In this document: in pieces, positions 1 through 64,000 of the stretch
Layout of the letters: every line of letters begins with the position of its first letter
Numbering within the stretch: position 1 is the stretch's first letter
Source of the DNA: Parapedobacter defluvii
GTDB lineage: Bacteria > Bacteroidota > Bacteroidia > Sphingobacteriales > Sphingobacteriaceae
NCBI RefSeq assembly: GCF_014642075.1
Contig: NZ_BMIK01000004.1
Location: forward strand, 186,001 to 250,000
Reading direction: 5' to 3'
DNA length: 64,000 bases
The notes under the pieces: model-generated
What the model was told of the DNA's origin: nothing
The model's database searches: none
The model's input: only the letters and a program-made list of their open reading frames with translations
Position numbers and translations under genes: made by a program

Positions 1-1834
1 CTGCGAAACCGAGTACATTGAAAGGAATAGCGGCCCCTCCATCATCCCAGTAATCCCGGTCGCCACGGAGCATACCGCCTACGTTGTGCTTTCCAAACGA
101 CCGGTTATAAAGAAGTTGTCCCTGGATGTTGACATTGTACTTCGCGCCCTGCCCATAACTTAAATAGAAATTGTCTTGTTTCAATTGGAATACAGAGAAG
201 GAAAGTTCATCCGTCTCGGGGTTGATAAATGCTTGGTATTCGGTTTGATTCATATTCCCTCTCACCCAATTGTTTCCCATGGCATCGTATGAAATCATCG
301 CTTTAAGGGCAAGTCCTTTCGTAATTCCCTCCAAATTGAAGTCCAGTCCGAATGAGGAGTTCAGGTTAGATCGGGTCTGCAGGTCATAACCATACCAGTT
401 CATGATCGTGAATGGCGAGCGGTCGGCATAGTGTCCACTGGTCAGGTATGTGGGATCCAGCGGCAGATTGGGAGGAACGCCAAATCCCGGAATGGTTACA
501 GGCCCTGGCGTCATGGGCACAATGGTCTGTGCCTGATACATCATATCGCGCACCAGCCAGTTCCGGTCGCCACCGTACATCACGGCAGAATTTGGCATGT
601 TTACTTTCTCAATGTAGGTGCCTAAGTTGAGAAATGCAGAGAGCCATTTATTCACTTTATAATCCACATTTGATCGGAACGAATAACGATCCAATTTAAA
701 TGATGGATCATATTTCAGGATATCTTCCGAGAGGGTGTTCATATTCCCGCCCTGGTGAAGGTAGCCAACATTCAGGAAGTAGGTGATTTTATCGGTCCCG
801 CCTCTCAGGTTGGTATTTAAGTTGGTCTGCGGCGACCATCTTCTCACCAGCATCCGATACCAATCGTTATCGGGATACATCCATTTCCGTAGGGCCGCTT
901 GTTCTTCGTAATCGGGTGCGGATGGATCCAGTCCGGCAAGCGGATTTTCGAACTTGGCGATAATTTCGGGAGTAAAGGGCGCTTCGAACCGGTCGTTTTC
1001 CATGGCTATGTTACGCAGCTTCATGTACTCGATCGATCCTGGCATTTCCGGTTCGCGGGTGAGCTTAGAATAGCTTTGCGTAAGATTGGCGGAAAGTTCG
1101 GGCTTCCCTACTTTACCTCGTTTTGTTGTGATGATCAATACGCCATTCGCGCCGCGCACGCCGAATATCGCCGTTGCCGAAGCGTCTTTCAATACCGAAA
1201 TCGTTTCCACCTCATTGATATCGAGGGTACGAATGTTGTCCCTAGGTACCCCGTCTATCAGAATCAGCGGATTGGTGCCGTTGGTCGTCGCGGCGCCCCG
1301 AAGGTACATGGTCGCGTCGTCGACACCCGGTTGCCCGCCCACACGCTGCATGGATGTAAGACCGGCAACACGCCCGGCGAGTGCGTTGGCGAGGTTAGGC
1401 GACGATGATATGCGTAATTCGCCTGGGCTGACGGAAGAAATGGCCCCGGTAACCGTCACTTTTTTCTGCACACCGTAGGCAACGACCACAACTTCATCCA
1501 GCCCCAGGTTATCCGGTATCAACTGGACATTGATGGGCGACGCGTTACGTACGGGCAGCTCTTGGTCAATGTAGCCAACTAAACGAAACAACAAGGTGTC
1601 TCCAACACGGACTCCCGTCAGCACATAGGTACCGTCCTCTCCCGTGGATACGGCAGCAGATTTGTGTTTAACACTAACGGTTGCACCAGCCAACGGCCCT
1701 TGTTCATCGCTCACTTTTCCACTAATATTCACCTGTTGTTGTGCGGCCGATATAGCCGGAAATGAAAAGATGAAAAAGGCAGCAAAAACAGCAAACATCC
1801 ATGGTTTTGCTTTACGCGGTAAATGTTTAAGCAT
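1..1834 (-). CDS. SusC/RagA-type TonB-linked outer-membrane receptor, 5' part only
   Basis: The reading frame stays open from an ATG at 1834 to the left window edge, so about 611 residues are visible and the C-terminal barrel is missing. I translated it by hand and found no frameshift. It starts with a basic stretch and a hydrophobic signal peptide ending near SAAQQQ, followed by a carboxypeptidase-regulatory-like domain (ISGKVSDEQGPLAGATVSVK). Next come the SusC hallmark VVVVAYGVQKKVTVTGAIS and a TonB plug with LILIDGVPRDNI and ATAIFGVRGANGVLIITTKR. Such receptors import oligosaccharides or other large ligands with a SusD lipoprotein. The partner is outside the window, so the substrate is unknown. 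There is no STN domain, so signalling through a FecR protein is not expected. Confidence 0.93.
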   Translation of the reverse strand, partial: MLKHLPRKAKPWMFAVFAAFFIFSFPAISAAQQQVNISGKVSDEQGPLAGATVSVKHKSAAVSTGEDGTYVLTGVRVGDTLLFRLVGYIDQELPVRNASPINVQLIPDNLGLDEVVVVAYGVQKKVTVTGAISSVSPGELRISSSPNLANALAGRVAGLTSMQRVGGQPGVDDATMYLRGAATTNGTNPLILIDGVPRDNIRTLDINEVETISVLKDASATAIFGVRGANGVLIITTKRGKVGKPELSANLTQSYSKLTREPEMPGSIEYMKLRNIAMENDRFEAPFTPEIIAKFENPLAGLDPSAPDYEEQAALRKWMYPDNDWYRMLVRRWSPQTNLNTNLRGGTDKITYFLNVGYLHQGGNMNTLSEDILKYDPSFKLDRYSFRSNVDYKVNKWLSAFLNLGTYIEKVNMPNSAVMYGGDRNWLVRDMMYQAQTIVPMTPGPVTIPGFGVPPNLPLDPTYLTSGHYADRSPFTIMNWYGYDLQTRSNLNSSFGLDFNLEGITKGLALKAMISYDAMGNNWVRGNMNQTEYQAFINPETDELSFSVFQLKQDNFYLSYGQGAKYNVNIQGQLLYNRSFGKHNVGGMLRGDRDYWDDGGAAIPFNVLGFA

Positions 1835-2517
1835 AATTCATAATTTTTAAAGTTAATTTAGATAATAATATTACTAGTGATGCGTTATAAGTTATAAATA
1901 ATAACAGTCGTTCTTTGATAGGATCCCAAATCCATTCTACTAATAGAATTCTTCGATATAGAATTTTAATCTAAAGGTATTGCTTAAAAATATCCCGACT
2001 TTTCTCGGGTTGGTCTCATCCGATACGATTTAGATTAGATTTATTAATTGGGTGTCCGCTAATAACGTTTGAAAGACAATTTTTCAATAAACATGCTATC
2101 TGTTTTGCAATACGGCTAACTAATCAACTCATTTACGGCACCCACCACGTTTCAGTTCTACGTTTATCAACAACGATGGCATCTATCACAAACCCAGCAC
2201 CCAACGCGTGCAACACGAGCCTACAATTTACCCTATCAAGGGGTTTTCCAACTTTACCTATACAGTGATCTTTAATTTAAACTTATAACAAAACAAACCT
2301 AACCATTAGATTGAATGACAGCAACCCGCCCCATGCTGTCCCGTCCCGCGCTGTCCTGCACGCTCTTGGATCATCTCTTGGCTATGCATGGTGAACACCG
2401 GCTTCGGTTTCCTCGGCTATTCGGGCCATGTGAGTATCTTATCTGAAATTACTGTTTGAATTAATCAAGGGTGAGGAAACCCATCGCGGTTAGCCAGACA
2501 AACAGCGGGAGATTGCC
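1835..2517. other. 683-bp gene-free stretch
   Basis: No convincing coding frame lies between the SusC start at 1834 and the VCBS gene stop at 2518. It holds a candidate minus-strand promoter at 2294-2324, which would give the SusC mRNA an unusually long leader of about 450 nt. Within that leader is a small hairpin (CCCGA, six-base loop, TCGGG) at 1994-2009. I see no terminator with a T-tract behind the VCBS gene. Confidence 0.5.
2294..2324 (-). promoter_or_regulatory. candidate Bacteroidota-type promoter for the SusC gene
   Basis: On the minus strand TAGGTTTG (2301-2294) matches the Bacteroidota -7 consensus TAnnTTTG, and TTG at 2324-2322 lies 20 bases upstream, the expected spacing for the -33 box. 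It points toward the SusC start 460 bases away. The distance makes it uncertain, but it is the only two-box match I found in this gap. Confidence 0.35.
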
Positions 2518-3684
2518 TCATTCGCCTGTACGATTCCAGTAGATTTTGAGGTTGTGGGTTGAACGCCCCGACGCAATGATATCCGGTTTCCCGTCTCCAT
2601 TTAAATCTGCAACGGCGAGGTCTTCACACGCCATGTCCCCGATGTCAATCGCCCGTACACTCCAGGCTTCCCACAGTGAGTTGAAGGGAATATAGAGTTT
2701 GATACCGATGAGGCCCGCTTGGTTTGGATTCCGCCATCCGGCAACGATCTGATCCCTTCCCTGCCCGATAAAATCGGCCACCGCCAACCCATGGCCTTCG
2801 CGGAGGTCTTCATCCAGCACAATCCGCTCTGCCTGATTGAGTTTGCGGGCACCAGTACGGGGGACATATGCCGCCAGGATATTTCCATGCAGCGGTTCAA
2901 TGCCCGCTAGTATAGGTACATGCTCCTCGGCTTTTCCCAATCGAAGTTCGCCTAAGCCATGCTCTTTCCCCAATTGTTTCAAGCCATTTTGGGCACGCCA
3001 CTTGCGGTTGCTGTAAGAAAAAGCTTTTATGCCTTCCTTGCCACCGATGTATACGCTTTCATTTTCGCCCTCTTTATGTATGTCAAGGTTGTGCGTGAGG
3101 TGCATGGATTCATCAATGATCCAGTGCTGCCACGGCAGGTGCGGGTCATCGGGCTTTTCATAGGCAATTACTTTTACTCCATTGCCCGCACCGTCTTTAT
3201 TGCCCCGGCCGTGGAGGGGCAGCACGATCAGGTGATACCGGCCTTCTTCGGCTTTGGCCCAGCGCATCCGGTGCACGGTGGGTTCGTGGTGCAGTTTGAC
3301 GGGAGTCCACAGTTGGGTGGGATCATCCGGACGGATCAGGTAATGGACGGAGCCAGATTGTGCCGTATCTGACGTCTCACCCGGGTTCCATTGTGCTCCT
3401 ACAGCCACTTCCACCTTTCCGTCTCCGTCAATGTCACGTGCCGCAATGCATACATTATCGTGCTCGGTGAGGTTTTCCACCATTGTAAATTTTTTCCAGT
3501 CGCCGTTGCGGTACCAAACGAAGGCCTTCTTATCAGCGAGCAGGATATCAGGCTTGCCGTCGCCGTCCACATCACCGATGGCGATCCCGTAGCCGATGGA
3601 CACTTGATCGTCTACCAGCTGCTGTTCAAAAGAAGGTTGCGGTTGCGCAATCAGGTGGATGAAGGTAAGTAACGCTGGAACCAT
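2518..3684 (-). CDS. VCBS/FG-GAP repeat beta-propeller protein, exported
   Basis: A 388-residue protein with a short hydrophobic N-terminus and calcium-binding FG-GAP/VCBS motifs: DVDGDGKPD near residue 38, DIDGDGKVE near 84, and a final DLNGDGKPD near 360. These repeats build a seven-bladed propeller, found in integrin-like and carbohydrate-associated secreted proteins. The start is well bounded, because an in-frame TAA lies eight codons upstream of the ATG. It is the last gene of the leftward fructan operon, separated from the last GH32 gene by an 88-bp gap holding a 12-bp-stem hairpin. No catalytic residues are apparent. A role as a surface glycan-binding or scaffold protein is an inference from position; the locus has no SusE/F-like gene. 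Confidence 0.8.
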   Translation of the reverse strand: MVPALLTFIHLIAQPQPSFEQQLVDDQVSIGYGIAIGDVDGDGKPDILLADKKAFVWYRNGDWKKFTMVENLTEHDNVCIAARDIDGDGKVEVAVGAQWNPGETSDTAQSGSVHYLIRPDDPTQLWTPVKLHHEPTVHRMRWAKAEEGRYHLIVLPLHGRGNKDGAGNGVKVIAYEKPDDPHLPWQHWIIDESMHLTHNLDIHKEGENESVYIGGKEGIKAFSYSNRKWRAQNGLKQLGKEHGLGELRLGKAEEHVPILAGIEPLHGNILAAYVPRTGARKLNQAERIVLDEDLREGHGLAVADFIGQGRDQIVAGWRNPNQAGLIGIKLYIPFNSLWEAWSVRAIDIGDMACEDLAVADLNGDGKPDIIASGRSTHNLKIYWNRTGE

Positions 3685-3730
3685 AGCGGTATCTTTTGGT
3701 AGTTAAAGATACAAAATCCGATCAGTAATG

Positions 3731-3766
3731 CAAGTGCCGATGGTCTTTTGATGGCATCGGCACTTG
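3731..3766 (-). terminator. intercistronic hairpin, 12-bp perfect stem
   Basis: CAAGTGCCGATG (3731-3742) and CATCGGCACTTG (3755-3766) are perfect inverted repeats with a 12-base loop. The hairpin begins seven bases after the stop of the lipoprotein GH32 gene and precedes the VCBS gene. No strong T-run follows on the minus strand, so partial termination or mRNA 3'-end protection fits better than a full terminator. Confidence 0.5.
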
Positions 3767-3772
3767 ATTTTC

Positions 3773-5287
3773 CTAGTTGGTCGTAGGGGAAATGCGGGAT
3801 AGATGTACATCCGTAAACATTGCGCCGGATTGCCCTTGGAGAACAATGTCGTCGTATACCCGGGATGGAAAAAAGATTTCGGTCATGGCGGTGAGGCCAT
3901 CGTCGGCAAACACTTCGATCGAAGCTACATCCACCCAAAGTGAGACCCGGATTTCCGGCTGGTCGCCAATCCGGGGAGCGCTGTCCTTGCTGGCAAACTT
4001 CTCGCTAAACGCATGGTTTCCTGCCAGGGTACGGTCAATGAAGAAACGTCGTTCCGTAGCGGCATAACCGAATGTAATCTGTTCGTTTGCGTCATTTTTC
4101 AGGGTCACTTCAAAAGTATGATCGGCGGGATACGTAAGATCCAGGCGGTATGTTTCCGGCAGGTTCCCTGCGGTTGCTTTCAGCGACAAGCTTTCGCCGC
4201 CATCGACGGAGGGAAGCTTTTGCAGGGAGGAGGTAATGGCGGAAAGTTCCGGTACAGGCTGGGACGCGAGATACCACTTGCCGTTGATTTTTTCGATACC
4301 CAGTTCGCGTGGAAGCGTGGTTGCTCCGCGCCATGTTTCCGTCGGTACGACGTTGGCGTATTCCCAATTGTTCATCCAGCCGATAAAGATGCGCCGGTTG
4401 CCGGTATTCGACCACGTAACTCCCGCATAATTGTCGCGGCCGAAATCCAGCCAACGGGTGTCCGTGTCAAACGGGCGAAAAGTCGTTCCATCAAAATCGC
4501 CTACAAAATATTGGCCGCCCGACCCTCCATTGGGCGCTCCCGGATTCAGGTTGACGATCAGCACCCATATCTTCTTTCCCTGATCGTCGAAACTGATTAG
4601 ATCGGGACACTCCCAAACACCGCCATGGGCACCGATGCCCTCTCCAAATTCACTCAGCTTCGTCCATTCCTTTAGGTTGGGTGAACCATAAAAAGTAATG
4701 CTTTGTTTGGTGGCCAATGTCATCACCCACTTTTCACTTTCCTCGTGCCACATGACTTTCGGGTCGCGGAAATCCCGGATACCCGGGTTGGGCAGCACGG
4801 GGTTGCCCTCATATTTTGCCCAGGTTTTTCCCTCATCGGTACTGTACGCGAGGCTTTGGTATTGGGGAAGCCCGGCTTGATTCTGCGCGAGGGTATGGTT
4901 ATGGTGTGTGAATATGGCTACCAGTGCATTATTGCCAAATCCGGCGGTGTTGTCTTTGTCTACCACGGCACTCCCGGAAAAGATGGTTCCGAGTGAGTCG
5001 GGGAAGAGTGCGATGGGCTGTTCCTCCCAATGCAGTAGGTCCTGGCTGGTCGCATGGCCCCAGTGCATCGGCCCCCAGACGGTACTGTCAGGATTATGCT
5101 GGAAGAAAAGGTGGTACGTTCCATTGTGATATACCATCCCGTTGGGGTCATTCATCCATCCTGTTTTGGGTGAAAAATGAAAGCCGGGTCTGTAGCGTTC
5201 CAAGGATACATTTTCTGATTGCCGGAGGGGGCCGGAACACCCTAGTAGGGTTGATGCAGCCAAAAAAAGAGCGATATATGGTTTCAT
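3773..5287 (-). CDS. GH32 exo-fructosidase (levanase/inulinase type), lipoprotein
   Basis: A 504-residue GH32 enzyme that hydrolyses beta-fructofuranosidic bonds of levan, inulin or sucrose. It has a lipobox (STLLGC, lipidated Cys17) and then all three GH32 catalytic motifs: WMNDPNG at 44-50 (nucleophile Asp47), RDPKV at 175-179 (transition-state stabiliser Asp176) and ECPD at 227-230 (acid/base Glu227). A C-terminal beta-sandwich contains VDVASIEVFADDG. It lacks the DUF4980 N-terminal domain of the next two enzymes. The lipid anchor puts it in the outer membrane, possibly at the surface. It lies 14 bp after the next GH32 gene in the operon. Exo versus endo action cannot be read from the sequence. 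Confidence 0.93.
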   Translation of the reverse strand: MKPYIALFLAASTLLGCSGPLRQSENVSLERYRPGFHFSPKTGWMNDPNGMVYHNGTYHLFFQHNPDSTVWGPMHWGHATSQDLLHWEEQPIALFPDSLGTIFSGSAVVDKDNTAGFGNNALVAIFTHHNHTLAQNQAGLPQYQSLAYSTDEGKTWAKYEGNPVLPNPGIRDFRDPKVMWHEESEKWVMTLATKQSITFYGSPNLKEWTKLSEFGEGIGAHGGVWECPDLISFDDQGKKIWVLIVNLNPGAPNGGSGGQYFVGDFDGTTFRPFDTDTRWLDFGRDNYAGVTWSNTGNRRIFIGWMNNWEYANVVPTETWRGATTLPRELGIEKINGKWYLASQPVPELSAITSSLQKLPSVDGGESLSLKATAGNLPETYRLDLTYPADHTFEVTLKNDANEQITFGYAATERRFFIDRTLAGNHAFSEKFASKDSAPRIGDQPEIRVSLWVDVASIEVFADDGLTAMTEIFFPSRVYDDIVLQGQSGAMFTDVHLSRISPTTN

Positions 5288-5301
5288 GATTATCTATGTT
5301 G

Positions 5302-6951
5302 TCATTTCCAGATGGACTGTGCGCTGAATACTTCCAGATTTTTCACCTCGATGTTGTTGCCCCAGAAGTGGAAACCTTCCTGATTGTCGGCATGGGGTTT
5401 CCGCTCCATGGAATAGGAGAATGCACCGCCATCGATAAACACTTCGATACTTGTCCGGTCGATGTAGATATCGGCCGAAATCTCCATGCTTGTCCGGTCT
5501 GCGGGCGAATAAAAGGTACCATTCACCGTATTGAAATTGAGGTCGTAATCGATAATCCGTTGGCCGAAAAGGTTAAATCCGGCACTCGTGGCGTGTGATA
5601 ACTTGAATGCAGTTTTTATCCGCAGTCCGTCCGCGCGGTCAAATTCATCCAATAGCTCGTTTGCCTGATCCGAGGTCAGGTTTTCCCATTGGCGGACGGA
5701 CGAAAACAGCTGTTCGGTTTCTTTCACGGGAACGTTGAACAGTCGCGGACCCTCTTTAGTGGTGCGGAGCGTCAGTTCCGTGGGCAGTAGCATCATGCCA
5801 TTGAATGGCATGCCCGCATGGCTTATCCGGCCCCAGCCGATCTGCACCCGGCGACCGTCCGGCATATTGGTAAACGTCTGTGCAGCGTATATGGAACCCG
5901 CCGTATACGGATATTTACCCGCTTCGGGTGTGAATACCTTGCCATCAAACGAGCCCAGCATATACGTTCCCGATGCGCCGTACATGACCCATTTGGTGTT
6001 TTCCGGGTTGCCGTCTATGGGCAGTTCGAAAAGCTCGGGGCACTCCCAGAAACCCGTCACGTGGCTTTCGTATTTCCAGTCCTTGAGATTGGCGGAGGTG
6101 TAAATGGAATGCCCGTCGCGTTCGTTGAGGACCATGACCCAATGGTTGCCGGGCTTGTACCAAAAGACCTTTGGATCCCGGGTATCCTTGCTGTTCCAGC
6201 TATGTTTGGAGTCGATCACCGGGTTTCCTTTGTATTTGATAAACGTGCGCCCGTTATCCAAACTATAGGCGATACACTGTACCTGCTTCTCCGGACTGTC
6301 AGCCGTGTAAGCCGCAATCATGGCGGGAACACCATCCGTATTAAAGCCTGCAGTATTGTCGTAGTCGATAACTGCTGAACCTGAAAACATGGTTCCTAAC
6401 TCATCGGGGTACAACGCATCGGGCAGCTCTTCCCAGTGGATCAGGTCGTCGCTGATGGCGTGTCCCCAGTGCATGTTTTGCCACTCGCGCTCATAGGGAT
6501 TGTGTTGGTAGAACAGGTGATACTGGCCATCGTGGTAGATCAGTCCATTGGGGTCGTTTATCCATCCGCGCCGGGTGGTGAAATGGAATTGGGGGCGGTT
6601 ACGTTCGCTGTACAGGCTGTCCTGGCCGGCTAAGGTATCGGCCTGGTAAATGCGGGCCAATCCGCCGTCATCTCCCCGGTAGGTAATTTTTACTGTCTTG
6701 CCTTTCAGGTCAGATACATCCTTGAATACCCAATAGTCGGTCTGGTCGTGTGCAAGCCGGATCACTACGGACAGGTCGGGTTTGCCGTCCACCTGGAAAA
6801 TCATCTCGGCTCGGTCTACCTGGTGCGATACCGGAAAATTGAGATACCGCTTGGTGATGTTGATTTCAATTTCCCCGGCTTTGGAGGAAAAACCTCCTAA
6901 GAGCAGTATTAATATGCAGGTTGTCGCTGTTTTTACTATTTGTGGATTCAT
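5302..6951 (-). CDS. GH32 fructosidase with DUF4980 N-terminal domain
   Basis: A 549-residue secreted GH32 enzyme. A signal peptide (to about residue 25) is followed by an N-terminal domain of about 85 residues resembling DUF4980, which precedes GH32 in many Bacteroidota fructan loci. The catalytic five-bladed propeller follows, with WINDPNG (Asp133), RDPKVFW (Asp259) and FWECPELFELP (Glu303), then a beta-sandwich with DRTSIEVFIDGG. All three catalytic acids are present. There is no lipobox, so a periplasmic location is likely. A 164-bp gap with a hairpin at 7051-7088 separates it from the upstream GH32 gene, wider than elsewhere in the operon. It is probably an exo-fructosidase acting on imported oligofructosides, by analogy with BT1759 and BT3082-type enzymes. 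Confidence 0.92.
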   Translation of the reverse strand: MNPQIVKTATTCILILLLGGFSSKAGEIEINITKRYLNFPVSHQVDRAEMIFQVDGKPDLSVVIRLAHDQTDYWVFKDVSDLKGKTVKITYRGDDGGLARIYQADTLAGQDSLYSERNRPQFHFTTRRGWINDPNGLIYHDGQYHLFYQHNPYEREWQNMHWGHAISDDLIHWEELPDALYPDELGTMFSGSAVIDYDNTAGFNTDGVPAMIAAYTADSPEKQVQCIAYSLDNGRTFIKYKGNPVIDSKHSWNSKDTRDPKVFWYKPGNHWVMVLNERDGHSIYTSANLKDWKYESHVTGFWECPELFELPIDGNPENTKWVMYGASGTYMLGSFDGKVFTPEAGKYPYTAGSIYAAQTFTNMPDGRRVQIGWGRISHAGMPFNGMMLLPTELTLRTTKEGPRLFNVPVKETEQLFSSVRQWENLTSDQANELLDEFDRADGLRIKTAFKLSHATSAGFNLFGQRIIDYDLNFNTVNGTFYSPADRTSMEISADIYIDRTSIEVFIDGGAFSYSMERKPHADNQEGFHFWGNNIEVKNLEVFSAQSIWK

Positions 6952-7050
6952 ATTGTCATTTTTTAAGGTCCAACCTTCCTTTTCAATCGTAGTGAGGAAA
7001 TCAATATGCTAAGATATTGAAATCTACGACTTCTTCCGATTGCCGAGCAA

Positions 7051-7088
7051 GATGGCAGTACCGGTTCTGCTGCTCCCGGTACCCCATC
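7051..7088 (-). terminator. intercistronic hairpin between two GH32 genes
   Basis: GATGG (7051-7055) pairs with CCATC (7084-7088), and GTACCGG (7058-7064) with CCGGTAC (7076-7082), interrupted by a CA/C internal bulge and closed by an 11-base loop. It lies 27 bases past the stop of the 602-residue GH32 gene. No U-tract follows, so it may set mRNA stability or cause only partial termination. Confidence 0.42.
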
Positions 7089-7115
7089 AAGCCGGCATAT
7101 ATTTTGCCTCGTCAT

Positions 7116-8924
7116 TTACTCACGGTTACGTCCCGACCAGATGGATGCGAGTTCGTGCACCTCTAGCTTTTTCAGCAATGCTTTTCGATCGTTGCCCCGT
7201 CCCTTGATGAATGCATCCACTTGGTTATTTTTGACCTTGTCGAAAGGCAGCACATAATATAGCTCACCGTCGTTGACAAACACTTCCAGTATGTTTTTGT
7301 CGACAATTGCCTCGATTTTAAATGTTTCCGAATCCGGGTTTACATAGTTGGTTTTGCCATTGGTCTCTCCGTGCATGGCCAGGAACTCTCCCAGCAGGTG
7401 GTCGTAAGACAATTCGTAACCGTGTACGGAAATGCCGAATGTCGTGGCATCTCCTTTCTCGAATTCGGCGATTACATGCACCGCGTCACTGTGTACGTTC
7501 AGCGATACGCCGTTATCAAGACGGATCATCCGGTTTTCAAGCACCTGGCTGTTTTGGTGCAGGCGAGTGATTTCGGAGATGGGAGAAGGGCATAGCCGGA
7601 GGCCGTCAAACGATTTTTTCAGCCGCAGTTCCGTCGGGAACAGCATGGGTTGGTTGAAGGGCATGCCGGCATGGATCAGTCCACGGCCCCATCCCTGCTG
7701 TATCCTCCGGTTATCGGGCGTATTGTTGAACGTTTGGGAGGCATAAAAATAGCCACCTCCGTAATCGTACTGCCTAAACATCTGGGTTACGGTAAACCGC
7801 TTGCCGTCAAAGTCACCCAGCACGTATCTGCCGGTGGCGTCATACATTACCCACCGGGTTTCGCCGGCTTCACCCTCGACGGGCAGTTCGAAAAGTTCGG
7901 GGCATTCAAAGAACCCCTCTACGCCCGATTGGTAGGTCCAGTTCTTCAGATCCGGCGAGGTATAGATCACTTGTTGATTCATAATGGCATCGTCGCCGGT
8001 AGACATTTTCTTGGTCATTCCAAAATCCCATACGACCATTACCCAATGCTTTCCGGGCTCGTACCAGAACACCTTGGGATCACGGCCCTGATGCTTCAAG
8101 ATCGGATTCCCTTTGTACTCCTCAAATGTGATTCCATTGTCGTAACTAAGCTTTAGGCATTCCCCCCGTCCGGTGCTCGTATACACGGCGATGAGGGGGT
8201 CGATGCCATTCTTCCGGAAGCCGGCGGTGTTCAGCGGATCGTAGACCGCCGAACCCGAAAAGGCGGCATCTTTCTCTCCAAATGGATAAATCGCTTCGGG
8301 TTGTTCTTTCCAATGAATCAGGTCTTGGCTGGTGGCATGCCCCCAATGCATGTTTCCCCACGCCCATCCATATGGATTGTGTTGGTAGAATAGGTGGTAT
8401 TCGTGGTTGTAGTAAATGAGTCCGTTGGGGTCATTGATCCAGCCGCGGCGGGCGGAGTAATGTGCCTGTGGTCGTTTCTGCTCCGCATATACACTGTCCT
8501 CGCCCGGGAAATGGTCTGCGGCGAAAACCATCTGCAGTGCCTTGCTGCGTTGTGCGGAGGAGATGGTGATGTTTTTGTTGCTTGCCTGCGTGAGGTTGCT
8601 GAATGCCCCACTCATGGGGATGTTTTCATTGGATACCGCTACGGACAGCGTTTTGCCCTGGTGGCGCGAGACGTCAAAGAACACCCAATAGTCCGGTTTG
8701 CCGTCGGTCAGTTTCAACGTGAATTGGTCCAGGAGCTTGTCTCCATCGCTGATCCGCATCCGGGTGAGCGGATTGGATTCGCTCACCGGCAGGTTGAGGT
8801 AAACCTGTCCTTTTTGGATATCAATTTGCCGGATGGTGTCTTGTGCAGCGGTTTCGGAAACCGCGACTATGCATGCTCCTGAAAGGAGGAAACAGAAAAT
8901 AACTCGTTTAGCTCTCATCTTCAA
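7116..8924 (-). CDS. GH32 fructosidase with extended DUF4980-like N-terminal domain
   Basis: A 602-residue secreted GH32 enzyme. A signal peptide of about 27 residues ends near ETAAQD. An N-terminal DUF4980-like domain spans roughly 30-135, longer than in the neighbouring 549-residue paralogue. Catalytic motifs are intact: WINDPNG (Asp165), GRDPKVFW (Asp282) and FFECPELFELP (Glu340). A C-terminal beta-sandwich contains DKNILEVFVNDG. The start could be Met1 or Met3. It follows the 581-residue GH32 gene after only 13 bp, so the two are co-transcribed. No lipobox is present, which suggests periplasmic digestion of oligosaccharides delivered by the SusCD pair. Confidence 0.92.
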   Translation of the reverse strand: MKMRAKRVIFCFLLSGACIVAVSETAAQDTIRQIDIQKGQVYLNLPVSESNPLTRMRISDGDKLLDQFTLKLTDGKPDYWVFFDVSRHQGKTLSVAVSNENIPMSGAFSNLTQASNKNITISSAQRSKALQMVFAADHFPGEDSVYAEQKRPQAHYSARRGWINDPNGLIYYNHEYHLFYQHNPYGWAWGNMHWGHATSQDLIHWKEQPEAIYPFGEKDAAFSGSAVYDPLNTAGFRKNGIDPLIAVYTSTGRGECLKLSYDNGITFEEYKGNPILKHQGRDPKVFWYEPGKHWVMVVWDFGMTKKMSTGDDAIMNQQVIYTSPDLKNWTYQSGVEGFFECPELFELPVEGEAGETRWVMYDATGRYVLGDFDGKRFTVTQMFRQYDYGGGYFYASQTFNNTPDNRRIQQGWGRGLIHAGMPFNQPMLFPTELRLKKSFDGLRLCPSPISEITRLHQNSQVLENRMIRLDNGVSLNVHSDAVHVIAEFEKGDATTFGISVHGYELSYDHLLGEFLAMHGETNGKTNYVNPDSETFKIEAIVDKNILEVFVNDGELYYVLPFDKVKNNQVDAFIKGRGNDRKALLKKLEVHELASIWSGRNRE

Positions 8925-8937
8925 TCTATTTTACGAT

Positions 8938-10683
8938 TTACAAACGCGAATCCCCATAGATGCTTTTCATCTGCCAGGCATCCAATGATTTCAGTTGGGC
9001 ATTACCCCCCTTGGCGACAATCGAAACGCCTACGCTATCATCCCTACCCGGGTATACGCGTGCAGCCACACACTGCTTCCCGTTTACGAATACTTCTACC
9101 ACGCTTTTATCGATAAACACCCGCAGTTTCACCGTTTCACCCGGAGCAATGTTTACGGGTGCGGTTTCCGGTGCGCGGAATTGTACATCCGTCAGTGTCG
9201 AGGCGTTGGACGTTTCGATGGAGATCAAGCTTTCCCGTTGCCGCCGGTTGTCCGGTCTGGGGGTCTCGTCTCCGGTGAACAACTTTACGAGGTCAAGGGG
9301 CATGGAAGCGGTGCCCGGTCCGGATTGGTAGTCCAACCCCTTGGAGAATCCTTTCTCTTTAAAGAACGAAATGCGGGTGTATTCTTCCTTGTCTGGAGAG
9401 CGCAGTACATTCAATTCGACCAGCTGAGCGGTTTGGGGATCGATTTCGGCGATGATCTCCATGGCGTTACCGTTGATTTCCGTTAAGGGTATCTCCTGGT
9501 TGGATGGCAAATTCAGGGTGCCCACGTGGCGGGGATCGTAGCGGAGGCTCTCCATGGCCTCTACCGGCTCTTGGAGGAGTTCGTCCTTTCCGGCCAGGGT
9601 CAACCGCCGGGGCAGGGTCATGATTTGATTCCAACCTTCGGTGGGCTTGCCGGGATTCATGTTGAATATAACGATTACGCCACCTTTGCCATCGGGTGCG
9701 GCCGATGGGGCGTGCACGCCGGATGGGCTTACGGCTCCATGGTTATACTTCCCGCCGGAGGTGACGACGAACCTATCGTTTTTCTTGTCATAGTCGCCCA
9801 GGAGGTACTGTCCGCCGCTCATGTGGCTGAAGAAATTCAGAATATATCGGTCTCCGATTGGCCAGAAATAGGGGCATGCACCATCGTCGCCAATCTGCGT
9901 GAAGCGGTCGCCCTCCACAAATTCATGCAGGTACTCCCAATTGATCAGGTCTTTGGAGCGAAATAGGAAATCGGCCCTTACCGGCCTGCCCCCCGGTCCC
10001 TCGGGCACCCTTCCGGCGGAAAGCGAGTAATAATATTCCCCTTTTTTCCAGATGGACGGGTCGAATACGCTATACGGCAATTGCCGGCCGTCGGTGCTTA
10101 CCGAGGGGATCACGGCCCCATCGCCCACTTTTTCCCAGTTCAGCAACAGCGGATCCTTGGCGATCGCCACCATGTTTCCCACGCCCGTTCCATGATACAT
10201 TGCGATTACGCGGTCGCCGTCAACCAAGGTGGAACCCGAATAGACCTGTTTTTCGGGGTTTGGATAAATGGCGTAAGGAAGATCCTGCCAATGCACGAGG
10301 TCTTTGCTGACCGCATGCCCCCAGTGCTGCCGGGGGTCTTCGGGCGGATAGGCTTGGTAAAAAAGATGCCAATTGCCCTGCCAATAGCAAAGGCCATTGG
10401 GATCGTTCAGGTTCCCCTCGGGATTCACATAATGATAGATGGGACGGAAACGATCTGCCGCAAGCTTCGCGCGCGATGCGTTCAGGCGTTGCAGCAGCCG
10501 GTTTGTTTTCAGGGCGGCCTCTTGCTCGGGCAACGTATTGGGAAACGAGAACTTCGGTACTTTGGAGGTGTAATCCGGTTTTTCGGTCTGCGCAAAAGAG
10601 ACCGCTACGTTTGCTCCGATAAGGGCTAGCAGATAGGTTGATCTGAAAAAGCGCTTTGTTGTCATGGGATCCGTTTTTTTCAA
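8938..10683 (-). CDS. GH32-like protein with altered catalytic motifs (paralogue 1)
   Basis: A 581-residue exported protein with a GH32/GH-J propeller and beta-sandwich. The nucleophile motif is retained as NLNDPNG (Asp94). The RDP motif reads VFDPSIW, so Asp208 is kept but the Arg is replaced by Phe207. The acid/base ECP motif reads DDGACPYF, with Ala269 where Glu is expected; I confirmed the GCA codon in the nucleotide sequence. The C-terminal FIDKSVVEVFVNGKQ sandwich is canonical. It forms a close tandem pair with the next gene, only 3 bp away, which has the same changes. It may belong to a distinct GH32 subfamily using another proton donor (Asp266 or Asp267 are nearby), or be a fructan-binding protein. 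A start at Met7 is possible. Confidence 0.88.
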   Translation of the reverse strand: MKKTDPMTTKRFFRSTYLLALIGANVAVSFAQTEKPDYTSKVPKFSFPNTLPEQEAALKTNRLLQRLNASRAKLAADRFRPIYHYVNPEGNLNDPNGLCYWQGNWHLFYQAYPPEDPRQHWGHAVSKDLVHWQDLPYAIYPNPEKQVYSGSTLVDGDRVIAMYHGTGVGNMVAIAKDPLLLNWEKVGDGAVIPSVSTDGRQLPYSVFDPSIWKKGEYYYSLSAGRVPEGPGGRPVRADFLFRSKDLINWEYLHEFVEGDRFTQIGDDGACPYFWPIGDRYILNFFSHMSGGQYLLGDYDKKNDRFVVTSGGKYNHGAVSPSGVHAPSAAPDGKGGVIVIFNMNPGKPTEGWNQIMTLPRRLTLAGKDELLQEPVEAMESLRYDPRHVGTLNLPSNQEIPLTEINGNAMEIIAEIDPQTAQLVELNVLRSPDKEEYTRISFFKEKGFSKGLDYQSGPGTASMPLDLVKLFTGDETPRPDNRRQRESLISIETSNASTLTDVQFRAPETAPVNIAPGETVKLRVFIDKSVVEVFVNGKQCVAARVYPGRDDSVGVSIVAKGGNAQLKSLDAWQMKSIYGDSRL

Positions 10684-10686
10684 GGT

Positions 10687-12387
10687 CTACTCATATATGT
10701 TTTTCATCTGCCAGGCATCCAGCGATTTCAGTTGGGCCTCTTTGCCTTTTGAAAGCAAGGATACGCCCACGGCATCTTTGCGGCTGGGGTATATGCGCGC
10801 GGCCAGGCACTGCTTGCCGTTTACGAAAACTTCCACCACGCTCCGGTCTATGAACACGCGCAGCTGTAGGGTTTCGCCCCCATCCATCGTAAAAAATGCT
10901 GTTTCCGGTCCCCGTGGCATCACGTCCGGATGCAGGGAGGCAGAAGCGGTTTCCAGCGATATCAGGCTTTGACGCGCTGGCGGATTGGATGCCGGCGGTG
11001 ATGAGGGACTTCCCTGACCGTCCGTTCGCAGGGGTGCGATTTGTCCATTCCGGTAGTCCCGGCCCGGTCCCATTCCCCGGTTCTTCATGAAGACAATGCG
11101 GGTAAACTCTTCCTTGCCCGCCGAGCGTAAGACATTCAATTCCAATACCGGGGCATCCTGTGGGTCGATTTCCATCAAAAGCTCCATTGCATTTCCCTTG
11201 ACATTGTTCAGGACGACCTCTTTGTTGGCGGGGAGTGTCATGGGCTGCACGGATACATGCTGATGCCTCAGTGATTCGAGGTCTCCTGCGGGTTCCTGTC
11301 CGATTTCGTCTTTACCGATCAGGGTAAGCCTGCGGGGCAGGGACATGATTTGGTTCCATTCGCCTGTCGGCTTGCCCGCGTTTATGTTGAATAGCACGAT
11401 AACGCCTCCCTTGCCATCCGGTGTGGCCGAGGGTGCGTGTACGCCGGAGGGGGTTGCCGGACCGAAGTTGAATTTTCCCGCACTGGTGACGTCGAATTTA
11501 TGACGCACGGTGTCATAATCCCCCAATAGGTATTGGCCGCCGCTCATGTGGCTGAAGAAAGGCATGATGTACCGATCGCCTATGGGCCAGAAATAAGGGC
11601 ATGCGTAGTCATCCCCGATTAGGGTGAAACGATCGTTTTCAACAAATTCGTGCATGTATTCCCAGTTGGCTAGGTCCTTTGACCGGAACAAATACCCCAC
11701 CGGTACCTGCCGGTTTCCGGGACCTTTGGGTGCCCGTCCGGCAGACAGTGAATAATAGACGTCGCCGTGTTTCCAAATGGAAGGGTCGAATACGCTGTAG
11801 GGAAGCGGGAATCCCGCTTTCCCCCGCAGGGGAATGACGGCATTTCCCGTTACCTTTTCCCAATTCAGCAATAGGGGGTCGCTGGAGACCGCCACCATGT
11901 TGCCGGCTTCCGTGCCGTGATACATGGCGATTGCACGATCATCCTCCACGTACACCGACCCGGAGAATACCGCCCGCTCCGGACTTGGGTAGATGGCGTA
12001 GGGCAGGTCTTTCCAGTGGACGAGGTCTGGGCTGATGGCATGACCCCAATGCTGCCGGGGGTCTTCCGGCGGATATGCTTGGTAGAAAAGATGCCAGTTT
12101 CCCTGCCAGTAGCTCAATCCGTTGGGATCATTCAGCGTGCTTTCCGGACTTACGAAGTGATAGAACGGCCGATAGGGATCGTTGGCCTGCTTTTTCCGGG
12201 ATGCCTGAAAGCGTTTCGTCAGTTCGTTGTTTTCGAGCTCGGCTTGCTGCTCGGCCAGGGTTGTGGAAAACCGGTAGAACGGTACGGGCGACTTATATGG
12301 AGGACGGTCTGCCTGCGCAAAGCCAAACTCCACGTGTACCGAGGCGAGGGCCATTGCCGTGAATAGATATGCGAATTTCTTTTTCAT
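10687..12387 (-). CDS. GH32-like protein with altered catalytic motifs (paralogue 2)
   Basis: A 566-residue exported paralogue of the downstream 581-residue protein, starting with a signal peptide ending near FGFAQA. It carries TLNDPNG (nucleophile Asp87), VFDPSIW (Asp201, no Arg) and DDYACPYFWPIG (Ala262 instead of the acid/base Glu). The sandwich motif FIDRSVVEVFVNGKQ is conserved. Identical changes in two separately evolving copies argue that they are functional rather than decay. A proline/serine-rich insertion sits near residues 450-465 inside the sandwich domain. The gene follows SusD after 11 bp, the position usually held in such loci by a surface binding protein or endo-enzyme. Substrate and activity are unknown. 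Confidence 0.88.
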   Translation of the reverse strand: MKKKFAYLFTAMALASVHVEFGFAQADRPPYKSPVPFYRFSTTLAEQQAELENNELTKRFQASRKKQANDPYRPFYHFVSPESTLNDPNGLSYWQGNWHLFYQAYPPEDPRQHWGHAISPDLVHWKDLPYAIYPSPERAVFSGSVYVEDDRAIAMYHGTEAGNMVAVSSDPLLLNWEKVTGNAVIPLRGKAGFPLPYSVFDPSIWKHGDVYYSLSAGRAPKGPGNRQVPVGYLFRSKDLANWEYMHEFVENDRFTLIGDDYACPYFWPIGDRYIMPFFSHMSGGQYLLGDYDTVRHKFDVTSAGKFNFGPATPSGVHAPSATPDGKGGVIVLFNINAGKPTGEWNQIMSLPRRLTLIGKDEIGQEPAGDLESLRHQHVSVQPMTLPANKEVVLNNVKGNAMELLMEIDPQDAPVLELNVLRSAGKEEFTRIVFMKNRGMGPGRDYRNGQIAPLRTDGQGSPSSPPASNPPARQSLISLETASASLHPDVMPRGPETAFFTMDGGETLQLRVFIDRSVVEVFVNGKQCLAARIYPSRKDAVGVSLLSKGKEAQLKSLDAWQMKNIYE

Positions 12388-12398
12388 TCCGTTTTTTC

Positions 12399-14171
12399 TT
12401 AGTAACCGGGATTTTGTTCATATAACCCATCCACCAAATCAATTTGTGCCTGAGGTATGGGGAGGTATTCATCTCTTCCGGCAGTGAATACGGCGCTGCT
12501 CAGGTGGGGCCGTAGGGCTTTCTCTTTTTGGAGATAGCCGTTAAGCACCTCGGCGGCGATGCCCCATCGCACCAGGTCGTGGAAACGGGGGCTCTCCATG
12601 GCGAACTCCAGGCGCCTCTCCCAGCGCAGGGCAAGCCGGGCGTTATCCTTGGTCCAGGGCAGGTTGCTTCCGTCATACAGTCCCAGCTTATAGTTGGAGA
12701 AACCCTGGCCGGCTTGCGGGTGACCCGCCGGATAGGTTGTCCAGGCCGTCGATGCCCATGCGCGTTCCCGGATGTGGTTGATGATGGGCCGGGCTTCTTC
12801 TTGCCGGTCCAATTCGATGAGGGCTTCCGCCTTCATCAGCAGGACGTCGTTGTATTGGAGGATGTCCCAGTTCTGGGCGCTGCCAAAGAAAGCCCCGCCT
12901 TTGCGAATTGCCCCGCTGCTCTGTAACTGTATTTCTTTCATGGGTAAGAAGTAGCCGTATACGGCGGGGGTTCTGGACCACGAGGGCTGAACCACAAAAT
13001 CCACGTCGTATTTAAAGGGGTGGGAGACAACCCCTATCGTGTGATCCAAACGGGGGTCTACCGTGTTGGGGGCTTGGAAATCCCCGGGGGCACTCATGGG
13101 AGCGTCGTTGAAGTGCTCGAATTGGGGGAGACCGCTTGCCGGATTGGTTTTGAATGCATTGACCAGATTCTGGCTGGCGTGGTGAAACGAGCAGCATCCG
13201 TAAGCCGAAGCCATGTTATAATTGAGTCCATGCTCGAAATCCACCCTTCCCCAGGTTGTTCCATCGTCGAGGGAATATTGGATGGCAAATATCGACTCGC
13301 TGTTGTTTTCGTAGCCGTATGTCCATTTCTTCCCGAAGTTGTCAACCAGCGAATACTTGCCGGATTGGATGACCTGATCGGTAAGCGAAACCACGCTTTC
13401 CAGCTTTGCCCGGTCGATGCTGACCACGGCATGTGCATCGTTTTGCACGTATGCCTGGTACAGGCGGGTTTTGGCGAGGTAGGAGATGGCAGCCCATTTG
13501 TTGGGGCGGCCCACTTGTTGCTGGGCGTCCGGCAGGTGATCCACACCGTATTGGAAATCTTCGGCAATTTTATCCCACAATTGGTCGCTGGTAAACTGTC
13601 GGTTGGAAATGTTTTTGGTCTCTTCCTGGGGAACTGTATGATCGATCCACACCGGATAGTTGAACAGGCGCTTGAGGATAAACATCAGGTGCCCTCGTAA
13701 GAAACGCAATTCGGCCTGCCGTACGCTTTTGGCCTGCTGTAGCCCCGTGATGGCGTACTGATCGTCCGTAAACCCATCCAGTTTTAGCAAGGCGAGGTTA
13801 ATACGGGAAATGGCTTGGTAAACCCCTATCCACGTATTGTTTTGGTAGCCGGCCACGGCGGGGGTGACCAAATGGTATTGTTCCAGGTCATTGATTGCCC
13901 CTTGGTCTGCGACGCCGCTTCCGCCTTTATAGGCATCGTCTGAGCGGATGCTTCCCCAAACATAGTCACTGTTCCAGGTAAAGTTCCAACCCGTATTGGA
14001 GACGCCGGCGTAGGCGGCGATAATCAAATCTTCTGTTTTCTGGACACTATTCAGGTCGGTTTCCAATATCACCCCTTCGGGCGTGACATCCAGAAAGGAT
14101 TCCGAACAGGAGAGGGCTGTACCCCCTATCAGGGCAATCGCAACCGCGAATAATTGATTCCTTCTCATCAT
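12399..14171 (-). CDS. SusD/RagB-type glycan-binding lipoprotein (fructan locus)
   Basis: A 590-residue surface lipoprotein. The signal peptide ends at a lipobox with Cys22 (TALSC). The SusD fold of helical TPR-like repeats is indicated by an N-terminal FLDVTPEGVI segment, the RQAELRFLRGHLMF helix, and the family's typical C-terminal ending with DEYLPIPQAQIDL and QNPGY. SusD lids the SusC barrel and captures oligosaccharides. It starts 23 bp after the SusC gene, the usual order. By context it is expected to bind fructo-oligosaccharides released from levan or inulin, but the sequence alone does not reveal linkage specificity. Confidence 0.94.
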   Translation of the reverse strand: MMRRNQLFAVAIALIGGTALSCSESFLDVTPEGVILETDLNSVQKTEDLIIAAYAGVSNTGWNFTWNSDYVWGSIRSDDAYKGGSGVADQGAINDLEQYHLVTPAVAGYQNNTWIGVYQAISRINLALLKLDGFTDDQYAITGLQQAKSVRQAELRFLRGHLMFILKRLFNYPVWIDHTVPQEETKNISNRQFTSDQLWDKIAEDFQYGVDHLPDAQQQVGRPNKWAAISYLAKTRLYQAYVQNDAHAVVSIDRAKLESVVSLTDQVIQSGKYSLVDNFGKKWTYGYENNSESIFAIQYSLDDGTTWGRVDFEHGLNYNMASAYGCCSFHHASQNLVNAFKTNPASGLPQFEHFNDAPMSAPGDFQAPNTVDPRLDHTIGVVSHPFKYDVDFVVQPSWSRTPAVYGYFLPMKEIQLQSSGAIRKGGAFFGSAQNWDILQYNDVLLMKAEALIELDRQEEARPIINHIRERAWASTAWTTYPAGHPQAGQGFSNYKLGLYDGSNLPWTKDNARLALRWERRLEFAMESPRFHDLVRWGIAAEVLNGYLQKEKALRPHLSSAVFTAGRDEYLPIPQAQIDLVDGLYEQNPGY

Positions 14172-14194
14172 TTTATGTATTAAGGATTACCTAA

Positions 14195-17100
14195 TTAAAA
14201 TTGTATATCAAGTCCAACGGTATACCGGATGGGACGTGGGTAGATGGCACCCGGTGTTTCGGGGTCCGGACCTGTAAAGATCTTGTCTTTCGATTTGTTG
14301 AAGAACAGCAGCGCATTGTCTGCGACCCCGTAAATGCGGACGGAGCCGAGTTTTGCAGCCCTGGTCAGTCGCTCGGGCAGGGTATAGCCCAGTTGGATCT
14401 GCTGGATCTTGAAATAGTCGCCCGAGACCAGAAAGTAGTCTGAAGCCCGCAATTCGTTATTGGCATTTACGAGGGAAAGTGCGGGAATGTTGGAACCCCT
14501 GTTTTCGGGTGTCCATGCATCGAGCAGCCGCGAGCCTTTATTTACCCCCGAAGCGGTACCCAAGAAGTCCGTGTAGTTTTTGCTGCCATCATTCACCGTG
14601 ACGTGTCCTACCCCGCGCATGAATACAGCGAGGCTGAAGTTTTTGTAACCCACCTGGACGTTTACCCCATATATGAAGCCCGGAAGTTCAGTGCCCAACC
14701 AGTCCTGATCAAGTGCATTGATGGTACCGTCGCTGTTTAAATCGCGGTACCGTATCCTCCCAATCCCTTTGCCGGGTTGGGTAGCGTGTGCATCAACCTC
14801 TTCCTGGGATTGGAAAAGCCCATCGGTGACATAGCCAAACAGCGAGGAACGCGAGCGGCCCAGGATGTCTTTCTCCACGTTTCCGGGGAAAGAGCGTACC
14901 ACGGATGACGGCAGGTAAGTGATTTCATCGTGGAAGTGCGAGACATTTCCCGTAATGGAATAAAACAGGTCACCTTGCTGATCTTGATAACCCAGTGATA
15001 CCTCAAAGCCTTTATTCAGCATGGTTGCCCCATTGACCGTTTTGGCTGCCCCTTCTCCCAGTACGCCCGGAGTTGGTGGCGTTACCAGGATATCGGATGT
15101 CTCCCGGTTGAAATAGTCGAACGATCCGGTGAGCCGGTTAGCCAGGAATCCGAAATCGAGCCCCACATTCAGCTCATTGGTGGTTTCCCAGCGCAGGTTG
15201 GGGTTAGCCGATTGCTTGGCCACGTAACCCGAGTGCAGGTTGCCGGTATTGTCGCCGTTGATGTCGTAGGCTGTACCCGTTGCCCGGATGGTCGATTCCA
15301 CCGTACCGTAATTGGTGACAAATGTCTGGAACCGCGAATAGTCGCCGATTTCCTGGTTACCTGTTTTACCCATACCTGCCCGGAGTTTCAAGTTTGATAC
15401 CCAATCCAGCTGATTCTTGATGAACCCCTCGTTGCTGACCACCCATCCCACGGAAACGGCGGGAAACATGCCGAATTTATTGTTTTCTCCAAACCGCGAT
15501 GAACCGTCGTAACGCAGGGTAGCTGAAAGCAGGTAGCGCTCGTCAAACGAGTAGTCAGCTTTACCGAAGTACGACACAAGCTGGTTGCCCAATGAAAATC
15601 CGTCATTGGATGCGATGCCCGTACCGGCCCCGAGTTGGAAGTATTCGTCGCTTTGTACAGCAAAACCCTGTTTGAGCGATTGATAGTATTTGATGGAGTT
15701 CTTGATGGCTTCCATACCGCCCATCACATTCAGGCGTGATTTGTTTTGGATATACAGGTAGTTGATGGTACTGGACCAGGTCCAATTGAATACGTTGCGC
15801 TGTGCGACGGAGAGGTTGTTAACGGTGCGGTTGATGAAACCGTGGGAATATGTACGTTCGATGTTCCGGTCGTTGTTATATGTATAGTCGATACCGAAGT
15901 TTGACCGGAAAGTAAGGTTTTTAATCGGCTTGAAGTCAAGGTAGGCATTTCCGAATGTCTGGAGGTCGGAATTGGTGTCGTCCTTATCCAGATCAGCCAG
16001 GAAAACCGGATTCATCCGATCGGAAAATCCGCTTCCGATGGGGCCGGCAAACGAGCCATCCAGCTTGCGTACGGGGAGGATGGGTAGTATCGTCGTGGCC
16101 AATTGGATGGGATTGGACCCTACGGGAACCAAACGGCTCTTTCCGGTGGCATCCCATCCCGCCTGGCCGTACTGATCGCCGCCCATTGGGTTTTCTTTTG
16201 CCTTGATGATCTGGAAGTTTTCGCCGATTTTGAGTTTGCCATTGAACAAGTTGACCGAGTTATTTGCCCGGCCGCTAAACCGGTCGTAGGCGTTGTTGAT
16301 TACCGTTCCCGAATTGGAGAAATAGCCGAAGCTAAACAGCGTGGCACTCTTGTCATTGCCTGCGGAGAACGTAACATTGGTATTGCTGACAATCCCGGTT
16401 TTGAACACTTCATCCTGCCAGTCGGTATTTGCGGAGGGGATGTTGGTATCGCCATTGATGTATTGTACGGGAATGACGCGTTGCAATGTCTTCGCGCTAC
16501 CCTCTCCGGTTTCTTCAAAGCTATACAATGCCGAATGGGCGGAGGTGGGGGTTCCGTCATTGACCGAAGCCCGCCACAGTGCGCGCCCGTAGGTCTCCGT
16601 ATCGAGCATATCGATGCGCCGGTTGATGCTGGCGGCGGTGATGCTTGAATTGACCGATACACTTACCTTGTCTTTGCCCTGCTTGGTCGTGACGACGATG
16701 ACGCCATTGGACGCGCGCGATCCGTATATGGAAGCGGCCGAAGCATCTTTTAATACCTGCATGGACTCAATGGTATTGGGGTCCATGAACTGAAGGATGT
16801 TGGGGTCCGTGGTAGGTATTCCGTCGATGATATACAACGGGCTTGTATTACCCAGTGTATTTTGCCCCCGTATGCTTACCGTACGGGCCCGCCCGCTGGA
16901 CGAGCCGTCCGACTGGATATACAGGCCCGGTACTTTGCCCTGGATGTTTTGGAGTACGCTACCCGACGGGATGTCTTTTGAATCTTTCATATCAACCACG
17001 GCTACCGACCCCGTCAGGTCGGCTTTGCGCTGCACTTGGTAGCCGGTTACCACCACCTCTTCCAGGGCTAGGTTGATGTCCAGCTGGATTTGGATGGGGG

Positions 17101-17359
17101 CAATATCCGTTATTTTGTGGGTTTTTGGCTCAGCACCCACCAATGAAAAGCGCAATGTTTGTCCTACGGACGCGCCGATGTGGAATGTACCATTTTGGTC
17201 CGTTTTTGCACTTAAGTTGGTTTCCACGACAGTAACTGTCACCAACTCAAGCGGTTCTCCGTTTGCATCGGTCACCTGACCGGTGATCTGCGATTCCTGG
17301 GCCTGCATCAGTTTGAAGAAGAGCCCAAAGCAAATCATGAATACTAATTTTTTGCTCAT
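14195..17359 (-). CDS. SusC-type TonB-dependent oligosaccharide importer (fructan locus)
   Basis: A full-length 1054-residue outer-membrane receptor. It has a signal peptide (to about residue 20), a carboxypeptidase-regulatory-like domain (ITGQVTDANGEPLELVTVTV), the SusC motif ALEEVVVTGYQVQRKADLTG, a TonB plug with LYIIDGIPTTDPN and AASIYGSRASNGVIVVTTKQ, and a 22-stranded barrel ending in YTVGLDIQF. No STN domain is present, consistent with control by the hybrid two-component sensor at 20158 rather than by sigma/anti-sigma signalling. It heads the SusC-SusD-GH32 series. A 187-bp gap with two inverted repeats separates it from the fructokinase gene, so a separate promoter is possible. Confidence 0.95.
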   Translation of the reverse strand: MSKKLVFMICFGLFFKLMQAQESQITGQVTDANGEPLELVTVTVVETNLSAKTDQNGTFHIGASVGQTLRFSLVGAEPKTHKITDIAPIQIQLDINLALEEVVVTGYQVQRKADLTGSVAVVDMKDSKDIPSGSVLQNIQGKVPGLYIQSDGSSSGRARTVSIRGQNTLGNTSPLYIIDGIPTTDPNILQFMDPNTIESMQVLKDASAASIYGSRASNGVIVVTTKQGKDKVSVSVNSSITAASINRRIDMLDTETYGRALWRASVNDGTPTSAHSALYSFEETGEGSAKTLQRVIPVQYINGDTNIPSANTDWQDEVFKTGIVSNTNVTFSAGNDKSATLFSFGYFSNSGTVINNAYDRFSGRANNSVNLFNGKLKIGENFQIIKAKENPMGGDQYGQAGWDATGKSRLVPVGSNPIQLATTILPILPVRKLDGSFAGPIGSGFSDRMNPVFLADLDKDDTNSDLQTFGNAYLDFKPIKNLTFRSNFGIDYTYNNDRNIERTYSHGFINRTVNNLSVAQRNVFNWTWSSTINYLYIQNKSRLNVMGGMEAIKNSIKYYQSLKQGFAVQSDEYFQLGAGTGIASNDGFSLGNQLVSYFGKADYSFDERYLLSATLRYDGSSRFGENNKFGMFPAVSVGWVVSNEGFIKNQLDWVSNLKLRAGMGKTGNQEIGDYSRFQTFVTNYGTVESTIRATGTAYDINGDNTGNLHSGYVAKQSANPNLRWETTNELNVGLDFGFLANRLTGSFDYFNRETSDILVTPPTPGVLGEGAAKTVNGATMLNKGFEVSLGYQDQQGDLFYSITGNVSHFHDEITYLPSSVVRSFPGNVEKDILGRSRSSLFGYVTDGLFQSQEEVDAHATQPGKGIGRIRYRDLNSDGTINALDQDWLGTELPGFIYGVNVQVGYKNFSLAVFMRGVGHVTVNDGSKNYTDFLGTASGVNKGSRLLDAWTPENRGSNIPALSLVNANNELRASDYFLVSGDYFKIQQIQLGYTLPERLTRAAKLGSVRIYGVADNALLFFNKSKDKIFTGPDPETPGAIYPRPIRYTVGLDIQF

Positions 17360-17437
17360 TTTTTTTGTATTAGAAATAAAACCTCACCACAGCAGAAAAG
17401 CCTTTCCGTGTGCGATTTACCCAATTGATTCATCGGT

Positions 17438-17486
17438 CATACCCGATATGGGGTATGCTTGGTTAGCCGGCCTGACTAGAACAGGC
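17438..17486. promoter_or_regulatory. two inverted repeats in the leader upstream of susC
   Basis: CATACCC (17438-17444) and GGGTATG (17451-17457) are perfect 7-bp arms around a six-base centre. GCCTG (17470-17474) and CAGGC (17482-17486) form a second, 5-bp repeat. They lie about 80-130 bp upstream of the SusC start. They could be a binding site for the AraC-family output of the local sensor or structures in the transcript. No TAnnTTTG box is visible in this gap. Confidence 0.3.
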
Positions 17487-17546
17487 AGCGTTTCATTTTC
17501 TGTTTTTGTTTATTCATAATTCATTTTTAATTGGTTTTCAAATCAT

Positions 17547-18503
17547 TTAGTTGTGCGGTGCTTTCTTATCCTCGCGTTTCCGGAGGGTATTTTCCCATAT
17601 GAAATGATCCAGGTCTGCCCGGGAATAGTGCGGACAAGCTCCCGTTTTCGTGGTAACGTACGCCCCCAGTGCCGTAGCCAACTCCAACAGGGTTTCATTT
17701 CCTTCACCCCGCAGTTTCTGTACTAAGAAAGCGGCCAGGAAGGCATCGCCGCTTCCCACGGTATCCGTTACGGATACGCGAATGGCGGGGAAGTCCCGAC
17801 GGGTACCCGGAGTATAGTATGAAGCTCCCTGTGCCCCTTTGGTTACGATGATTTCCCCTAATTCATAGCGCTCCTGTAATCGGCGGACCTTTTCGTCTTC
17901 GCTGCCCCTACCTATATCCAACCAATTGGATACCTGTGCCAGTTCATGGCTGTTGAGCTTGGCCGCATCGGCACGGCGGAACAATCCGTCGATAAGCTCC
18001 GGTGTATAATGAGGCGGTCTCAGGTTAACATCAAATAGGCGGTATTTGGCGTGATCGAGTAATTGCTGCAGGGTAGCGTGGCTTTGTGTGCTGCGTGCGG
18101 CCAGGCTGCCATATACCAATACATCCGAGGTATGGATCAACGTCGAGAGACGTGGATCATACTGGATGAAATCCCAAGCGACCGGTTCTAAAATTTGATA
18201 GGATACCTCGTTGTCTCTCCCGATGGTTGCCATGACGCGGCTTGTTTCGTACTGTTCATCGACCTGTACAAAATCAATCGCTATTCCCATGCCGCTGAGG
18301 AAATCCAATAGCGCCCTGCCGTCGGTGTCATCACCTATCCGGCTGACTAGGACACTGGGTATGCCTAATCTGCATAGGTGATAAGCGACATTCATGGGGG
18401 CACCGCCCGGTTTCCTGCCCGAGGGCAATACGTCCCACAACACCTCTCCATAACAAACGACCTGTTTACGCCCGGTTTCCATATCCGTTTTTTTTCTATC
18501 CAT
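17547..18503 (-). CDS. PfkB-family fructokinase
   Basis: A 318-residue ribokinase-fold sugar kinase. GEVLWDVLPSGRKPGGAPMN near residues 19-37 is the fructokinase-type substrate-binding N-terminus, and DTVGSGDAF at 247-255 is PfkB signature 2 with catalytic base Asp253. It phosphorylates cytosolic fructose with ATP. The frame is open upstream to 18635, but I chose the ATG at 18503. It overlaps the transporter stop as TGATG, the signature of translational coupling, and the upstream extension would lie inside the transporter gene and lacks family similarity. Together with the transporter it completes the import-and-phosphorylate step of the fructan locus, like BT1757 in B. thetaiotaomicron. Confidence 0.93.
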   Translation of the reverse strand: MDRKKTDMETGRKQVVCYGEVLWDVLPSGRKPGGAPMNVAYHLCRLGIPSVLVSRIGDDTDGRALLDFLSGMGIAIDFVQVDEQYETSRVMATIGRDNEVSYQILEPVAWDFIQYDPRLSTLIHTSDVLVYGSLAARSTQSHATLQQLLDHAKYRLFDVNLRPPHYTPELIDGLFRRADAAKLNSHELAQVSNWLDIGRGSEDEKVRRLQERYELGEIIVTKGAQGASYYTPGTRRDFPAIRVSVTDTVGSGDAFLAAFLVQKLRGEGNETLLELATALGAYVTTKTGACPHYSRADLDHFIWENTLRKREDKKAPHN

Positions 18504-19828
18504 CAATGTATTAAGTTTCCGCCGATCTGCTCCAATGATTTCCCTTTGGTTTCGGGCATAAGGCGGATGACAAACAGGAGCTGAAGCACCATACACAACG
18601 CAAACACCAAGAACGTCGTACCCCCGCCTGCCCATTCGCTGAGCATCGGGAAGAAGAAAGTGATGACGGCGGCCATTACCCAGTGCGTCAGGCTGCCCAG
18701 CGTCTGCCCTTTTGCGCGCACCTCGTTTGGAAAGATCTCCGAGATGAATACCCAGATCACCGCTCCCTGCGAGAAAGCGAAGAACGCGATGTAAATCATC
18801 AGGTATACTGTCACGGCCAATCCATTGGGGTTTTCGGAATAAAAGGAGTGGGATACGAGTGCCAGCGCGGCAATCAATCCAACCGAGCCAATCAGCATCA
18901 ATTTGCGTCTGCCCACTTTATCAATCACGTTGATGGCGATTAAGGTGAAGGTAAAATTGACTACCCCGATGCCCACGGTCGAGAGCAGGGAGCTTTGTGC
19001 TCCCAGTCCTGCCATCTCGAAAACGCGCGGTGCATAGTAGATGATGGCATTGATGCCCGAAACCTGGTTGAATACCGCAAAGGTAATCGCTAAGAACACG
19101 GGGAAGCGGTATTTTTTATTGAACAGCGAAGCCTGACTGTTGCCGTTTGCCGTGTTTGCGGAGGCTAAGATGGATTCCAGCTCTTCGTGGTAATTCAAGG
19201 GGTTGATTTTCTTCAAAACAGCTAAGGCAGATTCGCGGTTTTTGCGATATAGAAGTAGCCAACGGGGGCTTTCGGGTACGTAGTGAATGAGGAGGTAAAA
19301 CAAGGCGGCGGGTAGTGCCTGTACACCAAGCATCCATCGCCACGAATTTTCGCCCCCCTGTCCGATGAGGTAATTGGAAAGGTAAGAAACGAGGATGCCA
19401 AGTACCACATTGAACTGGAAAAGACCCACGAGGCGGCCGCGCTTGTCTGCCGGTGATATTTCTGAGATGTAAATGGGTGCAGTTACCGATGAGACCCCTA
19501 CACCGATGCCACCCAAAAACCTGAAAAGAATAAATAGGTACCAATCCTGCGCAAGGGCTGTGCCAAGGGCCGAGAAGAAATACAGGGCGGCGATAACGAA
19601 CAACGTACGCTTTCGACCGAACCTGTCGGAAGGATAGGCACCCATCAGGGCACCGACTACCGTACCCACCAGGGCGATAGCCATCGTAACGCCATGCTGT
19701 ATTTCACTGAGGTTCCAATGGAGTTGGACGGATTTTTCTGCCCCGGATATGACGGCGGTATCAAAGCCGAAAAGAAAACCACCCAAAGCCACCACGAACG
19801 ACCATGCAATTACTGTGTTTTTTGTCAT
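18503..19828 (-). CDS. MFS sugar-porter family transporter, probable fructose importer
   Basis: A 12-helix inner-membrane sugar/proton symporter of about 441 residues. Sugar-porter signatures are GFLFGFDTAVISG in helix 1, DRFGRKRTL in loop 2-3, PESPRWLL after helix 6, QVSGINAIIYYAPRVFE in helix 7, DKVGRRKL in loop 8-9 and PETKGKSLEQI at the end. The frame also has an ATG ten codons upstream (19858). I prefer 19828, because it gives the family's usual MTKNT start and because a -7 box at 19866-19873 puts the transcription start around 19859. It is the first gene of the leftward fructan operon and overlaps the fructokinase by one base. By synteny with BT1758 it imports fructose into the cytosol. 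Confidence 0.92.
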   Translation of the reverse strand: MTKNTVIAWSFVVALGGFLFGFDTAVISGAEKSVQLHWNLSEIQHGVTMAIALVGTVVGALMGAYPSDRFGRKRTLFVIAALYFFSALGTALAQDWYLFILFRFLGGIGVGVSSVTAPIYISEISPADKRGRLVGLFQFNVVLGILVSYLSNYLIGQGGENSWRWMLGVQALPAALFYLLIHYVPESPRWLLLYRKNRESALAVLKKINPLNYHEELESILASANTANGNSQASLFNKKYRFPVFLAITFAVFNQVSGINAIIYYAPRVFEMAGLGAQSSLLSTVGIGVVNFTFTLIAINVIDKVGRRKLMLIGSVGLIAALALVSHSFYSENPNGLAVTVYLMIYIAFFAFSQGAVIWVFISEIFPNEVRAKGQTLGSLTHWVMAAVITFFFPMLSEWAGGGTTFLVFALCMVLQLLFVIRLMPETKGKSLEQIGGNLIH

Positions 19829-19865
19829 AAGGAATGTTACGTTTATAAATTGGTGCAATCAGCAG

Positions 19866-19873
19866 CAAATGTA
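19866..19873 (-). promoter_or_regulatory. candidate -7 box for the transporter-led fructan operon
   Basis: The minus strand reads TACATTTG, matching TAnnTTTG, about 38 bases before the chosen transporter start. No TTG is found 19-21 bases further upstream, so activation by the divergent sensor/regulator may be needed. Confidence 0.4.
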
Positions 19874-20157
19874 TGGGGGTTGGGATTTCGCGATGTTCAG
19901 GATTGTTGCAAAATCATTCAGTTTTTGTTTTTTTAAACAAATAGCTTATAATCAGCTTGTTGTATAATTTTCAAACTAAACGGATTTCAATTTTGTATCG
20001 GGACTTTCAATAATTGAACACAGAATCGGCTAGGTTTTGCTGTTTTATCACAGGATGGGTTATATGAAAAGCAATTTTTCTTAACTTCACTTGTAATTAT
20101 AAACCCGGTGAAAAATGGTATAAAAAACCATTCAGGATCTTTTGACGGTAAAAAACG
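19874..20157. other. divergent intergenic control region
   Basis: This stretch separates the leftward fructan operon from the rightward sensor gene. It is AT-rich, with T-runs around 19918-19932. I found no second TAnnTTTG box for the sensor gene; TAGGTTTTG near 20031 has one base too many. Operators for the AraC-type output domain should lie here, but I could not define one. Confidence 0.3.
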
Positions 20158-22938
20158 ATGAGAAAATCTTGGATTATCATATGCTTGGTAGCACTTATGC
20201 AAGCTTGTGGTTTGGGAGACCATAAACCGGCGTATCGCATCGCGTTTTCACAGTGTGTGGGATCCGATGCATGGCGGCAAACCATGTTGGAGGAAATGAA
20301 ACGAGAACTTTCGTTTTACCCCGACGTGGAGTTTATCTATCGCGACGCGGATAACAGCAGTGAGTTACAAATACGGCAGTTGCACGAGTTGCAGCGTATG
20401 CGCCCCGACCTGATTATCGTGTCTCCCAATGAAGCAGAGCCGCTCACACCAGTCGTAGACGATATCTTTCGCAGTGGCACCCCGGTGATCGTGACGGACC
20501 GTAAAACAGCGTCCGGTCAATACCACGCATATGTGGGGGCTGACAACTATAAAATTGGTTACATGGCGGGTCAATACCTTGCCGAACAATTGGGTCGACG
20601 GGGCACAATCAGTGAGGTGACCGGATTGCCGGGATCTTCGGCGACCATCGAGCGGCAACGGGGATTGCACGATGCGTTAAACGCGTATCCGGGTATCCGG
20701 TTGCTGCTACAAGTGAATGGACAGTGGCTGATAGACGTAGCCCGGTCGCAGGTGGCACGGCAGGCAGCACAGTTGTCGACTGCGGATGCCATCTTCGCTT
20801 ACAACGATCAAATGGCACTGGGAACCTATCAGGCATTACAGGAAGCATTGCCCGGTAATCGAATAAAGATTGTTGGGGTGGATGCACTGCCCGGGGAAAA
20901 CAACGGCTTGCATTTTGTGGCCGAAAATGTATTGGACGCGTCCATGCTGTATCCCACGGGGGGCAAAGAATGCATCCAAACGGCGATGGCTATTCTCAAG
21001 GATCAACCTTATCAACGGGAGAATATTTTAGGGACGTTGGTTGTAGACTCTACCAATGTACAGTTGATGCGGCTGCAGACCGATAAAATCATCAGCCAGC
21101 AGCGGGACATTGATAAACAACAGCAGTTGTTTGCGGAGCAACAAAAAATATTCAGCAACCAGCGGCGGGTGCTTAACATCCTTGTGGTAAGTTTGGTACT
21201 TGTTGTGGTTTTCGCGGGGATTTCATTTTATTCGCTGAAAGCCAATTGGGATAAAAACAAGCAGTTGGAACACCAGAACCATGAAATCCTCGAACAGCAG
21301 CAGCGTATCCTGGAAATGACCAAGGAGGTGGAGCAGGCGGCGGAGGCAAAGATCAATTTCTTCACCAACATTTCCCACGAGTTCAAAACACCGCTCTCAC
21401 TGATTCTGGTTCCCTTGGAGGAGCTGCTGAAAAACGGCAAACTGCCTGAAGGGACCCATCGTTCGCTTGCGCTCATCAAGCGGAACGCGTTGATTCTGCA
21501 GCACCTCGTTTCGCAATTGATAGACCTGCGGCGGGTTGGATACGAAGGGTTGCATATTAAGGCAAAGCGGCAAAGTTTGTTGCTGTTTTGCAGCAGTGTG
21601 GTTCAATGCTTCCGGCCGTTGGCACAACAACGGGCGGTAAACCTCCGATTAGAAAACGAAGCTTCGGAAACCACGTTGTGGTTTGATCAGGACCTGATGG
21701 AGAAACTGTTGTACAACCTGCTGTCAAACGCATTCAAGTTTACACCGGAAGGTGGTGACATTGTACTGCGGTTGACTGAACCGTCGTCTGACCGGGGCTG
21801 GGTGGAGATACAGGTAGTCGACACCGGTGTCGGTATCGCCGAGGCAGACCTTCCGCACCTGTTTGAACCGTTTTATCAGGGTGAAAACCATGCGCAGGGT
21901 TCGGGTATCGGCTTGGCACTGTGTAAGGAAATTGCATCGTTGCATCATGGCCGTATCGCCTTGTACAGTGAGCGGGGGTGTGGTACGACCGTGTCGATCT
22001 GCCTCCCGGGGGGCAGTGATCACCTTAGCGAGGAAGAGAAATTTGTTCCCGCTTTTCCGGAAACCGAACGAGATTTCCATCGCGTGGGCACCGAGTTGCC
22101 TATGTTGGATCCCAAGGTCGATGCGCGGGCAATGGAACAGGAGCAGGTAGGCGAAGTGGAGGGGTACGCAATGAATACACACTCCGTTTTGATTGTAGAA
22201 GACCACGCAGAAATGCGTCAATTTTTGGCAGACAAGTTTGCCGAGCGATTTACGGTCTTTACCGCCCCCGATGCGAAAGAAGGCTTTCGCGAGGCAGTCG
22301 AACAGTTACCCGATCTTATCCTTTCGGATGTACTGATGCCGAAGGAGTTGGGTACCGAACTTGTACGCAAGCTGAAAGCCGATGTACGGACGGCTACGAT
22401 ACCGGTGGTCTTGCTGACCGCCCGGGGAACGGATGAACAAATACGGACGGGCCTTGAGTCCATGGCGGATGCCTACCTGACCAAGCCATTCAATATGGAT
22501 TATCTGCTGGTCGTGGCCCAAAACCTGATTGCCAACCGTAAGATTCTGCAACGGCATTTCAGCAGCGAAGTGGCAGAATTGCGGCCACCTGGTTACATCG
22601 CCGCTGCCGATAAGCGGTTTCTGAGTGAACTCGCATGGGTGGTAGAAGAAAACATCGCCAACAGTGAGCTGAATGTAGATTACCTTTGCGAGCGGTTGGC
22701 AGTATCCCGTATCCAACTATACCGGAAGGTTAAATCACTGCTGGATTGCAGCATCAACGACTATATTTCGGGCCACCGGTTGAAGCGTGCAAAGCTACTG
22801 CTGCAGCAAGACGTACCCATCAATAGCGTAGCTTATCAAACCGGTTTTTCCTCGCCTGCCTATTTTTCCACGGCCTTTAAGAATAAGTATGGGGTGTCAC
22901 CCTCCGCATTCAAGAAGAATCTGGCAGATGTCGTTTAA
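20158..22938 (+). CDS. hybrid two-component system sensor/regulator with periplasmic sugar-binding domain
   Basis: A 926-residue single-chain regulator. A hydrophobic N-terminus with possible lipobox Cys17 is followed by a type-I periplasmic-binding domain (about 26-300). Then come a transmembrane helix (339-358), a coiled coil, a HisKA domain with NISHEFKTPL (His407), and an HATPase domain with the N box near 520-530, DTGVGI and GSGIGLAL. A receiver (about 675-790) has phosphoacceptor Asp724 and Lys776, and an AraC helix-turn-helix ends the protein (about 825-926). The order matches BT1754 of B. thetaiotaomicron, where fructose binding in the periplasm activates the fructan locus. Divergent placement beside the transporter operon supports the same role. 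No inactivating change is visible in the phosphorelay residues. Confidence 0.95.
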   Translation: MRKSWIIICLVALMQACGLGDHKPAYRIAFSQCVGSDAWRQTMLEEMKRELSFYPDVEFIYRDADNSSELQIRQLHELQRMRPDLIIVSPNEAEPLTPVVDDIFRSGTPVIVTDRKTASGQYHAYVGADNYKIGYMAGQYLAEQLGRRGTISEVTGLPGSSATIERQRGLHDALNAYPGIRLLLQVNGQWLIDVARSQVARQAAQLSTADAIFAYNDQMALGTYQALQEALPGNRIKIVGVDALPGENNGLHFVAENVLDASMLYPTGGKECIQTAMAILKDQPYQRENILGTLVVDSTNVQLMRLQTDKIISQQRDIDKQQQLFAEQQKIFSNQRRVLNILVVSLVLVVVFAGISFYSLKANWDKNKQLEHQNHEILEQQQRILEMTKEVEQAAEAKINFFTNISHEFKTPLSLILVPLEELLKNGKLPEGTHRSLALIKRNALILQHLVSQLIDLRRVGYEGLHIKAKRQSLLLFCSSVVQCFRPLAQQRAVNLRLENEASETTLWFDQDLMEKLLYNLLSNAFKFTPEGGDIVLRLTEPSSDRGWVEIQVVDTGVGIAEADLPHLFEPFYQGENHAQGSGIGLALCKEIASLHHGRIALYSERGCGTTVSICLPGGSDHLSEEEKFVPAFPETERDFHRVGTELPMLDPKVDARAMEQEQVGEVEGYAMNTHSVLIVEDHAEMRQFLADKFAERFTVFTAPDAKEGFREAVEQLPDLILSDVLMPKELGTELVRKLKADVRTATIPVVLLTARGTDEQIRTGLESMADAYLTKPFNMDYLLVVAQNLIANRKILQRHFSSEVAELRPPGYIAAADKRFLSELAWVVEENIANSELNVDYLCERLAVSRIQLYRKVKSLLDCSINDYISGHRLKRAKLLLQQDVPINSVAYQTGFSSPAYFSTAFKNKYGVSPSAFKKNLADVV

Positions 22939-23002
22939 TTTTTGGCGGTACGGAATAAACTCGTATTTTTAGCGGTCAAAGTAGGTTGACCCATTTTGAA
23001 TA

Positions 23003-23788
23003 ATGAAAAGAAAACTGCTGTTTGTTTTAGGAAGTCTGTTTGTCTGTATGGGGGCGTATGCGCAGAATTTGTCTGACTTTGAGGCTAAGCAGCTGGTGTA
23101 CAGGGGCGATACACTACCCTATCGCATACTATTCCCCGAAGGCTACGACCCCAATGGTAATTATCCCGTATTGTTTTTTCTCCATGGTGCGGGTGAGCGG
23201 GGAAATGACAACGAGAAGCAACTGGTTCATGGGGCAAATCTGTTTTTATCGGATAGTGTGCGCAAGGCGTTTCCAGCCATCGTCATCTTTCCGCAATGTC
23301 CTGCCGATTCGTACTGGAGCAATGTGGATATTCAATCGGGGGAAGGGGGTAGCCGGGAATTCTATTTCCGCACAGGTGGAAAGCCGTCTACAGCAATGGC
23401 ATTATTCCTGCGTTTGGTAAAAGACGTGTTAAAAAATGAAGCGGTGGATGAACAGCGGGTCTATATCGGGGGGCTCTCTATGGGAGGAATGGGAACGTAT
23501 GAAGCGCTGCGGCGCAAACCCAAGGTATTTGCGGGTGCCTTTGCCATCTGTGGGGGAGATCATACATCCAACGTCAAGAAATATGCCCATGTGCCGCTTT
23601 GGATATTTCATGGGGAACAGGACGATGTTGTGCCGTCAACGCACTCACATGCCATTGTTGCCGAATTGAAGCGGCTTGGTGCCAACCCGAAATACACGTT
23701 TTACCCGACAGCTAATCACAACAGCTGGGATTCCGCGTTTGCTGAACCTGACTTGCTCCCCTGGCTCTTCAGTCAACTAAATAAATAA
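23003..23788 (+). CDS. secreted alpha/beta hydrolase, carbohydrate-esterase-like
   Basis: A 261-residue protein with a signal peptide ending at AYAQ (residue 21) and an alpha/beta-hydrolase fold. The oxyanion loop is FFLHGAGERG (58-67), the nucleophile elbow GGLSMGGMG (Ser159), the acid Asp207 or Asp208 in HGEQDDVVP, and the base His239 in ANHNSWD. It resembles the dienelactone hydrolase/PHB-depolymerase/CE1-type group often called putative esterases in Bacteroidota. It starts 64 bp after the sensor gene on the same strand and may remove acyl groups from plant glycans, but no sequence feature fixes its substrate. Confidence 0.85.
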   Translation: MKRKLLFVLGSLFVCMGAYAQNLSDFEAKQLVYRGDTLPYRILFPEGYDPNGNYPVLFFLHGAGERGNDNEKQLVHGANLFLSDSVRKAFPAIVIFPQCPADSYWSNVDIQSGEGGSREFYFRTGGKPSTAMALFLRLVKDVLKNEAVDEQRVYIGGLSMGGMGTYEALRRKPKVFAGAFAICGGDHTSNVKKYAHVPLWIFHGEQDDVVPSTHSHAIVAELKRLGANPKYTFYPTANHNSWDSAFAEPDLLPWLFSQLNK

Positions 23789-23845
23789 GGGAAATCGTGT
23801 AACACCCTGCTGTGGACCGTGTCTAATTAGCGATAATTACGTGAG

Positions 23846-25093
23846 ATGTCGGTGCAAATGTCCAATACGGAAAATGTAAAGCTGTCGCTGCAATCGATCA
23901 GCAGTAACAAGCTGCGTACTTTTTTGACGGCATTGATTATTGCGATCGGAATCACCGCACTGGTAGGAATTCTGACCTCAATCGACGCCATTAAAAGCTC
24001 ACTTACCGACTCTTTTTCTGCGATGGGATCCAACTCGTTTAACATCCGCAACCGGGGAATCAATGTACAGATCGGGGGTGGGGGTACACGCCCAAAACAA
24101 TTTGCCCCCATCACTTATTACCAGGCCAAGAATTTCAAAGACCAGTTTGATTATCCGGCTGTGGTATCGTTGAGCACGTATGCATCGACAGGAGCCATAG
24201 CGAAATACAAGAGCGAAGAGACCAATCCGAACATTAATATTCTCGGTGCGGATGAAAATTACTTGGAGACCGCCGGATATAAATTATCCTTAGGACGCAA
24301 TTTTTCGCAGCGGGAGGTGGAATATGGAAGCAATGTTGTGATTGTGGGCTCCGAGATTGTTAAGCGGCTGTTTAAGAAGAATGAAGATCCGCTTGACGCA
24401 TTCATCACGATCGGGAACGCGCGGTATTCGATCATCGGTGTGCTGGAAGACAAGGGTTCGAGCGGAGGCTTCGGCGGAGACAAAACCTGTGTAATTCCGC
24501 TATTGAAAGCCCGTGCCGTCATGGCTTTCGGGCAGCCTTCGTATACCATTACAGTGATGGTAGGAAACCCGCAGCATATGGATTCAGCAATCGGGGAAGC
24601 TACTGCTTTATTCCGCAATGTACGTGGTGTGCGGGTTGGTCAGGAGACTAATTTTGAAATCACGAAAAGCGACGCGGTGGCACAGATCCTGTTTGACAGT
24701 TTGATGTATGTGCGGTGGGGAGCCATTATCATCGCCTTGATTACACTTCTTGGTGCCTCCATTGGCCTGATGAACATCATGCTGGTATCGGTTACGGAGC
24801 GCACCCGGGAAATCGGCATACGCAAAGCCATCGGCGCTACACCCCGTGTTATCCGCAGGCAGTTTCTCACCGAAGCGGTGGTCATTTGCCTGATGGGAGG
24901 TTTTGCGGGCATCTTTCTTGGAATATTGATCGGTAATCTTTTGGCGGTGTTGATGGGAGCAAGTTTCATCATCCCCTGGCACTGGATTATACTGGGTGTT
25001 GCTGTGTGTGTGGGAGTGGGTATGGTATCGGGTTATTACCCCGCCTCAAAAGCCTCCCGGCTTGATCCGGTAGAGGCATTGAGGTATGAGTAG
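23846..25093 (+). CDS. MacB/FtsX-type ABC transporter permease
   Basis: A 415-residue inner-membrane permease. One N-terminal helix (about 24-46) is followed by a large periplasmic MacB_PCD domain (about 50-275) and three C-terminal helices of the FtsX domain. Typical signatures are [16 protein letters not shown] at the start and [16 protein letters not shown] and [19 protein letters not shown] in the C-terminal half. Glycine-rich segments (GGGGTRP and GGFGGDK) mark the periplasmic loop. Met5 is an alternative start. No ATPase gene is adjacent; the stand-alone ATPase at 53570 is one possible partner. Such permeases export lipids, peptides or other compounds. The cargo is unknown. Confidence 0.88.
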
Positions 25094-25125
25094 AGTGGGT
25101 TTGTAGCATTGCAGTTAACAGTATA

Positions 25126-27156
25126 TTACCTATTGATAACGGGGAATTCCGAAATCCTCAACGTAGTACAACCATAGGGAATGAGTGTTATTTCTTCCTC
25201 CGGGGTGTCGATGTCTGGTTGATAGACATTGCTGTGAGGTTGCGGTCCGGCCATTCCATTATACAATTGCCATTGGGGCATCCGTTTTCCAATGGCTTTG
25301 ATTTCGATGGGTGCATTTTCCAAGTTCCACGGATAATCCGGATCGGTGCCTTTTTTGTGCACCACTTTGAATACATGCTGGAGGTCATTTTGGGAAAAAT
25401 CCAGGATGCCATAGTTCCAGGGAGATTCGGGATACACTTCAAAATAATGGGATCCAAACGTAGTATCACGATCTGTAAACGCCCTTTTTTCCCAACGCTC
25501 GGCTATCTTTAGTGCATATACCAAGGGTCCCCGCTCTACGGCTATGGAGTTTTCGTACCATTTACTGGTGTGTATGCCCATGGGAATCTCCAAGGTGATC
25601 GTGTCTCCTGACTTCCATGTGCGGTCAATTATGGCGATACCTCCATCTATGGACGACGGGAACCACGATTGACCATTTATTTTTATCTTGGGGTTGTCGC
25701 ACCAGGAGGGCATCCGCAGGTGAAAAGGAAAATGTACGGAATCAACATCATCAAGTATGGAGATATGGAACCGTATAGATTCTTCGAACGGATAGCGGGT
25801 TTCCTCGGTAATTTTTACGTTTATCCCTTGGTTCACTTTTGCGGTAATCGTACTTGGTGCGTATACCAGTGCCCCCAGTCCGCCGTCATCGGTTGCATAC
25901 CAGAGATTCTGTGTGAATTTCGGCCAGCCTTGATGCATGTTTGAAGTGCAGCATGGGTATCCGGAAAGCAATCCAAATATAACATCGGTGCCGTGGTGGT
26001 TGGTATTGAAATTATAAGCCCGGCGTTGGATCTGTACCTGATTGGCTTGCTGGAAATATTGCCTGGCCATAAAGTCGTCCGTGGCTTGGGTGGGCAGCGC
26101 ATTGAAAGCAACGCGTTCCAAATGTTCCGCAAACTGAATATCGCCCGTGATTTCCAGCATTTTCTCCAGGGAGAACATCAATTCCACGGCCGAGCAGAAC
26201 TCGGATCCCTGCGTAGGAACATTGCCATGCAGTCCCTCATCGCCACCGTACATGCCCTGAGGCTGTCCATTGAATTTCCGGATATCTGCAACGCCTCTTT
26301 TGACCGCATCCAGAAAGCGTTGATTGGGATTTTGTTGGTAATAGATGACCGGTTCTTTAATGCCTTGCGCAAGGTTGACACAGTGGATGCGGTTGATGCT
26401 GGTCAGCACTTCTCGTTCTTCGAATAGGGAGGTGAAGTCTATTCCCTGTTTGTGAAGTAGTTCCGCCAATGCCAACAGAGACTTTTCGCCGGTAATGTTA
26501 TACAGCCAATACACTGCTTGAAGGTTGTCGCCTGAGCGATACGCTGCCCAGAAGGTCCAATGAGCGAGTGGTTTATCTTGCAGGGTGTTCAACTGGTAAT
26601 GGAAATAGTTGGTCATCAGTTTGACGACACGTTCATCGTGCGTGGCTGAGTAGTATTGCTGCAAGATTTTCAGCATCACCATCTTTGGCCACCAGTCATG
26701 TGCATTGTCGCGTTGCAGACCGCGTTCGGGGCCATAGTCTGTATCCGGGCCAAAATAACCGTCGGGTTTCTGGCTGGCGATGGCCCATTCGATCCACGGT
26801 TGGACTTTAGCTTTCAGTGTGTCGTCGTCAAGCAGGTAAGCCAGGGGCAGCAATCCATCTATCCAATAAGGGCCACGTTCCCACTGATCGCCGTCGCCTC
26901 CCAGCCATCCGTTGCGTGCACCCATCACCGCCGGGTACAGTTGCTCCAATTGGCCGGTTGCACCATTTTTTTGTCTGATGAGCATCTCTCGTAGCCAACC
27001 ATCGGGTTTAATGCTTCCCAAGGGCAACTCCATATACGGCTTGCTTTTCAATGGCGCACGGTTATTCAGGTAGTTTTGCGCAAAAGTTTGGTTGCAGGCA
27101 ATGATGAACGCAATGAATATAAGCGCCCGCAATCTGTTTGTGATAGAATTATTCAT
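25126..27156 (-). CDS. GH127-related (DUF1680) glycoside hydrolase
   Basis: A 676-residue exported protein with an (alpha/alpha)6 barrel and C-terminal beta-sandwich, of the beta-L-arabinofuranosidase family. The zinc-thiolate centre of GH127 is recognisable: an ExC motif at Glu319-Phe-Cys321 (SEFCSAVE) and a CC pair at Cys402-Cys403 (GYPCCTSNM). One Cys of the pair should be the nucleophile, and Glu307 is a candidate proton donor. It differs enough from its operon neighbour at 29849 that it may use another arabinofuranoside or belong to a sister family such as GH146. The N-terminus could be a lipoprotein signal (FIIAC, Cys21) or a normal one. Its ATG overlaps the previous stop as ATGA. Confidence 0.85.
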   Translation of the reverse strand: MNNSITNRLRALIFIAFIIACNQTFAQNYLNNRAPLKSKPYMELPLGSIKPDGWLREMLIRQKNGATGQLEQLYPAVMGARNGWLGGDGDQWERGPYWIDGLLPLAYLLDDDTLKAKVQPWIEWAIASQKPDGYFGPDTDYGPERGLQRDNAHDWWPKMVMLKILQQYYSATHDERVVKLMTNYFHYQLNTLQDKPLAHWTFWAAYRSGDNLQAVYWLYNITGEKSLLALAELLHKQGIDFTSLFEEREVLTSINRIHCVNLAQGIKEPVIYYQQNPNQRFLDAVKRGVADIRKFNGQPQGMYGGDEGLHGNVPTQGSEFCSAVELMFSLEKMLEITGDIQFAEHLERVAFNALPTQATDDFMARQYFQQANQVQIQRRAYNFNTNHHGTDVIFGLLSGYPCCTSNMHQGWPKFTQNLWYATDDGGLGALVYAPSTITAKVNQGINVKITEETRYPFEESIRFHISILDDVDSVHFPFHLRMPSWCDNPKIKINGQSWFPSSIDGGIAIIDRTWKSGDTITLEIPMGIHTSKWYENSIAVERGPLVYALKIAERWEKRAFTDRDTTFGSHYFEVYPESPWNYGILDFSQNDLQHVFKVVHKKGTDPDYPWNLENAPIEIKAIGKRMPQWQLYNGMAGPQPHSNVYQPDIDTPEEEITLIPYGCTTLRISEFPVINR

Positions 27157-28739
27157 AGTTCTATGGTGAGTTTTTGAAGTTGATCCGCTTCGGATCTAAG
27201 TATACCGTTGACGAATACCCGGAAGCCTTTTCCTTTTCCATACTTCATTCCGGTGCGATCGTATAACAGGGTTAGCGACTTGCCCCGATAGGGAATATAA
27301 TCCAGGCAAAAATAATCCCAGGTATCGTTCGGGAGCAAGGGGTCGATGACCAGGGTGTCCGATTCTTCGGCACATAGGCCGATCAGTCCGGAGATCACAA
27401 GGTCGCAAAAAGAGGAATGATTGTAATCTTTTCCGCGTTCCACTCCTCCTTTTCCGGCAGACCAGCTTCCTTCGGACCAGTTTTTCAACCGGGTTCTTGC
27501 AATCCAGTCTCCGGTATAAGGGTTGAGGTTTTCATCGATCCAGGAGATTGTATTTCCATCCTCATCGATCCGCTGATGCGAACGGGCATAGGTAAGCAGC
27601 ACTTCCAGGTAATCCCTTTTATTTACGACCTGTTGTTGGTAGCCATGTAGCAGGTTGGCCATCGCTTTGAGGGTGATGCTGGTGGCAAAGGGCCAGCTGG
27701 GGCCGTTCCACTGGCATTCGTGGCCGTCGTATGCTACCTTAAAATCCGGGTGACGCTGCTCGGCTGTCGTGGGGCCATAAGGAGCCCAGAATCCCGCTCG
27801 GTCCATGAGCTGCGCCCACGCAATCGAGTGGCGGTTTTCGGGGATGGAGAAGTACCAGGGGGTATAGCCGTGTAATTCGCGGACATCGGTTTTCTCAAGC
27901 GCAGAACTTCCCCTCGGAATGACCTTGAAAAAAGCGGCTTCTTCGTCCCAGAGTAAGTTAAGCAGCTTACTTTTTAGCTGGAAAGCTTTGGTGGCAAACC
28001 GTTCGCTGATGGCCTGCTTTCCCAGCCTGCTTGCGATTTCGGACAACGCTTTCGCATCGCCGTACATATAACTATTAATGGTTGCCCGGTATCCTTCCAT
28101 ATTGTTGCTTTGTATCCCGGAAATGGATACTTCCATCCCATCTCTGTTGTCCGACTGCCAAAATAGGCCGTTGGTGTCCAAATGGCTATTCTCCCACTCC
28201 CTGAAGTTGGTTTCCAGCAAGGGTAACATGTGGGCGAGAAACTCCCCATCGGGGTGGACCTTAGTGAATGCATGGATTGCATCAGCGGCCCAAAAGCTAT
28301 ACAGCCTCGGGCTACCGCCACCACTAAACCAGAATTTGGCATAGTCTCGTAGATATTGTGCATTCCTGAGCCAGCGGCCTTCGTAAAAGTGGTGAGCGGC
28401 TGGACAACTGATCGAATTGTATTTGCCAGCCCACGGTACTTCCGGCAGAAATTCGGTAATGATATATCCGTCAGGGGTATGTTTAATGTGTTTGCGATAC
28501 GTCCACCACCGGAAATAGTAGGTTTGTTCCAGTTGTTTATCCGGACATTCAAAAAACGGAATGTTCTCCTGAATGAAAGCCCAGGCTTCGCTATTCGGGA
28601 TGGCCTGCCGATACAGCTCGTTGTCATGTTGGTTGAATGCATCGATGTAGAACTTGAAATCCATCGGATTCAGCACCTGCGCTTCCGTTGCTGTTGGAGC
28701 AAGCAGCGTCACAAAAAGTAAGTGTTTCAATAACTTCAT
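27153..28739 (-). CDS. MGH1-like (alpha/alpha)6-barrel glycoside hydrolase
   Basis: A 528-residue secreted protein with a signal peptide ending near ATEAQ. The central part resembles mannosylglycerate-hydrolase-like and GH63/GH37-clan barrels: QTYYFRWWTYRKHI near 90, FWAADAIHAF, DNRDGMEVSISG, GYTPWYFSIPE, QWNGPSWPFATSITLKA and NYTSS-like elements near 450. Acidic residues in the NRDGME and ECQWNGP segments are candidate catalytic residues. The substrate cannot be read from the sequence. Four-base ATGA overlaps with both neighbouring genes show tight translational coupling, so it should act on the same glycan as the two GH127 enzymes. Confidence 0.78.
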   Translation of the reverse strand: MKLLKHLLFVTLLAPTATEAQVLNPMDFKFYIDAFNQHDNELYRQAIPNSEAWAFIQENIPFFECPDKQLEQTYYFRWWTYRKHIKHTPDGYIITEFLPEVPWAGKYNSISCPAAHHFYEGRWLRNAQYLRDYAKFWFSGGGSPRLYSFWAADAIHAFTKVHPDGEFLAHMLPLLETNFREWENSHLDTNGLFWQSDNRDGMEVSISGIQSNNMEGYRATINSYMYGDAKALSEIASRLGKQAISERFATKAFQLKSKLLNLLWDEEAAFFKVIPRGSSALEKTDVRELHGYTPWYFSIPENRHSIAWAQLMDRAGFWAPYGPTTAEQRHPDFKVAYDGHECQWNGPSWPFATSITLKAMANLLHGYQQQVVNKRDYLEVLLTYARSHQRIDEDGNTISWIDENLNPYTGDWIARTRLKNWSEGSWSAGKGGVERGKDYNHSSFCDLVISGLIGLCAEESDTLVIDPLLPNDTWDYFCLDYIPYRGKSLTLLYDRTGMKYGKGKGFRVFVNGILRSEADQLQKLTIEL

Positions 28740-29845
28740 GGTTCCAACGTTGTATCAGTACGTAAATCTTTGGAAGTGGCAAGCACAATGACACGGCCTT
28801 GGTCACCCACTGCATTGTAGAAATGATAAACCACGTCGTTCCATTTGATTACCCAGGGTTTATGTGCGAATTGCTTATCATAGGGTTCGGATGGCGCGAT
28901 TAGGTCTTCGCCTTCCCATGGTGTCCAATGAATCAGATCATAGGAACAAGCAAAACGTTCGAATGCTCCCGGGCGCCAGAAAGCGCCGAAGTAAAACATT
29001 ACATACAGATCATTGATTTTGGTAATCTGTGCGTCTCCGCAGATGCCTTGATGCATGGTGATTAACGGTTGTTCGCCGTAGCGTTTCCAGTTTTCCAGGT
29101 CGTCAGAAACCGCCATGGCAATGCTTTCGAATCCCTCGCCGTTTGCATCTTTTTCCCGTCCTTTTGCATTGTAATACATGAGATACGGATGTCCCGTCAC
29201 CCCCTCGGTATCTTCGATGATTAAACTTTTATAGATGGTCAGGTTATCGTACCACCGCGCATCGGCATCGGAAGCGGATAAAATCGGAGTTGGGTTGCGC
29301 GTCCATTCAAGAGGTTCCGTGATATCCTCCGTGGATGCCAACCCAATGCCCAGCTGACCTGCTTCGTATCCTTGGCTGGAGCCGCCCAGATAGGACAACC
29401 AATACCTGCCATTTTGTTGTCTCGGCTGATAGGTTCCTCCCCATTCGATGTCTATGAGCGACACATAACCGGCCTTCTGTGAAGCATCCCATGTGGTGTC
29501 TGTAAACGATAGAATACGCCCTTTGGTGTCCCAATGCAGAAGATCGGCGCTTTCTGCCAGCCATGTTTCATAGCCTTTGCCATCGAAAACGATATACGTC
29601 ATGTACCACGTATTGTCCACCCGAAAGATCGTGGGGCTATCGACCATTTTGGTCGAATCCGGCGGAGCGAGGACGATACCGTATTTGTGGGGGGTCCTGA
29701 CTGTTTCAAATACGGTATTCATGGTTTCTATGGATACCACCCGCTGGCTCTTGCTTGCACCGTTGTGATCGCATGCCATTGCGCACAACACAGTGACTGA
29801 CAACAGACAGGAAATCCAATTGCTGGGGAGATGAATTTTCAACAT
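28736..29845 (-). CDS. five-bladed beta-propeller glycosidase, GH43/GH32-superfamily-like lipoprotein
   Basis: A 369-residue protein with a likely lipoprotein signal (AMAC, Cys25). The body has repeated propeller strands typical of GH43/GH117/GH130-like glycosidases: DSPTIFRVDNTWYMTYI, ESADLLHWDTKG, NGRYWLSYLGG, DDLENWKRYG and GDAQITKINDLYVMFYFG. Acidic residues at the strand starts (DSP, IEW, GDAQ) are candidate catalytic groups. No family-specific motif is certain. It lies between GH127 and MGH1-like genes, 3 bp after the first and overlapping the second by 4 bp. An arabinofuranosidase-type or galactosidase-type activity on the same substrate is an inference. Confidence 0.72.
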   Translation of the reverse strand: MLKIHLPSNWISCLLSVTVLCAMACDHNGASKSQRVVSIETMNTVFETVRTPHKYGIVLAPPDSTKMVDSPTIFRVDNTWYMTYIVFDGKGYETWLAESADLLHWDTKGRILSFTDTTWDASQKAGYVSLIDIEWGGTYQPRQQNGRYWLSYLGGSSQGYEAGQLGIGLASTEDITEPLEWTRNPTPILSASDADARWYDNLTIYKSLIIEDTEGVTGHPYLMYYNAKGREKDANGEGFESIAMAVSDDLENWKRYGEQPLITMHQGICGDAQITKINDLYVMFYFGAFWRPGAFERFACSYDLIHWTPWEGEDLIAPSEPYDKQFAHKPWVIKWNDVVYHFYNAVGDQGRVIVLATSKDLRTDTTLEP

Positions 29846-29848
29846 TTT

Positions 29849-31819
29849 TTATTCTTTATTCAACAAAATCGATGTGACCCGGCGGGGAATCCATACTTGC
29901 ATGGGTTGTTTGCCGCGGTTTGCCCATGCAAAATAAGGTATCGCCTTAAACGGTTGCACGGACGTGGTGGCTGATGCGCGGTCCGGAGTGGGTATGACAG
30001 CTTCCACCTCGCCGGATAGGGTGTATATGCCACCCAGCAAGTGGGGTTCCCATGTTTCCAAGAGCGGCACATCATCCTTGAGGATGACATTGAAAATTCC
30101 GCTGGCATTGTCTGCTTCTTCAAGGCAATATACCAGGGGGCCGCGTTGCAGGGCAACTTTACCGCGGTCTTGCGACACGCTGTCTGACGCCAATACGCGT
30201 TTTATTTCCATGGGTATCCGGATATCAACCCGATCTCCCTTTTTCCATGTATTGTGTACAATGGCATATCCATTGACCATTTTATACTGGGTCGGCTTGC
30301 CATTGATGCGGATTTCGGTATCCGGTGTTTCCGTGTTCGCAAACCGGTATAGGCCGCCGGAAATCGCATCGTTGCGTGCCCATCCCGGAATGCGCAGATG
30401 CAATGCAAATTCTCCGGTGTGTTCGGGCTCCAACAGTAGCGAAACAGACCCTTCCCATGGATAATTGGTCTGTTGGGTCAGTTTTACCCGGTTATTTTTC
30501 AGGGAGACGGTTGTTTTGCTGCCTGCATAGATATTCAACCAGATATCGTGCTCATCGTGGGCATACAAGTAATTTCCGACCGATGCCAAAAGGCGGGCGA
30601 TATTGGAGGGACAGCAAGCGGTTCCGAACCATTCCTTGCGGGTATCACCCTCATAACTGGTTAAGGGATTGGGATAAAAAAAGCGGTCACCGGTGAGCGA
30701 TATGCCTGCAAGCGCTCCATTAAACAGACTCCGTTCCAGCACATCAATGTACATCGCATTGCCGGTCAGTTGATTCATCCGCTGGTTCCAGAACACCATT
30801 CCTACAGAAGCACACGTCTCACCATATGCCTCAGCATTGGGCAAATCAAAGCTTTTCGTAAAGCCCTCGTTATGGCGGGAAGAGCCGATGGCTCCGGTGA
30901 GGTAAACGTTTTTATGAACCACATCTTCCCATACGCGTTGCATGGCATTCAGGTAGGTGGTATTTTTGGTGTATGATGCTACATCAGCCACGCCGGTGTA
31001 GTAGTACATGGCGCGTACGGCATGCCCGGTGATGTGGCTTATTGCTTCGATGGGCTGGTCATCCTGGCAGTACCGGGGTCCCCAGGCAGGATTGTCCCAT
31101 ATTCTGCCCACGCCATATCCGTGACCTCGTTGAGAAATAAACCAATTGGCCAGGTTGAGGTAGTTCTTGTTTCCGGTAGCTTCGTACAGTTTCACCAGGG
31201 CCAGCTCCACTTCCTGATGCCCCGTCACCCAGTTGCGCTTGCCCGGGCCAAAGATACTGTCCATGTGATCGGCCATTCGGATACCTACGTTCATCAACTT
31301 GTTTTTGCCGGTCGCATAATAGTATGCAATGCCGGCTTCGATGAGATGGCCGGCGCAATAGTCTTCGTGTTTTTCCATATCCGACCAGCGGTTTTCCAGA
31401 CCGGTCAACGTATAGAAGGTGTTGATATAACCATCGGGTTCCTGCGCGGCAGCAATTTTATCGATCCATTCATCCGCTCTTTTCTCTACCTGTGGACTGG
31501 GATAAATTTTGAGAGAGTAGGCAATTGCTTCCAAGGCTTTGTAGACATCGGAATCGTCATAATAGATTCCTTCATGGCCTTTTCCGTCATTTAACAGGCC
31601 TGCGGCCCGTTCAAAATTCCGTATTCGTCCGGTCTTGGCTTCTGTATATTCCATGCACACCGGTACGGTTACTTCACTGACTTTGTGGGCGTATGTTTTC
31701 CAGAAACCGTCGTCGAGGATAACTTCCGAAAAGTGGATCGGCCGGATAAGGGGCTGGCCAACAGCGCAAGTGATGCCGCAGAACATCAGGGCAATTGAAG
31801 GGATAAAAAAAGGCTTCAT
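29849..31819 (-). CDS. GH127 beta-L-arabinofuranosidase
   Basis: A 656-residue secreted enzyme closely matching HypBA1-type GH127. The zinc-cysteine active site is complete: YGETCAS gives Glu334 and Cys336, and TACCPSNIARL gives Cys402 and Cys403. Glu318 (HNEGFT) lies exactly 16 residues before Glu334, the spacing of acid/base Glu322 to Glu338 in HypBA1. GH127 removes beta-L-arabinofuranose, for example from hydroxyproline-linked arabino-oligosaccharides of plant extensins or from side chains of complex pectin. It is the first enzyme gene after SusD, separated by a 78-bp gap with a strong hairpin. The signal peptide ends near AVGQP. This is the best clue to the substrate of the locus. Confidence 0.92.
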   Translation of the reverse strand: MKPFFIPSIALMFCGITCAVGQPLIRPIHFSEVILDDGFWKTYAHKVSEVTVPVCMEYTEAKTGRIRNFERAAGLLNDGKGHEGIYYDDSDVYKALEAIAYSLKIYPSPQVEKRADEWIDKIAAAQEPDGYINTFYTLTGLENRWSDMEKHEDYCAGHLIEAGIAYYYATGKNKLMNVGIRMADHMDSIFGPGKRNWVTGHQEVELALVKLYEATGNKNYLNLANWFISQRGHGYGVGRIWDNPAWGPRYCQDDQPIEAISHITGHAVRAMYYYTGVADVASYTKNTTYLNAMQRVWEDVVHKNVYLTGAIGSSRHNEGFTKSFDLPNAEAYGETCASVGMVFWNQRMNQLTGNAMYIDVLERSLFNGALAGISLTGDRFFYPNPLTSYEGDTRKEWFGTACCPSNIARLLASVGNYLYAHDEHDIWLNIYAGSKTTVSLKNNRVKLTQQTNYPWEGSVSLLLEPEHTGEFALHLRIPGWARNDAISGGLYRFANTETPDTEIRINGKPTQYKMVNGYAIVHNTWKKGDRVDIRIPMEIKRVLASDSVSQDRGKVALQRGPLVYCLEEADNASGIFNVILKDDVPLLETWEPHLLGGIYTLSGEVEAVIPTPDRASATTSVQPFKAIPYFAWANRGKQPMQVWIPRRVTSILLNKE

Positions 31820-31863
31820 AGCTAAAGATCAGCATAATTTATGTTGTACAAAAATAACATAGT

Positions 31864-31892
31864 TGGTGTCTATGGAACAACCATAGACACCA
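31864..31892 (-). terminator. hairpin between susD and the glycosidase genes, 12-bp perfect stem
   Basis: TGGTGTCTATGG (31864-31875) and CCATAGACACCA (31881-31892) are perfect arms with a five-base loop. On the minus strand the stem starts five bases after the SusD stop and is followed within about ten bases by a T-rich run (TTATTTTTG). It could be an attenuator giving more SusCD than enzyme mRNA, or a protector of the susCD 3' end. Confidence 0.6.
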
Positions 31893-31897
31893 GAGTT

Positions 31898-33514
31898 TTA
31901 TTGATAATCCGTATGTTGCACGAGTTTTGGGTTAGAATTGATGGCGATCTGCGGAATTGGAAAAACCGTACGGTAATTTCCGTTTGGTTTATGAGACAGC
32001 CAGCTTTTGGTGGTATAGACACCAAAGCGGATCATGTCCCTTCTGCGATGTGCCTCCCAAACAAACTCCCAACCTAACTCATCTAGCATTCTGCCGAATT
32101 GAATAGGTGTATTATCTCCGGCGGCTGTTATTTCATAATCTTCAACAAAACCGTATTGATAGCGGCTGTTTTGTAATAGTTCATCACCGGTTACGGTTGC
32201 TTTGGAAGGTGTTTCGGTAAATGCTCGCGCCCTGACTTCCGTCACCAGGCTAGCCGCATCGTTGCTTTGGCCAAGGCGCAGCAGGCATTCTGCCTTGATG
32301 AGCAAAACCTGTGCATACCGGAAAAATGGAAAATCATTGCTGAGGCTTCCCAGCGTACCCGTTTTCACTTCAAATTTATTCATCCGATAGCCTTCTGCTT
32401 CGCCGGTATAAATGCCATCGGGCAAGTCTTTGGTGAATATGAGGGGTTTACCTCCTTGGTCATACGACCCTACTAAGGGAGTTCTGCCGTCCGAAGCATA
32501 TTGCGGTCCAATCATCCAGAAAGCAGGTAGGCGCTGGTCGCTTTCATCGTAGGTATCAATGAATTGAGAAATTCCTTTGGCCGAACCGGCACCCCAGGGA
32601 GTGGTCAGCATGTCGAATTTGTTGCGCAGGGATCCATGCAAGGAAAACATATGTACGCTGAATCCACCGGCTTGGTTTTCATCAAATGGTAGGGCGAAAA
32701 TGATTTCAGAAGATCCCGTATTTTCCGTCCGGAATGCCGCTTTGAGATCGGATTCCAGCTGATATTTTCCAGACTTAATCACATCGTCGCACTCGTTTAG
32801 TGCCTCTTGCCACATGGGCTGACCTGTGTATACTTCCGCATTTAGGTATACGTTCGCGAGCAGCGTTTTTGCAGCCCATTTGTTGAAACGGGCATAATAC
32901 AACACATTTTTTTCTTCACTGAGTGAGGGAATGGATTCGGTGAGTTCGGTAACGATGAACTGAAAAATCGTGGATCGTTCGGTCTTTTCCGGAAGCTCAT
33001 CGGATCGGGTTGTGATCAGCGGAACATCGCCGAAGTTGTCAATCAACAGCCAGTAAAAGAATGCACGGATGGTGCGTACTTCCGCCACTAAGGATTCCGA
33101 AGATAGGTCGGCGGGTGGTGGAACCGTGCCATTTCGCAATTGGTCAATGACGCGGTTGGTGTTGATCACACCGGCGTACAACGTATTCCACATGTTGTTC
33201 ATCTGCATACTTTCCGAATTCCAGGTATGCTCATGCATCCTTCTGTATATACCCCCATCGTCCCAGCCGGAAGCGTTGGCGGGCATAACGATTGCATCTG
33301 CAGAAGTCTCTTGAACCATGTAAAAGTTTTGATGGGATATTAGGCCCCTCATGTTGGCATAAGCCACCCCTATGGCTTGATACGCATTGGTATAGGTATA
33401 CGACTCCTCTGTTAATTCGGAATATACGACTTCGTCTAAGTTATTGTTGCAGGAAGCGAAAATCAAACTGAGAAGTACGATGTATTGACCTGTTTTTTTA
33501 TATATCGTTTTCAT
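31898..33514 (-). CDS. SusD/RagB-type lipoprotein (GH127 locus)
   Basis: A 538-residue surface lipoprotein with lipobox IFASC (Cys22), a SusD N-terminal segment (TYTNAYQAIGVAYANMRG), the conserved EVRTIRAFFYWLLIDNFGDV helix and a C-terminal end with FVWEAHRRRDMIRFG and VFPIPQIAINSNP. It captures the glycan at the cell surface for its SusC partner, whose gene ends 27 bp upstream. By context it binds oligosaccharides with beta-L-arabinofuranose, but binding residues are not identifiable by motif. Confidence 0.94.
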   Translation of the reverse strand: MKTIYKKTGQYIVLLSLIFASCNNNLDEVVYSELTEESYTYTNAYQAIGVAYANMRGLISHQNFYMVQETSADAIVMPANASGWDDGGIYRRMHEHTWNSESMQMNNMWNTLYAGVINTNRVIDQLRNGTVPPPADLSSESLVAEVRTIRAFFYWLLIDNFGDVPLITTRSDELPEKTERSTIFQFIVTELTESIPSLSEEKNVLYYARFNKWAAKTLLANVYLNAEVYTGQPMWQEALNECDDVIKSGKYQLESDLKAAFRTENTGSSEIIFALPFDENQAGGFSVHMFSLHGSLRNKFDMLTTPWGAGSAKGISQFIDTYDESDQRLPAFWMIGPQYASDGRTPLVGSYDQGGKPLIFTKDLPDGIYTGEAEGYRMNKFEVKTGTLGSLSNDFPFFRYAQVLLIKAECLLRLGQSNDAASLVTEVRARAFTETPSKATVTGDELLQNSRYQYGFVEDYEITAAGDNTPIQFGRMLDELGWEFVWEAHRRRDMIRFGVYTTKSWLSHKPNGNYRTVFPIPQIAINSNPKLVQHTDYQ

Positions 33515-33540
33515 CTTTTCGACTATTAGTTTATTTTGGA

Positions 33541-36500
33541 TTAAAACGTGAGGAAAACGCCAAGGGTATAGCTTCGCACGGCAGGATAACGGTTTTTATC
33601 GTCGATACCGGGTGCTAATCCTCCGATACTTACTTCCGGATCGATACCTTTATATTGCGTAAACGTATAAAGGTTGGAGATCGAAGCGTAAATGCGCGCA
33701 TTTTTTAGGTAAGGATTGTTCATTTTCGCGTTATAACCCAAAGTTACGTTGTCGACTTTCCAGTAATTGCCATTTTCGAGGTAATAGCTGACATACTGCA
33801 ATGACTGGTCGTCTGCCAGCGGCTGCTTTCCGTAGATGTTATCATACGCATTGCTCCTGAGGTTACCGCGTGTAAGCATTACCGGCGCGCTCCAAAACAT
33901 TTCAGTCATATTCAAAATTTGAAAATCGAAGGCACCGCGCATGGTAATGTTCAAGTCAAAACTTTTATAGGAAAAAGTATTGTTCCAGTTGACGTAGTGC
34001 CTCGGCAGCCCATTGCCAATGATCTGTCTGTCATCTGCCTGCTGTTCGGCAATGGGTTTTGGGTTGCCATCTTTCCCCTCGATGATCCAATAGCCATCGT
34101 CGTCGATGCCTACACTTTTGAAGCCGTAAAAATTACCAATCGGCTGCCCCACCTGAACGCGATGAGTCGCTTGTTGGATTGGCTCTCCGGTATTGCCCGT
34201 GTCAAAATAACCGCTGGCCAAAGCAAAACGATCATTTGACAATGCGGTAACGCGGTTCGCATTGGTTGAGAAATTGGCAGCTGTATTCCATTGAAAATGG
34301 GGCGTTTGTACAGGGATAGCATTCAGTTGGACTTCTACTCCCTTGTTTTCCATGGAAGCAGCGTTTGCGGTGATCGAGCTATAGAGGTAGGGTGGTGTAG
34401 GCACCGGGAAATTGGCAATGAGATCTCGGGTAGTCCGGATATAATAGTCAATGGAACCTGCTATCCGGTTGTTTAAAAAGCCATAGTCCAACCCGATGTT
34501 CAACTCGCGCTTGGTTTCCCAACGAAGATCCGGATTGGGGTTGGTTGAAGGGTTAATCGCCTGAATCCATTGGCCGTTGACAAACACATTGGTATTGAAG
34601 TTAATTTTATTGAGCGACATGTACGAGGTATTTGGTTCCGTACCGGTAACTCCGAAGCCACCACGCAGTTTAAGTACAGACAGGGCGCTGAAATCTTGGA
34701 AAAATGGTTCTTTTTGGAGATTCCATCCCAACGAAATAGCCGGAAAATTGCCCCATTTGTGATTTGCCCCAAAGCGCGAAGAACCCTCATGCCTAAGACT
34801 CGCCATCAATAAATACTTGTCTTGAAAACTGTAATTGATGCGGAAGAAATATCCGGCCAGTTTGTTTTGAGATTGTGTAGAGTTTTCCGGAGCTTCACCT
34901 CTCCGGAGCGCAAGCCCGGCCCCAATATTGTTGTATGAGAACTCGTCAGTCGGAAAATCCCAGTTTTGCATCCAGTAATCTTCTGTATTGTATCGGCGCC
35001 AGGTATAACCACCAAGCAGGGTGAAGTAATGTTCACCGAGATTTTTATCATAATTGGCCGTTAATTCGAAAAGATCGTCTGTAGAACGGGTAGCACCTCT
35101 TGATGCAAATCCATTGCGCCCATTTCTGGCTGTTGAATAATGCTGTTTGGTTTCGTAATATCCCCGTGTGCTGTTATACATGTCGCGGGAGAAAAGCGCT
35201 TTGACCGCAAAACCATCGAAGGGCGTCAGTGTTGCTGTGCCAAACGTTCTGAAATTTTGATTCCGGTTTTCACCAATGGACTCCTCGATTAAGGCCAGGG
35301 GATTCATATAGTCGGTTTTGTCGGGTTGCTCTACCCAGTTGCCATTTTCGTCCCGTAAGGGTGAAGTAGGATTGAATGTGAGTGCATTGCGGTAAATCAA
35401 TCCCGAATAATTCCCGCCGTCAATGGCAAAGTGCTTTTGTTGGTAACCATTGATATTGGCATTCACTTTTAATATGCCATCAAACATGGAGTGGTTTATT
35501 TCCAGTCTCGGATATAAAATCGTATTATCCGATTTTTTCATCACCCCGTTTAGTTGCCGGTACTCCAGGCTCATGATATAATTGGTATTTTGTGTCCCTC
35601 CCTTCAAACTAAGGTTATAAACTTGGGAAAGGGGTATTTGGGTTGTTTGTGCCAGCCAATCGGTGCTTTGCCCGAAATCTACACTTCCCGGTTTGTTTTG
35701 TTGGACTAATTGACGATACTGAGCCGCATCCATGAATTCCAGTTCACGGGTCATCCGTTGGGTGGTCCAGTAGGCGTTGAAGTCGATTGTAGGGGGCATT
35801 TCACCCCGTACTTTCCGTGTGGTAATAAGTATTACCCCGTTTGTGCCTCTTGTACCATAAATAGCAGCAGCCGAACCGTCTTTGAGTACATCGATAGATT
35901 CGATGTCTTCAGGAGCTACCGTCATCAATGATCCAGGAACCCCATCGATCAATATCAGTGGCGCCGTGCTTCCATTAATCGTCACATTGCCACGTAGCAT
36001 AATCTGAGAAGTTGATGTGGGATTGCCATCGGGCGTAGCTACGCTTAGGCCGGCTACTTTGCCCCTGATAAGTTGCGCCGCATCTTGCACAGAACCTTTG
36101 ACGAAATCTTCCGCTTTTACGCTGGCTATCGCGGTAGTGATCTGTTCACGGCGCTGTGTGCCGTATCCCACCACGACCACTTCATCCAAATCACTGACCG
36201 ATTCGACCAATGCTGTATTTATAATAGATGAAGATCCAATGTTAATTTCTTGTGCCTCATACCCGACAATGGTGAAGACAAGTGCTCCTGTCTGATCGGG
36301 AAAAGAGACGGAGTAATTCCCGTTAGCATTGGTCGTGGTGGCAATGGAAGTATTTTTGACTTTTACCGTTACGCCTTCCAGCGGCCTGCCTTGTTCATCG
36401 GTTACCGTACCGGATATTTCGCGTTGTTGCTTTGCTATCGGGTTGGGCGTTGCCGGGTCTCCTTCCTTCATCTGTACGAGTACCGTTTGGTTTTCAATCT

Positions 36501-36819
36501 CATAGGTAAGCGGTTGTCCCGAAAAGCAAGCTTCTAAAACTTCCTGAATAGATGCGTCTTTAAAATGCAGGCTGACCGTCTTGATCCCTTGGAAATGTGC
36601 ATCGTTATATAAAAAATCGTAACCGGTCTGTTGTTGGATTTGATCTAAGACATCAGCTATGGAAGCGTTTTTTACGTTGATAGTCACCTTTTGTGCATAG
36701 CCCATGGCCGCTGCTTGTAGAAACGTCACAGTCAGCAAGAAAACAACGAGTTTCATGGTTAGCAGTAATTTAAACAGATATCGCCGAGAGCGGCAAAATG
36801 CGATGGAATTTTTATACAT
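33541..36819 (-). CDS. SusC-type receptor with STN signalling domain (GH127 locus)
   Basis: A 1092-residue TonB-dependent transporter. After a signal region (AAAMGYAQ near 36-43) comes an STN domain (about 44-118: VTINVKNASIADVLDQI, YDFLYNDAHF, VSLHFKDASIQEVLEACF). Then come a carboxypeptidase-regulatory domain (SGTVTDEQGRPLEGVTVKVK), the SusC motif LDEVVVVGYGTQRREQITTA, a plug and a barrel ending in SYTLGVFLTF. The STN domain talks to a FecR anti-sigma factor when substrate is bound. FecR and ECF sigma genes lie directly upstream in the same orientation, so this is a full trans-envelope signalling set. Met22 is an alternative start, but an N-terminal extension like this one is usual in related receptors. 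Confidence 0.95.
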   Translation of the reverse strand: MYKNSIAFCRSRRYLFKLLLTMKLVVFLLTVTFLQAAAMGYAQKVTINVKNASIADVLDQIQQQTGYDFLYNDAHFQGIKTVSLHFKDASIQEVLEACFSGQPLTYEIENQTVLVQMKEGDPATPNPIAKQQREISGTVTDEQGRPLEGVTVKVKNTSIATTTNANGNYSVSFPDQTGALVFTIVGYEAQEINIGSSSIINTALVESVSDLDEVVVVGYGTQRREQITTAIASVKAEDFVKGSVQDAAQLIRGKVAGLSVATPDGNPTSTSQIMLRGNVTINGSTAPLILIDGVPGSLMTVAPEDIESIDVLKDGSAAAIYGTRGTNGVILITTRKVRGEMPPTIDFNAYWTTQRMTRELEFMDAAQYRQLVQQNKPGSVDFGQSTDWLAQTTQIPLSQVYNLSLKGGTQNTNYIMSLEYRQLNGVMKKSDNTILYPRLEINHSMFDGILKVNANINGYQQKHFAIDGGNYSGLIYRNALTFNPTSPLRDENGNWVEQPDKTDYMNPLALIEESIGENRNQNFRTFGTATLTPFDGFAVKALFSRDMYNSTRGYYETKQHYSTARNGRNGFASRGATRSTDDLFELTANYDKNLGEHYFTLLGGYTWRRYNTEDYWMQNWDFPTDEFSYNNIGAGLALRRGEAPENSTQSQNKLAGYFFRINYSFQDKYLLMASLRHEGSSRFGANHKWGNFPAISLGWNLQKEPFFQDFSALSVLKLRGGFGVTGTEPNTSYMSLNKINFNTNVFVNGQWIQAINPSTNPNPDLRWETKRELNIGLDYGFLNNRIAGSIDYYIRTTRDLIANFPVPTPPYLYSSITANAASMENKGVEVQLNAIPVQTPHFQWNTAANFSTNANRVTALSNDRFALASGYFDTGNTGEPIQQATHRVQVGQPIGNFYGFKSVGIDDDGYWIIEGKDGNPKPIAEQQADDRQIIGNGLPRHYVNWNNTFSYKSFDLNITMRGAFDFQILNMTEMFWSAPVMLTRGNLRSNAYDNIYGKQPLADDQSLQYVSYYLENGNYWKVDNVTLGYNAKMNNPYLKNARIYASISNLYTFTQYKGIDPEVSIGGLAPGIDDKNRYPAVRSYTLGVFLTF

Positions 36820-36941
36820 TTGACAAAATGTTTGGTTAATAATTGAGTTATCGTCTTACAATTGATTCAATGCCAGCATTCATGCCGGGCGCGCCGCGAA
36901 CGCTTCCGGCTTTTTTGTGGCCATTGTTGATGCAGGTATTG

Positions 36942-38135
36942 TTATTTCATGATGACCACCCTCCTTTCTTTGATTTCAAATCGAATTGGTGCGATTTTTT
37001 CCAGGTTATCGAATAACTGGGCTATATTCTTTGACCGATGGAAGGTACCCGTGAACTTGTCATCAAATTGCCCCCTGTATTCCACATTTTCGATATCGTA
37101 CCAACGTGAAATTTTTTCGATGATATCATTGATGGATTCACTGTCAAACCGGAAATATCCGTTTTTCCAAGCCATCGCAGATCGCACATCGGCGTCTGAC
37201 TGAAGGATTGTTCCGGTCGATCTGTCGACGGTCGCTTGCTGACCTGCTTTTAGTGTAACGGCTTTCCCATTTTTGGATACGTTTACCGCTCCTTCCACGA
37301 GCGTTGTTGTCGTCCATCGTTCGTCGGCATAGGCAGACACGTTGAAATGGGTACCCAATACTTTTATAACGCTACCGTTTGCATTTACGGAGAAAGGTTT
37401 GGATGTGTCGTGGGCTACTTCAAAATACGCTTCCCCTGTGAGGAATACATTCCGTTCTTTTTCGCTGAAAACCAGCGGATACCGAATCGAAGACGCAGTA
37501 TTGAGCCAAACTTTGGTGCCGTCGGGAAGCAAAATCTGATACATGCTGCCTTTGGGCGTACTGAAAGTATTGTACTTAAGTGGGCCATTGAGGCTGGCCT
37601 CTGTCGTTTCATAAAAGATACTTCCGTCTTCTACTTTTCTGATTTCAACACCAGCTTCGTAAGCTAAAACACCATCCAATGAGTCGCTAAGAACAATCGT
37701 ACGCCCATCTGCCAGGGTAAGTATCGCTTGATTATGATCGGGCAATACAATGCTGTCTCTGCTGGCGGCTGTCGTCAGGATATTACCGGCGTCTGGCTGT
37801 TTTATATGGTATAGGAAGAAGCCTATTGAAGTGACAACGGCCCAAAGCGCCACCATTTTCACCCAGGAAATACGGTTTTGTTTAGGGCTAGACAGCGGTT
37901 GAGAGGTGGCTTGCCGCTCGTGGATCTCGGAAATAAGCTGGTCATACACCCGTTTTTTCCTGCCGGGATCGAACTCCGCATGGTGTTCGTCTGCCTTCAA
38001 TACTTGGTCAATAGCTGCTGAAGTTGCGGAGGGATCCCCCTCATCCAAATACCTCAACAGCTCTTCACAGTCTTCCTGCGAAATGCGATTGTCAAAATAT
38101 TGAGCCAGCAAATGCCGTAAGCGGTTTTCGTCCAT
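36942..38135 (-). CDS. FecR-family anti-sigma factor
   Basis: A 397-residue single-pass inner-membrane protein. A cytoplasmic anti-sigma N-terminus (1-88) is followed by one transmembrane helix (about 91-109), a FecR domain (about 175-270, with YNTFSTPKGSMYQILLPDGT and AYFEVAHDTSKPFSV) and a C-terminal DUF4974 domain (about 320-397, FDSESINDIIEKISRWY). It holds the neighbouring ECF sigma factor inactive until the STN domain of the loaded SusC contacts its periplasmic part. It sits between the sigma gene (105-bp gap) and the susC gene (122-bp gap). I see nothing missing. Confidence 0.94.
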   Translation of the reverse strand: MDENRLRHLLAQYFDNRISQEDCEELLRYLDEGDPSATSAAIDQVLKADEHHAEFDPGRKKRVYDQLISEIHERQATSQPLSSPKQNRISWVKMVALWAVVTSIGFFLYHIKQPDAGNILTTAASRDSIVLPDHNQAILTLADGRTIVLSDSLDGVLAYEAGVEIRKVEDGSIFYETTEASLNGPLKYNTFSTPKGSMYQILLPDGTKVWLNTASSIRYPLVFSEKERNVFLTGEAYFEVAHDTSKPFSVNANGSVIKVLGTHFNVSAYADERWTTTTLVEGAVNVSKNGKAVTLKAGQQATVDRSTGTILQSDADVRSAMAWKNGYFRFDSESINDIIEKISRWYDIENVEYRGQFDDKFTGTFHRSKNIAQLFDNLEKIAPIRFEIKERRVVIMK

Positions 38136-38155
38136 ACTACTACGGTATATAATTG

Positions 38156-38173
38156 GCCCTTCTTAGTAAGGGC
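38156..38173 (-). other. small hairpin between sigma and anti-sigma genes
   Basis: GCCCTT (38156-38161) and AAGGGC (38168-38173) form a perfect 6-bp stem with a six-base loop, about 70 bases past the sigma-factor stop. It is weaker than the other hairpins in this window and has no T-tract. Confidence 0.25.
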
Positions 38174-38240
38174 TTACATAAACAGAACACCAACGGGAGA
38201 AAGTAGGACTAGTTTGATGAAAATTTTTTTTAACGGGGTG

Positions 38241-38828
38241 TCAGCCTATCATCAGGCTAAAGAACACCAAGGCCTGCAGATAGGTATAGCCCGATTGGTA
38301 TAGGGAATTTTTCAATGTCTTTAAAGCTTGTACCATATGGTTTTTTACGGTGTTGGGCGATAAGCCCAATTTCTCTGCAATTTCGTGGTGGGTAAGACCT
38401 TCCTCCCTGCTAAGTTTGAATATCAGTTGCTGTTGCTTGGGGAGACAGGCGATAAGGCGTTCGGTCTGTTGCGCTAACTCAACGGCCATAAACTGCTCTT
38501 CAGGTGGATTGCCCGCTGCCTCCATACCACTCATCAATTGTTCAAATAACACTGGTGACTTACGGATTTCACGCAGTTTGTTCAGGCACAGCCGTTTCGA
38601 AATTACATAGAGATACACCCACATATCGCCTTGTTCATTCAGCCCTTCCCGGTTGAGCCATAATTTCAGAAATACATCCTGTACGATTTCCTCGCTCCAG
38701 GAAGCGTCTTTTAGGAAACGGTAGGCCAATTGATAGACCTTTCCGCTATGAAGGTCATAAATTATGCGGAAGGCTACTTCATCGCCAGCCATCAAACGCC
38801 GGATAATCGAAGAGTCAATGGAAGACAT
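38241..38828 (-). CDS. ECF RNA polymerase sigma factor, FecI-like
   Basis: A 195-residue sigma-70 family protein. Region 2 spans roughly 15-85 (YDLHSGKVYQLAYRFLKD, EEIVQDVFLKLWLNRE) and region 4 roughly 120-180 (LPKQQQLIFKLSREEGLTHHEIAEKLGLSPNTVKNHMVQAL). The hydrophobic tail LQALVFFSLMIG is common in the Bacteroidota ECF sigma factors that pair with FecR and SusC. It should drive the downstream susC-susD-glycosidase genes once released from its anti-sigma partner. A TAGGTTTG -7 box lies 30 bases upstream. Confidence 0.94.
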   Translation of the reverse strand: MSSIDSSIIRRLMAGDEVAFRIIYDLHSGKVYQLAYRFLKDASWSEEIVQDVFLKLWLNREGLNEQGDMWVYLYVISKRLCLNKLREIRKSPVLFEQLMSGMEAAGNPPEEQFMAVELAQQTERLIACLPKQQQLIFKLSREEGLTHHEIAEKLGLSPNTVKNHMVQALKTLKNSLYQSGYTYLQALVFFSLMIG

Positions 38829-38857
38829 GGCATAAGTTTATAACTGCTAATCAATTA

Positions 38858-38865
38858 CAAACCTA
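38858..38865 (-). promoter_or_regulatory. candidate -7 box for the ECF sigma gene
   Basis: The minus strand reads TAGGTTTG, an exact TAnnTTTG match, 30 bases before the ATG. The nearest TTTTG upstream is only 14 bases away, shorter than the usual spacing, so the -33 part is unclear. Confidence 0.4.
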
Positions 38866-38921
38866 CTACAAATTGTAACCAAAAGAAAGAAACTTGTTAA
38901 TAAGTTACCGGAATGACTTCA

Positions 38922-41729
38922 TTACGATGCAGCAATATACGTTTTCAGGAACTGTGCGGTATGGGTGTCAGCATGTTTCACCATATCCTCCGGGGTACCT
39001 TCGAACACCAAATGACCACCCCGCTGACCTCCTTCAGGGCCGATGTCGATAATCCAGTCGGCACTTTTGATCATGTCCATGTTATGCTCGATGACAAGAA
39101 TGCTGTTGCCTTGGGCAATCAGCGCGTCAAACGATTTCAATAACTTCTTGATGTCGTGGAAATGCAGTCCGGTGGTGGGTTCGTCAAAGATAAACAGCGT
39201 GTTCTTACTATTATTTCCTTTGATGAGAAAGGAGGCCAGTTTAATGCGTTGGGCTTCTCCGCCCGAAAGCGTACTGGAAGATTGACCTAGTTTCACGTAT
39301 CCCAGGCCCACATCGGCCAAGGGTTGTAGTTTGGCAAGGATTTTCGGCTGGTCCGCAAAAAACTCCAATGCTTCGTCTACACTGAGATCAAGGATGTCCG
39401 ACACGTTTTTATCCTTCCAGGTGATGTCAAGTACATGCTGTTTAAAGCGTTTACCACCGCAGGCCTCACAGGGGAGCACGATGTCTGCCATGAATTGCAT
39501 CTCGATTTTAACCTCCCCTTCTCCCTGGCAGACATCACAGCGTCCGCCTTCCACATTGAAGGAAAATGCAGCCGGTTTTAAGCCGGCGGCCTTCGCCGCC
39601 GATTGGGAACTGTATAGTGCCCGAATTTCGTCCCAAGCCTTCACATAGGTCACGGGGTTGGAGCGCGACGAGCGGCCAATGGGATTCTGGTCTACTAGCT
39701 CGACCTGTTCGATCCGTTGGATATCGCCATCGATGCCATCATACTGGCCGGTTTGTTCGCCGGAATAGTTGCCGATTGCCTTTTGAAGCGCCGGGTATAG
39801 AATGCGTTTTATCAGCGATGTCTTCCCTGAACCTGACACGCCGGTTACCACGGTGAAGACATTGAGCGGAAAGCGGACATCCATCCCTTTCAGGTTGTTT
39901 TCGCGGGCACCTTTGACGCGGATGGCATCATGCCATTTTCGCCGGTTCGCGGGAACGGGAATGTGCTCTTTACCGCTGAGGTATTTACCGGTGAGGCTGT
40001 CTTCCTCCTTGAGAATCTGGTCATACGTGCCATCGAATACCAGCCTTCCGCCGTTTATTCCGGCTTCCGGGCCGATGTCGATCAGGTAATCGGCTGCTTG
40101 CATCATCTCCTGCTCATGTTCCACGACCAATACCGTATTGCCCACATTCCGCAGGGATTTCAAGACACTGATAAGGCGTTGTGTATCGCGGGGGTGGAGG
40201 CCAATGCTGGGTTCGTCCAATACGTAGATCGAGCCTACCAGCGAACTGCCGAGTGAAGTGGCTAAATTAATCCGCTGGGATTCACCGCCCGACAGTGTGT
40301 TCGACAGCCGGTTGAGTGTAAGATAACTTAAGCCCACATCGGTAAGAAACTGCAGGCGGTTGCAGATTTCGGTGAGCAGGCGCTGCGCTATTTTAGCTTC
40401 GTTTTCAGACAGCTCCAGGTTTTGGAAAAACGCGAGTGCGGTATCCAGCGGCATCAGCACGATGTCCGAGATGGATTTTCCGTTGATTTTTACGTAGGAG
40501 GCATCCTGACGGAGGCGTGTACCTTTGCATTCCGGGCAATCGGTTTTGCCGCGGTAGCGGGAGAGCATGACCCGGTATTGGATTTTATAAGTCTGCTCTT
40601 CGAGTTCCTTAAAAAAGCGGTTCAATCCGTCGAAGTAGCGGTTACCTGTCCACAGCAACTCCTTTTGTCCGTCCGTCAAATCGGCATAGGCGCGGTGTAT
40701 GGGGAAATCAAATTTTGTGGAGTTGCGGATCAGGCGCTGCAACCATTCCCCCATTTTTTCGCCGCGCCAAGGGGCAATTGCCCCATCGTATATGGAGCGG
40801 CTTTTGTCGGGGACTACCAAATCCGGGTCGATACCGATGATACGGCCATACCCTTCACAGCGTTTGCAGGCACCATAGGGGTTGTTGAAGCTGAAAAAAT
40901 TGGGAGTGGGTTCTTCAAAGGTGATGCCATCGAGCTCAAACCGATCCGAAAACGTGTGGATGGTGCCATTCGCTTCTACATAGCAGTCACCCTTTCCTTC
41001 AAAGAAGGCCGTTTGCACGGAATCAGCGATGCGGTTTGTCGTGTCTTCTTCACCGTCTACCGCGATCCGGTCGATCACAATCAATAGGTCCCCGGCCGTT
41101 GGGGTCCGGTTTTCCACAGCGGCGTCTTCCAACAGCGATTCAATTTTATGGGTGACTCCGTTGTAGACTACTCGCACAAATCCTTTTTGGAGAAGGACAG
41201 CCAGTTCTTCTTTCAGCTTGCGGTTATTTGTCGGGTGTAACGGCGCACTTATGGTCGTTACGGTACCTTGGGGAAGTGAGGTGACAAAGGAAGTGACCGA
41301 AGTAACCGTGTCTTTCTTTACCTCTTCTCCCGATACGGGGGAATACGTTTTACCGATCCGGGCGTAGAGCAGCTTTAGGTAGTCGTAGATTTCAGTGGAT
41401 GTCCCTACGGTGGAACGGGGATTGCTGGTGATGACTCGCTGTTCAATGGCAATAGCCGGGGCGATGCCTTTGATGTAATCGACCTCGGGCTTGCTCATCC
41501 GCCCCATGAATTGCCGGGCGTATGACGAGAGGCTTTCCACATAACGGCGTTGCCCTTCGGCATAGAGTGTATCAAAGGCCAACGATGATTTGCCCGAGCC
41601 CGACATGCCCGTTATAACGACGAGTTTATTTTTTGGGATGGCCACGTCTACATTCTTGAGGTTGTGTACGCGGGCGCCTTTGATAAGAATATGGGTTTTG
41701 GGATCGAGTGTTGCTACTTCTTTATTCAT
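38922..41729 (-). CDS. uvrA: excinuclease ABC subunit A
   Basis: A protein of about 935 residues and the damage-recognition ATPase of nucleotide excision repair. It has two ABC modules: Walker [11 protein letters not shown] and [10 protein letters not shown], and signature motifs [13 protein letters not shown] and [13 protein letters not shown]. Two zinc-finger regions (CKRCEGYG with CPECKGTR, and CDVCQGEGE with CEACGGKR) and [14 protein letters not shown] complete the picture. The frame opens at 41774, but I chose the ATG at 41729, which gives the usual short N-terminus. A -7 box (41774-41781) overlaps the upstream candidate, so that start would not be transcribed. The gene stands alone and is divergent from the lactate dehydrogenase gene. 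Confidence 0.96.
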
Positions 41730-41745
41730 ATGTGGAACCAAGCGG

Positions 41746-41785
41746 TCCGTACAGGATCTCGTACGGAGAGACACAAAAGTACGGA
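41746..41785. promoter_or_regulatory. repeated GTACGGA half-sites at the uvrA promoter
   Basis: TCCGTAC (41746-41752) and GTACGGA (41761-41767) form a perfect 7-bp inverted repeat with an eight-base centre. A third copy, GTACGGA, lies at 41779-41785, 18 bases further on, overlapping the candidate -7 box. The arrangement brackets the predicted uvrA transcription start, as an operator would. Confidence 0.35.
41774..41781 (-). promoter_or_regulatory. candidate -7 box for uvrA
   Basis: The minus strand reads TACTTTTG, an exact TAnnTTTG match. Transcription would start near 41767, leaving a leader of about 38 nt before the chosen uvrA ATG. No -33 TTG is seen at the right spacing. Confidence 0.4.
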
Positions 41786-41833
41786 TAATTTTTTTAGTAG
41801 TTAGGAAGAAAAATAAGATGTTATCTTTAAACC

Positions 41834-42832
41834 ATGAAAGTAACCTTTTTCTCTACAAAACCCTACGACAGGGAGTTTTTTAGGCGGCTCAACGAAGTCT
41901 ACAGTTTCGACTTTGTGTTTTACGAAACCCACTTGGGGCCCCATATCGTCAACGCGGTTGAAGAATCGGACGCCATTTGCGCATTTGTAAATGACAAGCT
42001 TACCGCGGAGGTGCTTGGCGTTTTGGCCAATCGCGGTGTAAAGTACATCGCCATGCGATGTGCAGGCTTTAACAATGTCGATCTGGATGCAGCCAGGAAA
42101 TATGGCCTGCGCATTTGCCGTGTGCCGGCCTATTCACCGGAGGCGGTGGCAGAACATGCGTTGGCCATGATCCTTACCCTCAACCGCAAGACTCATAAAG
42201 CGTATAACCGTGTGCGGGAGCAGAATTTTTCGCTCAACGGGCTTATGGGTTTTAATCTCCACGGAAAGACAATCGGCATTGTTGGCACGGGCAACATCGG
42301 GCGGGCATTTGCCCGGATTATGGGAGGTTTTGGTTGCGAACGGCTTGCCTATGACCTCTACGAAGACGAAGCCCTTAGCACCGCAGGTGTACAGTACGTG
42401 CCGCTGGCTGAACTTTTTAGCCGTGCGGACATTATTTCGCTCCACTGTCCGCTGACCGAGGATACCAAACACCTGATCAACGCAGCATCCTTAAAGTTGC
42501 TGAAGCCGGGCGTTATGCTTATCAACACAAGCCGGGGGCAACTCATTGATACGGCTGCGGTGTTGGAAGGACTGCGTTCCAAACACGTTGGCTACCTGGG
42601 TATCGATGTATATGAGCAAGAGGAAAAGCTGTTTTTCCGGGACCTTTCACAGACTATTTTGAATGACGATGCCATCCAGTTGCTCATGAGTTTTCCCAAT
42701 GTGCTGGTGACCGGCCATCAGGCCTTTTTCACCGCCGAAGCTATGGAAGAGATTGCGTCTACGACGTTGATGAACCTGTCACGTCTGTCACAAGGGCTTG
42801 AACCCGAAAATCCAGCGGCTTTATTAGTTTGA
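41834..42832 (+). CDS. ldhA: D-lactate dehydrogenase-like 2-hydroxyacid dehydrogenase
   Basis: A 332-residue NAD-dependent D-2-hydroxyacid dehydrogenase, about the length of fermentative D-lactate dehydrogenase. The Rossmann motif is [13 protein letters not shown] (148-160). Catalytic residues are Arg234 ([10 protein letters not shown]), Glu261 or Glu263 (DVYEQEE) and His295 (VTGHQAFFT). The final helix [12 protein letters not shown] is also typical. It interconverts pyruvate and D-lactate in the cytosol. The gene is monocistronic, with a near-consensus -7 box TATCTTTA immediately upstream of the ATG. Confidence 0.9.
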
Positions 42833-42899
42833 GGACGGGGGCGCAGGTATTTCATTTTTTTAACTTAGCTTTAGTTGCGATTTAAGAAAGAAAATTAAG

Positions 42900-45056
42900 A
42901 TGTCTAAACTACACCGACGCGATTTTATCAAGTTGTCAGCTACGGCCGGATTGGCGGCCTCCCTGTGGGAACCGCTTTTGCAAAAAGCGCTGGCGGTAGC
43001 AGCTTACAATGCCACACGGTCCATCAAAGATGTACAGCACATCGTGATCCTCATGCAGGAAAACCGGTCATTTGATCATTATTTCGGTGCGATGAAAGGA
43101 GTGCGCGGTTTTGGCGACCGTTTTCCGATACCGCTTGAAAGCGGCGAACGGGCATTTCATCAGTCAGATGGTGAAAAGATTGTGCCTCCCTACCGGGCAG
43201 ATCGGAAAACATCAAATGCCGCTTTTATCAACGGCACACCGCATAATTTCCCCGATACGCAAGCCGCCTGGAACCAAGGAAAATATGGATTTTGGCCGCT
43301 GTTTAAGACCCCGTATTCCATGGCGTATTATACAAGGGAAGAAATCCCGTTTCAATACGCCATGGCCGAATATTTTACCATTTGCGATGCCTATTACTGT
43401 TCCATTGCCACAGGTACGGATCCCAACCGCATCGTGTTCTGGTCAGGATCCGGTTGGGACCCCGAAAAACAGGCAGCGGGCGTAAACTGCACCGATGCGG
43501 ATTCCGAACCCGTCAACCTGCGCTGCTGGATCAAGGGCGAAATGCCGGAACCAGGATATACCTATCAGGGAAGTGCATTTAAATGGCCTACCATTCCGGA
43601 TGTGTTGCAACAGGCGGGTATCAGCTGGCGCATTTATCAGGATCCGAATGATAACTGGACGGGGGCTATGCACGGCTGCCTGGCCTTTGAAAGCTTCCGG
43701 AATGCGAAACCCGGTGATCCGATTTATGAAAATGGGATGCGACACTGGTCATTGGAAGACCTTGCCAACGATGTAAAAAACAATACGCTGCCGCAGGTAA
43801 GTTGGATACTGCCCTCGCAAAGCAACTCCGAACATCCGGGCGCTCCTTCCAGCCCCTATCGTGCATCCAATTTTACTCACGAGGTATTGTCGGCCATTAC
43901 GTCCAATCCAGAAGTATGGAGCAAGACGGTGTTCTTCCTGACTTTTGATGAAAACGATGGGTTGTTCGACCATCTGCCTGCTCCTGCAGTGCCCTCATAC
44001 AACTTGGATGGCACGCTCGCCGGAAAATCGACAATTGACGTTAACGGTATGTATTTCCATGACGACAAGGACAACCTTGAAGATACCGATACACCACGGG
44101 TTTATATCGACAAAAGGGATACGATTTCGGGAAACCTGCGTCCCTGGGGAATGGGCCCCCGCGTGCCGATGTATATCCTGTCTCCTTGGAGCAAAGGCGG
44201 ATGGGTGGACTCAGCCGTGGCTGATCACACCTCGGTGGGGCAGTTTATCGAGAAGAGATTCGGGGTGACTATTCCGGCTATCTCTCCATGGCATCGTGCT
44301 GTTAGCAGTGATCTGACATCGGCATTCGACTTTGTAACACCCAACGATCCGAAGCTACCGGTCATGCCCGATACAGCAGGGTTTGAAAAAATAGATGCGG
44401 CGTCAAAGGAACTTCCCAAAGCCACGGCCCCCGCGCAGCCAGCGCAGTTGTACCAAGAGCGGGGAACCCGCCTCTCAAGAGCGCTGCCCTATCGGCTGCA
44501 TTGTACATTGAAGTACCTGAAGGATAAAAACCTGGTGCAGCTTGTTTTTAAGAACAAGGGAAACAAAGGGGCTGTATACCACGTGTATGACATGCATCGG
44601 CTGGATCGGATTCCGCGGCGGTACACGGTGGAGGCAACCAAATCGCTGGCAGACGAATGGGAGGTGAGCGAAACGAATGGGGCTTATCACCTCGAAGTAT
44701 ACGGCCCAAACGGCTACTTCCACAAATTTGAGGGAAATATAGGTAATGCGGAACCGGAGATCGAGCTGGAATATGATCACCAAAAGGGAGATATTTCCAT
44801 TCATTTGCAGAATGGTTCACGGACACCCTTACATATAGAAATTGAAGCGAATGCATACGAATATGAAAAATTCGATCCGATTTCCCTCGCAGCCGGGAAG
44901 CGTCTGAAAAAATATATCCGTCTGGATAAAAGCAGCAACTGGTATGATTTTACCGTTAAAACCACCAACGGATTTTCACATCGTTTTGCCGGCAGGGTAG
45001 AAACCGGAAAGGCAGGTATCAGCGACCCGGCAATGTGCACTATCGCCGGATCCTGA
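42900..45056 (+). CDS. Tat-exported phosphocholine-specific phospholipase C
   Basis: A 718-residue protein starting with a twin-arginine signal (HRRDFIKLSA, residues 6-14), so it is exported folded. The phosphoesterase core starts at HIVILMQENRSFDHYFG (47-63), with metal and catalytic residues around Glu54 and Asn55. FLTFDENDGLFDHLPAP and VADHTSVGQFIEKRFG mark the rest of the active site. The last third holds two repeated beta-sandwich DUF756 domains (from about 530). Family members cleave phosphatidylcholine or sphingomyelin and help scavenge phosphate or choline. It stands alone; its 3' end overlaps a small convergent ORF by 17 bases. Confidence 0.93.
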   Translation: MSKLHRRDFIKLSATAGLAASLWEPLLQKALAVAAYNATRSIKDVQHIVILMQENRSFDHYFGAMKGVRGFGDRFPIPLESGERAFHQSDGEKIVPPYRADRKTSNAAFINGTPHNFPDTQAAWNQGKYGFWPLFKTPYSMAYYTREEIPFQYAMAEYFTICDAYYCSIATGTDPNRIVFWSGSGWDPEKQAAGVNCTDADSEPVNLRCWIKGEMPEPGYTYQGSAFKWPTIPDVLQQAGISWRIYQDPNDNWTGAMHGCLAFESFRNAKPGDPIYENGMRHWSLEDLANDVKNNTLPQVSWILPSQSNSEHPGAPSSPYRASNFTHEVLSAITSNPEVWSKTVFFLTFDENDGLFDHLPAPAVPSYNLDGTLAGKSTIDVNGMYFHDDKDNLEDTDTPRVYIDKRDTISGNLRPWGMGPRVPMYILSPWSKGGWVDSAVADHTSVGQFIEKRFGVTIPAISPWHRAVSSDLTSAFDFVTPNDPKLPVMPDTAGFEKIDAASKELPKATAPAQPAQLYQERGTRLSRALPYRLHCTLKYLKDKNLVQLVFKNKGNKGAVYHVYDMHRLDRIPRRYTVEATKSLADEWEVSETNGAYHLEVYGPNGYFHKFEGNIGNAEPEIELEYDHQKGDISIHLQNGSRTPLHIEIEANAYEYEKFDPISLAAGKRLKKYIRLDKSSNWYDFTVKTTNGFSHRFAGRVETGKAGISDPAMCTIAGS

Positions 45057-45234
45057 TGTATAGGATCAATACACAAAGTGCCACTGCAAGGAAGAAACAG
45101 GTGATTCCAAAGCTCCGGATGCGGTTACGCGCATGGGCTGATAAAAAAGGATATTTACGGTTTCTCGATACCAAGTAGGTGCCGAGGTACCCTCCGGCAA
45201 ATAACAATACAATCACTAAAAAGAGTAGTTTCAT
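45040..45234 (-). CDS. small two-helix membrane protein, unknown
   Basis: A 64-residue frame with two strongly hydrophobic segments (about 3-20 and 44-60) around a basic loop (SRNRKYPFLSAHARNRIR) and a basic end. It is convergent with the phospholipase gene, overlapping its last 17 bases. Much of it is in otherwise noncoding DNA, and the helix-basic loop-helix pattern is regular, which supports a real gene. I do not recognise a family. Confidence 0.5.
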   Translation of the reverse strand: MKLLFLVIVLLFAGGYLGTYLVSRNRKYPFLSAHARNRIRSFGITCFFLAVALCVLILYIRIRR

Positions 45235-45294
45235 ATTCCGGGTGAATGTAGCATTTGTTGAACAAACGAAAAACTAAAGTGACAGAAAAATTGG

Positions 45295-45302
45295 TATGTT
45301 TG
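45295..45302 (+). promoter_or_regulatory. candidate -7 box for the structured leader and sensor kinase
   Basis: TATGTTTG matches TAnnTTTG exactly. A transcript from about 45309 would run through the inverted repeats at 45316-45447 before the kinase frame. No -33 TTG is seen 19-21 bases upstream. Confidence 0.4.
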
Positions 45303-45308
45303 TAATCG

Positions 45309-45470
45309 TGCTTTTAGGTTGAAACCTGCATGAGCTCCCACTCAAAAAAGGCATGAATAAGTCGAGCTCATGCAAGCTTCATCGCCACTTAAAAACTTAG
45401 CGTAGCGATCTCATTGATGCCGCTAGGAAGACAAATAATCCATCAATAAACAAATTATTTTGATGCAAAA
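45309..45470 (+). ncRNA. candidate structured RNA or 5' leader
   Basis: A 160-base noncoding stretch dense in nested inverted repeats. These are AGGTTGAAACCT (45316-45327); 11-bp perfect arms TGCATGAGCTC (45327-45337) and GAGCTCATGCA (45364-45374) with a 26-base loop; ATCGC (45381-45385) with GCGAT (45405-45409); and ATTGATG (45413-45419) with CATCAAT (45441-45447). It lies directly downstream of a -7 box and upstream of the sensor kinase. I do not recognise a known riboswitch, 6S, tmRNA or SRP RNA. It could be a cis-regulatory leader or an independent small RNA. Confidence 0.38.
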
Positions 45471-46850
45471 TTGCGATTGAAAGGCGAACGCACCAAATGG
45501 TTTTTTAACTCGCTTACGGCTTGTTGGCAGGAACTGACCGGTAAGCCGGGAGAGCTATCGCGCGAAAACCGCGGTTTTAATGTTGTGTCGCTGTACATGA
45601 TTTTGTTACTGGCGATTCTGATTCCTTTAGACATTTATCTCGGCCTTTGGGAGATTGCAGCGGGGCTGGCCGTGACCGAAGGAATGCTGATCACCATGTT
45701 TCTTCTGTCTCGTTATCGGGGTTTGCATCGTGTAGGACTAACTGTATATGCGATCCACAGCTACCTGCTTATTATTTTTACCTATTTGTACAATGGGGGG
45801 AACGCCGGCCCGGCCCTTTATTTTTTTCTACTCACTTATTCGCTTCTGATAGCATTCACTGCGCAACGGCTTCATTGGGTTTGGACCGGATTACACCTTG
45901 TTTTATCGGTTGGCTTATTGATAGGTGAATACGTTTATCCATCTATTGTGATGGTCGGCTATGATTCCAAAAGTTCACGTTTTACCGATCTGACGACCTC
46001 CTTCCCGATTATTATTATTTGCATGTATGCCGCAACGAGCTACCTCCGGAAAGCATACGAACGCGAGCGGGCGGCGGCTGAACTTCAGAATAATCTGTTG
46101 CAGCAAGCAAATCGTGAAAAAATTGAGTTGATTTCCATCTTGGGCCACGACTTAAGGAATCCATTGAACGCCTTGACAGGCACACTCGAAATCCTCACCC
46201 GGGAAGATCTTTCTTCCGAAGTGGAAAAAAAGCTGAAAGGTGAGTTATTGGTTTCTGCCTATCATACATCAGACTTGCTCAATAACGTACTCGCTTGGGT
46301 ATCGGGGCAGATAAAGGGCATTAACCCGTTGTTTACCTGGGTAGATCCGGAGATGATCATTGAACGCGTATTAGCAGTGCAGGGGCTTATGGCGGAGAAG
46401 AAGGGGATTGCGATTCAGTTGGATGTCAAGAAAGGAATCAAAGTACTTGCAGATGCTGAAATGCTGGAGGTGATTATCCGAAATCTGATAAGCAATGCAC
46501 TTAAGTTTACTCCGCAAAAAGGTACGATTCGCATAGCGGTGACAGAAGACCTGGTAAGCAATCAGTGCACAATTTCTATAGACGATGATGGCGTGGGCAT
46601 ACCAGACGGAGATTTAAAAAACATTTTCAACGTCCGTATCCAGTCAACATACGGTACCGAAAGCGAAAAGGGAATCGGACTGGGTCTGTTTCTATGCCGG
46701 GAGCTTACCCTCCGGTTAAATGGAAAAATCTGGGCGGAAAGCGAACTGGGCAAAGGGTCCGTTTTTTTTCTCACATTGCCCCTGTATACCCACGATAATC
46801 CCACCGACCGGTTTCCTCTGCAAAAGAACGTATTCCAGACGTTCCATTAA
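45471..46850 (+). CDS. membrane sensor histidine kinase, probable TTG start
   Basis: A 459-residue protein with about six transmembrane helices (roughly 40-190), a coiled linker, a HisKA domain with ILGHDLRNPLNAL (His226) and an HATPase domain with NLISNALKFTPQKG, DDDGVGIPDGD and GIGLGLFLCRE. There is no fused receiver and no neighbouring response-regulator gene, so it is an orphan kinase. No ATG precedes helix 1 in frame: an in-frame stop lies at 45447-45449, the first possible start is TTG at 45471, and the next ATG (45597) would cut into helix 1. An out-of-frame ATG at 45463 would come into frame if one T were missing from the sequence near 45470. The end FQTFH is unremarkable. Confidence 0.85.
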   Translation: MRLKGERTKWFFNSLTACWQELTGKPGELSRENRGFNVVSLYMILLLAILIPLDIYLGLWEIAAGLAVTEGMLITMFLLSRYRGLHRVGLTVYAIHSYLLIIFTYLYNGGNAGPALYFFLLTYSLLIAFTAQRLHWVWTGLHLVLSVGLLIGEYVYPSIVMVGYDSKSSRFTDLTTSFPIIIICMYAATSYLRKAYERERAAAELQNNLLQQANREKIELISILGHDLRNPLNALTGTLEILTREDLSSEVEKKLKGELLVSAYHTSDLLNNVLAWVSGQIKGINPLFTWVDPEMIIERVLAVQGLMAEKKGIAIQLDVKKGIKVLADAEMLEVIIRNLISNALKFTPQKGTIRIAVTEDLVSNQCTISIDDDGVGIPDGDLKNIFNVRIQSTYGTESEKGIGLGLFLCRELTLRLNGKIWAESELGKGSVFFLTLPLYTHDNPTDRFPLQKNVFQTFH

Positions 46851-46942
46851 TCCCGTTCTCCCCAGCCAATGGTTTTTCCAGGACGTGGATGTTTGGATTT
46901 ATTTTTGTAGGCTATGATTTCGTAAATGCGATGCATTTTATC

Positions 46943-46950
46943 TATGTTTG
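46943..46950 (+). promoter_or_regulatory. candidate -7 box for phosphoglucomutase gene
   Basis: TATGTTTG matches TAnnTTTG. Transcription would begin near 46957, 14 bases before the ATG at 46971. This excludes the upstream in-frame ATG at 46926 as the main start. Confidence 0.42.
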
Positions 46951-46970
46951 AAAAGGAAAGAAATTTGACC

Positions 46971-48710
46971 ATGACGACAACGAATTTAGATCCCGCGATC
47001 CAGGCACGCGCCGAAGTTTGGCTACATGCGCCTTATGATGAGTCCACTACAGCGGCTGTAAAAGAATTATTTGATACAAAGCAGTATACTGAATTAACAG
47101 ACAGCTTTTATAAGGATCTTGAATTCGGGACCGGGGGTCTCCGGGGCATTATGGGGGTGGGTACCAACCGGATGAACAAATATACCATTGGCAGGGCTAC
47201 GCAGGGGTTGAGCAATTATCTGCTCAAAACCTATCCGGGAGAACAAATTAAAGTAGCCATTTCTTATGACAGCCGCAATAATTCGCAATCGTTTGCCCGT
47301 TTGGTGGCCGATGTGTTTTCAGCCAATGGCATTCAGGTATATTTGTTTGCTGAATTGAGGCCTACGCCGCATCTGTCGTTTGCGGTCCGGCATCTCGGAT
47401 GCCACGCCGGGGTGATGCTGACAGCTTCGCACAACCCTAAGGAGTACAACGGTTATAAAGCCTATTGGAACGATGGTGGTCAGCTGGTTCCACCTCACGA
47501 CAAAAATGTGATCCAGGAAGTGTACGCCATCGAAGATCCGGATGAAATCAAATTTTCGGCCAACGAGGCGAATATTCACTTGCTGGGCAAGGAAATGGAC
47601 GAGGCTTATTTGGATGCCATCGCCACCTTAACCATCCGGCCGGAAACCGTAGCACGGCAAAAGGACCTGAAAATTGTCTATTCGCCTATCCACGGTACAG
47701 GTGTTACGCTGGTACCACCCGCTTTGCAGCGTTGGGGATTTGCTAACGTGCAGGTGGTGGAAGCACAAGCCAAACCAGATGGCAATTTCCCGACGGTAGT
47801 GTATCCGAATCCGGAAGAAGAAGAAGCCATGTCACTGGCGGTAGAAGCAGGTGAGCGTATTGGAGCAGATGTAATCTTTGCCACGGATCCCGATGCGGAC
47901 CGCGTGGGAGCGTCTGTCCGGAATAAGGATGGCGCTTACCAACTACTCAATGGAAACCAAATCGGTAGCTTATTGGTTAACTATGTACTGTCTGCAAAAA
48001 AAGAACAGGGCGATTTGCGGCCCGATGATTATGTGGTCAAAACCATCGTGACGACCAACTTGATTGCAGACATCGCCAAGCAATACGGCGTCACCTATTA
48101 CGATACCCTTACAGGCTTTAAGTACATCGGCGAACTGATCACGTTGAAAAACGGACAGGGCCGTTTTCTGGTAGGCGGGGAAGAAAGTTATGGCTACTTG
48201 GTTGGTGAACTGGTGCGCGATAAAGACGCTGTGGTATCTGCTGTATTCATTGCCGAAATGGCGGCTTATTACAAAGACCAGGGCAAAACGTTGTTTGATG
48301 CGCTGATAGACCTATACACGCAGCATGGTTATTATAACGAGAAACTGATCTCGCTGACAAAAAAAGGAAAGGCCGGAGCCGAAGAAATCAAAGCGATGAT
48401 GGAACGCCTGCGGACCGATCCGCCCCAAACCCTTGGAGGCATCGATGTAGCCGAAATCAAGGATTACGAAAGGAGTGAGTCGTACAACCTCAAAACAGGC
48501 AAACGAGAGGCAATCAACCTTCCTAAGTCGGACGTCTTGCAGTTTATCACCGTGGATGGCGACGTGATCTCCGCCCGTCCCTCAGGCACGGAACCCAAAA
48601 TCAAATTTTATTGCAGCGTACGGCAACCGCTCAGCAGCGCCGCGGATTTTGATCGCGTAGGGCAGGAATTGGAAGAACGGGTGGATCGGATCATGAAAGA
48701 CATTGCCTAA
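46971..48710 (+). CDS. phospho-sugar mutase (phosphoglucomutase/phosphomannomutase family)
   Basis: A 579-residue alpha-D-phosphohexomutase that interconverts hexose 1- and 6-phosphates. Numbered from the chosen start, the phosphoserine loop is TASHNP (151-156, Ser153), the Mg site DPDADR (306-311), the sugar-binding loop GGEESYG and the phosphate-binding loop RPSGTEP near the C-terminus. EFGTGGLRG near 51-59 is typical of the long PGM/PMM group of Bacteroidota. The frame opens at 46926, but a -7 box at 46943-46950 and a normal MTTTN start favour 46971. The NUDIX gene follows after 2 bp, so the two form an operon. Confidence 0.94.
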   Translation: MTTTNLDPAIQARAEVWLHAPYDESTTAAVKELFDTKQYTELTDSFYKDLEFGTGGLRGIMGVGTNRMNKYTIGRATQGLSNYLLKTYPGEQIKVAISYDSRNNSQSFARLVADVFSANGIQVYLFAELRPTPHLSFAVRHLGCHAGVMLTASHNPKEYNGYKAYWNDGGQLVPPHDKNVIQEVYAIEDPDEIKFSANEANIHLLGKEMDEAYLDAIATLTIRPETVARQKDLKIVYSPIHGTGVTLVPPALQRWGFANVQVVEAQAKPDGNFPTVVYPNPEEEEAMSLAVEAGERIGADVIFATDPDADRVGASVRNKDGAYQLLNGNQIGSLLVNYVLSAKKEQGDLRPDDYVVKTIVTTNLIADIAKQYGVTYYDTLTGFKYIGELITLKNGQGRFLVGGEESYGYLVGELVRDKDAVVSAVFIAEMAAYYKDQGKTLFDALIDLYTQHGYYNEKLISLTKKGKAGAEEIKAMMERLRTDPPQTLGGIDVAEIKDYERSESYNLKTGKREAINLPKSDVLQFITVDGDVISARPSGTEPKIKFYCSVRQPLSSAADFDRVGQELEERVDRIMKDIA

Positions 48711-48712
48711 CC

Positions 48713-49258
48713 ATGCTGCATTGGGAAACGCTCTCGTCTGAATATTTAGTGCAGGCGCCCTGGGCAGTACTGCGCAAGGATGTATGCCGCATGCCAAATG
48801 GGCATGTGGTACCGGAGTACTATGTGTTGGAATATCCCGACTGGGTAAATATGGTGGCACTTACCGCCGACAACCAGTTTATTCTCGTCAAGCAATACCG
48901 TCATGGCGTGGCGCAGGATGTGCTCGAAATTCCGGGCGGAGTCATTGACCCCGGCGAAGACGCTCCTACCGCGGCTACCCGGGAGATGCTTGAGGAAACC
49001 GGCTACCAGTTTGATACGATTGAGGAACTGGCCACGTTATTTCCCAACCCTGCAACCGCAAACAACCGTACGTACACCTATCTGTTTACCGGTGGCGTGA
49101 AGGTACAGGAGCAGGATTTGGATGAGCAGGAAGATATTGAAGTTCTCTTGGTCTCACCCGAAGAATTGAAACAGTTGCTGATTGGAAATCAGTTCGGGCA
49201 GGCCTTACATACAGCCGCACTTTTTTATGCGTTGATGCACCTAGGTCTGCTTAAATAA
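48713..49258 (+). CDS. NUDIX hydrolase, ADP-ribose pyrophosphatase-like
   Basis: A 181-residue hydrolase with a complete Nudix box (GX5EX7REUXEEXGU) from Gly76 to Tyr98: GGVIDPGED, then REMLEETGY. The preceding VKQYRHGVAQDVLEIPGG is typical of ADP-ribose or ADP-sugar pyrophosphatases. It starts 2 bp after the phosphoglucomutase stop and is co-transcribed with it, which suggests control of nucleotide-sugar levels. Substrate preference among ADP-ribose and ADP-sugars cannot be decided from the sequence. Confidence 0.9.
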   Translation: MLHWETLSSEYLVQAPWAVLRKDVCRMPNGHVVPEYYVLEYPDWVNMVALTADNQFILVKQYRHGVAQDVLEIPGGVIDPGEDAPTAATREMLEETGYQFDTIEELATLFPNPATANNRTYTYLFTGGVKVQEQDLDEQEDIEVLLVSPEELKQLLIGNQFGQALHTAALFYALMHLGLLK

Positions 49259-49276
49259 CCGTATCTCTTATTATGG

Positions 49277-49317
49277 ACTGTCCGATATCGAACACTTGTT
49301 GTCCGGTATCGGACAGT
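49277..49317 (+). terminator. possible terminator of the mutase-NUDIX operon, overlapping an operator pair
   Basis: ACTGTCCGATA (49277-49287) and TATCGGACAGT (49307-49317) are perfect 11-bp arms around a 19-base loop, and TTTTGTTTTT follows directly. The structure can act as an intrinsic terminator. The same bases also contain the tandem palindromes listed separately. Confidence 0.5.
49279..49315. promoter_or_regulatory. tandem palindromic operator upstream of FtsX permease
   Basis: Two 16-bp palindromes of form TGTnCG-N4-CGnACA occur side by side: TGTCCGATATCGAACA (49279-49294) and TGTCCGGTATCGGACA (49300-49315). Their starts are 21 bp apart, two DNA turns, so dimers would bind the same face. 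They lie 150 bp upstream of the permease ATG. A second pair with the same pattern precedes the ABC ATPase gene at 53570. Confidence 0.5.
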
Positions 49318-49464
49318 TTTGTTTTTAGGATCTGCTGTGGAGCTTTGGAAGACAGCCTGTTAACGGGTTGGGAATGAATTTCGTATGAAAAAACGTGCGG
49401 AATTACGGAGGCATTTATGGAAAACCCGTTACGAACGGATCTATTTAATATAAAAACCATACGT

Positions 49465-51804
49465 ATGAATAACCTGAAGATCGCTTGGCGCAATGCACTG
49501 CGGTCAAAACTGTTTGCGGCATTCAATATCCTTGGTCTTGCCTTGGGATTTGCGGGTTTCATCCTCGCTTACTTGTACATTAACCGGGAAACAAGCTATG
49601 ATAAATGGAATCCAAATTATGAGAACATTTACCTCGTAGGGCTTTCTTATCAAGGAAACCATACCGACCTTACACCGGCGGCGCTGGCGACAGCTATCAA
49701 AGCGAAGCTGCCGGAAGTGGAGGAAGTGGGTAGGGTGTCATATTTCCCCTGGGAGATGCCTTTTATACACGACAACGGCGAAGCCATTGTGAAAGATTGG
49801 AAGATGGCAGATCTTTCCATTGCAACGATGTTCGGTGTCGCGGCACATGGCTTCAGCCTTACAGAGGAAGAGCACCCCGAAGCGAATCTGGTAACTTCCG
49901 CAATTGCAAATGCGTTGTTTCCGAAACTCCCTGAACGGGAGTTTGAGCCCCGGCAGATTGCACTTCAAAGTGAAGAGAGTGGTTCTTTTCCGTATATACA
50001 TGGTGTCGCAAAAGAACGTGGATTATCCAACCTGGCTTATGAGGCCATCTTTTTTAAGGCTAACCTTGCCGGGGACAATCCAGGGGACCCGCTTCAATAC
50101 CAGACCTACATTCAGGTAAAACCAGGGACGGATATCGCGCTGTTGGACAAGAAGATCAAAGAAATCTATAAGCGGGAGATTTCACAGCGGCATCATACCG
50201 TTACTTCGGCTTTCGCCAAGGGTGAAACGTACTTAGACCCGTTGCAAAACCTGCATTTGCGGCCGCAGCACGGTTCGAATACCGGTTATATAACTGTTTG
50301 GGCGTTAGGCATATTGTCGGGAGTCATTTTACTGTTGGCGGGCATCAATTTCGCCAATCTGATGGTCGCACAGGCGAATAAACGGGCAAAGGAAATCGGC
50401 CTCAAAAAAGTATTCGGAGTGAGCCGGGTTCGATTGATGTTGCAATTTATGGGGGAAGTGTTGTTTCAATGCTTGCTGGCGGCCGTTCTTGCATGGGGCA
50501 TGGTGGTACTCTGCCGGAATGGGCTACAAAAATGGTTGGCTTATGATCTTGCCGCTTTTGCCATGGACGGTCAGATCGCTTGGCAGCTGCTGATAGCGGC
50601 GTCCCTTACCGCGTTGGTATCGGGCAGCTATCCCGCTATGCTTCTTTCCGGCTATCATCCGGTAACGATTTTGAAAGGCAGTTTCCAAACCAGCCACCGT
50701 ACGGCTTGGTTCCGCCACGCGTTGTTGACATTTCAGTTTGTCATTGCGCTGGTATTCATTGCAGGGATGCTGATCCTCAATCGGCAGCTGAATTATATCC
50801 GGGATGGAGACAAGGGGTTTGAGCCGGCGCAAGTGGTATACATCAAAAATCAGATGCTGCTTAACAACCCGGCAGATTTCAAACCCTTTCGCGATCGGAT
50901 GCAGGCTTATCCCGGTATTGAATATGCCACGGCAGCGACCAGCGCTCCGGGAAGCATCGGCCCCGCTGAGAAGGAATTTCAGTATGTGGATGAGGTGCGC
51001 AAAGCAGATCACCTAGCCGTGGACTTCGACTATATCGAAACGATGGGCATGGAAATGCTGCAGGGGCGGTCATTTACGGAGGCTTTTGCAGCCGATTCCA
51101 CGAACGGGGCGATCGTCAATGAAACACTGGTAAAGGCTTTTGGGATGCAGAGCCCCATTGGGCAAACCATCCGCGGCTGTGACGCCGACTTCCAAATTGT
51201 CGGCGTGGTCAAGGACAGCAAAATGCAGGGTTTCGAAAAATTGGTACATCCAACTGTTTATTCGATTAACAATACCTGCGGGCAATTCAAAACGGAAATC
51301 CTGATCAAGATCAAGCCCGGCACGACGCGACAAACGCTGGCCGCATTGGAAAGAGACTGGAAATCCATTAACAGGTTGGACGGTGCGCATTTCCGCTATG
51401 AATTCGTCGATCAGAAATACGCTGCATTGCATGCTCAGCAAGAGCAATTGGAGTCCGCTTTTAGTACGTTCACGATCCTCTCCATCGCCATTGCGATGAT
51501 GGGCCTGTTCAGTATGTCGGCTTACAGCATCAGTATCCGCAAAAAGGAGGTGAGTATCCGAAAGGTACTCGGGGCATCGGTTGGACAGCTGTTCGTGCAG
51601 CTCAACAGGCCGTTCTTACGGATTTTCCTGGTCGCAAACCTCATTGCACTTCCTTTGGCTTACCTGTTGGTAGATCGTTGGCTAGCGACTTTCGCTTACC
51701 GCATTACCGTATCCTGGTGGATGTTTGCCCTAGCGGGGCGTTATGGCATTGCTCATTGCCCTGCTTACCGTTGCCTATCAATCGCTGCGGGCAGCACGGG
51801 CTAA
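49465..51804 (+). CDS. FtsX-like ABC permease (two-FtsX-domain type), C-terminal frameshift
   Basis: A protein of about 780 residues of the large Bacteroidota permease family: an N-terminal helix (NLKIAWRNALRSKLFAAFNI), a MacB_PCD periplasmic domain, FtsX helices (near 280-430), a second periplasmic domain and a final FtsX helix set (SISIRKKEVSIRKVLGASV). I chose ATG 49465; 49417 is an alternative. After WWMFALAG the frame gives an unrelated tail and stops at 51804. Shifting by one base at 51739 restores a family-typical ending, VMALLIALLTVAYQSL then RAARANPVDWLRDE, stopping at 51832. So one extra C is present, either a real frameshift that removes the last helix or a sequencing error. No ATPase is adjacent; 53570 is the likely partner. 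Confidence 0.85.
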   Translation: MNNLKIAWRNALRSKLFAAFNILGLALGFAGFILAYLYINRETSYDKWNPNYENIYLVGLSYQGNHTDLTPAALATAIKAKLPEVEEVGRVSYFPWEMPFIHDNGEAIVKDWKMADLSIATMFGVAAHGFSLTEEEHPEANLVTSAIANALFPKLPEREFEPRQIALQSEESGSFPYIHGVAKERGLSNLAYEAIFFKANLAGDNPGDPLQYQTYIQVKPGTDIALLDKKIKEIYKREISQRHHTVTSAFAKGETYLDPLQNLHLRPQHGSNTGYITVWALGILSGVILLLAGINFANLMVAQANKRAKEIGLKKVFGVSRVRLMLQFMGEVLFQCLLAAVLAWGMVVLCRNGLQKWLAYDLAAFAMDGQIAWQLLIAASLTALVSGSYPAMLLSGYHPVTILKGSFQTSHRTAWFRHALLTFQFVIALVFIAGMLILNRQLNYIRDGDKGFEPAQVVYIKNQMLLNNPADFKPFRDRMQAYPGIEYATAATSAPGSIGPAEKEFQYVDEVRKADHLAVDFDYIETMGMEMLQGRSFTEAFAADSTNGAIVNETLVKAFGMQSPIGQTIRGCDADFQIVGVVKDSKMQGFEKLVHPTVYSINNTCGQFKTEILIKIKPGTTRQTLAALERDWKSINRLDGAHFRYEFVDQKYAALHAQQEQLESAFSTFTILSIAIAMMGLFSMSAYSISIRKKEVSIRKVLGASVGQLFVQLNRPFLRIFLVANLIALPLAYLLVDRWLATFAYRITVSWWMFALAGRYGIAHCPAYRCLSIAAGSTG

Positions 51805-51888
51805 TCCGGTCGATTGGTTAAGGGATGAATAGTGGAATGCCAGGACAGCCGAAAGCTGGCAACTAAAGGCTCCAGGCCCATACCTAAG

Positions 51889-53130
51889 TTAAAAAACAGG
51901 CTCCGCTTCGTCTTCGATTATCTCTACGGTGGCCCGATGCGTATGAAGCTCGGCCGAATGCGTTATGCGGTTTTGTCGGACTTGATGAAGAATGAAGGCT
52001 AATGCGAACAATGCACCAAAAGCCGCCATGGCCGCACCTACCCATTCCGGCGAAGAGTAGCCATATCCCATTGCAATGGGTAAGCCGCCCAAAAATGCCC
52101 CGAGTGCATTACCGATGTTGAAACTCGCCTGGCTCACCGAAGCGGCCAGCATTTCTGACCCTTTTGCGGTATTGATCATCAACATTTGTATAGGGGCCGA
52201 CAGCGCGAATGCAATGCTGCCCAAAATAAAAGTCATTATAAGGGAGGGGATGGGGTAAACAGACACATATTGCTGGGTGACCAGTGCGGCTGCCATTGCA
52301 CTGAGCAGTATAAGAGATGCTTTAGCCGGTGAAACGAGATCCGCCAAACGACCGCCCAGTAGATTGCCGATAAACATACCAACGCCCGCTAGCATCAGGA
52401 TGTATGTCATAGACGACTCTGAGAAGCCGGCAACCTTGGTCATCAGGGGCGAGATGTAACTGTACCACGAAAAAAGCCCACCTGTGCCGATGGCAATCAT
52501 CCCAATGATTAACCACGCTTCTTGCCGCCTGAAAAAACGCAACTGGGTCTTTACGCTGCCTGCCTGCTTTGCCGGCATATCAGGCATCCACAACTTCAAA
52601 GATAATAAGGTAAGGATACCTACAAGTACGACAATGGCAAATGAATACCGCCAGATGAAATGATGGCCAATATAAGTGCCGAGCGGTACACCAATGAGGT
52701 TAGCAATGGTCAGCCCCGCAAACATAATCGAAATAGCCTGGGCCTCCTTGCCTGGTTTGGCCAAGCGGCTGGCTACTACGGAACCCACGCCGAAGAAGGC
52801 ACCATGGGGAAGACCTGCAAGCACCCGGGAAATAAGTAACGAATAGTAATCCGGAGCAAATGCAGTAAATGCATTGAATAGCGTAAAGAGTACCATCAGC
52901 CCGAGAAGGATGCGTTTGGGCGGATACTTACCTGCAATCACCACAAGCAGGGGAGCTCCAATTACCACACCCATCGCGTACGCTGCGATCAGGTGGCCTG
53001 CGGTGGGGATATCGATGCCTAAATCTTGTGCAATATCCTCCAGCAACCCCATCATCACAAATTCGGTAATGCCAATACCCAATCCTCCAAAAAGGAGTGA
53101 TAATAAACTTCTCTTTATCGTTGTTTGCAT
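51889..53130 (-). CDS. MFS transporter, AraJ/DHA1 efflux type
   Basis: A 413-residue, 12-helix inner-membrane transporter. FGGLGIGITEFVMMGLLEDIAQDLG opens helix 1, SRVLAGLPHGAFFGVGSVVASRLA lies in helices 4-5, and NLLGGRLADLVSP marks the second half; all are typical of AraJ-like drug or sugar efflux permeases. The frame reaches 53196, but ATG 53130 gives the usual N-terminus, and a -7 box at 53167-53174 puts the transcript start near 53160. A polar, acidic C-terminal tail (EIIEDEAEPVF) follows the last helix. The gene is convergent with the permease gene and divergent from the ABC ATPase gene. Its substrate is unknown. Confidence 0.9.
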   Translation of the reverse strand: MQTTIKRSLLSLLFGGLGIGITEFVMMGLLEDIAQDLGIDIPTAGHLIAAYAMGVVIGAPLLVVIAGKYPPKRILLGLMVLFTLFNAFTAFAPDYYSLLISRVLAGLPHGAFFGVGSVVASRLAKPGKEAQAISIMFAGLTIANLIGVPLGTYIGHHFIWRYSFAIVVLVGILTLLSLKLWMPDMPAKQAGSVKTQLRFFRRQEAWLIIGMIAIGTGGLFSWYSYISPLMTKVAGFSESSMTYILMLAGVGMFIGNLLGGRLADLVSPAKASLILLSAMAAALVTQQYVSVYPIPSLIMTFILGSIAFALSAPIQMLMINTAKGSEMLAASVSQASFNIGNALGAFLGGLPIAMGYGYSSPEWVGAAMAAFGALFALAFILHQVRQNRITHSAELHTHRATVEIIEDEAEPVF

Positions 53131-53166
53131 ATTTTTTCTGTCAAATTGCTTAGTGTAAAAAGTACA

Positions 53167-53174
53167 CAAAGATA
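53167..53174 (-). promoter_or_regulatory. candidate -7 box for the MFS transporter gene
   Basis: The minus strand reads TATCTTTG, matching TAnnTTTG, 36 bases upstream of ATG 53130. No properly spaced -33 TTG is visible. Confidence 0.4.
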
Positions 53175-53262
53175 ATACTTTTTCTATGGGTTGCACACGT
53201 ACTCAACAAAATAGAGGTTAGCATATGATACAGCGTTGATATAACCCTCACTCAGCAAGAGG

Positions 53263-53300
53263 TGTGCGGAATCGGACAATTAGCTGTTCGGAAACGTACA
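53263..53300. promoter_or_regulatory. tandem palindromic operator upstream of ABC ATPase
   Basis: TGTGCGGAATCGGACA (53263-53278) and TGTTCGGAAACGTACA (53285-53300) both fit TGTnCG-N4-CGnACA and start 22 bp apart. Pattern and spacing match the pair at 49279-49315. Here no T-tract follows and the outer arms do not form a good stem, so a protein-binding role fits better than a terminator. The pair lies 270 bp before the ATPase ATG and about 90 bp behind the MFS promoter. Confidence 0.48.
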
Positions 53301-53463
53301 CCGTACAATATATATTATCAGGTTAGTTGCTGTTTATTAGTCCGTTACAGTAATGGAGGGATTTTGGCAGGTGAATAGGTCGATTACATTGCATATATAA
53401 AACGAACTTAATGGAGCAATCGTATGGACGCCAAAAAACTCAATAAAAGATCAATAATTTATC

Positions 53464-53471
53464 TAAGTTTG
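53464..53471 (+). promoter_or_regulatory. candidate -7 box for the ABC ATPase gene
   Basis: TAAGTTTG matches TAnnTTTG, 98 bases before the ATG. No -33 box is found at the right distance, so support is weak. Confidence 0.28.
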
Positions 53472-53569
53472 AGTCCGTCAGCTTTCCATACTGCGCTGCC
53501 GGTCGATTAACGTACAACATTAACAAATCTGATAGCTGATAACTTGAATTCGGTAACCAAAAGCAGAAA

Positions 53570-54235
53570 ATGATCCAATTAAACAATATATTTAAATGGT
53601 ACAATGTAGGTGGCAATCGCTCATTTGTACTTAAAGATATCAATCTCCATATCGCCGAGGGCGAGTTTGTTTCGATTATGGGTCCCTCGGGCTCGGGAAA
53701 ATCCACATTGCTCCATATTCTTGGGCTTTTGGATGAGCCGGATGAAGGGGAGTATTTCTTTTTGGGCGAAAATGTGCTTGGACTGAAAGAAAAGCAGCGG
53801 TCGGCGCTATATAAACAATACATAGGTTTTGTATTCCAGGCGTATCACCTCATTGACGAGCTGACCGTATATGAAAATATCGAGACCCCGCTCATTTACA
53901 AAAATTTGAAAAGCAGCGAGCGGAAAGCAATTGTCGCAGACTTGATTGACCGGTTTGGCATCGTGGGAAAAAAGGATCTTTTTCCGACACAACTATCTGG
54001 AGGACAGCAGCAATTGGTAGGTATTGCGCGTGCCCTGGCCACTACACCCAAACTTTTATTGGCGGATGAACCTACGGGCAATCTGAACTCCAAGCAAGGA
54101 GAAGAAATCATGGACCTATTCAAACAACTCAATGAAGAAGACGGTGTAACGATTGTACAGGTAACACATTCCGAAAAAAATGCCGAATACGGTAACCGGA
54201 TTATTGAGTTGTTGGATGGGCAGATTGTAAAATAG
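53570..54235 (+). CDS. ABC transporter ATPase, LolD/MacB family
   Basis: A 221-residue stand-alone ATPase of the family that energises MacB, FtsX and LolCE permeases. Walker A is GPSGSGKST (38-46), the Q-loop ends at Gln90 (FVFQAYHLIDELTVYEN), the signature is LSGGQ (142-146) and Walker B is LLLADEP (162-168, Glu167), followed by TGNLNSKQGEEI and a switch His in VTHSEKNAEYG. The residue after QQQ in the signature is Leu rather than the usual Arg (QQQLVGIARAL). No permease gene is adjacent. The shared operator pattern with the permease at 49465 suggests that the two work together. Confidence 0.93.
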   Translation: MIQLNNIFKWYNVGGNRSFVLKDINLHIAEGEFVSIMGPSGSGKSTLLHILGLLDEPDEGEYFFLGENVLGLKEKQRSALYKQYIGFVFQAYHLIDELTVYENIETPLIYKNLKSSERKAIVADLIDRFGIVGKKDLFPTQLSGGQQQLVGIARALATTPKLLLADEPTGNLNSKQGEEIMDLFKQLNEEDGVTIVQVTHSEKNAEYGNRIIELLDGQIVK

Positions 54236-54249
54236 GGAAATTGCCTGTT

Positions 54250-55803
54250 TCAGTGATCCTGAAGCGCGATCAATGCCTCGGCTACGACTTTGTCTGAACG
54301 GTTACGAACTTTAAAAAAAGCTTCATTTCCAAAGTAGTAGCGGCCTAATAGTGCTTCAATATCGTTTCGTACCATCGGTTTTATTTGGTCAGCTTCTTTG
54401 GAGGTGTAGCTGACACCGGAGTTTTGCACATACTCCAAAAAATCGCGGTATTCACGGTCAGGCAGAAAGTATCCTTTCAGGTAGTTTTCCACAGAGTATG
54501 CAGGCAGCGACTTCGTCAACCGACCATACACGTAGTCTTCAATGAGGTTTGCCCGGCGTATATTCCGGTATAACGTGCTGACCTTGCCACTATCTGCAGA
54601 TACCCAAACATCGGGCGCAATTCCACCACCGGCATATACCCGTTTGCCCGATAAGGTTTTGAACTCCACAGTATCGATAGGAGGACGGTGAATCCTAGGG
54701 TTCGTATAGGATTTTTGGATGCACCTTCCTAAGGGCGTATAATAACGTGCCACAGTAAGGTTGAGTGCCGAGCCATCGCCAAAGCCAAACTGCTCTTGTA
54801 CCAATGCTTTTCCGTATGATGGCCTGCCGACGATAACGCCGCGTTCCAGGTCCTGGATTGCTCCTGCAACAATTTCGCTTGCGGATGCCGATTGCTCGTC
54901 AATCAATACGGCTAAACCTCCATGGCCGAAGATGCCATCGGCGCTTGAATAGTAATCGGTTCTGGGCTCATGGGCTCCTTCGGTATATACGATCAGCTGC
55001 TTATCGGTAAAAAATTGGCTGGCCAACGCGGTAGCGGCATTAAAATACCCGCCGCCGTTTTCCCGAAGATCCAGGATAAGTCGTTTTGCTCCCTGTTTTT
55101 TGAGATTTTGGAGTGCATTTTTGAAATCATCGTTCGTTTTGGCGCCAAAACGCCGGATTTTGATATATGCAGTAGCGCTGTCTAGTATATATGCCGCGTC
55201 AATACTGCTCACGTCTACTCGGTCACGCACTACTTTGAGCGGTAAGGGCAAGCTTTTACCATTGCGATTTATGGTGATTTCGATAGTTGTTCCCCGGCGG
55301 CCGCGGACCTTCTCTTCAATGGATTTTTCCGAGATGTGGATCCCCGCTATGGTATCTCCGTTGATTGCTATCAGTTTGTCTCCTACACGCATGCCCGCCC
55401 GTTGGGCAGGTCCGCCTGTCACCAGGCCTACGGTAATCAATGTATCGTTAAGGTTGTAATATTCAATACCAATACCTTCGAAACTCCCTTCAAGCGCTTC
55501 GTGTTGTTTTTGTGCTTGATTGGGTCTAAGGTATTCAGAGTGTGGGTCCAATTGTTCGACTAGCTCACCGATGGCAAGATCCTGCAGCTGGTCTATATTT
55601 ACACTGTCCACATAGTTCTCTGCAATTAGATCGATCATACGCTGCACTTTACCGGTTTTATCGGTAATACCCAAAGGAAGTAAACTGCTTGCACCCGAAT
55701 GGGTATTTTCGGCTGTATAATTCTGCCCAAGCAGGAGACCCAATGACAAAGCTACGCCATATGTCGCGGCAACAAATAAATTCCTTTTGGTTTCCTTGCG
55801 CAT
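54250..55803 (-). CDS. S41-family C-terminal processing protease
   Basis: A 517-residue periplasmic serine protease of the CtpA/Prc group. An N-terminal signal anchor (about 9-27) is followed by a PDZ domain (about 105-190, GSFEGIGIEY, AQRAGMRVGDKLIAING) and the protease core. The catalytic Ser lies in DEQSASASEIVAG (305-309) and the Lys is Lys332 in PSYGKALVQEQFG. The C-terminal quarter (about 400-517) is the extra domain seen in Bacteroidota homologues. Such proteases trim or degrade envelope proteins from the C-terminus. It is convergent with the ABC ATPase gene, 14 bp away. Confidence 0.93.
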   Translation of the reverse strand: MRKETKRNLFVAATYGVALSLGLLLGQNYTAENTHSGASSLLPLGITDKTGKVQRMIDLIAENYVDSVNIDQLQDLAIGELVEQLDPHSEYLRPNQAQKQHEALEGSFEGIGIEYYNLNDTLITVGLVTGGPAQRAGMRVGDKLIAINGDTIAGIHISEKSIEEKVRGRRGTTIEITINRNGKSLPLPLKVVRDRVDVSSIDAAYILDSATAYIKIRRFGAKTNDDFKNALQNLKKQGAKRLILDLRENGGGYFNAATALASQFFTDKQLIVYTEGAHEPRTDYYSSADGIFGHGGLAVLIDEQSASASEIVAGAIQDLERGVIVGRPSYGKALVQEQFGFGDGSALNLTVARYYTPLGRCIQKSYTNPRIHRPPIDTVEFKTLSGKRVYAGGGIAPDVWVSADSGKVSTLYRNIRRANLIEDYVYGRLTKSLPAYSVENYLKGYFLPDREYRDFLEYVQNSGVSYTSKEADQIKPMVRNDIEALLGRYYFGNEAFFKVRNRSDKVVAEALIALQDH

Positions 55804-55969
55804 ATCCCTGATAACACGCGCTAAATTAAATAGTTTCCCTCATTTTATGCCGTATGGATGCAAAATTTACAAAAAAATGGTTTCGCTGTAGGGTGTAAAA
55901 AAGCAAGTTGACCCTTTTTTTGTTGTCCTAAAATATTAGCACTTTTGTAAAAATAAAATATACAAGGCG

Positions 55970-56536
55970 ATGCACGAGATTGAGCCCTATTACCGCTGGA
56001 GAGATGATTACATCGCTGCCGAAGATGAGTTATCCCCGTTCTATGGAACGGAGTACAATGAGTTTGAGTTTGATAAGCAAATATACAATTTCTTGCTTCA
56101 TCCACAGTGGGATAACTTTGGTTCCAATACGTTGTACTTAAAGGTTTTATTTGCTGATTATCAGCGAGGATATGCCATTATCGAGCTGATTGGCGAGTGG
56201 AATGATGCCATATACAACGATATCATGCTGCTTAAGCGGGAGGTGATCGACTTGATGATCAGCGCAGGTATCAATAAATTCATCATGATGGGTGAAAACG
56301 TACTCAATTTTCATGCTTCGGACGATTGCTATTATGAGGAATGGTTTCAGGATATTGAAGATGGCTGGATAGCGGGCATTAATTTCCGCAAACACGTAAT
56401 TGATGAATTTAAATCGAGCAATATTGATTATTTTATCAATTTTGGCGGTAAACTGGACGACCTCAGTTGGCGGAACCAAAAGCCCCTGCAGGTATATAAA
56501 TCTGTAGAAGAACAGCTAACCAAACGCCTGCATTGA
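55970..56536 (+). CDS. conserved protein of unknown function
   Basis: A 188-residue, acidic, soluble protein rich in aromatic residues, with no signal peptide or membrane helix. YYRWRDDYIAAEDELSPFYG starts the chain, and a regular alternation of strands and helices follows (LYLKVLFADYQRGYAIIELIGEWND, LLKREVIDLMISAGINKFIMM). It resembles uncharacterised proteins widespread in Bacteroidota, but I cannot name a domain. It lies divergent to the S41 protease gene and convergent with the isomerase gene, 4 bp from its stop. Confidence 0.75.
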   Translation: MHEIEPYYRWRDDYIAAEDELSPFYGTEYNEFEFDKQIYNFLLHPQWDNFGSNTLYLKVLFADYQRGYAIIELIGEWNDAIYNDIMLLKREVIDLMISAGINKFIMMGENVLNFHASDDCYYEEWFQDIEDGWIAGINFRKHVIDEFKSSNIDYFINFGGKLDDLSWRNQKPLQVYKSVEEQLTKRLH

Positions 56537-56540
56537 AAGG

Positions 56541-57053
56541 TCAGGCCCGCTCGAACACTTTGTCGTAGATTAATTTAAACCAGGCGGTGTACGCTTCGGG
56601 GTTTTCTCTGTTTTCCCGGTCAATCGTCGTACGGTCCGACCATCGGTAGGCCGCTACTTCTGCCGGATTGGGAATAGGCGGATGATTGCTATATCCGATG
56701 AATACATGATCCAGTTCATGTTCCACCAGTCCGTTGTCAAAGGGCGCACGGTAACGGAATGTAAAGGCAAACGTCAGGGGAACGTGCATGCCCATTTCCT
56801 CTTCCAACCGGCGATGGGCGGCAGCCGATGCGGTCTCACCGGGGGCCGGGTGGCTGCAACAGGTGTTGGTCCACAGCCCGGCACTGTGGTATTTATGGGC
56901 TGCCCGTTGTTGAAGCAATAAGCGGTGCTGGTTATCGAATATAAAAACACTGATGGCACGATGGAGTAATCCTTTCTGATGGGCCTCCAGTTTTTCCATG
57001 GTACCAATAACCTCATCACGTTCGTTAACCAATATGACATTTTCTTGTTGCAT
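56541..57053 (-). CDS. idi: isopentenyl-diphosphate delta-isomerase, type I
   Basis: A 170-residue NUDIX-fold isomerase that interconverts IPP and DMAPP for isoprenoid synthesis. The catalytic Cys lies in WTNTCCSHPAPGE (Cys66, aligned with Cys67 of the E. coli enzyme) and the catalytic Glu in EHELDHVF (Glu113). RRLEEEMGM is the Nudix-like helix. The length is close to the family norm. The gene is followed by a convergent unknown gene and preceded by a 437-residue unknown in the same orientation, 42 bp away. Confidence 0.93.
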   Translation of the reverse strand: MQQENVILVNERDEVIGTMEKLEAHQKGLLHRAISVFIFDNQHRLLLQQRAAHKYHSAGLWTNTCCSHPAPGETASAAAHRRLEEEMGMHVPLTFAFTFRYRAPFDNGLVEHELDHVFIGYSNHPPIPNPAEVAAYRWSDRTTIDRENRENPEAYTAWFKLIYDKVFERA

Positions 57054-57095
57054 CGTATTATTTATTGCTCACTCGTCACTGACCCCCGTATTCCT

Positions 57096-58409
57096 TTAAA
57101 CTGTCTTTACATGCCGTTCATCGTATCCTTCAATATCAATGATGTATCTATTTTTGACGAGAAACTCAAAAAGTGGCCGAGCCTCGTCCGATACAGGCAT
57201 GTTGGCCGTTGTGATGATTTGATTATCCTGCCTATTAAGATAAGGGTAAGCATAGAGTTTTACATTTTTGCTGAACAACCCGCTTACGTAAGCAAGCAGT
57301 TCGTCGGTGTAATTACCCTTGTTGTATTGTTTGGAGTTAAAAGTGTTGCGCAGGTTGGAGATGTTTGTGGAGATCCCTACATTCCGTGGTTTAAACTGAG
57401 ATAGGTACTCTGCGAGGTAATGGTTGCGCGTGAAGTTGGATACCAAAATGTGATTTCCTGTACTGCATAGGTATTCCGCGCGTTCGGCGAAATATTGGAG
57501 GTCATCGGGTGTAAACTGCGGTGTTTGATCAAGTACATTGCTCATCAACACTTCAATCATCACAACCAGGTTGTCATCGGATAGTTGAAGGTTACGCTTA
57601 AACTGCTCAACAGCGAGGTTAAACAGGTCGAAATGGGGATTGGATTTTTGCCGGTATTTGGTGCGTAAAATCATGATATCCTTTTTGTAAAGGAAGTCCT
57701 TGCTTTGGTATGCCGATCCCTGTGGATTGAATATGGCTGCTTTGGAAAAACCCTTTGCGATGAGGTAAAGGTTGATGAGCCGTTCATTTACGTCCTTAAA
57801 GGCCGGGCCGTCTACTTTCACCAAGTCAATCTGTACTGCACCAGGCGATAGGTTGTCGGCGAGCGATTCGATCATGGTCTGCACATCCCGGGTATAATAG
57901 TAAGCGGCAAAAACAAGATTGACACCCAATACGCCCAGAACTTTCTGTTGTAGTAAATTGTCGCTGTCCAATAACCGCACGTGAAAGATAATCTCGTTGG
58001 GTGCACCGCCCACTTGGTGCTGAAAACGGATCCCGATCCATCCGTGTGGTTCGTTTGTTTTGCTGAAGTTGAGTGCCGAAACGGTATTAGCAAAGGCAAA
58101 CAGCCGTTTATTTTGATATTTTTCACCCGTGAGCCGCTCGGTAAGCAGCTCATATTCATGTTCGAGCATTTTGCGCAGCCTCGAACGGCTCACATACCTT
58201 CCCGAGTCTTCTGCACCGTAAATGGCGTCACTGAAGGTCATATCATAGGCTGACATGGTTTTGGCAATGGTTCCCGAAGCTGCTCCCGCATTGAAGAAAT
58301 TGCGGGCTACTTCCTGTCCGGCACCGATTTCGGCAAATGTTCCGTAGATTTCCCCATTGAGGTTGATTTGTAGCGCTTTTCGCTTGGTTTCGTAGATTTC
58401 ACGTGCCAT
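57096..58409 (-). CDS. conserved Bacteroidota protein of unknown function
   Basis: A 437-residue soluble protein starting MAREIYETKRKALQINL, followed by YGTFAEIGAGQEVARNFFNAG and ASGTIAKTMSAYDMTFSDAIYG, a very conserved N-terminal block. There is no signal peptide or transmembrane helix. I have seen such proteins labelled inconsistently, sometimes as a nucleotide adenylyltransferase, but no HIGH-type or Walker motif is visible here and I do not assign a reaction. A -7 box lies only four bases before the ATG, implying a leaderless or near-leaderless transcript. A heptamer tandem repeat sits just upstream. It may be co-transcribed with the isomerase gene. Confidence 0.82.
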   Translation of the reverse strand: MAREIYETKRKALQINLNGEIYGTFAEIGAGQEVARNFFNAGAASGTIAKTMSAYDMTFSDAIYGAEDSGRYVSRSRLRKMLEHEYELLTERLTGEKYQNKRLFAFANTVSALNFSKTNEPHGWIGIRFQHQVGGAPNEIIFHVRLLDSDNLLQQKVLGVLGVNLVFAAYYYTRDVQTMIESLADNLSPGAVQIDLVKVDGPAFKDVNERLINLYLIAKGFSKAAIFNPQGSAYQSKDFLYKKDIMILRTKYRQKSNPHFDLFNLAVEQFKRNLQLSDDNLVVMIEVLMSNVLDQTPQFTPDDLQYFAERAEYLCSTGNHILVSNFTRNHYLAEYLSQFKPRNVGISTNISNLRNTFNSKQYNKGNYTDELLAYVSGLFSKNVKLYAYPYLNRQDNQIITTANMPVSDEARPLFEFLVKNRYIIDIEGYDERHVKTV

Positions 58410-58413
58410 GGCG

Positions 58414-58421
58414 CAAAGATA
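58414..58421 (-). promoter_or_regulatory. candidate -7 box next to the start codon
   Basis: The minus strand reads TATCTTTG, an exact TAnnTTTG match, followed by CGCC and then the ATG of the 437-residue protein. The transcript would be leaderless or have only a few untranslated bases. Confidence 0.42.
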
Positions 58422-58430
58422 GGCTTTTTG

Positions 58431-58472
58431 GAGATATGAGATATGAGATATGGGATATGAGAACTGAGATAC
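58431..58472. repeat. heptamer tandem repeat, six units
   Basis: Three exact GAGATAT units are followed by GGGATAT, GAGAACT and GAGATAC, 42 bases in all. It begins nine bases behind the -7 box of the leftward gene, so the repeat occupies the spacer and -33 position. Changes in copy number would change promoter geometry. Confidence 0.75.
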
Positions 58473-58537
58473 GATTTTAAATTTTTACTTTTGATTTAAT
58501 TTTGTTGAGCTCGCTTTAACTTTTTAATTTTTGCCAC

Positions 58538-59725
58538 ATGTACAAAACTCTCCAACCCGCATTGAAGCAGGAACTGCAGGCCATTAAGGACGCAGGATTA
58601 TATAAGACCGAACGCGTTATCGTAACCCCACAGGGTGCGGATATCAAAATCCAAAGCGGGGCAGAAGTGATAAACTTCTGCGCTAATAACTACCTGGGGC
58701 TTTCTTCCCATCCCAACGTCATCGAAGCAGCGAAAAAGACGATCGATACGCATGGGTATGGGCTGTCATCCGTACGTTTCATCTGCGGTACGCAGGATAT
58801 CCATAAAGCACTGGAAGCTAAGATATCGGAATTTTTGGGCACGGAGGATACCATTCTGTATGCAGCGGCATTCGATGCCAATGGCGGGGTGTTTGAACCC
58901 TTGTTTGGTGCGGAAGATGCGATTATCTCCGATGAACTGAACCATGCCTCCATTATCGATGGAGTACGGCTCTGCAAGGCCCAGCGTTTCCGCTATAGAA
59001 ACTGTGACATGGTGGATCTGGAAACACAGCTCAAAGCGACTCAAGGGGCACGCCATCGCATCATTGTCACAGATGGGGCCTTTTCGATGGACGGCAGTAT
59101 TGCGCCGTTAGACAAAATCTGCGATCTGGCCGATCAATATGAAGCGCTGGTGATGATTGACGAATCCCATTGTACGGGATTTATCGGTAAGACGGGGCGC
59201 GGTACGCATGAGCTGCATGGAGTGATGGGCCGGGTGGATATCATTACCGGCACGTTAGGCAAGGCTTTGGGGGGTGCATCGGGGGGATTCACTTCTGGCC
59301 GCAGGGAAATTATTGAGATGCTGCGCCAGCGCTCGCGGCCGTATCTTTTTTCCAATACCTTGGCGCCAGCCATCGCAGGCGCATCCATTGCCGTGCTGGA
59401 TATGCTGAGTGAAACCACCGAGCTGCGCGATAAGCTGGAACGTAATACCCGCTATTTCCGGGAGAAAATGACCGAAGCAGGGTTTGACATCAAACCGGGC
59501 ATGCATCCCATTGTGCCGGTGATGCTGTATGATGCGCCACTTGCTCAGGAATTTGCTGCTAAAATGTTGGCGGAAGGCATTTATGTGATCGGCTTCTACT
59601 ATCCGGTAGTACCACAGGGAAAAGCGCGTATCCGGGTGCAACTTTCGGCCGCACATGAGCAACATCATCTGGATAAAGCCATTGCAGCGTTTACAAAAGT
59701 GGGCAAGAATTTACGGGTTGTTTAA
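58538..59725 (+). CDS. kbl: glycine C-acetyltransferase (2-amino-3-ketobutyrate CoA ligase)
   Basis: A 395-residue PLP enzyme of the alpha-oxoamine synthase family that cleaves 2-amino-3-oxobutyrate with CoA to glycine and acetyl-CoA in threonine breakdown. The PLP lysine is Lys242 in [14 protein letters not shown]. Asp208 and His211 (MIDESHCTG) contact PLP. Diagnostic segments are [14 protein letters not shown] (46-59) and [17 protein letters not shown] (74-90), the latter favouring KBL over serine palmitoyltransferase or BioF. No threonine dehydrogenase gene is adjacent. A weak TAATTTTG box lies at 58497-58504. Confidence 0.93.
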
Positions 59726-59755
59726 AAAATCTCCTGATTTTCATCAGAATTTCCC

Positions 59756-59763
59756 TACCTTTG
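59756..59763 (+). promoter_or_regulatory. candidate -7 box for typA
   Basis: TACCTTTG matches TAnnTTTG and is followed by CGCCC, a common Bacteroidota promoter context. The predicted start is near 59769, giving a leader of about 27 nt before the typA ATG. It lies 31 bases past the kbl stop, so typA is likely transcribed on its own. Confidence 0.5.
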
Positions 59764-59795
59764 CGCCCTCAAAATTTGATAAATAGTTTGCCGGG

Positions 59796-61601
59796 ATGCA
59801 GAAAATCAGAAACATAGCAATTATTGCACACGTCGACCATGGCAAGACTACCCTGGTGGACAAGATCCTTCATTTTACCAACCTTTTCCGCGAAAATGAG
59901 CAGGCCGGTGAACTGATACTGGACAACAACGACCTCGAACGCGAACGGGGCATTACGATTGTCTCAAAAAATGTGTCGGTAAAATATAAAGATGTCAAAA
60001 TCAATATCATCGATACACCGGGCCACGCCGACTTTGGCGGTGAAGTGGAGCGGGTACTGAAAATGGCAGACGGAGTGATCCTTCTTGTAGACGCCTTTGA
60101 AGGTCCCATGCCGCAAACCCGCTTTGTTACGCAGAAAGCCCTCGGTTTGGGTCTGAAACCCATCGTGGTAGTGAATAAAGTCGACAAGGAAAACTGCCGG
60201 CCCGATGAGGTCTACGAGGCAGTGTTCGACCTGTTTTTCAGCCTAGACGCGACGGAAGAGCAACTGGATTTTCCGGTATTATATGGCTCATCCAAGCAGG
60301 GCTGGATGTCTACTGATTGGAAGCAGCCCAAAGAAGATTTTACGGATCTGTTGGAAGCGATCCTGGAATATATCCCCGCGGCACCTTACAACGAAGGTAC
60401 CCTACAAATGCAGGTAACTTCATTGGATTACTCTTCTTTCGTGGGGCGTATTGCTATCGGCCGTGTGGCCCGTGGTTCCATCAAGGAAAATCAACCGGTA
60501 TCGTTGGTGAAGCGCGATGGGAAAATTGTGAAATCCCGTGTGAAAGAACTGCATACCTTTGAAGGTCTTGGCCGTGTAAAAGTACAGGAAGTCAAAGCGG
60601 GCGATATCTGCGCGGTGGTGGGCATTGAGGGTTTTGATATTGGCGATACGATTGCTGATTTTGAAAACCCGGAGCAACTGGCGGTCATCAAGATTGATGA
60701 ACCGACGATGAATATGCTCTTCACCATTAACACGTCTCCGTTCTTTGGTAAAGAGGGCAAATTTGTCACCTCACGCCACCTTCAGGAGCGTCTGTATAAA
60801 GAGATGGAGAAAAACCTGGCCCTTAAAGTAATACCTACGGAATCTCCGGATTCATACCTGGTGTACGGCAGGGGTATCCTCCACTTGTCGGTACTGATTG
60901 AAACCATGCGCCGGGAAGGTTATGAATTGCAGGTAGGGCAGCCACAGGTTATCGTTAAAGAAATTGACGGGGTTAAATGTGAACCCATTGAAACCCTAGT
61001 GGTAGACGTACCTGCTGAAGTATCCGGAAAAGTGATTGAGCTGGTCACGCAGCGCAAAGGTGAGCTTTTGGTGATGGAAACCAAAGGCGACATGCAGCAC
61101 CTTGAATTTGACATCCCTTCGCGGGGTATTATTGGCTTACGTAATAATGTACTAACCGCTACGGCAGGCGAAGCCGTGATGGCACATCGTTTTAAGGCAT
61201 ACGAACCTTGGAAAGGACCCATTCCCGGCCGCTTGGCGGGCGTATTGGTATCCATGGAAAAGGGTCAGACCACCGCATACTCCATTGACAAGCTACAGGA
61301 CCGTGGTCGTTTCTTTGTAGATCCGGGCGTGGAAGTCTATGAGGGGCAGATTGTAGGTGAGCATATCCGTGACAACGATCTGGTAGTGAACCTGGTAAAA
61401 GGCAAGCAACTCACCAATATGCGTGCTTCGGGTAGTGACGATAACGTACGTATTGCACCGGCCATCAAGTTTTCACTTGAAGAATCCATGGAGTACATCC
61501 AAGCGGATGAATACATCGAAGTAACGCCCAAAAGCATCCGGCTCCGGAAAATCTTCCTGACGGAAAACGAGCGAAAGGTGAACGCGAAGAAATTTCAGTA
61601 G
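59796..61601 (+). CDS. typA: ribosome-associated GTPase TypA/BipA
   Basis: A 601-residue translational GTPase. The G-domain has [10 protein letters not shown] (G1), RGITI (G2), [15 protein letters not shown] (G3) and VVNKVDK (G4). Domain II ([15 protein letters not shown]), an EF-G-like domain III/V and the TypA-specific C-terminal domain with [19 protein letters not shown] and [15 protein letters not shown] follow. It acts in ribosome assembly and stress or cold adaptation. The length is normal. Its last seven bases overlap the convergent susD gene. Confidence 0.96.
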
Positions 61602-63079
61602 CCGGGATTTTGTTCCAATGCCGGATTGGTGCGTATTTCGCTATCCGGAATGGGCATCAGCAGGTACTTCGGATCAAAGGTAAGTGAACCGCCCCCCTCT
61701 TCCTCCCGGGCAAGGAAAGCATTCATGATGGCAGCTGCCCGCTCCGGTCCTTGCCGTACGATATCGAACCAGCGGAGCGCTTCGCAGGCAAACTCCAGAC
61801 GCCGTTCGTTAAAGAGGGTATCGCGGAATGTATCCGGATCGGGTATTTCCGAGCTGGTTAAGCTATCCAGTCCCGCACGGCCGCGCACAGTGTTTAATAA
61901 AGTAAAGGCCTCACCATCGGGTGTATATCCCATTTCATTCAACACTTCTGCATACATAAGCTGTACGTCGGTGATGCGTACAATCGAAAGGTTTACGTCG
62001 TTGTCGAGGTTATTGGGCGGAACCGTACCGTGTGCATATTTGATAAAAAGCAACGTTAGGCTGTCAATCACGTTGTTGGCGCTCGTATATCCTTTTTGGA
62101 TTGTGAAATCACGGCGCACATCGGAGGTATCGTATGCTTCGTACAGGTCGTTGGACACGGCCAGCCACGTGGAGCGCCCGCCTTGGGGGAACTGCTCAGA
62201 ACGAAGATTTTCTGGCACAAGCGAGTAAACCAGCGGATTCCCTTGGCTGTTCAGTCCGGACGTATATTGGATTTGGAACACATGCTCCGATCCATTGTCG
62301 CGCGTATTCAGGAAACAGTCGGAAAATTGTTCGAATGGAGTAAATCCGTCGTAGGCGAGAATTTCTTCAAGTAGTGGACGTGCGGCGTCATAGTTTTTTG
62401 TGAATAGGTGCAGGCGGGCAAGAATGGCTTTCGCTGCATAGCGGGTTGCCCGGCCGAGATTGTCTCCACCCTGGCTTTCAGGTAGGGCTGCAGCGGCGGC
62501 TTCCAGGTCGGCAGTCGCAAAAGCAAAGGTTTCTGCTTGGGTGCTACGGGCGACTGTCGTGATCTCCTCGGCGTTCATCACACGATCGATGAGGGGCATC
62601 CCGCCGAAAATCCAGCCTAATTGGAAATAGCAGTATCCGCGGATAAATTGGGTTTCGCCCTTCATGATGGTTCTCGTTTCTTCGTTTGGAAATTCACCGG
62701 CATCGATCTGATCCAGGATGTTATTGGTGCGGTTAATCACGTTCCAATAAGCCGACCATACCCCTAGAATACGGTCGTCACCTGGTGTGAAACCAAAACG
62801 TGCGAGTGGATTGTTGGTGGTATTTTGCAAGGTGTTGACGTTGTCGCTCAGACTTTCCATCATCATCGGATAGTCGAAGCCCTGCACGGAGCGCAGGCCT
62901 CCGTAAGCACCGAACAATGCCTGCCGGAAGTCGTTGATGGTTTGATAGAAGTCTGCGGTATTATAGGATGATTCCGGGGTCAGCTCCAGATCTTTGTTGC
63001 AAGCGCTGAAACCTAAAGACACTGCAAGCGTCAGCAGACCGAGCAAATTGCGTATATTCATTATCTTGGAATTTTTCAT
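61595..63079 (-). CDS. SusD/RagB-type lipoprotein (right-hand locus)
   Basis: A 494-residue lipoprotein with lipobox GFSAC (Cys27), a SusD N-terminus (ELTPESSYNTADFYQTINDFRQALFGAYGGLR), GETQFIRGYCYFQLGWIFGGMP in the core, and a typical C-terminus ([41 protein letters not shown]). Met7 is an alternative start. It pairs with the SusC gene 18 bp upstream, which leaves the window. Its 3' end overlaps typA by 7 bp, convergently. No enzymes of this locus are in view on this side, so the substrate is unknown and enzymes, if any, must be elsewhere. Confidence 0.93.
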   Translation of the reverse strand: MKNSKIMNIRNLLGLLTLAVSLGFSACNKDLELTPESSYNTADFYQTINDFRQALFGAYGGLRSVQGFDYPMMMESLSDNVNTLQNTTNNPLARFGFTPGDDRILGVWSAYWNVINRTNNILDQIDAGEFPNEETRTIMKGETQFIRGYCYFQLGWIFGGMPLIDRVMNAEEITTVARSTQAETFAFATADLEAAAAALPESQGGDNLGRATRYAAKAILARLHLFTKNYDAARPLLEEILAYDGFTPFEQFSDCFLNTRDNGSEHVFQIQYTSGLNSQGNPLVYSLVPENLRSEQFPQGGRSTWLAVSNDLYEAYDTSDVRRDFTIQKGYTSANNVIDSLTLLFIKYAHGTVPPNNLDNDVNLSIVRITDVQLMYAEVLNEMGYTPDGEAFTLLNTVRGRAGLDSLTSSEIPDPDTFRDTLFNERRLEFACEALRWFDIVRQGPERAAAIMNAFLAREEEGGGSLTFDPKYLLMPIPDSEIRTNPALEQNPGY

Positions 63080-63097
63080 GTTATTCTGCCTTGTACA

Positions 63098-64000
63098 CTA
63101 AAAAGAAGCGTTTATTCCGAAAGTAAACCGTTTGGATAATGGGTATCCGCCATAATCGGTGCCGGGCCGCGTATTTTCACCTGCGTCGGAACCTCCGGCA
63201 TTGTTCGCTTCGGGGTTGGCACCGGGATAATTGGTGAATGTATGGAGGTTGTCTGCCATAATAAACAACCGGATAGCTCGTACCTTCCACCGTTTCAGAA
63301 ACGTTTTGGCAAAATTGTAACCCAGTGTAATGTTGCGGATCCGTACAAATGTCGCATCGTAGATCCAGGTATCGTTGTAGGGTGGGTTCACCCCGACTAC
63401 ACTTGGGGTGTTCCCGTCCCAGCTCATGTCAATCCCGTCGGGTATATTACCCGCGTATACAGCCGGTTTGTACGCATGTAACCAATCACGGTATTGATTG
63501 GTACCTTCACCCAGCCCGTTGTTGAAGCCGCGTCTACCTAAATAAAAGAGATCGCCCCCTTGTTGTCCCTGGATGTCGAAGCTGAAGTCGAACCCTTTAT
63601 AGGTTGAGCGACTTGACAAGCCCCATAAGAAATGGGGCTGGGCGTTACCCACTATGGTATGGTCCTGTTCGTTTATCTGTCCGTCATTGTTTAGATCCAC
63701 GATTTTCAGGTTCCCTTCCAGTTGTCCGTTAACAATGGGGACCAATGCGTTTCCGTCGGCGTCAAAATCTTCTGGTAGTAATACTCCATTTGTCTTATAC
63801 ATATAAAAGCTTCCTACGGGTTGTCCCACGATGGTTGCATAAGCGTTGAAATCATTCAGTGTGCTCAGCATGATGAGCTGGTCAATGCCGGGTGCAAGTG
63901 CGAGTACTTTGTTGTTGTTTTTGGAGAAGTTAAGAGACGTCTCCCAGGTGAAATTCTCCGTTTTTATATTTTGGGTGGTCAACTCCAGTTCAAACCCTTT
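63098..64000 (-). CDS. SusC-type receptor, C-terminal part only
   Basis: The frame is open to the right window edge, where it reads KGFELELTTQNI, so 300 C-terminal residues are visible. They are barrel strands with SusC landmarks: LNFSKNNNKVLALAPG, DLNNDGQINEQDHTIVGNAQPHF, FDFSFDIQGQQGGDLFYLGR, RNITLGYNFAKTFLKRW and the closing GGYPLSKRFTFGINASF. It is the transporter partner of the SusD lipoprotein 18 bp downstream. Plug and signal domains lie outside the window. Confidence 0.93.
   Translation of the reverse strand, partial: KGFELELTTQNIKTENFTWETSLNFSKNNNKVLALAPGIDQLIMLSTLNDFNAYATIVGQPVGSFYMYKTNGVLLPEDFDADGNALVPIVNGQLEGNLKIVDLNNDGQINEQDHTIVGNAQPHFLWGLSSRSTYKGFDFSFDIQGQQGGDLFYLGRRGFNNGLGEGTNQYRDWLHAYKPAVYAGNIPDGIDMSWDGNTPSVVGVNPPYNDTWIYDATFVRIRNITLGYNFAKTFLKRWKVRAIRLFIMADNLHTFTNYPGANPEANNAGGSDAGENTRPGTDYGGYPLSKRFTFGINASF

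Follow-up and report, generated by a model that had tools for sequence, protein, structure and literature searches.

The window (the whole 64-kb stretch of DNA analysed here) holds four 16-bp palindromes arranged as two tandem pairs, each before one ABC-transport gene. This raises the question of what the pairs do and what kind of regulator would act on them.

Paired palindromes recur before exporter genes

All four palindromes were present exactly at the positions and 21- and 22-bp spacings of the original prediction (Table 1). The exact pattern TGTNCGNNNNCGNACA (TGTNCGN4CGNACA) matched only these four sites in the 64-kb window. When up to one mismatch was allowed, the 64 kb contained seven sites against 1.76 expected, a number reached in none of 100 shuffles.

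Table 1. Features of the window and the candidate regulator gene.
Feature	Position	Strand	Sequence	Basis or remark
Distal half, putative FtsX enhancer pair	49279..49294	+	TGTCCGATATCGAACA	sequence; pair before the orthologue in six sister genomes
Proximal half, putative FtsX enhancer pair	49300..49315	+	TGTCCGGTATCGGACA	21 bp start to start from distal half
IHF-like sequence, FtsX side	49350..49362	+		weak match to WATCAAN4TTR; aligned between enhancer and promoter
Predicted sigma-54 type promoter, FtsX	49368..49385	+		TTGG (-24) at 49368-49371; degenerate -12 near 49383
FtsX/MacB_PCD duplicated permease	49417..51804	+		alternative start 49465; NCBIfam ADOP subfamily match below cut-off
Distal half, putative ABC ATPase enhancer pair	53263..53278	+	TGTGCGGAATCGGACA	sequence match
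Proximal half, putative ABC ATPase enhancer pair	53285..53300	+	TGTTCGGAAACGTACA	22 bp start to start from distal half
IHF-like sequence, ATPase side	53335..53347	+	TATTAGTCCGTTA	alignment; class enrichment
Predicted sigma-54 promoter, ATPase	53354..53369	+	TGGAGGGATTTTGGCA	GG-N10-GC; 53 nt after pair
ABC ATPase	53570..54235	+		best matches DarD/MacB/LolD-type, all under cut-offs
EBP13, NtrC-type sigma-54 activator	G000:C13:146272-147624	minus		own genome, contig C13

Whole genomes were scanned with the pattern and fetched loci with a position matrix. Genome-wide, we found 23 exact sites, compared with four for the reversed-pattern control. Seven exact pairs were present in the genome, every one spaced at 21 or 22 bp; nine of the 23 single sites fell outside exact pairs, at least five of these within ORFs. 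At up to three mismatches the genome contained seven pairs at 21 bp and five at 22 bp, with none in the controls. The genes downstream of these pairs were mostly FtsX, ABC ATPase and HlyD genes, and a near-exact pair preceded TolC. We regard two pairs with three mismatches as doubtful or due to chance, one adjoining a tRNA-synthetase-like gene (C3:118806) and the other lying within an ORF (C13:126569). LytTR and LuxR regulators were seen close to some sites in this genome.

Pairs with up to one mismatch from this genome and from relatives' loci were spaced at 21 bp (n = 35), 22 bp (n = 24) or 20 bp (n = 1), and no other spacing occurred across 17-59 bp. The original prediction turned on whether the sites were scattered at random; the pairs are not, being spaced at 20-22 bp and lying mostly before exporter genes. 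It also turned on conservation before orthologous genes, and a pair was kept before both genes in all six sister genomes from which the window locus was fetched (a comparison with G001 and G002 outside it). Only one of these 12 pairs had a mismatch.

The FtsX and ATPase genes had been viewed as unrelated neighbours, separated by an MFS gene. This view is probably wrong, as the two genes have no MFS gene between them in two sister genomes (L079 and L080). The window genes are probably related neighbours that act together as the two parts of a split exporter. An Rfam scan of window positions 44000-60000 found no RNA family at the gathering score.

A TGG lies at a near-fixed distance from the pairs

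A first test for conserved promoter sequence covered only flanks with a labelled exporter, EBP or 184-aa gene starting within 420 nt. It was repeated on both flanks of all 60 distinct pairs, where TGG occurred 52-54 nt downstream in 60 of 120 flanks. At least one flank had TGG at 52-55 nt in 55 of the 60 pairs, whilst neighbouring positions held 0-4. Because many loci are orthologous, the regulon counts are not independent. The TGG of the window FtsX promoter lies 53 nt after the pair, a position conserved across the regulon; in Hymenobacter (L226) the distance is about 62 nt, counted by eye, a shift of nearly 10 bp that hints at a rigid geometry.

We read the TGG 52-54 nt from the enhancer as a predicted sigma-54 -24 element. 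T preceded it at a frequency of 0.73, compared with 0.34 at other TGGs, and the TTGG/TGGCA[CT] block conserved here is similar to the -24 part of the published sigma-54 consensus, TGGCACG-N4-TTGCW. The -12 element, by comparison, is degenerate and variably spaced (N9-N11); the promoter of the window ATPase matches GG-N10-GC exactly. A -12-like G[CT] at N9-N11 was found at 0.72 of conserved TGGs and 0.40 of others; at N10 alone the values were 0.27 and 0.16. In a strict sigma-54 consensus scan of loci from this genome, none of these promoters was matched; the three matches obtained were scattered elsewhere. In Bacteroidota the -12 box appears to depart from the published form. RpoN is encoded in the genome (PF04552 match, 5.0e-55).

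Sequences between enhancer and promoter were scored against WATCAAN4TTR, which we take to be the IHF consensus. Matches of at least 8/9 occurred at 0.20 of conserved TGGs, compared with 0.01 of others and 0.03 after shuffling; for at least 7/9 the values were 0.52, 0.14 and 0.22, respectively. Many promoters, including that of the window FtsX gene, have a weak match. One HU/IHF-family gene was found in the genome.

EBP13 and HK13 are the best candidate regulators

The original prediction called for a dimeric regulator that binds one DNA face and is encoded outside the window, a description that fits the NtrC-type activator EBP13 on contig C13. EBP13 and its histidine kinase HK13, which adjoins it in this genome and in most orthologous loci, are on sequence grounds the best candidate for regulating the pairs. 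EBP13 contains Response_reg (REC), Sigma54_activat and HTH_8 (Fis HTH) domains, all above cut-off. Among 101 EBP13 proteins, with some loci of one genome counted twice, loop L1 was GAFTDA in 89 and GSFTGA in two, and ten were not resolved by the pattern; exact GAFTGA was found in none of the 101. A D. vulgaris paper lists GAFTDA as one of the L1 variants that reportedly remain active, although VfmH, which has this loop, failed to pull down RpoN.

The genome encodes four other strong sigma-54 activators (on C18 near kdp, C11, C3 and C6). These were set aside, with no exporter gene recognised beside them; at up to one mismatch, loci L039-L041 have no site and L043 has two single sites, both within ORFs. 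Among the strong sigma-54 activators the search in relatives covered EBP13 only, and the other four may also play a role.

In this genome the stretch around EBP13 likewise has no site at up to one mismatch, and so the choice of EBP13 rests on relatives. Beside EBP13, no pair at up to three mismatches was found in this genome (G000) or in G003-G008, with little upstream sequence retained in G000 and G008. The linkage of EBP13 to pairs therefore rests on other relatives. In four of these (G026, G080, G090 and G099) an exact pair lies between EBP13-HK13 and a divergent HlyD-led exporter operon. In G024, the genes next to HK13-EBP13 are homologous to those for the window FtsX (52%) and ATPase (84%).

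Exact pairs were found in 12 of 60 genomes, this one counted, and in eight of nine of the genus; control matches were zero. In a sample of 151 genomes drawn from the family, 23 had exact pairs. EBP13 (E<=1e-120) was present in 21 of these 23, compared with 58 of the 128 without pairs. G002 has three pairs yet only an EBP13-HK13 fusion remnant, and G022 has four yet neither gene in its assembly, one search behind these two results having covered 32 of the 60 surveyed genomes. By contrast, EBP13 and HK13 are both present in four congeners. G001 has EBP13 and no exact pair, with one 1-mismatch pair between HlyD and TolC.

The arrangement extends to other genera

Other genera were sampled through the best 80 of at least 574 EBP13 relatives. 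In this sample, a divergent exporter gene lay within 1.5 kb at 63 of the 80 EBP13 loci. A relaxed pair, a category with no shuffled control, was found in 50 of these 63 exporter regions, leaving 13 without one. TGG occurred at 48-58 nt in 45 of the 50 relaxed-pair promoters and was missing from five. The site drifts in these best 80 to TGT-N10/11-ACA; the matrix of the own genus is TGT-N10-ACA. The same promoter layout very probably drives FtsX/MacB-type pumps in many other Bacteroidota, as judged from these loci.

The pairs as probable sigma-54 enhancers

We consider it highly likely that the pairs are two-dimer enhancers through which EBP13 would switch on exporter genes with sigma-54. The linkage to EBP13 and the fixed TGG geometry, other genera included, make sigma-54 enhancers the most likely identity of the pairs; their regulator would most likely act as a sigma-54-dependent activator. 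The computed basis is the pairs, their spacing, the fixed TGG, the targets, the linkage and co-occurrence of EBP13 in relatives, and RpoN. Points that weigh against this reading are the pairs of G002 and G022, where an intact EBP13 is missing, the degenerate -12 box and the GAFTDA loop of EBP13.

Each pair would be an upstream activating sequence of the TGT-N10-ACA type for the NtrC-class EBP13. HK13 presumably phosphorylates EBP13, two dimers of which would bind one DNA face 21-22 bp apart. An HU/IHF protein may bend the DNA between enhancer and promoter, which often carries an IHF-like sequence. The AAA+ ring would then contact RNA polymerase-sigma-54 and open the promoter whose TGG lies 52-54 nt off. 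The predicted target genes encode components of MacAB-TolC-like exporters, namely the HlyD adaptor, the ABC ATPase, TolC and the duplicated FtsX permeases, along with a few other proteins. The pump would export toxic peptides or envelope debris. The proposal of an undescribed regulon is supported by the recurrence of pairs mostly before exporter genes and by the linkage of EBP13 in relatives. It would join the FtsX and ATPase genes, but its scope was too narrow, as HlyD, TolC and further FtsX genes also belong to it.

Near-perfect tandem palindromes close to exporter genes are typical of repressor operators, and the 16-bp pairs have this appearance. A repressor (e.g. TetR- or GntR-like) would bind as one dimer per palindrome and silence the exporters until a drug binds. 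However, the sites lie upstream of the predicted promoter and not over it, at a near-constant distance from the TGG, and several genera show linkage of these sites to the gene of a sigma-54 activator. Repressor operators are thus very unlikely. It is also unlikely that EBP13 binds the pairs and acts by direct contact whilst a housekeeping sigma factor transcribes. The GAFTDA loop of most EBP13 proteins, the degenerate -12 box and the rigid enhancer-promoter spacing would suit such a mechanism. The TTGG/TGGCA[CT] block, however, is like a sigma-54 -24 element. A Bacteroidota-type sigma-70 promoter has -33/-7 boxes and was rejected, as no conserved block exists 15-34 nt after the TGG. The listing of GAFTDA as an activity-keeping variant in D. 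vulgaris also counts against this mechanism, although the VfmH result points the other way.

The original prediction carried the caveat that 49277-49317 might be only a terminator, here of the NUDIX gene, the second pair being coincidental. Part of this caveat stands: the first pair folds as a strong RNA hairpin (-29 kcal/mol, z -4.5) with a T-rich tail and may double as a terminator. It leaves the fixed promoter geometry unexplained, however. The same pairing and promoter spacing are found at many further loci, including some that separate divergent genes and so need no terminator, and a terminator alone is therefore insufficient; its probability is close to nil.

Beyond the sigma-54 enhancer reading, a possible though doubtful extension is that Bacteroidota as a whole have a sigma-54-based equivalent of the Gram-positive Bce modules. 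The kinase, which has membrane helices and hardly any periplasmic loop, would read the working state, or flux, of an FtsX-type exporter, and the GAFTDA activator would fire an enhancer-promoter unit of rigid spacing. The switch would have spread in this genus before dispersed 'orphan' permeases, giving one sensor for many pumps.

Bacteroidota genomes contain many FtsX-type permeases, and some now have a candidate regulator, binding site and partner kinase and a predicted transcription start. Signal and cargo are therefore testable by deleting one gene pair. The set of enhancer-promoter units of near-fixed geometry can also be used for studying sigma-54 promoters in Bacteroidota.

Comparison with known systems

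No paper on this regulon was found in the literature, subscription journals being largely outside the search. As sigma-54 enhancers, which the pairs most likely are, they would belong to a known kind of element. NifA enhancers share the TGT-N10-ACA half-site geometry (printed as TGT-N10-AGA in one paper) and likewise have an IHF-like site between the enhancer and the -24 element. EBP13, however, belongs to the response regulators and has a partner kinase, whereas NifA is of the GAF type. The EBP13 motif also differs in its inner CG pairs, its sites doubled at 21-22 bp and its nearly fixed enhancer-promoter distance.

EBP13 shares the REC-AAA+-Fis architecture of the AtoC/ZraR/NtrC class but has a GAFTDA loop and FtsX-type exporter targets. 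Its best NCBIfam matches include AtoC and ZraR, far below cut-offs (374/714 and 360/760 bits), and its best solved chains are NtrC-family 4l4u and 1ny5 and ZraR 1ojl. CbrB of Pseudomonas putida is alike, as far as the available part of its description goes (PMC6296734), in its use of IHF and sigma-54 and in having several subsites that share one DNA face at intervals of 20-25 bp; according to the same part, its subsites are non-palindromic and variably spaced, unlike the present pairs. COG0577 FtsX-type permeases were predicted in 2025 to be under sigma-54 in Bacteroidia (PMC12316311). That study used promoter matrices, and in the part available to us an enhancer sequence, an activator and an exporter-EBP operon are not among its items. 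The adaptor, ATPase and permease of the regulon match models of MacAB-TolC, DarBCD (the darobactin exporter) and ADOP, all below cut-offs, and differ from these systems in having a duplicated permease that is encoded apart from the ATPase.

Paired palindromes precede exporter genes

The original prediction placed four palindromes in two pairs before an FtsX permease gene and an ABC ATPase gene. A pattern scan of the 64-kb window with TGTNCGNNNNCGNACA returned these four, at the positions predicted, as its only exact matches. The Parapedobacter defluvii genome (5.80 Mb) held 23 exact sites and four matches to the reversed pattern, used as a control. Allowing up to three mismatches over both halves, we found seven pairs spaced 21 bp start to start and five spaced 22 bp; the control gave no pair. 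Seven pairs were exact, two carried one mismatch and one carried two; the two with three mismatches are doubtful.

Probable enhancer pairs, their targets and the candidate regulator in P. defluvii
Feature	Location	Pair	Mismatches	Remarks
FtsX permease	window	49279-49294 + 49300-49315	0	pair upstream
ABC ATPase	window	53263-53278 + 53285-53300	0	pair upstream; divergent MFS gene on opposite side
HlyD adaptor + FtsX		C1:22422	0	X-Pro peptidase gene divergent
184-aa protein		C1:425321	0	signal-like start; hydrolase gene divergent
ABC ATPase + FtsX		C7:34485	0	
473-aa protein		C7:41100	0	no Pfam match
FtsX		C7:56244	0	
FtsX		C15:13750	1	
TolC		C4:52148	1	
Apparently shortened FtsX frame	L023:15372-15900 (G000:C7)	C7:39371	2	by eye: permease start and end, middle missing
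EBP13	L042:8273-9625, minus			beside HK13

Taken together, the targets include every component that makes up a MacAB-TolC-like exporter. In the window, the permease matched MacB_PCD and FtsX; its matches to the ADOP and DarB models fell below cut-off, as did those of the ATPase to DarD, MacB and LolD. By eye, the last residues of the FtsX frame are unlike the usual family C-terminus and family-like residues lie in another frame (window 51720-51840), where a frame slip or sequencing error is suspected. A family of 184-198 aa proteins lies in the regulon of five genomes (L017:6596-7150; L075, L076, L088, L094), with the same pair and promoter TGG. It had no confident family match and is a candidate for signal or cargo.

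The pairs are conserved in spacing and position

Exact pairs with a spacer of 3-8 nt occurred in 12 of 60 genomes, P. defluvii included, and in 8 of the 9 of the genus; the control gave none. Pairs with no more than one mismatch were not scattered: in this genome and the relatives' fetched loci they lay only at 20-22 bp. Among 60 such pairs in fetched loci the distance was 20 bp in 1, 21 bp in 35 and 22 bp in 24, with no other value between 17 and 59.

Six sister genomes retain the NUDIX, FtsX, ABC and S41 neighbourhood, and in each of them one pair precedes FtsX and another precedes ABC (one mismatch in the FtsX pair of G006). The MFS gene separates FtsX from ABC in four of the six. It is absent from loci L079 and L080, where FtsX adjoins ABC and other ORFs separate NUDIX from FtsX; the two window genes are thus probably partners in one exporter.

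The original prediction allowed that the FtsX pair might be only a terminator. Its complementary palindromes, 3' of the NUDIX gene, do fold in RNA into a strong hairpin that ends in a T-rich tail (window 49275-49319), so the enhancer may double as the NUDIX terminator.

A predicted sigma-54 promoter lies at a nearly fixed distance

A pattern-free motif search of 56 target flanks (those with a labelled exporter, activator or 184-aa gene starting within 420 nt) returned a block ending TTGG, at one position in most flanks. Across both flanks of 60 distinct pairs, TGG, the putative -24 element, began 52 nt after the pair in 20 flanks, 53 nt in 30 and 54 nt in 10; other positions mostly had it in 0-4 flanks, a few in 5-9. 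On at least one side, 55 of the 60 pairs had TGG at 52-55 nt. Compared with TGGs elsewhere, those at these positions more often had a T just before them, A4, G6, a -12-like G[CT] and, upstream, an IHF-like match to WATCAAN4TTR. The window ATPase promoter has an exact GG-N10-GC; the -12 box is degenerate at most other promoters of the regulon. The P. defluvii genome encodes RpoN and has one HU/IHF-family gene. The published consensus is TGGCACG-N4-TTGCW, some promoters deviating at -12 (PMC3538637), and NifA sites are described as TGT-N10-ACA, with IHF (PMC6296734).

Among the best 80 of at least 574 EBP13 relatives, from other genera, the enhancer shifts towards TGTATCnnnnCGnACA-like sites. 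A divergent exporter gene was present in 63, of which 50 had a relaxed pair; in 45 of these 50, TGG (mostly TGGCA[CT]) lay at 48-58 nt, peaking at 51-54. In L226 we saw, by eye, TGGCAC about 62 nt from the pair, one helical turn beyond the usual. In L232-L234 the pair lies between HlyD and EBP13 with TGG 53-56 nt off on either side, which suggests that this enhancer may serve both the exporter and EBP13 itself.

EBP13-HK13 is the candidate regulator

P. defluvii encodes five strong sigma-54 activators, including EBP13; the adjoining HK13 is a histidine kinase that matches PAS weakly. The EBP13-HK13 orthologues of G026 are separated from FtsX-HlyD by an exact pair, and one also lies between HlyD-ABC and EBP13-HK13 in three genomes of the same genus as G066 (G080, G090, G099; FtsX also seen in the last two). 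G024 carries HK13-EBP13 next to homologues of the two window genes, FtsX (52%) and ATPase (84%). EBP13 (E<=1e-120) was found in 79 of 151 family genomes: 21 of 23 with pairs against 58 of 128 others. No pair lies beside EBP13 in P. defluvii or G003-G008, and neither protein was found in G022. G002 still has three enhancer pairs; its EBP13 and HK13 are reduced to a single frame (L210:7257-7910, no N in the stretch) joining the EBP13 start (residues 1-66 aligned) to the last 161 residues of HK13.

At the 80 other-genera loci (the best 80 of at least 574 relatives), EBP13-HK13 typically stands opposite a HlyD-ABC-FtsX operon. Within 1.5 kb, the divergent exporter gene closest to it was HlyD in 51, FtsX in 10 and ABC in 2, and 17 loci had none. 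A Hymenobacter volaticus plasmid (L226) carries the entire module, FtsX-FtsX-ABC-HlyD / EBP13-HK13. In a Phocaeicola massiliensis plasmid record (L225), an EBP13 relative (48%) lies divergently to TolC-HlyD-FtsX-ABC-FtsX, which shows that the exporter-EBP13 module extends to gut Bacteroidales; an exact TGT-N10/11-ACA scan of L225 gave no pair.

In 44 of 76 HK13 orthologues, two membrane helices are predicted with a linking loop of 0-7 residues; the remaining 32 and the P. defluvii protein have a single helix above threshold. This layout makes it probable that HK13 picks up its signal within or at the membrane, perhaps by way of its exporter. GAFTDA replaces GAFTGA in 89 of 101 EBP13 proteins (some loci of one genome counted twice). 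GAFTDA is counted among variants that would retain activity in one paper (PMC4641369); in another, a pull-down using a protein with this motif showed no RpoN (PMC10714721).

A probable enhancer-driven exporter regulon

The predicted regulon was right and can now be made more specific: very probably, the pairs are sigma-54 enhancers before FtsX-type exporters, with EBP13 as candidate regulator. HK13 would phosphorylate EBP13, two dimers of which would occupy the enhancer pair; DNA bending would carry the activator ring to sigma-54, switching on the exporter genes. Sites, spacing, targets, linkage in relatives and geometry form the computed basis of this scheme.

Sigma-54 regulons driven by enhancers are a known kind. 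Our literature search aimed at the present regulon found no paper on the EBP13 activator, enhancer or regulon. The proposed EBP13 regulon is broadly conserved and its enhancer-promoter distance nearly fixed; we measured this distance in the EBP13 regulon alone and so do not claim it as unique. A 2025 matrix study has itself inferred that sigma-54 controls FtsX-type permeases in Bacteroidia (PMC12316311).
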